Source: an uncultured Pseudomonadota bacterium (GTDB taxonomy: Bacteria > Pseudomonadota > Alphaproteobacteria > Rs-D84). Taken from it: a stretch of 40,011 nt of DNA. The notes under the pieces were generated by a model. The model had not been told where the DNA came from and searched no databases. It was given only the letters and a program-made list of their open reading frames with translations. The position numbers were made by a program, and so were the translations under genes. Of this stretch, positions 1-40,011 are shown one piece after another; positions within the stretch are counted from its first letter, which is position 1, and each line of letters starts with the position of its first letter. The stretch is taken from NCBI GenBank assembly GCA_949288265.1, contig CASEJM010000004.1, positions 1 through 40,011 on the forward strand. Direction: 5' to 3'.

Positions 1-16
1 GACCACAAATGAAAAG

Positions 17-93
17 TGGTCGGGGCGAAAGGATTCGAACCTTCGACATCTTGCTCCCAAAGCAAGCACTCTACCAGACTGAGCTACACCCCG
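17..93 (-). tRNA. tRNA-Pro (anticodon TGG)
   Basis: The minus strand folds into a full cloverleaf. The 7-bp acceptor stem is CGGGGTG/CGCCCCG with one G-U pair. The anticodon stem CTTGC/GCAAG encloses loop TTTGGGA, giving anticodon TGG (Pro). The T arm carries GGTTCGAATCC. The discriminator A (position 20) and the CCA end (17-19) are encoded in the DNA. It reads CCN proline codons. The secreted-protein gene at 190 starts about 100 bases away on the other strand. Confidence 0.96.
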
Positions 94-153
94 AAACGAC
101 ACCTATTATAACAACTTTTTTCATAAATGCAAATTTTTATGTACATTTTATAC

Positions 154-182
154 TTGTTTCAATTTATGAAAGTTTTTACAAT
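154..182 (+). promoter_or_regulatory. Candidate promoter giving a leaderless or near-leaderless start at 190
   Basis: TTGTTT (154-159) and TACAAT (177-182) are separated by 17 bp. The predicted transcription start is about 189-190, at the ATG of the next gene. That gene has no Shine-Dalgarno sequence, which fits a leaderless transcript. The -35 matches only 3 of 6 consensus bases. Confidence 0.4.
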
Positions 183-189
183 ATAACTG

Positions 190-1251
190 ATGATTAAAAA
201 TTTGGCTTTTTTCTCTTTCGTAGTCGCGATGTTGTTTACACCTTGGGTAACAGCAAATGCTATTACTGCAAGGTCCGCCGCTTCTGATTATGTCAGTGCT
301 AATACTTACAACAATTTATACCCATATATGAACAACACTATGCGCACAAATTTAAACCCAGGTACTACCCCCTCTCAATCAAGCGCACAAATAAACGTTT
401 TAGCTCGTACAAAAAATACAAATAATACCCCAACAAGAAATGTAGTTCCTCGTAAATCTACGAATACCACAAGTGCTAACGCACGCAGCGCCACCACATC
501 TGGTACAACTGCAACTCGCTTGGTTAATACAACCGCACCAACGACAAGAAATGTTACCGCCAGATCTGCTTCTGCCGCAAATACGGCACGCGCCGGAACC
601 AATACTTCAAAAAATGTTAATACAAACAGACGCGTTGTCGCCCGTGCCGGTACAAATACTAATACCATGGCGCAACCAGTATCTCGTGCATCACGTGGTG
701 ACGGTCCTGTATCAACGGTAAGACAAGCTACTACAGCTGTATATACCTCAACAGGAGAAGCTATTTCTTCTTCTAGATGCATGGCTGATTATACGGAATG
801 TATGAATGATTATTGTGAACGAGAAGATACGGAATACAACCGTTGCTATTGTAGCGCAAAATTGGCTCAAATAGATTCAAAATATAAACCAGAAATTGAC
901 AGATTGATTAAAGAAATTTTAACAGTCCAACAAGAAAACTATTGGACGGAAGAAGAAATGAATGAATATTGGATGGACAAAGTTGGGCAATACTCGGGTG
1001 AAAATTCTTGGGAAAACTTAGATAATGCGTTAAATATTAATTGGGCTGACACAGAAAGTCGCGTTCGTGGTCAACAGGCGTTTGCCACGGGACATTCGTA
1101 TTGCATTCAATATTTAAAAAATTGTGCGTACATGCAAACTAACTTACGTGACGCATACCGCTCAGAAATTGCACGTGATTGTGCAACATATGAATCTTCA
1201 TTACAGCGGTTAAAAAATGCAGCAGAAAGTATAGTGGAGTCATATAAATGA
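190..1251 (+). CDS. Secreted low-complexity / CX6C-domain protein (short paralogue)
   Basis: A 353-residue exported protein of unknown function. Residues 1-24 form a Sec signal peptide ending TANA. Residues about 25-190 are low complexity, rich in Thr, Asn, Ala, Ser and Arg. Then comes a Cys domain starting RCMADYTECMNDYC, followed by CYCSAKL, a charged helical stretch, and a second CX6C (CIQYLKNC) before a DC-containing C-terminal helix. The same layout (low-complexity N-terminus, CX6C plus CxC) opens the 1084-residue protein at 32153, so the two are paralogues. The ATG has no clear ribosome binding site; a promoter-like pair just upstream suggests a leaderless start. The stop overlaps the next start as ATGA, so the two genes are probably translationally coupled. 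The paired cysteines suggest disulfides in the periplasm or at the surface (inference). Function unknown. Confidence 0.85.
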   Translation: MIKNLAFFSFVVAMLFTPWVTANAITARSAASDYVSANTYNNLYPYMNNTMRTNLNPGTTPSQSSAQINVLARTKNTNNTPTRNVVPRKSTNTTSANARSATTSGTTATRLVNTTAPTTRNVTARSASAANTARAGTNTSKNVNTNRRVVARAGTNTNTMAQPVSRASRGDGPVSTVRQATTAVYTSTGEAISSSRCMADYTECMNDYCEREDTEYNRCYCSAKLAQIDSKYKPEIDRLIKEILTVQQENYWTEEEMNEYWMDKVGQYSGENSWENLDNALNINWADTESRVRGQQAFATGHSYCIQYLKNCAYMQTNLRDAYRSEIARDCATYESSLQRLKNAAESIVESYK

Positions 1252-2087
1252 AACCTATGATGGGTATTGAATACGGTCGTGGTGCAACGGCCGTCCTTGT
1301 TACTCAGGGGCCAGCTTTGGCACCTGAAGTTGTAAAGCAAATGTATCCTGATGCGGATTGGACGACTGTTAAAGCCGACCCGTACGATGCAGATCTTTGG
1401 GAAAAAGACAGGTTTGGTGAAAACTTTCAAATTCAGAAAAAAGTATTAAATGCCACTCCGTCTGTACCGCATATAATGATAGGTGGCGATCATTCTTTAA
1501 ATTTTGGTCATTTCAGTGCGCTTGTCAACAGATTAACGAAAGAAGATTTATGTCTAATCTATATTGACGCACACCTAGATATACATACGCCCCAATCTTC
1601 TAAGGAAGAAGCGTCTGGGGCACCGCATGGAACTAACGTTAGGGCTTTGTTAGGTGAAGGTGATTCTAGATGGTTGTCGCTGCAAAAGCGTTTACCTGCT
1701 CTTCACCCCGAAAATTTATTTTATCTAGGCAGTCGTTCTTATGAACCATCAGAAATAAAATACGTAAGACAAAAAAATATTTATATGCGCGGTGCAGATG
1801 AATTACAAACAAAAGAAAACTGGGAACGTGCCGCAGATGAAGTTATGCGAAAGATAGGTTCTCGTAATTACGTGGTATCGTTTGACTTTGATGCAATTGA
1901 CCCGTCGGTTTTTAAAGACGTACTTGTACCAGAAGCAAATGGCATAAGCCTAGAGGCCGCAGAACACTTTGTAAAAACTTTTGCACCAAATGCACATAGC
2001 TTTGAGTTCGTAGAATATGCCCCGACGGGTGACGAAAATAGTGCATTTATTGTAAAAAAACTAATTGATATTGCAGCAGGTAACTAA
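1248..2087 (+). CDS. Arginase/agmatinase-family ureohydrolase
   Basis: A 279-residue member of the dinuclear-manganese ureohydrolases, which hydrolyse a guanidino (or formimino) compound, releasing urea or formamide. Metal-binding signatures are visible in order: GGDHS (about residue 78), DAHLD (about 104), an HG motif in the substrate loop (about 126), and SFDFDAIDP (about 210). A late glutamate in SFEFVEYAP matches the substrate-binding Glu region of arginases. DAHLDIHTP looks more arginase-like than agmatinase-like, but the substrate cannot be fixed by eye; formimidoylglutamase is an alternative. The ATG overlaps the upstream stop (ATGA), and GGAG lies 9 bases before it. The 3' end overlaps the convergent small gene by 3 bases. 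No signal peptide, so it should be cytoplasmic, although it is coupled to a secreted protein. Confidence 0.85.
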   Translation: MKPMMGIEYGRGATAVLVTQGPALAPEVVKQMYPDADWTTVKADPYDADLWEKDRFGENFQIQKKVLNATPSVPHIMIGGDHSLNFGHFSALVNRLTKEDLCLIYIDAHLDIHTPQSSKEEASGAPHGTNVRALLGEGDSRWLSLQKRLPALHPENLFYLGSRSYEPSEIKYVRQKNIYMRGADELQTKENWERAADEVMRKIGSRNYVVSFDFDAIDPSVFKDVLVPEANGISLEAAEHFVKTFAPNAHSFEFVEYAPTGDENSAFIVKKLIDIAAGN

Positions 2088-2287
2088 TTACAAGATTCAT
2101 TTTTTTCTTTGCATAACAAATTATGACGGTAAATATTTCTTGCTAAATCATCGCTAATGATGTCCCAGTCATTTTTACGCCCATAAATCGGTATGCAAGG
2201 AAAGCAGGCACTATTATTCTGCAATTGTGTATTGTTCGCGCAAGAAGTGACGGATATCGTACACACTAGTATTAAAAGTTTTTTCAT
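2084..2287 (-). CDS. Small lipoprotein, o-spanin (Rz1)-like
   Basis: A 67-residue protein with a lipoprotein signal, MKKLLILVCTISVTSC: the hydrophobic stretch ends in lipobox VTSC, with Cys16 as the lipidation site. The mature part is short (about 52 residues), with a CFPCIP motif near its start and an acidic/helical tail containing two further Cys. Its first 74 bases lie inside the 3' end of the upstream membrane-protein gene in another reading frame. That architecture is typical of phage Rz/Rz1 spanin pairs, in which an outer-membrane lipoprotein contacts an inner-membrane coiled-coil protein to fuse the two membranes. The family call rests on size, lipobox and overlap, not on recognised homology. 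No other phage gene is adjacent. A plain small lipoprotein is the alternative. Confidence 0.6.
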   Translation of the reverse strand: MKKLLILVCTISVTSCANNTQLQNNSACFPCIPIYGRKNDWDIISDDLARNIYRHNLLCKEKNESCN

Positions 2288-2438
2288 TTATTTTTTCCAC
2301 CGTTTTAATGATTGTTGATTGATTCTGCACATTTAATTCTGCTATTTGCGTCTTACATTTTTGTGACGAAACACGTGCACCTGCAAAATAAGAACCAACT
2401 ATAAAAAAAAATATCAAAATAAAAATATATATCTTCAT
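2214..2438 (-). CDS. Small inner-membrane protein with periplasmic helix, i-spanin (Rz)-like
   Basis: A 74-residue protein with one N-terminal membrane segment (residues about 3-22, almost all Ile, Phe, Leu and Val), then a polar, probably helical stretch of about 50 residues (KCKTQIAELNVQNQ...TVEKINEKT). It is thus anchored in the inner membrane with a periplasmic coil, the layout of a short i-spanin. The start has a weak AGG-type ribosome binding site about 10 bases upstream. Its 3' end overlaps the lipoprotein gene by 74 bases in a different frame. It sits downstream of rho on the same strand, but a hairpin terminator (2461-2487) lies between them. No holin, endolysin or structural phage gene is visible, so it is either a relic or a domesticated lysis module. 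The functional assignment is an inference. Confidence 0.6.
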   Translation of the reverse strand: MKIYIFILIFFFIVGSYFAGARVSSQKCKTQIAELNVQNQSTIIKTVEKINEKTFNTSVYDIRHFLREQYTIAE

Positions 2439-2460
2439 TGTTAATCAACCTATAATAAAT

Positions 2461-2487
2461 AAAAACCGCACTTAATAGCGCGGTTTT
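2461..2487. terminator. Intrinsic terminator downstream of rho
   Basis: AAAACCGC (2462-2469) pairs with GCGGTTTT (2480-2487) around a 10-base loop, with A/T tracts on both sides. It lies just beyond the rho stop codon and before the spanin-like pair, and could act in both directions. Confidence 0.75.
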
Positions 2488-2508
2488 ATTACCTATAAGA
2501 AAAGTTCT

Positions 2509-3777
2509 TTACTGATTCATAGATGAAAAGAAATCATCGTTAGTCTTTGTAAGACGCAATTTATCCAACAAGAATTCCATGGCCTCTAACGTACCCATAG
2601 GATTTATGATACGTCGCAACACATACATTTTGGTCAAAGTATCTTTGCCGACCAACAAGTCTTCTTTACGGGTACCAGACTTAGTAATATCAATTGCCGG
2701 ATAAACACGTTTATCAGATAATTTTCTATCAAGAATTATTTCGCTGTTACCTGTACCTTTAAATTCTTCGAAAATGACTTCATCCATCTTAGAACCTGTA
2801 TCAACCAAAGCGGTCGCTATTATCGTTAAAGAACCGCCACCTTCTATATTACGTGCTGCACCAAAGAAACGCTTTGGACGCTGCAACGCATATGCATCAA
2901 CGCCACCGGTTAAAACCTTACCGCTGCTTGGCACAACTGTATTATACGCACGCCCTAATCTGGTAATAGAATCTAATAATATAACAACATCTTGCCCTGC
3001 TTCTACTAAACGTTTTGCTTTTTCAATCACCATTTCTGCAACTTGAATGTGTCGCGCAGCCGGTTCGTCAAAAGTAGAAGAAATTACTTCTCCCTTTACG
3101 CTACGTTGCATATCCGTAACTTCTTCTGGTCTTTCATCAATTAATAACACTATCAACTTAACTTCCGGATAATTCGTAGCAATTGAGTGAGCAATATTCT
3201 GTAACATTACTGTTTTACCGGTACGCGGAGGTGCAACAATCAGACTACGCTGTCCCTTACCTGTCGGGGCAATCAAATCAATTACTCGTGCCGATAAACT
3301 TCTACCTTTATCTTTATCATCAACAACTTCCATTTTCAGCATTTCATCTGGATATAATGGCGTCATATCATCAAAAGATACGCGATGACGTAACTTTTCT
3401 GGATCCCCACCATTTACCCGTTCTATCGTTTCCAGTGCGAAATAACGTTCGGATTCATTTTGCGGAGCTTGAATCTGCCCTTCTATATAATCACCTGTCT
3501 TTAAACCATATTTTTTTATCAACGCTGGGGATACGTATAAATCATCCGGTCCTGCCAAATAATTACTTTCTGGTGCCCGAAGAAAACCAAAGCCATCCGA
3601 CATACGTTCAAGCACCCCATCACCTATTAACGTTATCTTTTTATCTGCCGCAAAAACACGCATAACAGCAAAACGTAACTGCTGCACGTTCAGTTGCGCT
3701 GGATTTTCAATACCCATATCTTCAGCCATTTTCAACAATTGTTGCGGCGTTTTTGCCTTTAATTCATTTATATGCAT
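2509..3777 (-). CDS. rho: Transcription termination factor Rho
   Basis: A 422-residue Rho, the usual family length: a hexameric RNA-dependent ATPase that releases RNA polymerase. It has an N-terminal helical Rho-N domain (residues 1-45), then the cold-shock-like RNA-binding domain with DGFGFLR (about 63-69). The ATPase core has Walker A APPRTGKT (about 182-189), LLIDERPEE, and Walker [17 protein letters not shown]. The Q-loop/R-loop region includes the [18 protein letters not shown] stretch. The ATG is preceded by AAAGGA at good spacing. A near-consensus promoter (3841-3869) gives a leader of about 57 bases that contains a possible 21-codon upstream ORF running into the rho start. It is divergent from ssb. 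Confidence 0.98.
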
Positions 3778-3840
3778 AAATAATCCTTTTTGGAAATAGG
3801 AGTGATGCGAGAATCCGCCCTCCTTTCATAAGACCCATTT

Positions 3841-3869
3841 ATTATATAATTTTTTTGACAAAAAGTCAA
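3841..3869 (-). promoter_or_regulatory. rho promoter
   Basis: On the minus strand, TTGACT (3864-3869) and TATAAT (3841-3846) are separated by exactly 17 bp, giving a predicted start near 3834. This is among the best sigma70-type matches in the window. Confidence 0.8.
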
Positions 3870-3968
3870 GTAAAGACAATTTTATTTAAGCCGATGATCA
3901 TAAAAATTCTTGCAATTTATTGGTTTTGTTGCTCAAATTATATATATGAAATAAAAAAGGAAGTCACG

Positions 3969-4433
3969 ATGGCAGGAAGTATAAATAAAGTAATACTTGT
4001 CGGAAACGTCGGGCAAGACCCACAAGTTCGTACAATGCAAAATGGTCAGAAAGTTGTCAGTTTTTCTTTAGCAACATCCGATCGCTGGCGAGACAGACAA
4101 ACTGGTGAACAGAAAGAACAAACCGAATGGCACCGCGTTGTAATTTTCAATTCTAATTTAGTAGAAGTTGCAGAACGCATGTTACAGAAAGGCACCAAAT
4201 TATACTTGGAAGGTTCTTTACGTACCCGCAAATGGCAAAATCAACAAGGTATAGATGTATTTACAACCGAAGTTGTTCTTAATCAATTCGCGGGGCAAAT
4301 GGTAATATTATCAGGGGCTAAAAGTTTAGACGGCTCTGGTTCTAGTAATGAATACGGTGCCCAATCTTCAACTGCTTCACAACCCCAAGAAGAAATATCT
4401 GTTGCAGATATCGGTGATGACATTCCATTCTAA
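3969..4433 (+). CDS. ssb: Single-stranded DNA-binding protein
   Basis: A 154-residue SSB that coats single-stranded DNA during replication and repair. The OB-fold begins [15 protein letters not shown] and carries WHRVVIFN and [11 protein letters not shown]. The low-complexity linker (about residues 117-145) leads to the acidic tip DDIPF, which recruits partner proteins. A longer reading frame opens at 3855, but the ATG at 3969 is chosen for two reasons: AAGGAAG lies 5-6 bases upstream, and the product then begins exactly at the conserved N-terminus. It is monocistronic, with a strong terminator right after the stop. Confidence 0.97.
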
Positions 4434-4447
4434 AGCGATAAAAACAC

Positions 4448-4476
4448 AAAAACCCGCGTTTTGCGGGTTTTTTATT
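4448..4476 (+). terminator. ssb terminator
   Basis: AAACCCGC and GCGGGTTT form a GC-rich stem with a TTTT-rich loop region, followed by TTTTTTATTTT. It starts about 15 bases after the ssb stop codon. Confidence 0.85.
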
Positions 4477-4481
4477 TTACC

Positions 4482-4510
4482 TTGCATTACAAGTAATATA
4501 GTAATAACAT
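4482..4510 (+). promoter_or_regulatory. Weak candidate promoter for the 4761 transcript
   Basis: TTGCAT (4482-4487) and TAACAT (4505-4510) have a 17-bp spacer. Both boxes are poor matches. The call depends mainly on position: just after the ssb terminator and just before the structured leader. Confidence 0.3.
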
Positions 4511-4514
4511 TATT

Positions 4515-4760
4515 ATGTCAGCGAGAGTTTCGTTGATGAGGTGTGGAAACCTCATACTGGCGTCGGAATAGATACTTATGACGCGCAATTAGCGCGTGTT
4601 TTAGTATCAAACTTATTACGACGAAAAATAAAACTCCTGATTTTGGTCAGGAGGGCTGTTAAATATTAAATAAACAGCACAATTCCAGTAATTGTTTCCA
4701 ACCTCCTGGCCACCAAATTTTGGTGGTTTTTTGTTTCAACAAAAATCAGGAGATTGAAAT
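4515..4760 (+). promoter_or_regulatory. Hairpin-rich 5' leader RNA (candidate cis-regulatory element)
   Basis: The non-coding stretch between ssb and the gene at 4761 is dense in stem-loops. ATGAGGT/ACCTCAT pairs at 4536-4542 and 4549-4555. A two-part stem pairs GATACT with AGTATC (4571-4576/4603-4608) and ACGCGC with GCGCGT (4581-4586/4592-4597). CTCCTGA/TCAGGAG pairs at 4634-4640 and 4647-4653. GCTGTT/AACAGC pairs at 4655-4660 and 4673-4678. CAATT/AATTG pairs at 4680-4684 and 4690-4694. A terminator-like hairpin follows at 4710-4732. Segment 4634-4644 is also perfectly complementary over 11 bases to 4742-4752, which holds the ribosome binding site of the downstream gene. Mutually exclusive folds are therefore possible. 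It matches no riboswitch or ribozyme class that I recognise. It could also be a separate small RNA ending at 4732. Confidence 0.55.
4710..4732 (+). terminator. Attenuator-like terminator inside the leader
   Basis: CCACCA (4710-4715) and TGGTGG (4721-4726) form a 6-bp stem with a 5-base loop, followed directly by six T residues. It lies 28 bases before the ATG at 4761, between the leader hairpins and the ribosome binding site. It could stop transcription before the gene or mark the 3' end of a small RNA. Confidence 0.65.
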
Positions 4761-5261
4761 ATGAAAAACAAGAAAATTTTTATGTCAACCTATATAATTT
4801 TTATATCGCTAACCCCAAAGTTTTTAATTGGAGCCACAGGTATTACATATGGTCAGTGTTCTAGCAACCCAGACCTCTTATGCATTTCTGACGCGGACTG
4901 TCCCACAGGAGATACTTGCATAGGAGGAAGTGGAGGGACAACAATATGCACAAATTTAAATTGCTCATCAACTAGTTGGGAAAGTGCGCAATCTAGTGGA
5001 TATGAAACACGGCAATACAAATATTGTTCAGGTCGATACACCTGCGTATCTGAAACAGAATATCGTTGTGCATCTGGTTATTATGGTTCAAGCACAAACG
5101 GAACAAACGGCTGCACACGTTGCCCATCTTCTAACGGGATTTATGGAACATCCGCAGCTGGCAGTAAACTTATAACAAATTGTTATATGCCAACGGAAAC
5201 AATATTAACAGATGAAACAGGAACTTTTATCTACACATCAGATTGCTTTTATACAAATTAA
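4761..5261 (+). CDS. Cys-rich secreted protein of unknown function
   Basis: A 166-residue exported protein. Residues 1 to about 25 form a signal peptide (positive MKNKK start, hydrophobic core, FLIGA). The mature protein has about 14 cysteines in EGF/growth-factor-receptor-like spacing (CSSNPDLLCISDADCPTGDTC, then RCASGYYGSSTNGTNGC, then TRCPSS), and ends in a Gly/Thr/Tyr-rich segment. The many paired cysteines suggest a disulfide-stabilised periplasmic or surface protein. The ATG has the ribosome binding site TCAGGAG 8 bases upstream, which could be masked by pairing with 4634-4644. A shared 13-bp terminator follows. It is a single-gene unit. I recognise no catalytic motif. Confidence 0.8.
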   Translation: MKNKKIFMSTYIIFISLTPKFLIGATGITYGQCSSNPDLLCISDADCPTGDTCIGGSGGTTICTNLNCSSTSWESAQSSGYETRQYKYCSGRYTCVSETEYRCASGYYGSSTNGTNGCTRCPSSNGIYGTSAAGSKLITNCYMPTETILTDETGTFIYTSDCFYTN

Positions 5262-5290
5262 AAAGAAACCGCCAACTGGCGGTTTCTTTT
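5261..5290. terminator. Bidirectional terminator between convergent genes
   Basis: AAAAGAAACCGCC (5261-5273) and GGCGGTTTCTTTT (5278-5290) form a perfect 13-bp stem with a 4-base loop. A and T tracts on both sides let it serve both the gene at 4761 (+) and the autotransporter (-). Confidence 0.9.
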
Positions 5291-8200
5291 TAAAATCTAT
5301 ATGATCCAGATATTTTAATATTGTGTAGCTGTATTGAATCATTGTACTGATAACGATAATCCAAACCAACCTGAATTCCTGTTACAGACAAGAATTCTAT
5401 ACCGCCACCAATGTTAGCCCATAAAGGATCAATATCTACGTCATATTTAGTATATGTATGTGCCAAAGCAAATTTATATTTTACATAATCTGGTGCACCC
5501 AACACATCATATTCAACGCCTATTGATGCATATGGACGAATCTGGAACCATGATGAAGGATATATACGTTTCTGAGCTGTTAACGAATACCCAGGTGTTA
5601 AGATCAAATATCCGTCTGATTGCATGTCCATATAATCCTGACCGGCTGCATGCTCTGTAACATCAAAGCCAAAATTATATCCAACACGAGCATACATATT
5701 ACCGACGATATATTGATTCAACCAGTCATGCAGCAATCCCCACTCACTTATCAAACTAAACGCTGTACCACTACCATCAATATGGTCTACCAAAGCTTGA
5801 TCACGAGATATATCCAATAAGTGTATATCTAAGAAGGCGTTACCATATAGACGAGTCTTTTCGCCTAATATCTTCATTAAATAACCACCTAATCCGATAT
5901 TCAAATCATCAACCGTCATATCAACATTCGTTAACAAAGACTGTTTTGGCAAATAACCTAAATCAACTGTATCAGAATTATCACTAGAAGAATTAGATAC
6001 TCTTGCAGTTAATCCTAAGATAGTTGTTTCAGAATTCTGCCAATCGAAACCACCAGCTATATTAAAGCGCTGACCGTCCGCGTGTTTACCGTCAGAAACA
6101 TTCTGGAAGAACATACCATAATCCACATCCAACCAAGCCTTCTTTAAACTACGGTTACGATTCCAAATGAACTCATCAAACATACGATCTTCAAAATCAC
6201 GGAAATTTGTATGTTCGTTCAACACAATATTTCCAGCAATTTGTTCCAGTTCACGAGCTTGGAATAAGCGACTAAAGCGCGCCAAACCAGTACCATCACC
6301 GGTCATATTATAATATTCCATACGATCGTATAATTCATCTGCCATCTGAGATAAATTTGTGCCTTTAAATATCTGAGGTATTAGCTCTATTGGTGTACCG
6401 TTAAAGAATTTTGTATTCAATAACTGACCAGCTATTAAATCGTCCAAAGCCCCAGCTGAAACATATTCTCCTTTTGTATGAGGTTCAGTTACCCCAACAA
6501 TAGGTTGAATCTTAAACACTTCAACAGGTCCACCAAAACTAGGATCAAATACAATATACAAACTATCAGCAACCCCATCGCCATCAGTATCACGTTCTGA
6601 TATATATATAGGCAGCTTATCGTCCGAACCGTTATATTCACCAAAACCAGGTTTATTTAATGTATCCAAATAAGAGACACAAATTGTACCATCTGCGTTA
6701 CAGAACTGAACATCTAAATTACGTAACTTCTCAAATTCTTCTGTTACACTGATACCATTATTAGCATGTAACAACCAAATTGCAGATCCTTGGTCAACTG
6801 TGTCAAACAAAGTTATACCAACTTGAGGTTTTGTTGTCGCAGTTTCGTTCCAAATACCAGAAATATTAGATACAAACTTATCGCCAACTGTAATTAAAGC
6901 CTCGCCCCCTTCTTGATTAATAATTTCACCAATTTTGTTGGTCTCACTTGCTTTTATTTCTGACCAATATTTTGATGTATTTTTAGGCATAATAGCAGCC
7001 CATAAATCGCTGTCATTATTAAATACATAGCTACCATTTACGATATCCAAGCTTTTAATTCCCCAGAAATCAACACCGCCAGAAACAGTTCCTTCAATAG
7101 TTGCATCGATCCAGGTATCTGCTTGATTCTTTGCAAAGCGCAAATCTGACGCCATTATATCACCAGAAACATTAACCGTGCTAGCATTTATTTGCATTTT
7201 ACCAGAAACCTGATCAATTCCTGCCACTTCAAAATTCGTTGCAGTTATTGTATAATCATCAGAAACAACATTTACCGTACCCGGTTCCAGCAACCCCGAG
7301 TAATTTTGGTACAACATTGCATTCTGTGTTGTAAAGTTCTCTTTAGAATTTAAACCTTTACCTTTTAAAGTTACAGTTCCTAAATTACCCGATGCAAAAT
7401 TATCAACATTTGTCATGCCTGCACCAGAATCCAGACTTAAAACACCTGTATTTGTAATTAATGCTAAATTTATACCCTTATCACTATTTATAGTTAATGA
7501 ACCGCTATTAGATATATTCTTTGCCATAAAACTTGCGGCACCAAATGTTACATCAGCCCCATCGGCAACATTTATATTACCGTTACTTATATTACCATTA
7601 TCACCATCACCTAACACGACAGCATCAGAAAAATCAAATATTGCAGTTCCTGAATTAGCATAATAATTTCCACTTACATTCAATGAGGTTCCTGCAAACT
7701 TTATATCGTTTGCCAACAAATTTAATGCCCCGGCTTGCGTACTTGTTGGAATGCCTTGTATTACATCTCCGTTCACAGATACAGCCCCAGAAGAACCCAT
7801 ATAAACAGAATCTACATCAGAATTAACATTCACTTTACCGCCGTTTAATATATTCAAACCAGCAATAGATATATTTGGCAAAATCACAGAGTTTGAATTA
7901 GCTATTAAATTCAATGTACCCGCAGCGTTTATCATTCCACCAACAGATATAGAATTTCCCGCTTCTAAACTTAAAGTATTTGCTGCCCCCAAATCTACTG
8001 GGCCACCAACTTTGACATCGGCTTTATCTGACTTTAATGTCAGATTATCTGTGCCTTCTACAATTAAACCACTGGTTGGCTTTGAAGATATTTTTGAAGC
8101 ATTAAACCATATACCATTACCAATATCTATACCCCCTTCTGTACCCCCTTCTGTCGCAGTAATTTGGGTACCGCTTGCCAACAAAGTACTTTTTTCGTCA

Positions 8201-10227
8201 ACGCTTAAAGACCCTACGTTTGCATCATCTGCCACTATACCAACCGTTGCCCCATTAGAAGCAGAAAGCGCACCATTTACCGTCAATTGTTGCGAAGAAT
8301 CAGTAGCAAAAGTTAACTTATTATTAGCACCTTTTACAACTACACCTTTTCCTACTGTAATAATTTTTCCAGCCAAAGTTACATTATAAGAATTACCACT
8401 TTGTTCTGCACTTATATTACCACCGATATTTAACACATCTTCTGAAGACATAATGAACTGTTGTGGTCCAGACGCATCTACATAAACATCACCCTTACCT
8501 GGCGTACTTGAGGTTCCCCCAACGTTAAAATCATTATTAATTTGGATAGTTTGTCCCGCCGTCACAGAATACGTTGAATTATTTATATTCATCGTACCGC
8601 TAGTAACACTTAACGCACCGTCTATATTAACACCACCTTTTAAAGTATTGATACTTAGCAAACCACCATTAACAGCAACAGCACCTATCTGCATAGCCCC
8701 ATTATTCGTATCAGAACCTTGTACGGTCGTTGTACCATCAGCATTTTTCAGGTAACCACTAATTTCAATATCTTTCGCATTTATATATGTTGTTCCAGAA
8801 ATGTTCGTTATATCTTTGGCTGTTATTTTACCAATAGCATTGGTATAAGCCGTAATACTTAAATTTCCACCATTATTAGACGCACTTTGCATTTGCACCT
8901 GGGCACCGTTTAAGTCCATCGTTCCATAATTTGATACATCTCCGCCGATATCTAATTCTGCCCTAGAAGCTATACTTGTTTCAGAATTTGCACGACCGAT
9001 AACGGCCTCGGTAATTTTTATTCCGGCACCTTCTTGATCGGTTGCATTAATAATTAAAGATTTACCAGAATTAGTTATGCTGCCATTAATAGATAATTCT
9101 GTCGCGATAAGAGACATATTGGCATCTGTATTATAAACGACATTAGAATCTACATCATTCCCCACACCATTTATAACATTGCTATTAATTTCTAAACCGC
9201 TTTTGGTAATAGTTAAGGCAAATTCTTCTAATTTATTCGAGAACACATTTAACCACATATCTGGATTTGTTTTTTCCCCGAATACCAAAGTCCCCGTAGT
9301 TAAAGAGAACTTATTCTTACTATTCATAGCACTTAAATCAAAACCGTAGCTAAGATTTGTCTCGTTTTCTACGTTGATTACTAAGTTACCAGAATTCGCA
9401 AAAGATCCCTCTTCCGCATTTCCGCCTTTTACTATCAAATTATTGGCGGATAAATACATTCCCTCTTTCTCGGAATATACATCCGAATCGTTTTTGATGG
9501 AACCTTTAACATAAACGTCCCCATCAACATCTATGGTCATCTTAGAGTTAGAATTATATATAGAACCATTATTAACATCTAAATTACCCGTAGAAGAAAT
9601 TGTCATATCACCGGCAAAATCACCGTTTTCAATATCACCGTTTTCAACCGTAATAGACCCTGCTGTAAAATTAGCTGTTCCGGTACTATTATTAGAAAAA
9701 CTTCCGATAGTGGCCGCATCAGCAACTTTTATATTCGTATTACCTGTATTGTTAAGGCTAATTGCACCTGTTGACATAGAATTAGCACTTAAAGAAAAAC
9801 CATTATTGATAACCGTCCCATTTGTTACCGAAAAATTATTTGCATTACTTATCACCAATTCGCCCAAAGCATTAATATTATTTTGCACAGTGACGTTTAT
9901 GGTAACAGGTTCAGTTGCAGACCCTTCAGAATACGGAGCCAATGCTAGATAATACCCATCATTTACAAATAGCTGATTAGAAATAGTAATATCTTCGTCT
10001 GAACGAACGGTAAATTTTCCACCTAAAAATGTACCGGCATTAAAATTACCGTCATCCTCCATTCCCGGCTCTATTTGTATACCAATATTCATATTGGTAA
10101 CGTTTATCGCCTCACCCTGTGGGGTGATATAACCTTCTAAAGGTTCTGTTTCAGTACCATTAACAACAAAGGCTTGCGCCCCAAACGGGGCCAAGCACAA
10201 CATAAAAAATATTGTCTTTTTCATCAT
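5290..10227 (-). CDS. Very large autotransporter with C-terminal beta-barrel
   Basis: About 1645 residues. An N-terminal Sec signal peptide (MKKTIFFMLCLAPFGAQA) precedes a passenger of about 1200 residues built of short Asn/Gly/Thr/Ser-rich strands (patterns like GDISNxGxLxxN), as expected for a right-handed beta-helix displayed outside the cell. Near residue 1212 a DTDGDGVADS segment resembles a calcium-binding loop. About 1290-1355 is Met/Arg/Glu-rich and helical, probably the linker that threads the pore. About 1360 to the end is the barrel, closing with ISGSYRF (terminal Phe). The frame opens at a TTG (10245), but the ATG at 10227 is preferred because GGAAAG lies 10 bases upstream; ATG 10224 is also possible. 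Surface adhesion is the likely role by analogy, but no specific ligand motif was seen. It is divergent from eno. Confidence 0.88.
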   Translation of the reverse strand: MMKKTIFFMLCLAPFGAQAFVVNGTETEPLEGYITPQGEAINVTNMNIGIQIEPGMEDDGNFNAGTFLGGKFTVRSDEDITISNQLFVNDGYYLALAPYSEGSATEPVTINVTVQNNINALGELVISNANNFSVTNGTVINNGFSLSANSMSTGAISLNNTGNTNIKVADAATIGSFSNNSTGTANFTAGSITVENGDIENGDFAGDMTISSTGNLDVNNGSIYNSNSKMTIDVDGDVYVKGSIKNDSDVYSEKEGMYLSANNLIVKGGNAEEGSFANSGNLVINVENETNLSYGFDLSAMNSKNKFSLTTGTLVFGEKTNPDMWLNVFSNKLEEFALTITKSGLEINSNVINGVGNDVDSNVVYNTDANMSLIATELSINGSITNSGKSLIINATDQEGAGIKITEAVIGRANSETSIASRAELDIGGDVSNYGTMDLNGAQVQMQSASNNGGNLSITAYTNAIGKITAKDITNISGTTYINAKDIEISGYLKNADGTTTVQGSDTNNGAMQIGAVAVNGGLLSINTLKGGVNIDGALSVTSGTMNINNSTYSVTAGQTIQINNDFNVGGTSSTPGKGDVYVDASGPQQFIMSSEDVLNIGGNISAEQSGNSYNVTLAGKIITVGKGVVVKGANNKLTFATDSSQQLTVNGALSASNGATVGIVADDANVGSLSVDEKSTLLASGTQITATEGGTEGGIDIGNGIWFNASKISSKPTSGLIVEGTDNLTLKSDKADVKVGGPVDLGAANTLSLEAGNSISVGGMINAAGTLNLIANSNSVILPNISIAGLNILNGGKVNVNSDVDSVYMGSSGAVSVNGDVIQGIPTSTQAGALNLLANDIKFAGTSLNVSGNYYANSGTAIFDFSDAVVLGDGDNGNISNGNINVADGADVTFGAASFMAKNISNSGSLTINSDKGINLALITNTGVLSLDSGAGMTNVDNFASGNLGTVTLKGKGLNSKENFTTQNAMLYQNYSGLLEPGTVNVVSDDYTITATNFEVAGIDQVSGKMQINASTVNVSGDIMASDLRFAKNQADTWIDATIEGTVSGGVDFWGIKSLDIVNGSYVFNNDSDLWAAIMPKNTSKYWSEIKASETNKIGEIINQEGGEALITVGDKFVSNISGIWNETATTKPQVGITLFDTVDQGSAIWLLHANNGISVTEEFEKLRNLDVQFCNADGTICVSYLDTLNKPGFGEYNGSDDKLPIYISERDTDGDGVADSLYIVFDPSFGGPVEVFKIQPIVGVTEPHTKGEYVSAGALDDLIAGQLLNTKFFNGTPIELIPQIFKGTNLSQMADELYDRMEYYNMTGDGTGLARFSRLFQARELEQIAGNIVLNEHTNFRDFEDRMFDEFIWNRNRSLKKAWLDVDYGMFFQNVSDGKHADGQRFNIAGGFDWQNSETTILGLTARVSNSSSDNSDTVDLGYLPKQSLLTNVDMTVDDLNIGLGGYLMKILGEKTRLYGNAFLDIHLLDISRDQALVDHIDGSGTAFSLISEWGLLHDWLNQYIVGNMYARVGYNFGFDVTEHAAGQDYMDMQSDGYLILTPGYSLTAQKRIYPSSWFQIRPYASIGVEYDVLGAPDYVKYKFALAHTYTKYDVDIDPLWANIGGGIEFLSVTGIQVGLDYRYQYNDSIQLHNIKISGSYRF

Positions 10228-10328
10228 ATTTCTATTTCTTTCCAACCAATTTTATGATTATATTATTGCACAATTCGTCGAATAACACAAGACGGAACTA
10301 TAAAATAAATTAATTATTTTAGGAATAA

Positions 10329-11603
<1,275 letters not shown>

Positions 11604-11618
11604 CAAAGAAACAAAACA

Positions 11619-11825
11619 ATGATCGCAACTTTTAACATTTTGCTTACAATAAAATACATACTAGCAGTAATGATTATTGTAATGATAATCCTTATGCCGG
11701 CTTGGCTTGCAAGTCAAACAGGAAAAAGTAAGCAAGACTCGATTCTTGTACGTTTAGGCAGTTGGCTTTTCCTTTGGACTGGTATCGGCTGGTTGTGGTC
11801 ATTGTTTTGGGCCGCAAAAAAATAA
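11619..11825 (+). CDS. Small two-helix membrane protein, superinfection-immunity-like
   Basis: A 68-residue protein with two membrane segments: residues about 7-30 (very hydrophobic, ending MPAWLA) and about 46-64. The second carries LFLWTGIGWLWSLFW, which resembles the conserved GWTGIGW-type motif of the Imm_superinfect/superinfection-immunity small membrane protein family. The connecting loop (SQTGKSKQDS) is polar. It starts 15 bases after eno and shares its terminator, so it is co-transcribed with eno, although its ribosome binding site is weak. The family link is by motif only; immunity to phage is not established, and many such proteins are simply uncharacterised membrane proteins. Confidence 0.65.
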   Translation: MIATFNILLTIKYILAVMIIVMIILMPAWLASQTGKSKQDSILVRLGSWLFLWTGIGWLWSLFWAAKK

Positions 11826-11852
11826 AAAACTCGCTTAAAAGCGAGTTTTTTA
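11824..11852 (+). terminator. eno operon terminator
   Basis: AAAAACTCGCT and AGCGAGTTTTTT form a strong stem with a TAAA loop right after the small membrane-protein gene, ending in a T-run. Confidence 0.85.
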
Positions 11853-11863
11853 TTAACTTGACA

Positions 11864-11888
11864 AAAATTATGGGGGAAAATCCCCCCA
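11864..11888 (-). terminator. Terminator of the 54-residue gene
   Basis: Runs of G (11872-11876) and C (11882-11887) form a GC-only stem around a short A-rich loop. Read on the minus strand it is followed by ATAATTTTTG. It lies about 30 bases beyond the stop codon of the small minus-strand gene. Confidence 0.6.
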
Positions 11889-11919
11889 AAAAACTAAAAT
11901 TACGCAATTATTTATTATT

Positions 11920-12084
11920 TTATTTTTCTAAAGAATCTGATTTTATATCCAATTTGCGTTTTTTCCATTCATTAGCTAAGTTTACAGCTGCAATACCCTT
12001 TTTCAAACCAGCAACGTGCGCCGCATGTCCACTGCTCTGAACAGCCTCAACCCCTTTTAAAATATCTTTTATCTTTTCCGTCAT
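11920..12084 (-). CDS. Small 54-residue soluble protein, unknown function
   Basis: A short gene: MTEKIKDILKGVEAVQ... to ...SDSLEK, stop TAA at 11920-11922. It has AAGAGG 10 bases before its ATG, a near-consensus promoter about 40 bases upstream, and a GC-rich hairpin downstream, so it has all the parts of a separate transcription unit. The product looks largely helical, with an Ala/His-rich middle (SSGHAAHVAGLKKGIAAVNLANEWKKRK) and a basic patch. There is no signal peptide or membrane segment. I recognise no family. The 13-bp inverted repeat around its promoter suggests tight control, possibly by a dimeric repressor. Confidence 0.7.
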   Translation of the reverse strand: MTEKIKDILKGVEAVQSSGHAAHVAGLKKGIAAVNLANEWKKRKLDIKSDSLEK

Positions 12085-12120
12085 GTTCTATGCCTCTTTA
12101 CAAACATCTCTCGGATGATT

Positions 12121-12170
12121 GAAATATATACGAATAAATATTTTTTGTCAAGTGTTTTCGTATATATTTC
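12121..12170 (-). promoter_or_regulatory. Strong promoter framed by a perfect 13-bp inverted repeat
   Basis: On the minus strand, TTGACA (12146-12151) and TATATT (12123-12128) are 17 bp apart, a near-perfect sigma70-type promoter for the gene at 12084. GAAATATATACGA (12121-12133) and its exact reverse complement TCGTATATATTTC (12158-12170) flank it: one arm covers the -10 box and the other lies just upstream of the -35 box. The arm centres are 37 bp apart. This is the arrangement of a two-site operator, or of a cruciform. It is not a terminator, because the arms are AT-rich and lack a T-tract. Confidence 0.7.
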
Positions 12171-12182
12171 CTATCCGATAAA

Positions 12183-13688
12183 TTATTGTGTACAGCCATA
12201 CATACCGCAGGCAGAATTTTGATTTGGATCAATGTATTCTTCCACTACAGTTACAGGAACCGCTTTTTCTTCGGTATAATGAACTTCTTTGACAACCTTA
12301 ACGCGACGGTTCGCAGCATTAGCAACACCGTCACCGGTCTGAACAGCTAAGTCTTCTTCACCGGCAGAAACAGCAACTATCTGGCTTGCAGGAATTCCGT
12401 ATTTTATCAACATTTTCTGGACGGCTTCTGCGCGACGACCACCAAGAGCATAGTTATAATCTTTACTTCCCATTGTATCGGTATGACCAACAACAGAAAC
12501 CTTTATATTTTTACTACCTTGCGTAGCCGTAGCCAACTGCTGTATCAATTCTTGATATTCAGGTTTAATCGTCGCCTTATCAAAGTCAAACATTATCTCG
12601 AAAACTTCTTCCATAACATGCTGCTTAGGTTCTAACGGAATTTGTTGTACCTTGATGAAAGTTTTTTCATATGTTTTCTCTGTACTTGCTTGTAATTTAT
12701 CAAGTCTTTCATTTATTGCTGCAAGTTCGGCCCTCATCGCCATCATCATATTGATGAATTCTTCACGAGTAACCAACTCATCACTTACTTGCGGAATTTC
12801 TTCTTTAGCAGCCGGAACGCAATTCACATCCCCTTCATGAGTACATTCTCTTACGCTGCTATCATTAATTGTTTTATCCCCACCATAAATATTCTGATTA
12901 AATACCATCGGCTGAACAGGTACAGGATTTATTAAATGTTCTGGAACATTCACATTATTTACTATTATGACACCTTCACGAGCCTTTCCCATTCCATTCA
13001 TAGCGGCCATATTACGGGTATCAGGATAATACGTCTGCGTTGAAGGTTTACTATTGCGTTCTACAGCATATAAAACTTCCCCATTAGTTGTAACCGTAGT
13101 TTCTGTAGTTTCTGTTTTCGTATTTATTATCTTACCACCCGTACAATCACGTAAAGCAGTCATTGTTTTATAATATCTATCGCGACATTCCTGAGCCGTA
13201 CCAGCCTGCCCACTAGCCGAAGCCGATAACCAGCAATCATACTTTGCCTGTGCCTCTGCGGCCAATTGAGGGTTCGTCATACTTGCATCGTTTTTTAACT
13301 GATCCAGCAGTTCATTATATGCGGTATAAAGTTCAAAAGATTCTTGTTCATTTTCCACAGGCCAATTATCCAAGGTCTCTGGGAATGGAAGTTCACCGCT
13401 AAATGCTGCAATCGCTTTTTGAGCAAAGTATTCACCCATATCTGGGTAACCACTTGTACGAGCATTATAAATAGCATACGAACGATAATTCATAGCCAGC
13501 TGATTTAAAAAGGAATCTTTATGCGGTGCGGAATAGACGTCTAAACTTTCTATATAATCAACAGTTGGCGTCGATGCCAACGCATATTCATCATTGTTAC
13601 TACCTGCGCAAGCCGCCAATACCGCAACAGAAGCAATAGCCAACATACGAGAAACAACAAACAGTGAAATTGAATATTTGTTTTTCAT
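12183..13688 (-). CDS. OmpA-domain peptidoglycan-binding lipoprotein
   Basis: A 501-residue lipoprotein. The signal sequence ends in lipobox VLAAC, predicting an outer-membrane lipid anchor. An alpha-helical N-terminal domain (about 40-190) with several Cys is followed by a low-complexity middle, a coiled coil (about 305-345, EEFINMMMAMRAELAAINERLDKLQ) and a C-terminal OmpA/Pal domain (about 361-467). That domain has FDFDKATIKPEY, GHTDTMGSKDYNYALGGRRA and the NRRV motif; its Asp and Arg bind diaminopimelate in the family. A short Cys-containing tail follows. It probably tethers the outer membrane to the cell wall. A TTG at 13691 precedes the ATG at 13688; the ATG is chosen, with AAGGAA upstream. 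Pal proper is much shorter, so this is an OmpA-like lipoprotein rather than pal. Confidence 0.9.
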   Translation of the reverse strand: MKNKYSISLFVVSRMLAIASVAVLAACAGSNNDEYALASTPTVDYIESLDVYSAPHKDSFLNQLAMNYRSYAIYNARTSGYPDMGEYFAQKAIAAFSGELPFPETLDNWPVENEQESFELYTAYNELLDQLKNDASMTNPQLAAEAQAKYDCWLSASASGQAGTAQECRDRYYKTMTALRDCTGGKIINTKTETTETTVTTNGEVLYAVERNSKPSTQTYYPDTRNMAAMNGMGKAREGVIIVNNVNVPEHLINPVPVQPMVFNQNIYGGDKTINDSSVRECTHEGDVNCVPAAKEEIPQVSDELVTREEFINMMMAMRAELAAINERLDKLQASTEKTYEKTFIKVQQIPLEPKQHVMEEVFEIMFDFDKATIKPEYQELIQQLATATQGSKNIKVSVVGHTDTMGSKDYNYALGGRRAEAVQKMLIKYGIPASQIVAVSAGEEDLAVQTGDGVANAANRRVKVVKEVHYTEEKAVPVTVVEEYIDPNQNSACGMYGCTQ

Positions 13689-13715
13689 CAAAAATTCCTT
13701 TTTATAATCTACTTT

Positions 13716-13744
13716 ATTATACGTTTTTTTGACATATGAGTAAA
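13716..13744 (-). promoter_or_regulatory. Promoter of the OmpA-domain lipoprotein gene
   Basis: TTTACT (13739-13744) and TATAAT (13716-13721) have a 17-bp spacer on the minus strand, about 28 bases before the ATG at 13688. Confidence 0.6.
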
Positions 13745-13785
13745 GCGAAAAAGTAGCGAATCAGAACACCTAAATTCGGTAAATT

Positions 13786-14604
13786 TTATTTACTGAACAA
13801 AGATGTTGCAAACGCACCAATCGTACCAACAGAACCACCTAAACCATTAGAGTTTGTTATACCGCTAACCGCTTCCATAATAGATCCTGTATTTGTAGGT
13901 TCCCCTATAGAATTAATCGTATCCTTCAAGAATTCACCCCACATTTCACGTTTCTTTGCATTCAAACGCGAATAGGAACATTGTTCAATTTTACTCATCA
14001 ACGTTCCGGCCATTTTTAATTCAGATGGACTATAATCCGCATCCGTAAAATCCACTAAATTAAATATATCATAAATGTTTGAAACTGTTACTTTATCTTT
14101 ATCAGAACATAAACCACCAGGAGACCCATCAGAACAATATGTTGCTTTACCTACCTTAGGGAATTTTTCCCACGGCATACCTTTATCCCCATCGCTTGCG
14201 AAATAATCATAACAAATCATTTCTTCCATCTCGGTAGATTTATAAAGTTCAACAGCTGTACGATACCCACCAGAGGCCGTTTCACAGCGTTTAATTCCCA
14301 ATCTTTTTTGAACTTCATCTGCTGTCATTACACCTGTTTTTGCCCATTCTTTAACAATATTATCAACAAAATTTATTTCCTGTGTACTTGGTATACACTC
14401 TGCGGTTAATTCTTTTTGTTTTGCGCTTAATTGTTGAACATTGCTAATCAAACCCAACACCGTCGGCAACAAGCTGCTTACCGTAGTAGAAGACGAAGAC
14501 TCTTGTGCCGCAACAGGCGCGGCCTTATTTATTGTAACAGCAGACGCCGGCGTTCCGCTTACGCACACCAAAGCCCCAATAAAAAATAGTAAAATTCTTT
14601 TCAT
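13786..14604 (-). CDS. Secreted protein of unknown function
   Basis: A 272-residue protein with a clear Sec signal peptide (residues 1-22, ending TPASA). The mature part begins with a Ser/Thr/Ala-rich segment, then a helical region (LLPTVLGLISNVQQLSAKQKELTAEC), and a Cys-containing core with about eight Cys, including ICYDYFAS, ATYCSDGSPGGLCSDKD and EQCSYSRLNAKKREMW. The C-terminus is Gly/Ser/Asn-rich and ends hydrophobic (GAFATSLFSK). I recognise no enzyme motif. It is probably periplasmic or outer-membrane-associated. A purine-rich AAGAGAG touches the ATG. The next gene on the strand (OmpA-like) has its own promoter, so this appears to be an independent unit, divergent from lptC. Confidence 0.75.
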   Translation of the reverse strand: MKRILLFFIGALVCVSGTPASAVTINKAAPVAAQESSSSTTVSSLLPTVLGLISNVQQLSAKQKELTAECIPSTQEINFVDNIVKEWAKTGVMTADEVQKRLGIKRCETASGGYRTAVELYKSTEMEEMICYDYFASDGDKGMPWEKFPKVGKATYCSDGSPGGLCSDKDKVTVSNIYDIFNLVDFTDADYSPSELKMAGTLMSKIEQCSYSRLNAKKREMWGEFLKDTINSIGEPTNTGSIMEAVSGITNSNGLGGSVGTIGAFATSLFSK

Positions 14605-14618
14605 CTCTCTTGGGATGA

Positions 14619-14647
14619 ATTATAACATAAAAAAAAATTATAATAAA
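14619..14647 (-). promoter_or_regulatory. Candidate promoter of the secreted-protein gene at 14604
   Basis: TATAAT (minus strand, 14619-14624) has TTTATT (14642-14647) 17 bp upstream. The predicted leader is only about 8-10 bases and consists mostly of the purine-rich ribosome binding site. Confidence 0.45.
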
Positions 14648-14655
14648 TATAAAAA

Positions 14656-14684
14656 TTGCTTTTTAGTTCTATTCGCGGTAAACT
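14656..14684 (+). promoter_or_regulatory. Candidate promoter of lptC-lptB
   Basis: TTGCTT (14656-14661) and TAAACT (14679-14684) are spaced by 17 bp. The predicted start is close to 14691, itself a GTG in the lptC frame. Confidence 0.5.
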
Positions 14685-15170
14685 GTGCGCGTGCAAGGAG
14701 ACAAACGAAGTTTCATCATATTCTTTAAGCACAGACGATTAAAGCGTCTGTGGCAATTTTTCTTTACTGGATGGGGTTTAGTCATGGTGGCGGCATTAAT
14801 TGCTGGTGCTTTATTTACTCGTCAATTATTATGGACTCCGATATCTGCGATAAACATGACCGATATAGTCAGTAATCAATTTAAAATGTCAAATGCGGCA
14901 TTTTTCGGAACGGACTCCAACGGAGAACCTTTTTATATACAGGCGGCAAGCGGTCGACAAGAATACGATAGGCCTAACATAATCTTATTGGATAAAGTTT
15001 CTGGAACAACCACCAGAATATCTGACGGTCAAAAAATAACCGACGACATAACAGCAAACAGCGGTGAATATGACCGAATAAAAAAAACAATTATATTAAC
15101 TGATGACGTGCACGTTGATTCAAGTAACGGCGACAAAATTATAACAAATGAATTGGTGATAAAACTATGA
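14685..15170 (+). CDS. lptC: LPS export ABC system periplasmic/bitopic protein LptC
   Basis: Up to 161 residues. A basic N-terminus (KHRRLKRLW) is followed by one membrane anchor (about 24-45, FFTGWGLVMVAALIAGALFT), then a periplasmic beta-rich LptC/OstA-type domain with repeated short strands (FKMSNAAFFGTDSNGEPFYIQA, ANSGEYDRIKKTIILTDDVHV). LptC links the LptB2FG transporter to LptA and passes lipopolysaccharide across the periplasm. The call is firm because lptB follows with an ATGA overlap. The start is uncertain: GTG codons lie at 14685 and 14691, but the only good ribosome-binding-like sequence (AAGGAG, 14695-14700) is inside the frame with no ATG, GTG or TTG at the right distance after it. 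A leaderless GTG at 14691 fits the promoter best. Confidence 0.85.
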   Translation: MRVQGDKRSFIIFFKHRRLKRLWQFFFTGWGLVMVAALIAGALFTRQLLWTPISAINMTDIVSNQFKMSNAAFFGTDSNGEPFYIQAASGRQEYDRPNIILLDKVSGTTTRISDGQKITDDITANSGEYDRIKKTIILTDDVHVDSSNGDKIITNELVIKL

Positions 15171-15895
15171 AACAATCTGTATTACGCGTTCTACATTTAT
15201 CAAAATCATACGGGAAACGTATGGTAATTAATGACATTTCAATGGAAGCTCATCAAGGCGAATCGGTTGGATTATTAGGTCCAAACGGTGCAGGAAAAAC
15301 GACCGCTTTTTATTGCATCACAGGTCAATTAAACGCAACAAGAGGACAAATATTTTTAAATTCTCAGGACATCACTCATCTACCTTTTTACCAGCGTGCT
15401 CGCTTACACATTGGATATCTTCCCCAAGAAAACAGCGTATTTCGTGGATTAACGGTCGAACAAAATATTATGGCAATTCTTGAAGTTGTTGAACCAAGCA
15501 GAAAAAAACGTCATCAAAAGTTAGATGCTTTACTAGACGAATTCTCAATAACGGCTTTACGTCGCAGCCCTGCCACTGCGCTATCTGGTGGTGAACGTCG
15601 TCGCGTAGAAATTGCCCGCGCATTAGCAAACGACCCAAAATTTATATTATTAGACGAACCTTTTGCAGGTATTGACCCGATCGCAGTAAACGAAATTCGT
15701 GATTTAGTGTCCCAATTAAAAAACCGTGGTTTAGGCGTTATCATAACCGACCACAATGTTCGTGAAACATTAGGAATAACAGATCGTAGTTATGTGTTAC
15801 ATGACGGGAAAATATTAAAACATGGCACCACCCCAGAAATTGTTAAAGATGAAATGGTAAAAAAAGTTTATCTTGGGGAAGATTTCGTTATGTAA
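15167..15895 (+). CDS. lptB: LPS export ABC transporter ATP-binding protein LptB
   Basis: A 242-residue ABC ATPase, normal LptB length. Walker A GPNGAGKTT (about 37-45), Q-loop GYLPQENSVF, signature LSGGERRR (about 138-145), Walker B FILLDEPFAGIDP, and the switch His in ITDHNVRET. The PQENSVFRGLTVEQN and DEPFAGIDPIAV stretches are characteristic of LptB. It powers extraction of lipopolysaccharide from the inner membrane together with LptF/LptG, which are not in this window. The ATG overlaps the lptC stop as ATGA, so the two are translationally coupled. A bidirectional terminator shared with carD follows. Confidence 0.96.
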   Translation: MKQSVLRVLHLSKSYGKRMVINDISMEAHQGESVGLLGPNGAGKTTAFYCITGQLNATRGQIFLNSQDITHLPFYQRARLHIGYLPQENSVFRGLTVEQNIMAILEVVEPSRKKRHQKLDALLDEFSITALRRSPATALSGGERRRVEIARALANDPKFILLDEPFAGIDPIAVNEIRDLVSQLKNRGLGVIITDHNVRETLGITDRSYVLHDGKILKHGTTPEIVKDEMVKKVYLGEDFVM

Positions 15896-15923
15896 AAAAA
15901 ACCGCCGCTGGCGGTTTTTTTTT
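15894..15923. terminator. Bidirectional terminator between lptB and carD
   Basis: ACCGCC (15901-15906) and GGCGGT (15910-15915) form the stem with a GCT loop. A7 precedes it and T9 follows, so it can terminate lptB (+) and carD (-); the carD stop codon lies in the T-run. Confidence 0.9.
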
Positions 15924-16488
15924 AAGATTCTTCATCGTCCACATCATCATCTTCATCATCAACATCAACAGCATTCAAATCAATTTCTTTTGGGACACCT
16001 AAAATATCTTCAATTTTCTCGGACGCAGCATCTATATCTATTTTATGCAACACAGCAAATTCTTGAGCCATACGTTCCAAAGCTCGCAAATATAACTGTC
16101 TTGCAGAGAAAGTCATAGTATCCGTTGCATTACGTCGCTGCAAATCGCGTACTACTTCGGCCAGCTTCATTGGATCCCCAGAGTTTATATTCTCTTCGTA
16201 TTGGGCGGCACGACGAGCCCAAATCATACGTTTTGCCCCCGCCTTACCTTTTGCTGAAGATATAGCCTCATCCATTTTTTTGATAGATGTTAAAGGTCGC
16301 AATCCTGAAATTTCTGCACGCTCAACAGGAACACGTAAAGTCATATGATTACGTTCAAAATCAATGACCAACATTTTTATTTTCTGCCCGCCTATAGTTT
16401 GCTCCTCAACGCGCACAAGCTTTCCAACGCCCTGCGTTGGGTAAACAACATACTGACCTGTTTTAAAATCTAATTTCTTACTTGGCAT
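15922..16488 (-). CDS. carD: CarD-family transcriptional regulator
   Basis: A 188-residue regulator that binds RNA polymerase beta and stabilises open promoter complexes in species that have it. The N-terminal RNAP-interaction domain begins KLDFKTGQYVVYPTQGVGKLVRVEEQTIGG and runs to about residue 60. A helical DNA-binding domain follows (about 75-160, with KRMIWARRAAQYEENINSGDP and RDLQRRN). The last about 20 residues are almost entirely Asp/Glu/Val, an acidic tail. A longer frame starts at 16542, but the ATG at 16488 gives the conserved N-terminus and has AAAGG about 11 bases upstream. It is monocistronic, with TATAAT at 16531-16536. Confidence 0.93.
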   Translation of the reverse strand: MPSKKLDFKTGQYVVYPTQGVGKLVRVEEQTIGGQKIKMLVIDFERNHMTLRVPVERAEISGLRPLTSIKKMDEAISSAKGKAGAKRMIWARRAAQYEENINSGDPMKLAEVVRDLQRRNATDTMTFSARQLYLRALERMAQEFAVLHKIDIDAASEKIEDILGVPKEIDLNAVDVDDEDDDVDDEES

Positions 16489-16530
16489 AATCTGGATACC
16501 TTTACAGTTGCCATTCTCTCTGTCCCAAAT

Positions 16531-16558
16531 ATTATAGCACAAAAAACAAGAAAAACAA
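16531..16558 (-). promoter_or_regulatory. carD promoter
   Basis: TATAAT (16531-16536, minus strand) has TTGTTT (16553-16558) 16 bp upstream. It lies about 43 bases before the chosen ATG, downstream of the preceding unit's terminator. Confidence 0.55.
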
Positions 16559-16569
16559 ATGACCTATAT

Positions 16570-16602
16570 AAAAAAATAAAAAACGCCCTTTTCAGAGCGT
16601 TA
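16570..16602 (-). terminator. Terminator of the Cys-rich gene at 16610
   Basis: On the minus strand, AACGCTCT and AGGGCGTT pair with one mismatch around a GAAA loop, followed by a long T-rich tract (complement of 16571-16583). It separates this gene from carD. Confidence 0.75.
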
Positions 16603-16609
16603 AATATCA

Positions 16610-17164
16610 TTATCTGATGGCCCTTCTTAGCGACCCGGACGTTCTTCTGATACTTGATTCTCGGCTTCCAGACGTTGTACCTGTTGATACAGCACAAACC
16701 CATTCACCGTCTTGCAATACCGCCGTCTGACCATCTGGACAATCAGGTTTACCTAAATTCCATGCAAAGCAACTGCCCCTTTGATAAGACGAATACGTTG
16801 CATTATCAGCACCACCATAAGTATAAGCACCATATTCAGGGTTCCAATACCCCTCAGGTTGACCGCTGCACCACTTACGGTCCCCAAAACATTCTATACA
16901 ATTACCATTAGCATCACATAATTCCATCGGATAAGCAGTTGTTTTATAGCCTGTATTTGCGCGATCGCCGCTTCCCATGGTCTTACCTGTTTCTAAATCA
17001 CGACACCATAACTTTTGACATTCCGCCGCATCAATATCATCAATATCACTATGCGATACCAAGATATAACCAGGTCCACACTTAAAGTCTGCCGCAGAAA
17101 CATTGAATGCACCAAAAATGATGGAACAATTTATAATAAGTAAAGAAAATAAAATTTTTTTCAT
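16610..17164 (-). CDS. Cys-rich secreted protein of unknown function
   Basis: A 184-residue exported protein. The signal peptide covers residues 1 to about 24 (MKKILFSLLIINCSIIFGAFNVSAA). The mature part has about twelve Cys in small groups (KCGPGY, AECQKLWC, LCDANGNCIECFGDRKWC, GSCFAWNLGKPDC), Tyr/Gly-rich loops and a Ser/Arg-rich C-terminus. The CGPGY motif also occurs in the large protein at 32153, so the two may share a small disulfide domain. The frame opens at 17188, but the ATG at 17164 starts the signal peptide directly. No catalytic motif recognised; probably periplasmic or surface-exposed. Confidence 0.75.
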   Translation of the reverse strand: MKKILFSLLIINCSIIFGAFNVSAADFKCGPGYILVSHSDIDDIDAAECQKLWCRDLETGKTMGSGDRANTGYKTTAYPMELCDANGNCIECFGDRKWCSGQPEGYWNPEYGAYTYGGADNATYSSYQRGSCFAWNLGKPDCPDGQTAVLQDGEWVCAVSTGTTSGSRESSIRRTSGSLRRAIR

Positions 17165-17190
17165 TCCTAATTCTCTATATTTACACATAC

Positions 17191-17219
17191 ATTTTACACG
17201 TTTTATATAACTTTTGCAA
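17191..17219 (-). promoter_or_regulatory. Promoter of the Cys-rich gene at 17164
   Basis: TTGCAA (17214-17219) and TAAAAT (17191-17196) have an exact 17-bp spacer on the minus strand. The predicted leader is about 20 bases. Confidence 0.6.
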
Positions 17220-17231
17220 ACGTCTTTTTTA

Positions 17232-17660
17232 TTATTGTCCCAAACCTGCCGGAGAAAAACGACCTATATTATTAAATAACTCCTGCAAAGCATTCAATTC
17301 TATTGCTGCAGGTATTTGAGTTTCATCCTCAGAAATTATAACCTTAGGTAAGTCCACATCACGTAATACTTCAATATCTGTAACAGTTTTGCCGTTGACC
17401 CAAGCCAAAAGAACAGTCTTATTATCATATTTTAAAGGCAGGGGCCCACGGTAATTTTCATCAACCCCATAATATATCCACACCTCATCCCCATAAATTG
17501 TCTTAGCCTGAGGGGAACCAATTTCTTGCGTTAATTGAGATGTTGTTTTAATTTTTGCAACTTCAGATTCTAAATCTGGTGGGAAAACATAACCGCGATG
17601 TTTGGTTTGAAAAGTACACGCCGCTAGAAATACAGTAAAAATCAAAATAGCTTTTTTCAT
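17232..17660 (-). CDS. bamE: Outer-membrane assembly lipoprotein BamE (SmpA/OmlA family)
   Basis: A 142-residue lipoprotein with lipobox FLAAC (Cys15). The BamE-like core runs from about residue 22 (HRGYVFPPDLESEVAKIKTTSQLTQEIGSP) through GDEVWIYYG, with the usual pattern of a helix followed by a three-stranded sheet. BamE is an accessory of the BAM complex that inserts outer-membrane barrels, consistent with the many barrel proteins in this window. The C-terminal extension (about 105-142) is not part of the minimal domain. It lies just downstream of nifJ, separated by a terminator. A weak promoter-like TTGCAA...TGTAAA in the gap may drive it. Confidence 0.82.
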   Translation of the reverse strand: MKKAILIFTVFLAACTFQTKHRGYVFPPDLESEVAKIKTTSQLTQEIGSPQAKTIYGDEVWIYYGVDENYRGPLPLKYDNKTVLLAWVNGKTVTDIEVLRDVDLPKVIISEDETQIPAAIELNALQELFNNIGRFSPAGLGQ

Positions 17661-17701
17661 ACCCCAAATTTACACCAAAGCTCCTGCTGATTGCAACATA
17701 A

Positions 17702-17730
17702 AAAAGTCGCCTTTTAACGGCGACTTTTTA
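17702..17730 (-). terminator. nifJ terminator
   Basis: AAAAAGTCGCC (17702-17712) and GGCGACTTTTT (17720-17730) form an 11-bp stem with a 7-base loop. On the minus strand a T-run follows. The nifJ stop codon lies in the upstream arm. Confidence 0.85.
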
Positions 17731-20700
17731 CCCTTCACTGTTTTCTTTAACTTCCGGTGCATTCATCATCGCAAAATGAGCGATATACTTTTTCAACTCG
17801 CTACGATAATGATTGTTTTCTTTTGCCTCTTCCACCAACCTATCAAAATGTGGATTTACTGCGCGTGCTGCACCAAAACGACTTTCTGTTTTTAAGAAAT
17901 CTTCTAATGGTGTTGGATTATCCACACTTGAATCCATAGTCAATGGACTTTTAGCCTCCAAAACCAATGACGGATCAAACCGATACAATGGCCAAGCACC
18001 GGTACTTACCATCTGCATCTGATGTTCAGCACCGTTCTGTAGCGCAAACCCATGGGCGATACATGGTGCATATGCCAATATAATTGACGGTCCTGGGAAA
18101 GCTTCTGCTTCACGGAAAGCACGAATCGCTTGCGCTTGATTAGCCCCCAACGCTATTTGAGCAACATATGCACCAGACATCATGGCGATCATACCCAAAT
18201 CTTTTTTTGCATGTTCTTTACCACCAATTGCAAATTTCATACTTGCCCCGAACGGCGTCGCTTTAGATTGTTGCCCCCCTGTATTAGAATAACCTTCTGT
18301 ATCCAAAACCAAAATGTTTACATTTTCACCACTATGCAACACATGGTCTAAACCGCCATAACCAATATCATACGCCCAGCCATCTCCACCAATTATCCAG
18401 ATAGATTTATCGACTATTTCACCGACCAAGCTGCGCGCCAAATCCGCTCTTGGCGAATCGATTTTATCCAACTGGATGCGTAATTTTTTTTCTATTTCAC
18501 GTTGCTTTTCATGGTTACGTTCTGCGAAAAATTCCTCAACTTTTGGAATATTTAACTCAAATAATAAACTTTTTAATGTTTCTCGCTTCTGATTCAGCGC
18601 AACACGCATACCCAAACCATATTCTGCATTATCTTCAAACAATGAATTAGACCATGCTGGCCCCCTTCCATTTGAATCGCACGTCCACGGGGTTGTAGGT
18701 AAATTACCGCCATAAATAGAAGAACATCCGGTCGCATTTGCGACAACCATTCTATCACCGAACAAATGCGCCATCATCTTAATATAAGGCGTTTCTCCGC
18801 AGCCAGCACATGCACCGGGAAATTCAAAATAATGCGGCAATAACTCAACATGTTTTGGGATATTCAAATTTAATTTTTCACGTGGAATATCTGGAATTTT
18901 CTGCGCTGCATTAAAGGCTTTTTGTTGAGATTCTGAATCTTTTAAAGCCATCATAGACAAAGCCTGAACCGGGCAATTTTTTACACAAACATTACATCCT
19001 GTACAATCTGCAGGTGAAATATTCAATGTATAGTACATATTCTGACCCAATTCTGGCGTTTTCATTGGTACAACTATTACCCCATCAGCTCTTGCTTGTT
19101 CAGCCTGCTTTTCTGTCATTACTTTAATACGAATCGCTGCATGCGGACATAAAGTTGAACATTTACCACATTGAATACATTTTGAAAGATCAATTGTTGC
19201 TACTTTTTCAGAAATGGCACGCTTTTCATATTTTGCTGTACCGACAGGATATTGCCCTGCTCCAAACTCGCCATCAACACGGAAACGGGATACCGGCAAA
19301 GCGTCACCACGTTGTGCAGCCATTTCACCCAAAGTTCCAGCAATTTCTGTAGGCGTATCTAATGTCATAGCCGGCACGAAATCTGGTGCAAAATTAGATA
19401 CAGATGACGGCAATTTGTACTCGTGTAGATATTCGGACGCCTTATCAACCGCGTTCCAATTAGCCTGGACAACATCCATACCCTTCTTTTTATAAGTTTT
19501 TTCTATGGCAACTTTTGCGCTTTTTGCCGCAACTTCTGGATCAATCACATGCGTCAGGTTAAAGAAATTCAACATAATGAAAGTGTTAATTCTGTTTCCT
19601 AAACCTAATTCCGCCGCCGCCGCATTTGCATTCAAGAAATATACTTTCGCACGCAAGCGCATAAGATGTTCTTGACTTTCGCGTGGCAGATTAGCAAAAG
19701 CAACTTCCGGCGACATAGACGTATTTATCATTACAGTACCACCAGCACGTAAACCTTTAAAAACGTCAAAGCGTTGCGCAATCATAAAATTAGAAACACT
19801 TATAAAATCAGCAACCTCTATCAAATATTGACTTTGAATTGGTTTATCAGAAAAACGAATATGAGATGCCGTCAATCCCCCAGATTTTTTCGAATCGTAT
19901 ACAGCATAAGATTGTGGGTACAAATCAGAATTTTCACCAACAATTTTAACAATGTTCTTTACAGCACCGACAGTACCATCAGAACCAATTCCGTATAAAA
20001 TTGCGGTCTTAAAATTAGGATCTTGAACCGCAAAAGCTGGATCTGTTTTCAGTGACAACCCGCTTAAATCATCATCTATACCGACTGTAAAATTATGGTG
20101 CAACGTATCGCGCATCAAGTTTTCATAAACTGCTTTTACATCACGTGGTTTAAATTCTTTTGACCCCAAACCATATCTTCCACCAAAAACGTTCGCCTTA
20201 TCACCTATAACAGTTTTTACATCTTGATACAAAGGTTCTCCTAAAGCCCCAGGTTCTTTGCACCTATCTAAAACAGCAATACGTTTTACTTTTTTAGGTA
20301 AAACAGATAAAAATTCTTCACGTGGGAAAGGACGGAATAAATGTACTTTTATTAAACCTAATCCCTTTGGAAGATGCGGTAAAGTTTCTTCTATTGTTTC
20401 ACAAGCGCTTCCCATTGCGACTATAACATTTTCTGCTTTTGGGTCACCTACATAATCTACTAAATGATACTGACGCCCAGTTAACTTTGCGAATTTATCC
20501 ATACATTTCTGAACAATTTCTGGGGTTTTATCATATAAAGGATTTGCTGCTTCACGTCCCTGAAAGAAAACATCAGGATTTTGTGCAGTACCACGAACTG
20601 TTGGTTTATCCGGTGTCATACCACGTTCACGATTTTTCAAAACCAACTCATCTGGAATCATTTCATGTAATATATCATCACTAATTCTTTCCAATCTGGA

Positions 20701-21234
20701 TTCTTCGTGGCTTGTTCTAAACCCGTCAAAGAAATGCAAAAAAGGCACCCTAGTAAGCAAAGTTGCTGCATGTGCAATTGCCGCCATATCATGAGCCTGC
20801 TGAACACTATGACTTGACAGTAACGCAAAACCAGTAGAACGCACAGACATAACATCACTATGATCACCAAAAATTGATAGTGCATGAGTCGCCAGCGCAC
20901 GTGCCGCAACGTGCATAACAAAAGGCGTTTGTTCACCAGCAATCTTATACATATTAGGTATCATCAACAATAACCCCTGAGACGCAGTAAACGTCGTTGC
21001 CAACGCCCCCATTTGCAAAGCACCGTGCATGGCACCAGCGGCACCACCTTCTGATTGCATTTCTATAATTTGTGGAATTGCACCCCAAATATTCTTTTTA
21101 TGCTGGAACGACCATTCATCAGCCAATTCACCCATTGTGCTACTTGGCGTAATGGGATAAATAGCCGCGAAATCAACACATCTATATGCAACGTCTGCCG
21201 CTGCCCAATTACCATCAACGATTAAATTTGCCAT
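17728..21234 (-). CDS. nifJ: Pyruvate:ferredoxin (flavodoxin) oxidoreductase
   Basis: A 1168-residue single-chain PFOR that oxidises pyruvate with CoA to acetyl-CoA and CO2, reducing ferredoxin. Domains in order: N-terminal pyrimidine-binding domain (YPITPSSTMGELADEW, about 25-40), transketolase C-like domain (about 260-350), gamma domain, EKR region, two 4Fe-4S clusters (CIQCGKCSTLCP near 683 and CTGCNVCVKNCP near 745), then the thiamine-diphosphate domain with CAGCGETPY (about 811), GGDGWAYDIGYGG (about 948) and NTGGQQSKATP. All cluster cysteines seen are intact. The start has AAGGAAAG upstream, and a good promoter lies at 21268-21296. The enzyme is oxygen-sensitive in most hosts, so it suggests anaerobic energy metabolism. 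Most alphaproteobacteria use pyruvate dehydrogenase instead, so transfer is possible. Confidence 0.97.
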   Translation of the reverse strand: MANLIVDGNWAAADVAYRCVDFAAIYPITPSSTMGELADEWSFQHKKNIWGAIPQIIEMQSEGGAAGAMHGALQMGALATTFTASQGLLLMIPNMYKIAGEQTPFVMHVAARALATHALSIFGDHSDVMSVRSTGFALLSSHSVQQAHDMAAIAHAATLLTRVPFLHFFDGFRTSHEESRLERISDDILHEMIPDELVLKNRERGMTPDKPTVRGTAQNPDVFFQGREAANPLYDKTPEIVQKCMDKFAKLTGRQYHLVDYVGDPKAENVIVAMGSACETIEETLPHLPKGLGLIKVHLFRPFPREEFLSVLPKKVKRIAVLDRCKEPGALGEPLYQDVKTVIGDKANVFGGRYGLGSKEFKPRDVKAVYENLMRDTLHHNFTVGIDDDLSGLSLKTDPAFAVQDPNFKTAILYGIGSDGTVGAVKNIVKIVGENSDLYPQSYAVYDSKKSGGLTASHIRFSDKPIQSQYLIEVADFISVSNFMIAQRFDVFKGLRAGGTVMINTSMSPEVAFANLPRESQEHLMRLRAKVYFLNANAAAAELGLGNRINTFIMLNFFNLTHVIDPEVAAKSAKVAIEKTYKKKGMDVVQANWNAVDKASEYLHEYKLPSSVSNFAPDFVPAMTLDTPTEIAGTLGEMAAQRGDALPVSRFRVDGEFGAGQYPVGTAKYEKRAISEKVATIDLSKCIQCGKCSTLCPHAAIRIKVMTEKQAEQARADGVIVVPMKTPELGQNMYYTLNISPADCTGCNVCVKNCPVQALSMMALKDSESQQKAFNAAQKIPDIPREKLNLNIPKHVELLPHYFEFPGACAGCGETPYIKMMAHLFGDRMVVANATGCSSIYGGNLPTTPWTCDSNGRGPAWSNSLFEDNAEYGLGMRVALNQKRETLKSLLFELNIPKVEEFFAERNHEKQREIEKKLRIQLDKIDSPRADLARSLVGEIVDKSIWIIGGDGWAYDIGYGGLDHVLHSGENVNILVLDTEGYSNTGGQQSKATPFGASMKFAIGGKEHAKKDLGMIAMMSGAYVAQIALGANQAQAIRAFREAEAFPGPSIILAYAPCIAHGFALQNGAEHQMQMVSTGAWPLYRFDPSLVLEAKSPLTMDSSVDNPTPLEDFLKTESRFGAARAVNPHFDRLVEEAKENNHYRSELKKYIAHFAMMNAPEVKENSEG

Positions 21235-21267
21235 TTTTTTCTTTCCTTAAAAATTCGTACGGGCTAT

Positions 21268-21296
21268 ATGATACCCCGAAAATCATTACAAGGCAA
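21268..21296 (-). promoter_or_regulatory. nifJ promoter
   Basis: TTGCCT (21291-21296) and TATCAT (21268-21273) with a 17-bp spacer on the minus strand, followed by a leader of about 27 bases ending in AAGGAAAG. Confidence 0.65.
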
Positions 21297-21340
21297 GATT
21301 TATAAAATTTTGACAAAATTATATAATTGTAAAATATTAT

Positions 21341-22246
21341 TTACCGACAATTTTCTTGAAGTATCTTACCGTCTTTTATTTGTAATCGCTGTTTATACTT
21401 TTCATAAACAGGGTTATCTTCGAAAACAAGACAATCACAATTTACAGGTAAATAAGACAACGTCTGAATATTATTCTTTGAACAATCAAGCAGTTCTACT
21501 TTCTGGGGACAAAACTTTAAATCTTTTAAAAGATTCCATCCGCAATCAAATTCTTCTACTTCAGCAGGCGCCCCTTTTAAAGAACGTAATTTATTACCGC
21601 TGCAATAATAATTTTTAACCTTTTCTGGCCCACCAATCAAATTTTTCAGCTGATTATCACAACAATAAAAGAAATTTGTTGCTTCTTTCGGGGCACCTTT
21701 TAAACTACGCAATTTATTAAACGAACAATTATACACTTTTACCTTTTCTGGTCCGCCTTCTAGCGATAACAAATCATTAAAAGAACAATAAAATATTTCC
21801 ATAAATTTTGGTGCCCCTTTTAAACTTTTTAAATGGTTCCAGCAACAAACGTATTTTATTGCTTTAACGGGACCACCAACCAAAGATTCTAATTGATTAT
21901 GATTACACAAAAACTCTTTAACGTATTTGGGCGAACCTTTTAAAGAATTTATTGAATTATAAGAACAATCATATACTTCGGCTTTACGAGGCCCCCCTTC
22001 AAGACTGGTTAATAAATTTGAATCGCAATAGAAACGTTTTACCTCTTTTGGCGCACCTTTTAATGAAGTTAATTGATTATATGAACAGCTAAAATAACTT
22101 AAACAAACACATGTTGAAAGATCCGGTAATTCCGTCAAACCCATTTTGGCAAGATTTATGCCTTCTTTTATAACAAAGTTCTTCGGCAATTCAAATACGT
22201 CATACTTTTTCCCATCCTGATAAAAAAACCTGCTTGGTTCGCCCAT
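21341..22246 (-). CDS. Leucine-rich-repeat-like tandem repeat protein
   Basis: A 301-residue protein without a signal peptide or membrane segment. From about residue 55 to 275 it consists of about ten tandem repeats of 20 residues with consensus SLxGxPxxVxxFxCxxNxLx. The first Leu, Gly and Pro, the Cys and the Asn are nearly invariant, as in solenoid LRR folds. Repeats tend to alternate between KGAP and EGGP types, implying a 40-residue duplication unit. One repeat has an extra residue. The N-terminal about 50 residues (DGKKYDVFELPKNFVIKEGINLAKMGLTELPDL) form a cap. Such repeats usually mediate protein binding; the target is unknown. It starts 15 bases after ctpA without a strong ribosome binding site, so it is probably co-transcribed with ctpA. 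Confidence 0.8.
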   Translation of the reverse strand: MGEPSRFFYQDGKKYDVFELPKNFVIKEGINLAKMGLTELPDLSTCVCLSYFSCSYNQLTSLKGAPKEVKRFYCDSNLLTSLEGGPRKAEVYDCSYNSINSLKGSPKYVKEFLCNHNQLESLVGGPVKAIKYVCCWNHLKSLKGAPKFMEIFYCSFNDLLSLEGGPEKVKVYNCSFNKLRSLKGAPKEATNFFYCCDNQLKNLIGGPEKVKNYYCSGNKLRSLKGAPAEVEEFDCGWNLLKDLKFCPQKVELLDCSKNNIQTLSYLPVNCDCLVFEDNPVYEKYKQRLQIKDGKILQENCR

Positions 22247-22261
22247 ATTTGACCCCGTAAC

Positions 22262-23704
22262 CTATTTTTTATCTGATTTCTTTTCCTTATCAGCAGAATT
22301 CTTATCATCAGAGGCTTTTTCATCGCCTTCTAATTCTTCATCTAAAGCGGCAGCATCTTCCGGCGTAGCAGGAACAAAACTTGCTTTTGCCTGTAATTTT
22401 GACATTGCTCGAACCATGTCCATAGCACGTTGCAATTGATAGTCCAAAGCGTCTTTTTCTTCGTCTGTTAATTCTTTTTCATCATCTGATTTCTTTTTTT
22501 CGTCTTTTTCAGAATCTTCATTTTTCAAAGAATTTTTAAACGACGCTTCTGAATATAGACTTTCTTTACGTTCCAAAACTTCCACTTTACTTTGTAAAAC
22601 CTCTATATCTGGTGTGATGCCTTCGTTTTGAATTGAACGCCCAGAAGGTGTATAATAACGCGCAATTGTAATATGTATTGCCGTGCCATCACCCAAAGGT
22701 TTTTGTTGCTGAACACTTCCTTTCCCGAAAGATTGAGAGCCCATAACCAGCGCACGACCATTATCTTGTAATGCCCCAGCTACAATTTCAGAAGCAGATG
22801 CGGAACCATGATTAATTAAAACCACAACTGGTTTGCCATTTGCTAAATCACCAGCCTTTGCAAAATTACGTTCTATATCCGTTTTACGTTTACCACGTGT
22901 AGAAACAATTTCACCGGCGTCTAAGAAAGCATCAGCGACATCAATTGCCGCGGTTAAATAACCACCTGGATTATTGCGCACATCTAAAACATAGCCTATA
23001 ACATCTTTCTTCTCTAATTTTTCTAATGCTTTTTCCAATTCTTTTGCTGTTGTTGCACCAAAATCTGATATACGAATATAACCTATTTTTTCTTCCGTAT
23101 CTTCATCTGCACCCGCAATAGATTTTTCTTCATACTTTACAGATTCAACCTTAATTATGGCCCGCTTTAAAGTTATCGTACGCGGTTCTTCCCCATCAGA
23201 TATTATTGTCAATTTTACCTTAGTTCCTGGACGACCTTTCATCTTTTTTACGGCCTGATTTAAAGTCATATCAAAAACCTGTTCGTCATCAATATGAGTA
23301 ATATAATCACCTGCCTTAATTCCGGCCTTTGCCGCAGGTGTATCATCAATAGGTGAAATTACACGTACCGCACCGCGATCACTTGTAATCTGAATTCCTA
23401 AACCTCCGAATTCACCAGAAGATTTATCATTAAACTCTTTAAAGTCATCTGCAGACAAATACGAAGAATGAGGATCCAACGCCTGCAACATACCATTCAT
23501 AGCAGCTTCTAAAATTTTCTTTTCGTCAGTTTCTTCAACAAAATTATCTCTAGCCGTTTCAAATACCAACGCTAATTTTTTCAATTGCTCATAAATCTGT
23601 TCATCTGTCAGATGCTCTACTGGTTCATCTTTTTTAGACTTATCGGCCCCAAAAACTGCGACTGGCATTACTAACATAAATAATACTAAAAGTTTTTTAA
23701 GCAT
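22262..23704 (-). CDS. ctpA: Carboxy-terminal processing protease (S41 family)
   Basis: About 480 residues. A signal peptide (MLKKLLVLFMLVMPVAVFGA) exports it to the periplasm. A PDZ domain (about 98-165, GLGIQITSDRGAVRVISPIDDTPAAKAGIKAGD) is followed by the S41 protease domain with catalytic Ser in NHGSASASEIV (about 301) and Lys in SFGKGSVQ (about 328). These enzymes trim periplasmic proteins or cell-wall hydrolases. The C-terminus after about 395 is a long Lys/Glu/Asp-rich tail. The frame extends to 23773, but AAAGGA lies 6 bases before the ATG at 23704, which also begins the signal peptide; ATGs at 23710 and 23719 are alternatives. It lies directly after the EnvC-like gene, a common Ctp neighbour, though a hairpin separates them. 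Confidence 0.92.
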   Translation of the reverse strand: MLKKLLVLFMLVMPVAVFGADKSKKDEPVEHLTDEQIYEQLKKLALVFETARDNFVEETDEKKILEAAMNGMLQALDPHSSYLSADDFKEFNDKSSGEFGGLGIQITSDRGAVRVISPIDDTPAAKAGIKAGDYITHIDDEQVFDMTLNQAVKKMKGRPGTKVKLTIISDGEEPRTITLKRAIIKVESVKYEEKSIAGADEDTEEKIGYIRISDFGATTAKELEKALEKLEKKDVIGYVLDVRNNPGGYLTAAIDVADAFLDAGEIVSTRGKRKTDIERNFAKAGDLANGKPVVVLINHGSASASEIVAGALQDNGRALVMGSQSFGKGSVQQQKPLGDGTAIHITIARYYTPSGRSIQNEGITPDIEVLQSKVEVLERKESLYSEASFKNSLKNEDSEKDEKKKSDDEKELTDEEKDALDYQLQRAMDMVRAMSKLQAKASFVPATPEDAAALDEELEGDEKASDDKNSADKEKKSDKK

Positions 23705-23754
23705 ACCCATTCCTTTCATATTACAGTGTAAAGAGTTACGAGTAAGCATAAAAC

Positions 23755-23785
23755 AAAAAAACGCCGCTAGCAAGCGCGTTTTTCG
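23755..23785 (-). terminator. Terminator after the envC-like gene
   Basis: AACG-CGCT and AGCG-CGTT arms form a stem with one bulged C and an AGCA loop (about 23760-23780). A-runs on the plus strand give a minus-strand T-tract. It lies between the EnvC-like gene and ctpA. Confidence 0.6.
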
Positions 23786-23833
23786 CTAAAAATTAAAACA
23801 ATTTAAAATAAACTTATCTGCTTCATCAAAACG

Positions 23834-24937
23834 TTAATCTTTTTCTTTAAACAAGCGTGCAGGATCTACTGCTTTATCCCCTCTTCTAACTTCTAGATAC
23901 ATTTCTGGTTTATCGGAATTCATACGTCCGATGGGTTCACCCGCCAAAACTTCTTGTCCAAGAATGACATTTATTTCACCCAGATTAGTCATAACGGTAT
24001 TATATCCGTTTTTATGAGACATTATGATTACTTTACCAAAACCTTTGAAATTATCTGCAAACTTAATTTCTCCATCTGCCGGTGCCATGACCAACGCATC
24101 ACCGCGAACTCGGATATGCCAGCCATCAGACTTTAAACCCAAAGCCGTTTTTTCTGCGAAACGAACAACAACATTTCCACGTACAGGTTTGTTTAATTTA
24201 CGAATTGAAAAACGAGAATCAGAAGACATTTCAGAGCTCCCCACGCCGGCAGATAATTCAGATATATTTTTTGCGCGTGCCGACAAATCACGCAATTTTT
24301 TCTGCAACGCAGATTGTTGCGTACGTAATTTCTGATTTTGCGCTGAACGCGTACGCAACAATTTATCCAATTCATCTTTTTCTTCTGCATAACGTTTAGC
24401 GGTACGATCTAATTTTTCTTTTTCAACTGCCCGTTCTTCACGAATTTTAGCTAATTCTTTTATCTGCTCTGTTGCTGTTTTTATTTCTGCATCAAAACTA
24501 TCTGCGGCCCCTGATAATATCGCTGACTTTAAAACGTATTCACGCATATCATCTGAATCAAAATTAGGATGTGATGCAACAAACAAAATACTTGCGGCAG
24601 CATCGGCAATTCGTTCCTGGTTTTGCTTTAATTCCCGTTCTAATTTATTACGTTGTGCATCTAAATCTTTTATTTTTTTGGTTACCGCACTTCTTTGTTC
24701 TTCCAGGGTACTTACACGATCAGCGGCTTTTACTAATTTCTTTTTTGTTGATTCAACTTCTTTATTAGATGTTTGAACCTGCTGTTCTATTTTTTTATTT
24801 TGTTGCTCTGTTTTTTTTATCTGTGCCTGAATATTGGCTAGTTCACTGGCACCATAAGCAACAGGAATTTGTAATATAACGCCTGCAACCCAAGCTGTGC
24901 AAACAGTTACCATAAAAAATTTTATAAACTTTTTCAT
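23834..24937 (-). CDS. envC: EnvC-like murein hydrolase activator (degenerate LytM/M23 domain)
   Basis: About 367 residues: signal peptide (residues 1 to about 30, ending VAYGA), a long coiled coil (about 32-225, rich in KKIEQQVQ-type heptads), and a C-terminal LytM-like domain (about 247-365, from KPVRGNVVVRF to VDPARLF). EnvC-type proteins activate cell-division amidases rather than cutting wall themselves. In line with that, the metal-binding signatures are not canonical: the terminal HxH position reads MYLEVR, and the HG-type loop reads SHKNGYNTVMTNL. The frame starts at ATG 24943, but a TATAAT (24942-24947) overlaps that codon, so the start at 24937 with little or no leader is preferred. 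It precedes ctpA on the same strand, a conserved alphaproteobacterial pairing. Confidence 0.87.
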   Translation of the reverse strand: MKKFIKFFMVTVCTAWVAGVILQIPVAYGASELANIQAQIKKTEQQNKKIEQQVQTSNKEVESTKKKLVKAADRVSTLEEQRSAVTKKIKDLDAQRNKLERELKQNQERIADAAASILFVASHPNFDSDDMREYVLKSAILSGAADSFDAEIKTATEQIKELAKIREERAVEKEKLDRTAKRYAEEKDELDKLLRTRSAQNQKLRTQQSALQKKLRDLSARAKNISELSAGVGSSEMSSDSRFSIRKLNKPVRGNVVVRFAEKTALGLKSDGWHIRVRGDALVMAPADGEIKFADNFKGFGKVIIMSHKNGYNTVMTNLGEINVILGQEVLAGEPIGRMNSDKPEMYLEVRRGDKAVDPARLFKEKD

Positions 24938-24986
24938 ATCCATTATATTTTAGCAAAATAACGCTAAATTGCAAACGCCCCCATTA

Positions 24987-25020
24987 AAATAACAGAGGAC
25001 TTAAAGCCCTCTGTTATTTT
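24987..25020 (-). terminator. tyrS terminator
   Basis: AATAACAGAGG and CCTCTGTTATT form an 11-bp stem with a 9-base loop, with a T-rich tract after it on the minus strand. The tyrS stop codon is at its upstream edge. Confidence 0.8.
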
Positions 25021-26236
25021 ATTTCTTTATGACACGCAAAAAAATTTTTTTGCCTTTTTGAACCATTATATCATCTGCAGGTATTACTTCTGATTTCCAA
25101 TCGGTAACTTTATTACCGTTAATCTGAATTCCCCCTTGCTCTATCATACGTCTTGCTTCAGATTTTGATTCAAATAATTTTACAGCAACTAAGAAATCAA
25201 TAATTCCCATAGGTTCAGAAAAACTTAATTCCACACTTGGAATATTTTCTGTTGAAGCGCCGCCACCAAATAAAGCCTTCGCCGCAGATTCTGCAGCCAT
25301 AGCAGCTTCTTTTCCATGTGCAATTTCAGTTGCAGCAAACGCCAAAATTTTCTTAGCATCGTTTAACTCTGCACCTTCAAGCTTTGATAACTTAGCAATT
25401 TCATCTAAAGGTATTTCTGTAAATATTTTTAAGAACTTTTCAACCAAGTCATCGGGAGTATTGCGAAAATACTGATAATATTCATATGGCGTCGTCTTTT
25501 CTTCATTTACCCAAACGGCATTACCAGCAGACTTACCGATTTTTTCACCTTTAGAATCTGTAATCAAAGAAGTCGATAAAACAAAAGCTTCTTTACCCAA
25601 TTTTTTACGTATCAACTCTACGCCCATAATGCTATTTCCCCATTGATCAGCGCCGCAGAATTGTAACGTACAATTATACTTATTATATAAAGTTAGAAAA
25701 TCAACTGCTTGGAAAGTCATATAATTAAATTCTAAGAAAGTCATACCATTTTCTAGACGACGACGAACACTTTCCATGGAAAGCATACGCGGAACAGTAA
25801 AATCGGTACCAAATTCCGCCAAAAAGCCCATATGAGTATAATCTTTCATCCAGTCATAATTATCAACCATTATGGCATCGTTTTTCCCGTCACCAAATTT
25901 TATAAATTTTGAAATTGACTTTCTAAGCCCTGCACAGTTTTTTTCAATTTGGGCATCCGTTAACATAGGACGCCCCTTATCTCGCCCAGAAGGGTCCCCA
26001 ATGCGCCCAGTAGCCCCCCCAACTAAAGCAATCGGTCGATGCCCATATTTCTGAAACCAACGCATTAACATCAAAGAAGCCAAATGCCCAACATGCAAAG
26101 AATCCCCCGTAGGATCAGTTCCCCAATATGCTGTGACCTGCCCCGCATTTAACGCTTCGTTCAAACCGTCTAAATTAGAAGACTGATTTATAAAACCTCT
26201 TGCTTCTAATTCTTTCAATAATTCATTCTGTTTCAT
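25019..26236 (-). CDS. tyrS: Tyrosyl-tRNA synthetase
   Basis: A 405-residue class I synthetase that charges tRNA-Tyr. The HIGH-type motif is HVGH in TDPTGDSLHVGHL (about 46-49). Tyrosine/ATP-site features include YMTFQAVDF and FCGADQWGN. The KMSKS-type motif reads KIGKS (about 236). A C-terminal S4 RNA-binding domain covers about 340-402 (KLFESKSEARRMIEQGGIQING). Length and order are normal. AAGGG lies 9 bases before the ATG. It is a single-gene unit. Confidence 0.97.
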   Translation of the reverse strand: MKQNELLKELEARGFINQSSNLDGLNEALNAGQVTAYWGTDPTGDSLHVGHLASLMLMRWFQKYGHRPIALVGGATGRIGDPSGRDKGRPMLTDAQIEKNCAGLRKSISKFIKFGDGKNDAIMVDNYDWMKDYTHMGFLAEFGTDFTVPRMLSMESVRRRLENGMTFLEFNYMTFQAVDFLTLYNKYNCTLQFCGADQWGNSIMGVELIRKKLGKEAFVLSTSLITDSKGEKIGKSAGNAVWVNEEKTTPYEYYQYFRNTPDDLVEKFLKIFTEIPLDEIAKLSKLEGAELNDAKKILAFAATEIAHGKEAAMAAESAAKALFGGGASTENIPSVELSFSEPMGIIDFLVAVKLFESKSEARRMIEQGGIQINGNKVTDWKSEVIPADDIMVQKGKKIFLRVIKK

Positions 26237-26289
26237 AATCCAATACCCTTTTTCACCATAGTATCAGAAAAGCACGCTTTTTGTAATTT

Positions 26290-26682
26290 TTATATTTGAT
26301 TTTCCAACTTTAAGGCCAAAATGTTTTTTAACATTGAAAAAGATGGTTTTATTCCGTTACTTTGCATCGCCATTAATATTGAATAAATAAAAAAGCATTT
26401 ATCCATACTGAAATCACGAACACCAGCAATTGATTTTAATAACATCTTAGCATCTTTTTGATTTAATATGGGCGTTGCGAATAATAATTGATTTTTAAAA
26501 CGATAAGCTATATGTTTACCAGTTTCTTTTGATTTAAAGATATCAAGACGATTACCTTTTTCAAGATAAGGAGCAAACTTTATCGGCAACATAAATAAAA
26601 ATTTTCCATTATTACCTTTTGCTTCAACATGTACAATCTGATTTGCAACGCAGAAAGAAGATTCAATTTTACAATTTTCCAT
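26290..26682 (-). CDS. Hypothetical soluble protein
   Basis: A 130-residue protein I do not recognise. It has no signal peptide or membrane segment. The N-terminal half looks beta-rich (SSFCVANQIVHVEAKGNNGKFLFMLPIKF), the middle is basic (FKSKETGKHIAYRFKN), and the C-terminal half looks helical. AAAGGTG lies 5 bases before the ATG. A 10-bp stem-loop (26701-26728) lies about 20 bases upstream of the start, and either ends the upstream rpsB-tsf transcript or acts as a leader structure here. Confidence 0.65.
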   Translation of the reverse strand: MENCKIESSFCVANQIVHVEAKGNNGKFLFMLPIKFAPYLEKGNRLDIFKSKETGKHIAYRFKNQLLFATPILNQKDAKMLLKSIAGVRDFSMDKCFFIYSILMAMQSNGIKPSFSMLKNILALKLENQI

Positions 26683-26700
26683 TTTAACACCTTTATAAAC

Positions 26701-26728
26701 ATAAAGTCCGACACTTGCCGGACTTTAT
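26701..26728 (-). terminator. Stem-loop after tsf / before the gene at 26682
   Basis: ATAAAGTCCG (26701-26710) and CGGACTTTAT (26719-26728) form a perfect 10-bp stem with an 8-base loop. The T-tract after it on the minus strand is imperfect (ATGTTTAT), so a terminator for rpsB-tsf or a leader hairpin of the next gene are both possible. Between it and the tsf stop (26824) nothing else was seen. Confidence 0.55.
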
Positions 26729-26823
26729 ATGATTCTTCTGCTAATTGAGATACCCGCCTTTTGCATAACAGAAACAAATCGCGTAAAGCAACTAGACTCT
26801 GCAACACAAGGCATCATATCAAC

Positions 26824-27693
26824 TCAACCTAACATTTTCGCGACTTCGTCCGCCAAGTTATCTTCGCGTTTCTGAATACCTTCACCTAATACAAAGTAAG
26901 CGAAACCAGCCAATTTACCACCAGCTTCCTCAACAACTTGCTTTACTGTTTTAGACGGATCCATAACGAAAGGTTGTTCTTCCAGAACGCTTTCAGCATA
27001 ATATTTATTAATACGCCCCTGAACCATCTTTTCAACGACCTGTTCTGGTTTACCTGCTGTTGCACCAGACTCAATGAAAACTTTCTTTTCACGTTCGACA
27101 GCAACAGGATCAACGTCTGCGATTGTCATAAATTCTGGTTTATTAGCAGCAATATGCATTGCTATTTTGTTACCGATTTCATCAATTTTTTCTGAATCAC
27201 CATTTATTGCGACCACAACGCCAATCTGCCCCATTCCCGGAACCAAAGCGTTATGAATATAAGAATAAATATGATCACCAGATACTTTTGCGATACGACG
27301 CAAATTCATATTTTCACCGATAGTAGAAATTGTTGCAGCAATATCATCTTTAACAGCTTCCATAGTTGCATCAAAATCACCCTTCATTTCAGCAGCTTTT
27401 GCGGCAATATCTGCAACCAGCTTCTGGAATTTATCGTTTTTTGCCACAAAGTCTGTTTCGGCGTTAACTTCGACGACACACCCCATATCATCGCATTTAA
27501 CAACTGTAACCAAACCAGACGCCGCGATGCGCCCTGCTTTTGAAGCTGCCTTTACGATACCTTTCTGACGTAACCAATCTGCAGCTGCTTCAATATCACC
27601 ATTTGTTTCTGTCAAAGCTTTTTTGCAATCCATCATACCTGCGGATGTTTTTTCGCGCAGTTCTTGAATTAATTTTGCGGTTACTTCTGCCAT
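26824..27693 (-). CDS. tsf: Translation elongation factor Ts
   Basis: A 289-residue EF-Ts, which exchanges GDP on EF-Tu. The N-terminal UBA-like domain reads LIQELREKTSAGMMDCKKAL and includes the WLRQKG motif. The core has VEVNAETDFVAKN (about 78-90) and a second repeat with IAMHIAANKPEFM, followed by the coiled region and C-terminal VLEEQPFVMDPSKTVKQVVEE. The frame begins at 27747, but the ATG at 27693 gives the conserved start MAEVTAKLIQELREKT and has GGGGGA at about 6 bases. It follows rpsB by 106 bases, the universal rpsB-tsf order. Confidence 0.97.
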   Translation of the reverse strand: MAEVTAKLIQELREKTSAGMMDCKKALTETNGDIEAAADWLRQKGIVKAASKAGRIAASGLVTVVKCDDMGCVVEVNAETDFVAKNDKFQKLVADIAAKAAEMKGDFDATMEAVKDDIAATISTIGENMNLRRIAKVSGDHIYSYIHNALVPGMGQIGVVVAINGDSEKIDEIGNKIAMHIAANKPEFMTIADVDPVAVEREKKVFIESGATAGKPEQVVEKMVQGRINKYYAESVLEEQPFVMDPSKTVKQVVEEAGGKLAGFAYFVLGEGIQKREDNLADEVAKMLG

Positions 27694-27799
27694 TGTTAAT
27701 CCCCCATAATTATAAGTTTCATTATAAAATGGTATTAAATGCGCCACATTTTAAAGGATGACGCATATACCGTTTTTCATCCGCCTAACAACAGATATA

Positions 27800-28669
27800 T
27801 TATTTATCTGCTTTTTCTGCTTTTTCTGCTTTTTCGAGCATCTTTCCACGACGTTCTGCACGCGCTTCTGATGTCTTTGATTTCTGGCGAGCTTCTTTAT
27901 CTTTAACATCTGCTTCAAAATCTTCTGCCGCAGCGTCACTCATATCAGATTCAACTTTTTTACCAGCAGCACCGCCCAAACGTTTTTCAATACCAGACAA
28001 AATCGCGTCTACGAACAAATCACAATATAATTGAGTTGCACGAGCTGCGTCATCATTTCCTGGAACTGGATAATCAACTATTTCTGGATTTGCATTAGTA
28101 TCACAGATAGCAATTGTTGGTATGTCCAAAATTTTTGCTTCTCTTACAGCATTAATTTCACGTGGAACATCAATAACAACCATTGCCTGAGGTACACCAT
28201 GCATTTCTAAAATACCACCAAATATATCACGCAGTTTTTCGACTTCTTTAGTCATTACCCCGACTTCTTTCTTCGTCAACCCCAACTTTTCCGCGTTTTC
28301 AATATCAGCTTCCATCTTCTTCAAACGACGAATAGACTGAGAAACAGTCGTCCAGTTAGTTAACATACCACCCAACCAGCGGTTATTAACATAAAACTGT
28401 CCGCAACGTTCTGCCGCATCTTTAACTATGTCTTTTGCTTGATGCTTCGTTGCAACGAACAAAATTTTACCGCCTGCTGCCGCAATTGCTTCCAATGCGA
28501 CCAAAGAACGATGCAATAACGGTGCGGTCTTATTCAAATTGATAATATGAATTTTATCTTTTACCCCATAAACATACGGAGTCATTAACGGGTTCCAGCG
28601 ACGTGTATGATGTCCAAAGTGCACACCAGCTTCCATCAGCTGTTTCATTGTAAATGTAGGCAAAGCCAT
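27800..28669 (-). CDS. rpsB: 30S ribosomal protein S2
   Basis: A 289-residue S2. The conserved start is MALPTFTMKQLMEAGVHFGHHTRRWNP; then IHIINLNKT, ILFVATKHQAKDIV, NNRWLGGMLTNW, and PREINAVREAKILDIPTIAICDTN. It is longer than the E. coli form because of a charged Lys/Glu/Ala tail of about 45 residues (from about 245), common in alphaproteobacteria. The frame starts at 28717, but AAAGGA lies 7 bases before the ATG at 28669, where homology begins. It is led by a structured leader of about 108 bases and transcribed with tsf. Confidence 0.97.
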   Translation of the reverse strand: MALPTFTMKQLMEAGVHFGHHTRRWNPLMTPYVYGVKDKIHIINLNKTAPLLHRSLVALEAIAAAGGKILFVATKHQAKDIVKDAAERCGQFYVNNRWLGGMLTNWTTVSQSIRRLKKMEADIENAEKLGLTKKEVGVMTKEVEKLRDIFGGILEMHGVPQAMVVIDVPREINAVREAKILDIPTIAICDTNANPEIVDYPVPGNDDAARATQLYCDLFVDAILSGIEKRLGGAAGKKVESDMSDAAAEDFEADVKDKEARQKSKTSEARAERRGKMLEKAEKAEKADK

Positions 28670-28777
28670 TGTAATATCCTTTTTTCTGTTATTATCCTCG
28701 TCGCTGGCGAAAACCAAATTTTCATTTGGACAGAATTTGTCGGCCGAACGACTGTGTTCTTCACGCTAATACGTGTA
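28670..28777 (-). promoter_or_regulatory. Structured rpsB leader (candidate autoregulatory RNA)
   Basis: Between the predicted start of transcription and the rpsB ATG the minus strand carries CACG/CGTG (28762-28775, 6-base loop), GTCG/CGAC (28739-28752), and CCAAAT-GAAA-ATTTGG (28714-28729, a perfect stem with a GAAA tetraloop). Ribosomal protein S2 represses its own operon through the leader in several bacteria; whether this leader does so is an inference. Confidence 0.45.
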
Positions 28778-28783
28778 AGTCGC

Positions 28784-28812
28784 ATAATAAAATAAAATCA
28801 TACAGAAATCAA
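28784..28812 (-). promoter_or_regulatory. rpsB-tsf promoter
   Basis: TTGATT (28807-28812) and TATTAT (28784-28789) on the minus strand with a 17-bp spacer; predicted start near 28777. Confidence 0.65.
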
Positions 28813-28876
28813 GGAAAAATTAACAATTATCAAATAAATGAAATCTTTGTAAAAAGAATTTCCGCTATCAAAATAC

Positions 28877-29773
28877 CTAAAATAAAAAATCTGTAATGTA
28901 GTTAAACGAAAGCCCTACTATAAAATTACTACCATAATGCTTTGCCCCCCTGGCCTTTGCCAGCCTATACTGAATATAAGGTCCCATTGTAAAACTGCCC
29001 CATAAATTAGTATCAAACCTAACAACTGCGCTAAAATCTCGCATTAAATCGGTTGGAATGTATCTAGAATACGAAAAGTATTCACGATAATAACCATCTG
29101 CAGAAAACTTTACACCTTCTCGTATTAAATATTCCAAGCGCCACCCAAATTCAGCACCAAACTTACTGTTTTGCTGATGAGCATAAGTGAAATCGTATTC
29201 ATGGATGCCAGTCAAATATAAGCTTTTTACTACATCATGATCGAATAAAGAAATACCTGCACTTGAACGAATTATATTTTGACGAGAATTTTCTTCACTA
29301 TCCAAAAATTGAGTTTCATACCCTGCACGAACTGTTGGTCCAAATTTTAACCCAGAAAATTCCCAGCAAGCATAAGATACATCACTAGAATATAAAATTT
29401 TATCTGCGTTTTGATCGGTTGTCGCCGGTTCATTATAAGGCTTTAAAGTGGTTCTTCCATATTCCATAAAAAGTATATTATCCCATTTAAACCTATTCTC
29501 TGTAAATTCTAAGATAGTATCAAATACGCCTTTTATGTAATCTTGACTTGTTGCATTCAAAGCAGCCACAGGTGAATCCTGATATTCTGCAGAATTTCGA
29601 ACCTGCGTTTTTGTCCAATCAAGCCCTATTCGTCTAACAGAAAGTTTCAGCGCGGTATCTTCTTCAGAAAACCCAAATATTGGTACTTTATCTTCTAAAT
29701 CTACCTGCTCTTCTTCTGCTTTTACTGCGAAAGGAAGCATAAAACACAATAAAAAAAGTGCCGCCTTTTTCAA
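28877..29773 (-). CDS. Outer-membrane beta-barrel protein
   Basis: A 298-residue protein: signal peptide MKKAALFLLCFMLPFAVKA, then alternating hydrophobic/polar strands with aromatic girdle residues (FSGLKFGPTVRAGYETQF, FGAEFGWRLEYLIREGVKFSADGYYREYF), ending in Phe (YITDFLF), the typical C-terminal signal for BAM-dependent barrels. The start codon is TTG at 29773, preceded by GGGG at about 10 bases; no in-frame ATG is available upstream. I cannot assign a transport or enzyme function. It is the last of three envelope genes in a row on this strand. Confidence 0.78.
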   Translation of the reverse strand: MKKAALFLLCFMLPFAVKAEEEQVDLEDKVPIFGFSEEDTALKLSVRRIGLDWTKTQVRNSAEYQDSPVAALNATSQDYIKGVFDTILEFTENRFKWDNILFMEYGRTTLKPYNEPATTDQNADKILYSSDVSYACWEFSGLKFGPTVRAGYETQFLDSEENSRQNIIRSSAGISLFDHDVVKSLYLTGIHEYDFTYAHQQNSKFGAEFGWRLEYLIREGVKFSADGYYREYFSYSRYIPTDLMRDFSAVVRFDTNLWGSFTMGPYIQYRLAKARGAKHYGSNFIVGLSFNYITDFLF

Positions 29774-29808
29774 AATATCGTTACCCCATCAAATAGAAAA
29801 ACATTAAA

Positions 29809-30423
29809 TCATTTTATTATGTGCAGAACGCCATTTTGGTCGGCATAACGCCAACCCGCTTCGCGTATTGCAATTGTAAAATCTGCGCGACGCGCAACAG
29901 GCATTTCGAGTGTAACTTGATTACCATTTATATATTTGGTTATGAAATCTATATTATCTTTACGTGTAATTTCGTTTAATTCCACCCAACCAGCAAGTTT
30001 ATCCGTCATCACAACTTGAACGATAAATTTATCCCCTGAATTACCATCTGTAAGCCAATTTTGAATATTATTTTCTGTCATCCACGTACGCGCTGCATCA
30101 CGATCTATGGTCATAGAAATATCAGCGGAATATGTCTTATCAGACTGTTGTTCTCCATCAATACTTGATGCTGAAATCAAATTCATTAATTCGGCAGAAG
30201 AAGCTTTTTTCATAACGTCTTCTAATTGGTCTGGTATCGAGTATTGCCCCAAAACGTCAGAAATTATTTGCCGTCGCGCTTCATCAAACGCCATTTCTTT
30301 TGCTGCAGCAGCGGTATCACTTGTCACATTTACTGACGCAACGCCGGACAAATCAGCAGAAAAAGCCGAAAATGATAACATTGCCCCGCATACTGCAACA
30401 CAAAATTTTCTAACCATAACCAT
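29809..30423 (-). CDS. Secreted periplasmic protein of unknown function
   Basis: About 204 residues. The signal peptide is MVMVRKFCVAVCGAMLSFSAFSA. The mature N-terminal half is helical and charged (AAAAKEMAFDEARRQIISDVLGQYSIPDQLEDVMKKASSAELM), followed by strands (KTYSADISMTIDRDAARTWM). The C-terminal half (KFIVQVVMTDKLAGWVELNEI to HIIK) resembles a small alpha/beta repeat and recalls, without proof, DUF2066/LPP20-like lipoprotein folds. The frame opens at 30456 inside the preceding gene; the ATG at 30423, 10 bases after that gene's stop, starts the signal peptide. Co-transcription with the barrel gene upstream is very likely. Confidence 0.72.
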   Translation of the reverse strand: MVMVRKFCVAVCGAMLSFSAFSADLSGVASVNVTSDTAAAAKEMAFDEARRQIISDVLGQYSIPDQLEDVMKKASSAELMNLISASSIDGEQQSDKTYSADISMTIDRDAARTWMTENNIQNWLTDGNSGDKFIVQVVMTDKLAGWVELNEITRKDNIDFITKYINGNQVTLEMPVARRADFTIAIREAGWRYADQNGVLHIIK

Positions 30424-30433
30424 TTTAATCAAC

Positions 30434-31879
30434 TTAAAACTTTGCATTAACCCCAACGCGAATACCCATAGATTTATAGAAAGATTCTATTTCTCCATTT
30501 GTCGAGCAAACCCAACCCGGACATTCGCTTTCCAAATTCTTGATATTTATCGCCGTTGGGTCACCTGTTTCTGGGTCTAGCATCGCGGCCTCATCGCCAT
30601 TCCACGTTGTAGAATTCAATATCATATCATACCAATCATTATAATATGTACCGTTCAAATACGTTTTGGCGTCGGCACCGCTAACCGAATAATAATCATA
30701 AGTTAAACCAATCGATAATGCAACTGAATCTGTTATCGCCGTAGTCCAATTGGCCCCCATTCCAAAATGAAATGCACCTAACATCCCAGCTTCATCTTCA
30801 ACACTTTTAGGATGCTGCCAATCAAAACGATACGGCTGATCCCCCACGGCGGTATAACCAGGCAAACCAAGTTCTACACGACCATTAATTGCATTATTCT
30901 GATTTATTACATAGTCCATATCTAATGCAAGATATGGGCCTGCCCATGTTACATCATAAGAATGGCTGACGCCTGGCTGATAATAATAATACGTACTACC
31001 CGTATCTATACTTGAAGCGTTTCCTGGCACGTCCATAGAGCCTTCAATGCTATCGCGCCATATTATTTGTTGCTTACCATCACTTAGTTTTACGATTATT
31101 GCGGGATCACATTGAATTTCACCATTGACTTCAAAGCAAGCAGTGGTATCAACAGATAAACCATAATTATTTTCTGTTTCTAATTTATATTTAAGGTATC
31201 TAAATCCAACGGATGGCGTAATAGATACATTTCCCCACTTAAAGAAATCCGTCAAACCGAACCCGACATTAAATCCCAGCATATTTCCACCTTTGCTGGT
31301 ACCAATTGACATTGCATGCCCAATTTGATCGCCGATTTCACTGTTATCATTAGCGTTTATCCAAGTAGTAATTAAGAAACCACCATTAGAAATATCATCA
31401 TCATACATTGATGATTCACCCCATTGCATGCCATATTTTACACCTGCATCAATTTCTAGTGTCGTTTTACCCACATCAAACGAATACCCACCAGTAACAT
31501 CTAAAACGTTCCAACCAACGCTATCATAACTTAATATACTTCCCGACTGGTTCATTTCCATCTGCCATTGAGCGTTTTCGTGGGTTATCCCGGCATCTAA
31601 CCAAAAGCCAGACTTTTTTTGACTATTACTTGCAGAAACCTGAGTATTTGTCGTTCTTTGTGTATTTGTATTTCCCACATTTGTAGAATATCGCGACGCA
31701 TAAGAAGGAGTCGAATAATTATTATATTGACTAGCATAACCTGTCTGACGTTGAGCATAACTTTGCTTGGAATACCTTGTCTGTGGTGACTGATAAGTAT
31801 TACCACTATAATAAGTTCCTGCTGCATTTGCGGCAATTGGTGCAAAGACCATCAATATAAAGTATGATATTTTTTTCAT
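30434..31879 (-). CDS. Outer-membrane beta-barrel protein with low-complexity N-terminus
   Basis: A 481-residue protein: signal peptide MKKISYFILMVFAPIAANAA, a Tyr/Ser/Gln/Asn-rich segment (about 21-85), then a barrel of many amphipathic strands from about residue 95 (GFWLDAGITHENAQWQ, VTGGYSFDVGKTTLEIDAGVKYG, ITPSVGFRYLKYKLE, GPYLALDMDYVINQ, FHFGMGANWTTAITD), ending GIRVGVNAKF with a terminal Phe. It contains a few Cys in extracellular-loop-like stretches. The frame starts at 31978, but GGGGGGA lies 9 bases before the ATG at 31879. The pattern is omptin/OmpW-like only in general shape; no catalytic residues were recognised. First of the three-gene envelope unit. Confidence 0.8.
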   Translation of the reverse strand: MKKISYFILMVFAPIAANAAGTYYSGNTYQSPQTRYSKQSYAQRQTGYASQYNNYSTPSYASRYSTNVGNTNTQRTTNTQVSASNSQKKSGFWLDAGITHENAQWQMEMNQSGSILSYDSVGWNVLDVTGGYSFDVGKTTLEIDAGVKYGMQWGESSMYDDDISNGGFLITTWINANDNSEIGDQIGHAMSIGTSKGGNMLGFNVGFGLTDFFKWGNVSITPSVGFRYLKYKLETENNYGLSVDTTACFEVNGEIQCDPAIIVKLSDGKQQIIWRDSIEGSMDVPGNASSIDTGSTYYYYQPGVSHSYDVTWAGPYLALDMDYVINQNNAINGRVELGLPGYTAVGDQPYRFDWQHPKSVEDEAGMLGAFHFGMGANWTTAITDSVALSIGLTYDYYSVSGADAKTYLNGTYYNDWYDMILNSTTWNGDEAAMLDPETGDPTAINIKNLESECPGWVCSTNGEIESFYKSMGIRVGVNAKF

Positions 31880-31991
31880 TATTAAATTCCCCCCACGATT
31901 ATTTATCAGATATATTGTATCACAAAAAGGTTGAAAATAAAAACTCTTCTTGTAAGAATTATCAAAGAAAATATACATAAGCTATGTACAT

Positions 31992-32077
31992 GCGGATATG
32001 GCGAAACTGGTAGACGCGCAGCACTAAGGATGCTGTGGATAAAATCCTTGGGGGTTCGAATCCCCCTATCCGCACCA
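31992..32077 (+). tRNA. tRNA-Leu with anticodon AAG
   Basis: A complete class II tRNA. The acceptor stem is GCGGATA/TATCCGC (7 of 7 pairs). The anticodon stem CAGCA/TGCTG encloses loop CTAAGGA, so the anticodon is AAG (32026-32028). The long variable arm has GGAT/ATCC. The T stem is GGGGG/CCCCC with TTCGAAT. CCA is encoded (32075-32077). Leu tRNAs for CUU/CUC in bacteria normally carry GAG; an A at position 34 would need deamination to inosine. Confidence 0.93.
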
Positions 32078-32152
32078 AGTTTTTAGAAAAAATCATCTAA
32101 AAATACTTGCCCGACTTTTTAAAAATTTGCTAACATTAAATGTATATTAAGG

Positions 32153-35100
32153 ATGAAAGGGATAAAACTACTTTTTATCGGCTGTTTGACGTCGTTAGCG
32201 TTTGCTACTTTTACCTGCGCAAACGCCGAAGATTCAATGGAGGCTGCTCGTTCTGCGACGCGGCGTAATCAATCTACAACGGTTTTTAGACAGCAAACAG
32301 AAAACGATACAGATTCTCAGACAGCTAGTTCTTCTAGTGTATCCCGAACCACTAACTTATCAACATCTGGAACAGGTGTTGCGGCACGTGACCGCAGCGC
32401 AACAAACACAAGTAGAACAAGCGTAGTAGTAAGAGACAATGGGACACGAACAAACGCATCGTCTGAAGAAATAACGCAATCTGTATCTGCGCGAACGACA
32501 TCAAGCGTAATGCCACGTACAACAACATCATCAACCAACGTAGTTTCTTCGCCATCAAGGACGGCTATAACCCGTACTCCTACAGCAACGGTTCAAAGAA
32601 CAAGCTCTACTCCTACTCGTAATACAACGATACAAAGCTCAAATTCTCGTAACGCAACAACGAACGTTTCTCGCAGTGCTTCTATAAATCGCTCTTCAAC
32701 AACGTCTTCAAGCAGTTCTTCCGCACGTAGTGCTACGGTTACATCTGCGGGACGTTTATCTCGCGCGGGTACAATTACGGCCGAAGAAATAATAAACCGC
32801 GATTCTACAAAATGTCGTGAAGTATACTATAGCTGCATGGATGAATTCTGTGCAAATAAAGACAGTCAATTAAAGCGTTGCGCTTGTTCGTCACGCGTAA
32901 ACGAATTTGATTCTATTAAAGCTCAACTTGCCCAGGTTGAAGATAAATTGCTAGATTTTAATCAACGACTATTAACTGTAAACATGGATAAAGAGGATGC
33001 CGAAGCAATATTTGAAGCCACGGAAGGGGAATTAGCTTTTCAAAAAGAAGATAAATCCGATTCTAAAAAATTATTAGACGAAATTTCTAAAAAATTAAAT
33101 ACGACATTTGATACCTCTACATTTGATTCAAAGCTTGCGCCTATATCATTATCACTAAACGTTGATGCAGCTTTTGACAGTGTCGATTCGATGGCGGGTT
33201 ATTCTACGACTGCAAAAACAGGTACAGATTTATATCGTGCGGCTTTACCTGTGTGTCGTGAAATGGCATTAGAAATATGTACACAAGACGAATTAGATAT
33301 AGTAGAAAGCGGTTATCAAATGGCTATTGAGCAGGATTGTAATACAGTTTCCAAAGCCTATCAAAGTCAGCAAGATTTAGCGCGAGAAAAAATTCGTGAA
33401 GGTAGTGCTCTTTTAGATATATCACGTCTAGATATTTATCAAGAACGCAATTCTGATGACATATTAACTTGCAAAAAGAAAATGTTAGATATGCTTTCAA
33501 ACACATCTGTATGCGGTACGGATTTACAGAAATGTTTGGATATAAGCGGTCAATATATAGATCCTTCCACGGGCGAGGCAATTCTTACATCTAACCTTGC
33601 CAACTTAGGTAACTTAATAACCAGACCAGATAAAACCCAGACGTGGACTAATGCGCCTGGTAACGAAAAATTTGTTACATATTTAAACTCAAAAAAAATG
33701 TTTTTAGAATCTGCCACAGAAAACTGTCAGGACATTGCAGATTTTGTATGGGATCAATTTATAGAAGATGCTTTGGCACAAATTAAACTTGCCCAAGAAA
33801 ATAAGTTAGAAGAAGTACGACAAAGTTGTACCACTTTAACGACGCAATGTTTAACAGAATCTGCAGAATCATTAGAAGAATTTGACGCTCGTGCTTTATC
33901 AATTTTTGGTGTAGAAGCGGACAAGACAGTAAAACAAATGTGTACAGAAGTTCAATCGGCATGTACAGCTTTACTAGACACAATTGACGGGGGGCAAGAA
34001 TGGAATACTGGTATGACAGATATTGCCACAGATAAAACATATGAAACGATACTGCAAACGTGCCGTGAAGTAGGACGGGCATGCATAATTCAATCGTGTA
34101 AATCTATTTCAGGTAATTTTGGTTTATGTGAAAACATTCAAACGTCAGTAAATAGAAAAGCGATCATTAATCGTACTGCTTGCTGGAACGAAGTATTAAG
34201 TTGCGTTGAAAGTGCGGGTATTGACGCGATAAATAATATAACAAGATTACAATCAAAAAGTATAGACGAGCAAAACGGGGCTTTTTATACAGAGCTATAT
34301 GGAACATATAATATAGCAGACATTACGAATGACGAATTAGAAGCAGATTTCAAAAAAGAGGAATCTTGCATAATCGGTGAAAACGGTAATTGCATATATG
34401 ACATATGTGCAAAAGAATGTGGTTTTGATTCAGCCGCGCAAACGTATACCAAAAAAGATTCTGATAAATGCCAAGTATGCCGTCTTGCAGAAAAAGTTTG
34501 GGGTAACTGCGAAGCGCATCCTGCTGTTAGCTTGCAACAAGAAGATTCACATAATCAAATTAAAATCCCAGTAAAAACTTTTGATAATGAAAGCCAAGAA
34601 ACTTTACTTTCATGGTTTGCTAAAAATACTAATACAGAAAACGTTATAGATAGCTGCCGAGATACTTCTTGTGGACCAGGCTACATTTCTTACTGGGATG
34701 CTTCGACACAGTCCTCGGTTTGTGTACCACGTTCATCGGTATCTGACGATGGTGAAATATGTCCGTCAACATTCTGGCAAGTAAATATAAATGGATTTTT
34801 CAATTGTTGCAAAACAGACGGAAACGTTTCTGGTAGTCGCGATGCATTTGGTAACTGTTGTTTAGGAACTACTTTAGGCGTTGGAACTAACAAAATTAAC
34901 GGTGTAAAATGGGATACAACTAAAGGTTATTGGGATTCAAACGCCACTCCAACAGAACTTCCCAAAAGCAATACTAGTTATAAAGGTACTTTATCAGAGG
35001 ATATGGATGGTGGATTATGCTTACCAAATAACGCCAAGTTTGTAATGTCATTCCCGCTAAGTGGAACTTATTATGGAAATTCTGGCATAGGGTTCTTATT

Positions 35101-35407
35101 CTGCACAGGACAAATAGAAGCCTCTGATGAAACAAGTGCATACCCAGAAGGTCAAACATTGAACTGTAGCGGAGACTACATAATAGTTACGAAATCTGGT
35201 CAATATATGTCACCTAAATATACAGGAAGCTCATTCCAGAAACCAAATAATTTCTATCGTGAATCTGAAGATACGCAGACTAGAGGAACTTGTTCAAAGA
35301 CATATATAGAAAAATATTATAAATGGTACTGGTTAAAGGGAAGCGGCGACACAGCGGATCAGTGTAACGTTCAAAATCCTACTAATTGGTTATTAAGATA
35401 TAATTAA
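32153..35407 (+). CDS. Large secreted CX6C-repeat protein (long paralogue)
   Basis: A 1084-residue exported protein of unknown function. The signal peptide (1-26) ends CANA. Residues about 27-205 are Ser/Thr/Arg/Asn low complexity. From about 222 a Cys domain begins KCREVYYSCMDEFC...RCACSSRV, the same as in the protein at 190. The mature part has about 40 Cys. The spacing CX6C recurs: CREVYYSC, CGTDLQKC, CTTLTTQC, CTEVQSAC, CREVGRAC, CWNEVLSC. These pairs are embedded in helical, acidic stretches, suggesting a row of disulfide-clamped helices. The last about 250 residues are different: Cys/Gly-rich with SCGPGYISYWDAS, like the protein at 16610. The start has TAAGG abutting the ATG. It begins 75 bases after tRNA-Leu. 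A surface or periplasmic structural role is likely but not shown. Confidence 0.85.
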   Translation: MKGIKLLFIGCLTSLAFATFTCANAEDSMEAARSATRRNQSTTVFRQQTENDTDSQTASSSSVSRTTNLSTSGTGVAARDRSATNTSRTSVVVRDNGTRTNASSEEITQSVSARTTSSVMPRTTTSSTNVVSSPSRTAITRTPTATVQRTSSTPTRNTTIQSSNSRNATTNVSRSASINRSSTTSSSSSSARSATVTSAGRLSRAGTITAEEIINRDSTKCREVYYSCMDEFCANKDSQLKRCACSSRVNEFDSIKAQLAQVEDKLLDFNQRLLTVNMDKEDAEAIFEATEGELAFQKEDKSDSKKLLDEISKKLNTTFDTSTFDSKLAPISLSLNVDAAFDSVDSMAGYSTTAKTGTDLYRAALPVCREMALEICTQDELDIVESGYQMAIEQDCNTVSKAYQSQQDLAREKIREGSALLDISRLDIYQERNSDDILTCKKKMLDMLSNTSVCGTDLQKCLDISGQYIDPSTGEAILTSNLANLGNLITRPDKTQTWTNAPGNEKFVTYLNSKKMFLESATENCQDIADFVWDQFIEDALAQIKLAQENKLEEVRQSCTTLTTQCLTESAESLEEFDARALSIFGVEADKTVKQMCTEVQSACTALLDTIDGGQEWNTGMTDIATDKTYETILQTCREVGRACIIQSCKSISGNFGLCENIQTSVNRKAIINRTACWNEVLSCVESAGIDAINNITRLQSKSIDEQNGAFYTELYGTYNIADITNDELEADFKKEESCIIGENGNCIYDICAKECGFDSAAQTYTKKDSDKCQVCRLAEKVWGNCEAHPAVSLQQEDSHNQIKIPVKTFDNESQETLLSWFAKNTNTENVIDSCRDTSCGPGYISYWDASTQSSVCVPRSSVSDDGEICPSTFWQVNINGFFNCCKTDGNVSGSRDAFGNCCLGTTLGVGTNKINGVKWDTTKGYWDSNATPTELPKSNTSYKGTLSEDMDGGLCLPNNAKFVMSFPLSGTYYGNSGIGFLFCTGQIEASDETSAYPEGQTLNCSGDYIIVTKSGQYMSPKYTGSSFQKPNNFYRESEDTQTRGTCSKTYIEKYYKWYWLKGSGDTADQCNVQNPTNWLLRYN

Positions 35408-35408
35408 C

Positions 35409-35449
35409 AAAAAAACACAGCATTTTATTAAAAAGATAAAATGCTGTGT
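35409..35449 (-). terminator. pth terminator
   Basis: ACACAGCATTTTAT (35415-35428) and its perfect 14-base complement (35436-35449) form a long stem with a 7-base loop. On the minus strand a T-run follows. On the plus strand it directly follows the 32153 gene but lacks a T-tract. Confidence 0.8.
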
Positions 35450-35465
35450 GAACAAAAATAGAAAC

Positions 35466-35984
35466 TTACAATTTAATTTTCAATATAGTTTCATCTATTA
35501 CTTTTTTTTCTGCATCTGTAAACCTACCTAATACCCAATCTGCGGGATCAATTTGCAACGCAAAATCACGAGGGTGACCTATTCCGATTCGAATACGATG
35601 GTATTCAGAACCAACAGCAGTGTCTATTGATTTTATTCCATTATGCCCGGCGCTACTTCCCCCTGTTTTTTCTTTTATAGTACCTAGTTTTAAATCCATA
35701 TCGTCATGAATCACAACCAAATTTTCTAGCGGAATTTTATAAAAAGCCATGATTTCCGCAACCGCTTTTCCACTGTTATTCATAAAAGTTTGCGGTAAAG
35801 CAAATATTATTCTATGACCGTTCATATTTAATGAATAAGTCAAAGCATCATGTTCTTTACGCCACAAGGCATCTTCTGGAACAAAATGCCGCACGGCGAC
35901 AAAACCAACATTATGACGAGTACGGTCATATTTAGTTCCTGGATTACCAAGTCCGACTATTAAAATTGGTTTATTTTCTTGCAT
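35466..35984 (-). CDS. pth: Peptidyl-tRNA hydrolase
   Basis: A 172-residue Pth, which releases peptides from prematurely dropped peptidyl-tRNA. Family motifs: VGLGNPGTKYDRTRHNVGF with the catalytic His (about 24), PQTFMNNSGKAV, VIHDDMDL with the conserved Asp (about 97), and GGSSAGHNGIKSI. It is slightly shorter than the usual about 190. An AGAGAT-like site precedes the ATG. It is divergent from the barrel gene at 36030. Confidence 0.96.
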   Translation of the reverse strand: MQENKPILIVGLGNPGTKYDRTRHNVGFVAVRHFVPEDALWRKEHDALTYSLNMNGHRIIFALPQTFMNNSGKAVAEIMAFYKIPLENLVVIHDDMDLKLGTIKEKTGGSSAGHNGIKSIDTAVGSEYHRIRIGIGHPRDFALQIDPADWVLGRFTDAEKKVIDETILKIKL

Positions 35985-36029
35985 ATAAATCTCTTTTTTT
36001 TATTATAATATCACATAAAGGAGAAAAAT

Positions 36030-36566
36030 ATGAAATTAAAATATGCGAGTTTTCTAACCGCTTTTTTCATTATATTTTATGGTCTAAACGCAAATGCTGG
36101 TACTTTATTTGATTTATATGCTGGCGCGACAATAGGTGCCGGTGCCGCAACAACGTTTTTTAATAGCGAACAAGAAACACATTCCGCACAATCATATGGT
36201 GCAATTATCGGGATAGATATACCAGTCTTTCGCTTTGAATTAGAATATGACTATATGCAACCAAACAATGCGAACTTACATCTTGGCATGATAAATGCTT
36301 ATGCTAAATTACCTACTCCGATTATAAATCCGTATCTTGGTATTGGTATAGGAAATGTATTTGGTGGTAAAGCCGGTGAAATTGATATTGACTCTGTAAC
36401 CACTTATCAAGCAATGCTTGGAGCCACATTTGATATTCCTGTATTACCAATTAAAATTGATGCAGAAGGTCGTGCTTTATACGCTCACGACTTATACAAC
36501 ATCGAAAGCGTAAATCATGATTTACTGCAGTATGAATTACGTTTAAAATTAAGATACATATTCTAG
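36030..36566 (+). CDS. Small outer-membrane beta-barrel protein
   Basis: A 178-residue protein: signal peptide 1-23 (ending NANA), then about eight amphipathic strands with Gly turns (FDLYAGATIGAGAATTFF, SYGAIIGIDIPVFRFELEYDYM, NPYLGIGIGNVFGG, YELRLKLRYIF), ending in Phe. This is the size and pattern of an OmpA-like 8-stranded porin-family barrel (opacity/Omp25-like). AAAGGAG lies 6 bases before the ATG, and a TATAAT is at 36004-36009. polA follows after 9 bases, so the two are probably co-transcribed. Confidence 0.82.
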   Translation: MKLKYASFLTAFFIIFYGLNANAGTLFDLYAGATIGAGAATTFFNSEQETHSAQSYGAIIGIDIPVFRFELEYDYMQPNNANLHLGMINAYAKLPTPIINPYLGIGIGNVFGGKAGEIDIDSVTTYQAMLGATFDIPVLPIKIDAEGRALYAHDLYNIESVNHDLLQYELRLKLRYIF

Positions 36567-36575
36567 GGTATTAAG

Positions 36576-39362
36576 ATGCTGACGCTGATTGATGGTAATT
36601 CTATATTATTTCGTGCGTATTATGGCGTACACAGCCGTCTGACACGTTCGGACGGAACCCCAACAGGTGCAGTATATGGCTTCTTTAATATGGTACTGCC
36701 GTTATTAGCTTCAGCAAAACCTAGTGATTCGTTCGTATGCGTTTTTGATGCGTCACGTATATCTTTCAGACAAGATATTTATCCAGCATATAAAGCGAAT
36801 CGACAAGAAACCCCAGCTGATTTAATATCTCAGTCTTATCTTGTACGAGAAGGGGCCGCTGCAATGGGAATACCTGTTTTATGTATTCCTGGGGTTGAAG
36901 CAGATGATGTAATTGCGACATTAGCTCAAAAAAATTGCAACCGCCATGACGCCACCCGAATAATTACCAGCGATAAAGACTTAATGCAACTAGTATCGGA
37001 TTGCGTTTTCTTATATGATGGTATGAAAGAAAAGGAAATACGGGAACCGCAGGTACTAGAAAAATTTGGTGTTCTTCCATATCAAGTAATTGACGTTCAA
37101 AGTCTTATGGGCGATTCGTCTGATAATGTTCCTGGTGTTCCTGGCATTGGTCCAAAAACAGCATCTGAATTAATAAATCAATTTGGATCCTTAAATGATT
37201 TATACGAAAATCTAGATAAAGTTAAAAATGCACGTATTCAGGGGCTTTTACGTGATAATCGTGACAGCGCGTATATATCGAAACAGTTAGTTACGCTAAA
37301 AACAGACGTTGATCTGACAGGTTTAAAAATAGAACCTTTTATATTTAATACACCCGAAGCGTTAAAATTCGTACGAGAAAAATTAGAAAGCAACTCGTTA
37401 TCGGCTAAAATAGAAAAATTATTTCCGCTAGATAAATTTAACACTGGCCAGCAACCTATTCCGTTTGAATATTCAGGTTCTGTCTGTGAAACGCCGACAA
37501 ATATCAAAAGCATAGAAACGAATCAGAAAATATATGACAAAAAATTACTTACGTTTGAAACGATAAGCACTATAGACGAACTAGACAATTTTTTATCTGG
37601 CGTAAAAGAAGTAATTGCCATAGATACAGAAACAACCGGTTTAAATTATTTAGATGCCAAAATAGTCGGTATATCTTTAGCAACAAACAATTCGCACGGT
37701 GTTTATATTCCGATTCGCCACCGTACAACCAATAATGATTTATTTACCAGCAACGAAATCGCACCCAACCAATTAGATATAAATACTGTACACAAAAAAT
37801 TATGGCCGATACTTACTAATAAAAAAATTACAAAAGTTGGTCATAACTTAAAATATGATCTGCACATATTGGCAAATGAAAATTGGGACATAGATAAAAT
37901 ATCACCAATTGATGATACCATGTTAATATCCTATGCTTTACATGGAACACTTCATGGTCACGGATTGGATGAATTGGCTCAGAAATACCTTTCGCATACA
38001 AATATATCTTTTTCATCTTTGTTTCCACCCAAAACCCGTGATGCAGATATGCACTTTGATTCGTTAGATATATCTGCTGCGACCCCTTATGCAGCAGAAG
38101 ACGCAACGATTTGTATGGCGCTATATAAACTTATGCGCCCAGAATTAGATAAAAATGAAAAACTACGCCATCTTTATGAAACTTGTGATTTGCCATTAAT
38201 GCCTATTTTAGTAAAGATGGAACGCAACGGCGTTCTGGTAAATAAAACAGGGCTACAGCAATTATCAAACGTATTTCATAATCAATTATCAGAATTAGAA
38301 TCTGAAATCTGGGAATTAGCAGGACATGAATTTAATATCGCCAGCCCAAAGCAATTAGGAGTAATTTTATTTGATGAATTAAACCTGCCGGCAAATAAGA
38401 AACGTTCAACTGATGCTGATGCCTTAAACGATTTAATGGACGCACATCCAATAATAGAAAAAATATTAAATTGGCGCTCTATTGCAAAACTGGCGGGCAC
38501 ATACGCAGACGCATTGCCGCGCCAAATTGCATCAGACGGTCGAATTCATACCACATATTTACAGACCAGCACTAATACAGGTCGCTTATCAAGCCGTGAC
38601 CCTAACCTGCAAAACATACCAATAAAAACTGACCTTGGCGAAGAAATCAGAAAATGCTTTATTGCGCCAGATGGTAAAGTTTTAATCTCTGCGGATTATT
38701 CACAAATTCAACTGCGGTTATTAGCAGATGTTGCAAACGTTCATACATTCAAAGAAACTTTTAATGCCGGTAAAGACATACATGAACAAACTGCACGCCA
38801 AATATTCGGCATTAAAGAAGGTAATCCTGTACCAAAAGATTTAAGACGTGCCGCAAAAACAGTTAATTTTTCTATCATATATGGAATATCTTCATTTGGT
38901 TTATCTGGTCAGCTTGGTGTATCTCGAGCAGAAGCACAAGAAATCATAAACGCGTACATGGCAGGTTTACCGGAAGTAAAAGATTATATTGAAAAAATAA
39001 AAAACTTTGCGATGCAGCATGCCTGTGTTTACACGCCGTGGGGGCGCAGAATAGAATTACCAGAAGTAAAGAATCCGCGCATGCGTGGGTACGCGATGCG
39101 CGCCGCGGTCAACGCCCCTATTCAAGGATTTGAAGCAGACCTGATGCGATGTGCAATGGTAAATATAGATAAAGAAATAATAAAACCAAATGCAGATAAA
39201 ATTTGCATGATCATGCAAGTACATGATGAAATAATTTTTGAGTGTGATGAAAGCGCGGCCGAAGAATTTGCAAAGAAAATTGAATTTGCAATGGAAAACG
39301 TTACAAAATTATCCGTACCATTGGCTGCAGATTATGTTATTGGTAAAGTATGGGGAAAATAA
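36576..39362 (+). CDS. polA: DNA polymerase I
   Basis: A 928-residue replicative repair polymerase with all three activities. The 5'-3' exonuclease domain (1 to about 290) has LIDGNSILFRAYYG, YKANR and GDSSDNVPGVPGIGPKTA. The 3'-5' proofreading domain (about 330-520) keeps AIDTETTGL, GHNLKYDLHIL and YAAEDA, so it appears active. The polymerase domain (about 540-928) has TGRLSSRDPNLQNIP, DYSQIQLRLLAD (motif A), RRAAKTVNFSIIYG (motif B), and MQVHDEIIFE (motif C). It removes RNA primers and fills repair gaps. The start follows the upstream stop by 9 bases. A terminator ends the unit. Confidence 0.98.
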   Translation: MLTLIDGNSILFRAYYGVHSRLTRSDGTPTGAVYGFFNMVLPLLASAKPSDSFVCVFDASRISFRQDIYPAYKANRQETPADLISQSYLVREGAAAMGIPVLCIPGVEADDVIATLAQKNCNRHDATRIITSDKDLMQLVSDCVFLYDGMKEKEIREPQVLEKFGVLPYQVIDVQSLMGDSSDNVPGVPGIGPKTASELINQFGSLNDLYENLDKVKNARIQGLLRDNRDSAYISKQLVTLKTDVDLTGLKIEPFIFNTPEALKFVREKLESNSLSAKIEKLFPLDKFNTGQQPIPFEYSGSVCETPTNIKSIETNQKIYDKKLLTFETISTIDELDNFLSGVKEVIAIDTETTGLNYLDAKIVGISLATNNSHGVYIPIRHRTTNNDLFTSNEIAPNQLDINTVHKKLWPILTNKKITKVGHNLKYDLHILANENWDIDKISPIDDTMLISYALHGTLHGHGLDELAQKYLSHTNISFSSLFPPKTRDADMHFDSLDISAATPYAAEDATICMALYKLMRPELDKNEKLRHLYETCDLPLMPILVKMERNGVLVNKTGLQQLSNVFHNQLSELESEIWELAGHEFNIASPKQLGVILFDELNLPANKKRSTDADALNDLMDAHPIIEKILNWRSIAKLAGTYADALPRQIASDGRIHTTYLQTSTNTGRLSSRDPNLQNIPIKTDLGEEIRKCFIAPDGKVLISADYSQIQLRLLADVANVHTFKETFNAGKDIHEQTARQIFGIKEGNPVPKDLRRAAKTVNFSIIYGISSFGLSGQLGVSRAEAQEIINAYMAGLPEVKDYIEKIKNFAMQHACVYTPWGRRIELPEVKNPRMRGYAMRAAVNAPIQGFEADLMRCAMVNIDKEIIKPNADKICMIMQVHDEIIFECDESAAEEFAKKIEFAMENVTKLSVPLAADYVIGKVWGK

Positions 39363-39363
39363 A

Positions 39364-39388
39364 AAAATCCCCATTACGGGGATTTTTA
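39364..39388. terminator. Bidirectional terminator between polA and the DUF805 gene
   Basis: AAAAATCCCC (39364-39373) and GGGGATTTTT (39379-39388) form a 10-bp stem with a 5-base loop and A/T tracts on both sides, between convergent genes. Confidence 0.85.
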
Positions 39389-39871
39389 TTTATTAAACTT
39401 GTGGTACGGATTTCCTTCAACCTTTGTTGGCAAAACCGCGAAAACGAAAAATATAATACTAACAATTATATTAAACGTTTCACATATCGGACTTAATAAC
39501 CATAATAATAACCACCAAGCGCTAAGACCGATATCGTGCAAACGTCGCACGTTCATAGAAATAGAAGGTACTAATACAGCGAACGCAAAAATTAAAAAAC
39601 CAATTGATAAAATCATTGAAATAGGTGACCAAGCCTCAATACCTATACCAACGTCTATGGGAAAACCGCTAACAACGATAAGGAACATCCAGAAAATAGA
39701 AACCAATAAATTCATCAAAAAAGCCCACCAATATTCTGAACGCGAAGAAGTTCCTGCCCATTCTTTATAACCACGCCGCCAGAAAGCACCATAAGCTTCT
39801 ATCATAGAAGAATATTTTTTACTTTCTTTAACCTCTGATTGTTTCCGTGATTTTTTTACAACTTTTTGCAT
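39386..39871 (-). CDS. DUF805-family membrane protein
   Basis: A 161-residue inner-membrane protein. A basic N-terminus (KKSRKQSEVKESKK) precedes the family core: WAGTSSRSEYWWAFLMNLL, then hydrophobic segments at about 50-70, 82-105, 115-135 and 136-152, with the family signature MNVRRLHDIGLSAWWLL and the C-terminal NPYHKF motif. The function of DUF805 proteins is unknown. AAGGAGA lies 6 bases before the ATG, and TATAAT (39901-39906) is upstream. It follows the tRNA-Leu on the same strand but beyond that gene's terminator. Confidence 0.88.
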   Translation of the reverse strand: MQKVVKKSRKQSEVKESKKYSSMIEAYGAFWRRGYKEWAGTSSRSEYWWAFLMNLLVSIFWMFLIVVSGFPIDVGIGIEAWSPISMILSIGFLIFAFAVLVPSISMNVRRLHDIGLSAWWLLLWLLSPICETFNIIVSIIFFVFAVLPTKVEGNPYHKFNK

Positions 39872-39920
39872 AATATTTCTCCTTTATTATGGTAATAGTC
39901 ATTATATCATAAATAGTTGC

Positions 39921-39950
39921 TAAAAAAAAATACCCCGTTAGGGGTATTTT
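39921..39950 (-). terminator. Terminator after tRNA-Leu(CAA)
   Basis: AAAATACCCC (39927-39936) and GGGGTATTTT (39941-39950) form a 10-bp stem with a GTTA loop. On the minus strand nine T residues follow. It lies 6 bases beyond the tRNA CCA end. Confidence 0.85.
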
Positions 39951-39955
39951 ATTTC

Positions 39956-40011
39956 TGGTGGCCCTGGTCGGACTCGAACCGACACTCCTTGCAGAACTTG
40001 ATTTTGAGTCA
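39956..40011 (-). tRNA. tRNA-Leu (anticodon CAA), partial, cut by the window edge
   Basis: Only the 3' part is present. The minus strand reads from the end of the anticodon arm (TGA-CTCAAAA-TCA, anticodon CAA) through a long variable arm, T arm GTCGG-TTCGAGT-CCGAC, acceptor 3' strand CAGGGCC, discriminator A and encoded CCA (39956-39958). The long variable arm fits class II Leu. The D arm and 5' acceptor strand lie outside the window. Confidence 0.85.

Follow-up and report, generated by a model that had tools for sequence, protein, structure and literature searches.

What is a pair of short, overlapping genes that resembles a phage lysis module doing in the chromosome of a gut bacterium? The pair lies in a 40,011-nucleotide stretch of DNA (the window, analysed here at its full length) from a relative of Candidatus Enterousia, gut Alphaproteobacteria with genomes of 0.8–1.1 Mb that are placed in the order Rs-D84 (PMC12306168). 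An earlier note, made from the sequence alone, had likened the two genes to a phage two-component spanin and left it undecided whether they are a domesticated lysis module or a prophage remnant.

Layout of the overlapping gene pair

Both genes are encoded on the minus strand. The i-spanin (2214..2438), the inner-membrane subunit, has 74 amino acids, with one N-terminal membrane helix and a short polar periplasmic tail. The o-spanin (2084..2287), the outer-membrane lipoprotein, has 67 amino acids and a signal peptide that ends in the lipobox VTSC, with Cys16 as the predicted lipid-carrying residue. The o-spanin reading frame starts within that of the i-spanin but in a different frame, giving an overlap of 74 nt (2214..2287, minus strand); the helix protein, the lipoprotein and their overlap were confirmed at the coordinates first reported for them. 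Shine-Dalgarno-like stretches can be read 5' of both starts, including GGTGG nine bases before that of the o-spanin. An intrinsic terminator 3' of rho (2462..2487, minus strand), formed by an 11-pair stem and a T-rich tail, lies about 24 bp before the i-spanin start codon.

A generic pair finder, which looks for an N-terminal membrane helix and an out-of-frame overlapping ORF with a lipobox, returned exactly one pair in the 40-kb window, namely the i- and o-spanin, and none either in 558 kb of related loci without the spanin or in 40 simulated 40-kb windows (1.6 Mb). Among relatives, all 89 complete loci have an overlap of exactly 74 nt. An ATG start and the lipid Cys are present in the o-spanins of all 86 distinct pairs, the lipobox is strict in 74 of them and near-consensus in the other 12 (lipid processing and sorting are prediction only), and hydropathy indicates a clear N-terminal helix in 84 of the 86 i-spanins. 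The layout is conserved far beyond chance.

The conserved core of the o-spanin is PIYGRxxDWDxISDDLARNIYRHNxxC, and the family alignment of the i-spanin tail shows a conserved Cys and a conserved C-terminus, DIRxxLxxxYTIAE. Because three cysteines (Cys16, Cys31 and Cys59) are invariant in the o-spanin and one is nearly so in the i-spanin, disulphide-stabilised spanin complexes are possible; we infer only that they would suit this pattern.

Homology to phage spanins

The o-spanin of the window matches PHROG 1275, annotated as 'Rz-like spanin', with an E-value of 2.9e-8, as do all 37 of the lipoprotein relatives tested (best 1.7e-10). The window's i-spanin taken alone reaches only 0.13 against PHROG 1026, also 'Rz-like spanin', but 21 of 30 members of its family match that group, the best at 2.1e-8. 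The i/o pair that lies beside an endolysin gene in the Zobellviridae phage KZY1 belongs to the same two groups, PHROG 1026 and PHROG 1275 (4.6e-18 and 3.3e-8), and an Rz-like pair from the holin-endolysin-Rz cassette of an E. coli phage aligns over the PIYG..DWD..HN...C motif and the C-terminal Cys. Based on these sequence matches, it is nearly certain that the window encodes a real two-component spanin, although membrane fusion or lysis by it has not been assayed.

The search of spanin collections bore out the identity proposed in the earlier note. That proposal would have fallen with a missing lipoprotein signal, a frame not conserved in relatives or clear homology to an unrelated small membrane protein; instead, the lipobox is conserved, both frames are open in relatives and the homology is to phage spanins. 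The architecture had been described as embedded and needs correction: the o-gene merely overlaps the i-gene, unlike lambda Rz1, and the pair is of the overlapped class as defined in a survey of spanins (PMC6139136).

Pfam yielded nothing above cut-off for either protein, and a weak match of the i-spanin to T4 Spackle (0.019) was rejected as an identification. No close relatives of the pair were found in IMG/VR, and a class-wide search recovered it only in the window's genus (3 of 385 sampled genomes).

Distribution, inheritance and locus context

The i-spanin was detected in 89 of 96 genomes of the genus, or 66 of the 68 good ones, and the o-spanin in 160 of 183 genomes of the family, representing 11 of its 13 genera. 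A profile search with the o-spanin reached 13 of the 23 genera of the order, with only a weak match beyond the family. The pair is normally present in one copy per genome.

Its usual position is between rho and the gene of a Cys-rich secreted protein, with or without a ureohydrolase gene; the two neighbours named in the earlier note, ureohydrolase and rho, were confirmed in the window. There are no phage genes at the locus, where the neighbours are rho, the ureohydrolase and the Cys-rich secreted protein. The pair is not beside holin or endolysin genes there; adjacency to such genes is typical of phage spanins but does not define them. In many genomes other genes have been inserted around the pair, and in genus g10 it sits beside the lon region. 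Since its surroundings vary in these ways, the pair itself is the conserved unit. Of the overlap and the locus, whose conservation the earlier note suggested checking, the overlap is fixed; the surroundings differ through insertions, the optional ureohydrolase gene and the lon location in g10.

The Cys-rich secreted protein (190–1251, plus strand), of unknown family, adjoins the pair in most relatives; other parts of the genome encode several larger proteins with weak similarity to this one. The window also contains a Ser/Thr/Asn-rich ORF of 1084 amino acids (32153–35407). In relatives, large surface-type proteins are inserted in the gap between rho and the i-spanin (L082, 5065–7776; L110, 960–7799), adding 0.7–7 kb. 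Contigs often end at this insertion site and can thereby mimic gene loss. About ten genomes seem to lack both the spanin and its neighbour p353, but this apparent joint loss was not accepted as evidence about function, because it reflects contig breaks or missing sequence: rho is missing as well in G021 and G074, the contig of G012 ends about 0.7 kb beyond rho, and G024 has the same break as G012 yet keeps p353 on another contig. One loss is likely to be real, that in G178, where a peptidase-like gene occupies the interval between rho and p353.

Outside the overlap, the o-spanin has an omega of 0.27, indicating purifying selection, and the i-spanin one of about 0.73, which is weakly constrained and near saturation. 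Distances between o-spanins correlate with those of host dnaB (r = 0.49). The best explanation is that the spanin was captured by an ancestor of the family that includes Candidatus Enterousia and then inherited vertically as a stand-alone pair, although this history is reconstructed rather than observed. Near-universal, single-copy and vertical conservation supports the suggestion of a domesticated lysis module. A neutral remnant of an old prophage, to which the clear phage homology would lend itself, is scarcely tenable: both frames are open, the overlap is fixed, the lipid Cys is retained in every distinct pair, the o-spanin is under purifying selection and the genomes are only 0.8–1.1 Mb in size.

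How the pair is expressed is less clear. Most relatives in the genus have a terminator-like hairpin a few tens of bases before the i-spanin start, although its sequence differs. Read-through, antitermination, as known for the Caulobacter gene transfer agent (GTA; PMC11150451), or a promoter that overlaps the hairpin are all possible. In genus g10, a sigma-70-like promoter, TTGATT-17-TATAAT, was read by eye at the pair and suggests constitutive expression.

Such expression would also be expected if the domesticated spanin served the host envelope without any link to a GTA-like element, as would the occurrence of the pair in almost all genomes and at differing sites on the chromosome. It could be a tether, linking the inner to the outer membrane without lysis, or a dead-man switch, lysing the cell when the wall is breached by a phage endolysin, an antibiotic or a predator; spanins do remain silent until the wall is degraded, as established for lambda. 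However, no gap in the envelope is evident, with Tol-Pal (TolB) present, and a partner system that carries an endolysin is ready in the same genomes. We therefore regard an independent envelope function as possible but unlikely.

A podovirus-derived gene cluster in the same genomes

That partner system is a cluster of phage genes on another contig of the same genome, C25 (about 8443–20657 of the contig; L208/L209). A portal search with PF04860 found no match in 59 genomes, whereas the control, Caulobacter vibrioides, matched; the inference from this negative that the genome has no phage element was wrong, because the genome has a podovirus-type portal, PF12236. The cluster was reached through weak but recurrent terminase matches with phage-like neighbours, followed by reading of C25.

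In cluster order, and on one strand, the genes encode an endolysin (PHROG 938), a holin-like protein of 72 amino acids with two helices (no family match, called by appearance), a scaffold-like protein, the major capsid protein (PF19821, 1.4e-73), tail tube proteins A and B (tail PHROG 376, 1.9e-84) followed by a 115-aa protein, the ATPase half of the terminase, its nuclease half (PHROG 38, 2e-40 and 3e-43 for the halves) and the portal (PF12236, 8.7e-82) followed by two small proteins. The terminase halves are separated by dnaB and two other genes on the opposite strand. In G027 a longer relative of the endolysin shows a further, sub-threshold resemblance to Pfam Hydrolase_2, and a Lys/Ala/Pro-rich, histone-like protein is encoded between the scaffold and capsid genes (L208, 18973–19281).

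The same gene order, including the terminase split around dnaB, occurs in 28 further genomes of the genus, some on contigs that are cut short. The cluster genes vary little in length between genomes, and their omega values range from 0.07 to 0.35 (capsid 0.086, portal 0.07), although these are rough because synonymous sites are near saturation. Their distances correlate with those of host dnaB (r = 0.63 for the capsid). Only host genes were recognised where replication and integration genes were looked for around the cluster, in the regions read rather than the whole genome. The cluster thus comprises intact phage head, packaging and tail genes that are vertically inherited under purifying selection. 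The earlier note's remark that holin, endolysin and capsid genes are missing nearby is correct for the locus only; elsewhere in the genome, C25 carries a capsid gene, an endolysin gene and a holin-like gene. No overlapping spanin pair was found on C25.

A GH24 phage-type endolysin is encoded on contig C41 (L210, 17148–17642; PHROG 7, 2.4e-35) near glycosyltransferase genes, and Phage_lysozyme matches occur in 44 of 59 genomes of the genus in varied settings. This endolysin was rejected as the partner of the spanin because it is patchy and partly prophage-associated. Phage-type GH24 lysozyme genes in many genomes, and the survey result that no spanin could be identified in about 13% of the phages analysed (PMC6139136), would fit a pair that serves the lysis of resident or infecting phages without a spanin of their own, or one that blocks them by premature lysis (abortive infection). 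Genes of that kind are typically patchy, however, and single-copy core status with host-like divergence would be unusual for them, so that we find a role as phage helper or defence improbable.

Among annotated phages, the cluster is nearest to podoviruses of Pelagibacter and to a phage scaffold of 5 kb from human faeces. Phage-like relatives in IMG/VR with 59–62% capsid identity have an unsplit terminase. No spanin pair is recognisable in the nearest phages (Pelagibacter phage Hodr and the IMG/VR relatives), so the spanin and the cluster may differ in phage origin. Another IMG/VR sequence (L305, IMGVR_UViG_3300039008_000341, 8416–10261) has 66% capsid identity. Its terminase is likewise divided into two ORFs, pilin-like genes lie between these and the portal gene, and a tail-fibre-like gene is present; this sequence is possibly the same element in another lineage. 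The faecal scaffold (L241, MT838907.1, 5084 bp), an unverified 'Bacteriophage sp.', has a portal-scaffold-capsid-tail tube set with 63% capsid identity and could represent either a phage or a further GTA-like locus.

A proposed role in particle release

We propose, with a probability of about 0.6, that the pair acts as a detached module for outer-membrane lysis, serving a podovirus-type GTA that is so far undescribed, the functional link between the two being inferred. Because a permanent single-copy pair and a conserved phage cluster are present in the same genomes, the pair probably helps to release gene-transfer particles. The earlier note had named GTAs as an example, and the podovirus-derived head, tail, packaging and endolysin genes lend this unexpected support, although their joint working with the pair is likewise inferred. 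That the element is a new type of GTA, a podovirus fixed in the Enterousia/Rs-D84 chromosome with its terminase split by dnaB and its spanin detached, we consider an even bet.

In the proposed mechanism, the cluster would make GTA-like particles, and in producing cells the holin-like protein would release the endolysin, which would cut the peptidoglycan. Complexes of i- and o-spanin would bridge both membranes, caged by the wall until it is cut; once freed, they would fuse the two membranes and thereby open the outer membrane. In lambda it is established that spanins stay silent until the wall has been cut and act only then. The pair would therefore need neither a location in the cluster nor tight co-regulation with it, and a move to the neighbourhood of rho, or in g10 to the lon region, would have done no harm.

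Several weaknesses remain. In the window genome the pair and the cluster are not physically linked, a regulatory motif common to both has not been shown and the co-occurrence data are limited to the genus. Because the periplasmic parts of the pair are short (about 52 + 52 residues), it is not assured that they would span a wide periplasm. The GTA reading rests on conservation and gene content alone, without particle, packaging or lysis data.

The spanin is a known kind of protein pair in a new setting: spanins are known as phage genes, and the Enterousia family carries one as a near-universal core pair of the chromosome. The cluster is apparently a new podovirus-type GTA-like element. In the literature searched (open-licence papers only), we found neither a report of a GTA for Enterousia or Rs-D84 nor a spanin of any GTA. 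Taken together, spanin and cluster suggest that diderm gut bacteria with genomes below about 1.1 Mb have a podovirus-type GTA. If confirmed, such a GTA would give symbionts with reduced genomes a way to exchange genes and would serve as a test case for how GTA producers open the outer membrane.

Comparison with known systems

Overlapped-class phage spanins such as that of the Zobellviridae phage KZY1-k141_1938105 share with the Enterousia pair not only PHROG 1026 (i) and 1275 (o) but also similar protein sizes (74 aa for i; about 66–75 aa for o), overlapping frames, the lipobox, the [IV]Y..D.D.ISDELAR motif and the C-terminal Cys. The phage pair belongs to a lysis cassette and adjoins the endolysin, whereas the Enterousia pair is stand-alone, vertically inherited and chromosomal. 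Lambda Rz/Rz1 likewise combines an inner-membrane protein with an outer-membrane lipoprotein in overlapping frames and is thought to fuse membranes, but Rz1 is fully embedded in Rz and proline-rich, while the Enterousia o-gene only overlaps and its product is not proline-rich; the two were not compared directly. DLP12 of E. coli K-12 also provides chromosomal phage lysis genes, studied for outer membrane vesicle production, but is a defective prophage in which the lysis genes stay together as a module (PMC7918800).

Like the GTAs of Rhodobacter and Caulobacter (RcGTA/CcGTA), the proposed element has an alphaproteobacterial host, vertical inheritance and accessory genes scattered outside the main cluster; it differs from the RcGTA type in its portal, as Phage_portal (PF04860) is matched in Caulobacter and absent in Enterousia. 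Lysis is attributed to a holin-endolysin system in Rhodobacter and to LypABC in Caulobacter, and neither is assigned a spanin in the part of the source available (PMC13236601). A further parallel is FpGTA of Faecalibacterium, described in January 2026 as the first element of GTA type from the human gut and as the first whose morphology is podovirus-like (PMC12946183). It too is a podovirus-like gut element, and its structural genes and lysis genes form separate operons, a likeness drawn without sequence comparison, but its Gram-positive host needs no spanin, whereas Enterousia is a diderm alphaproteobacterium.
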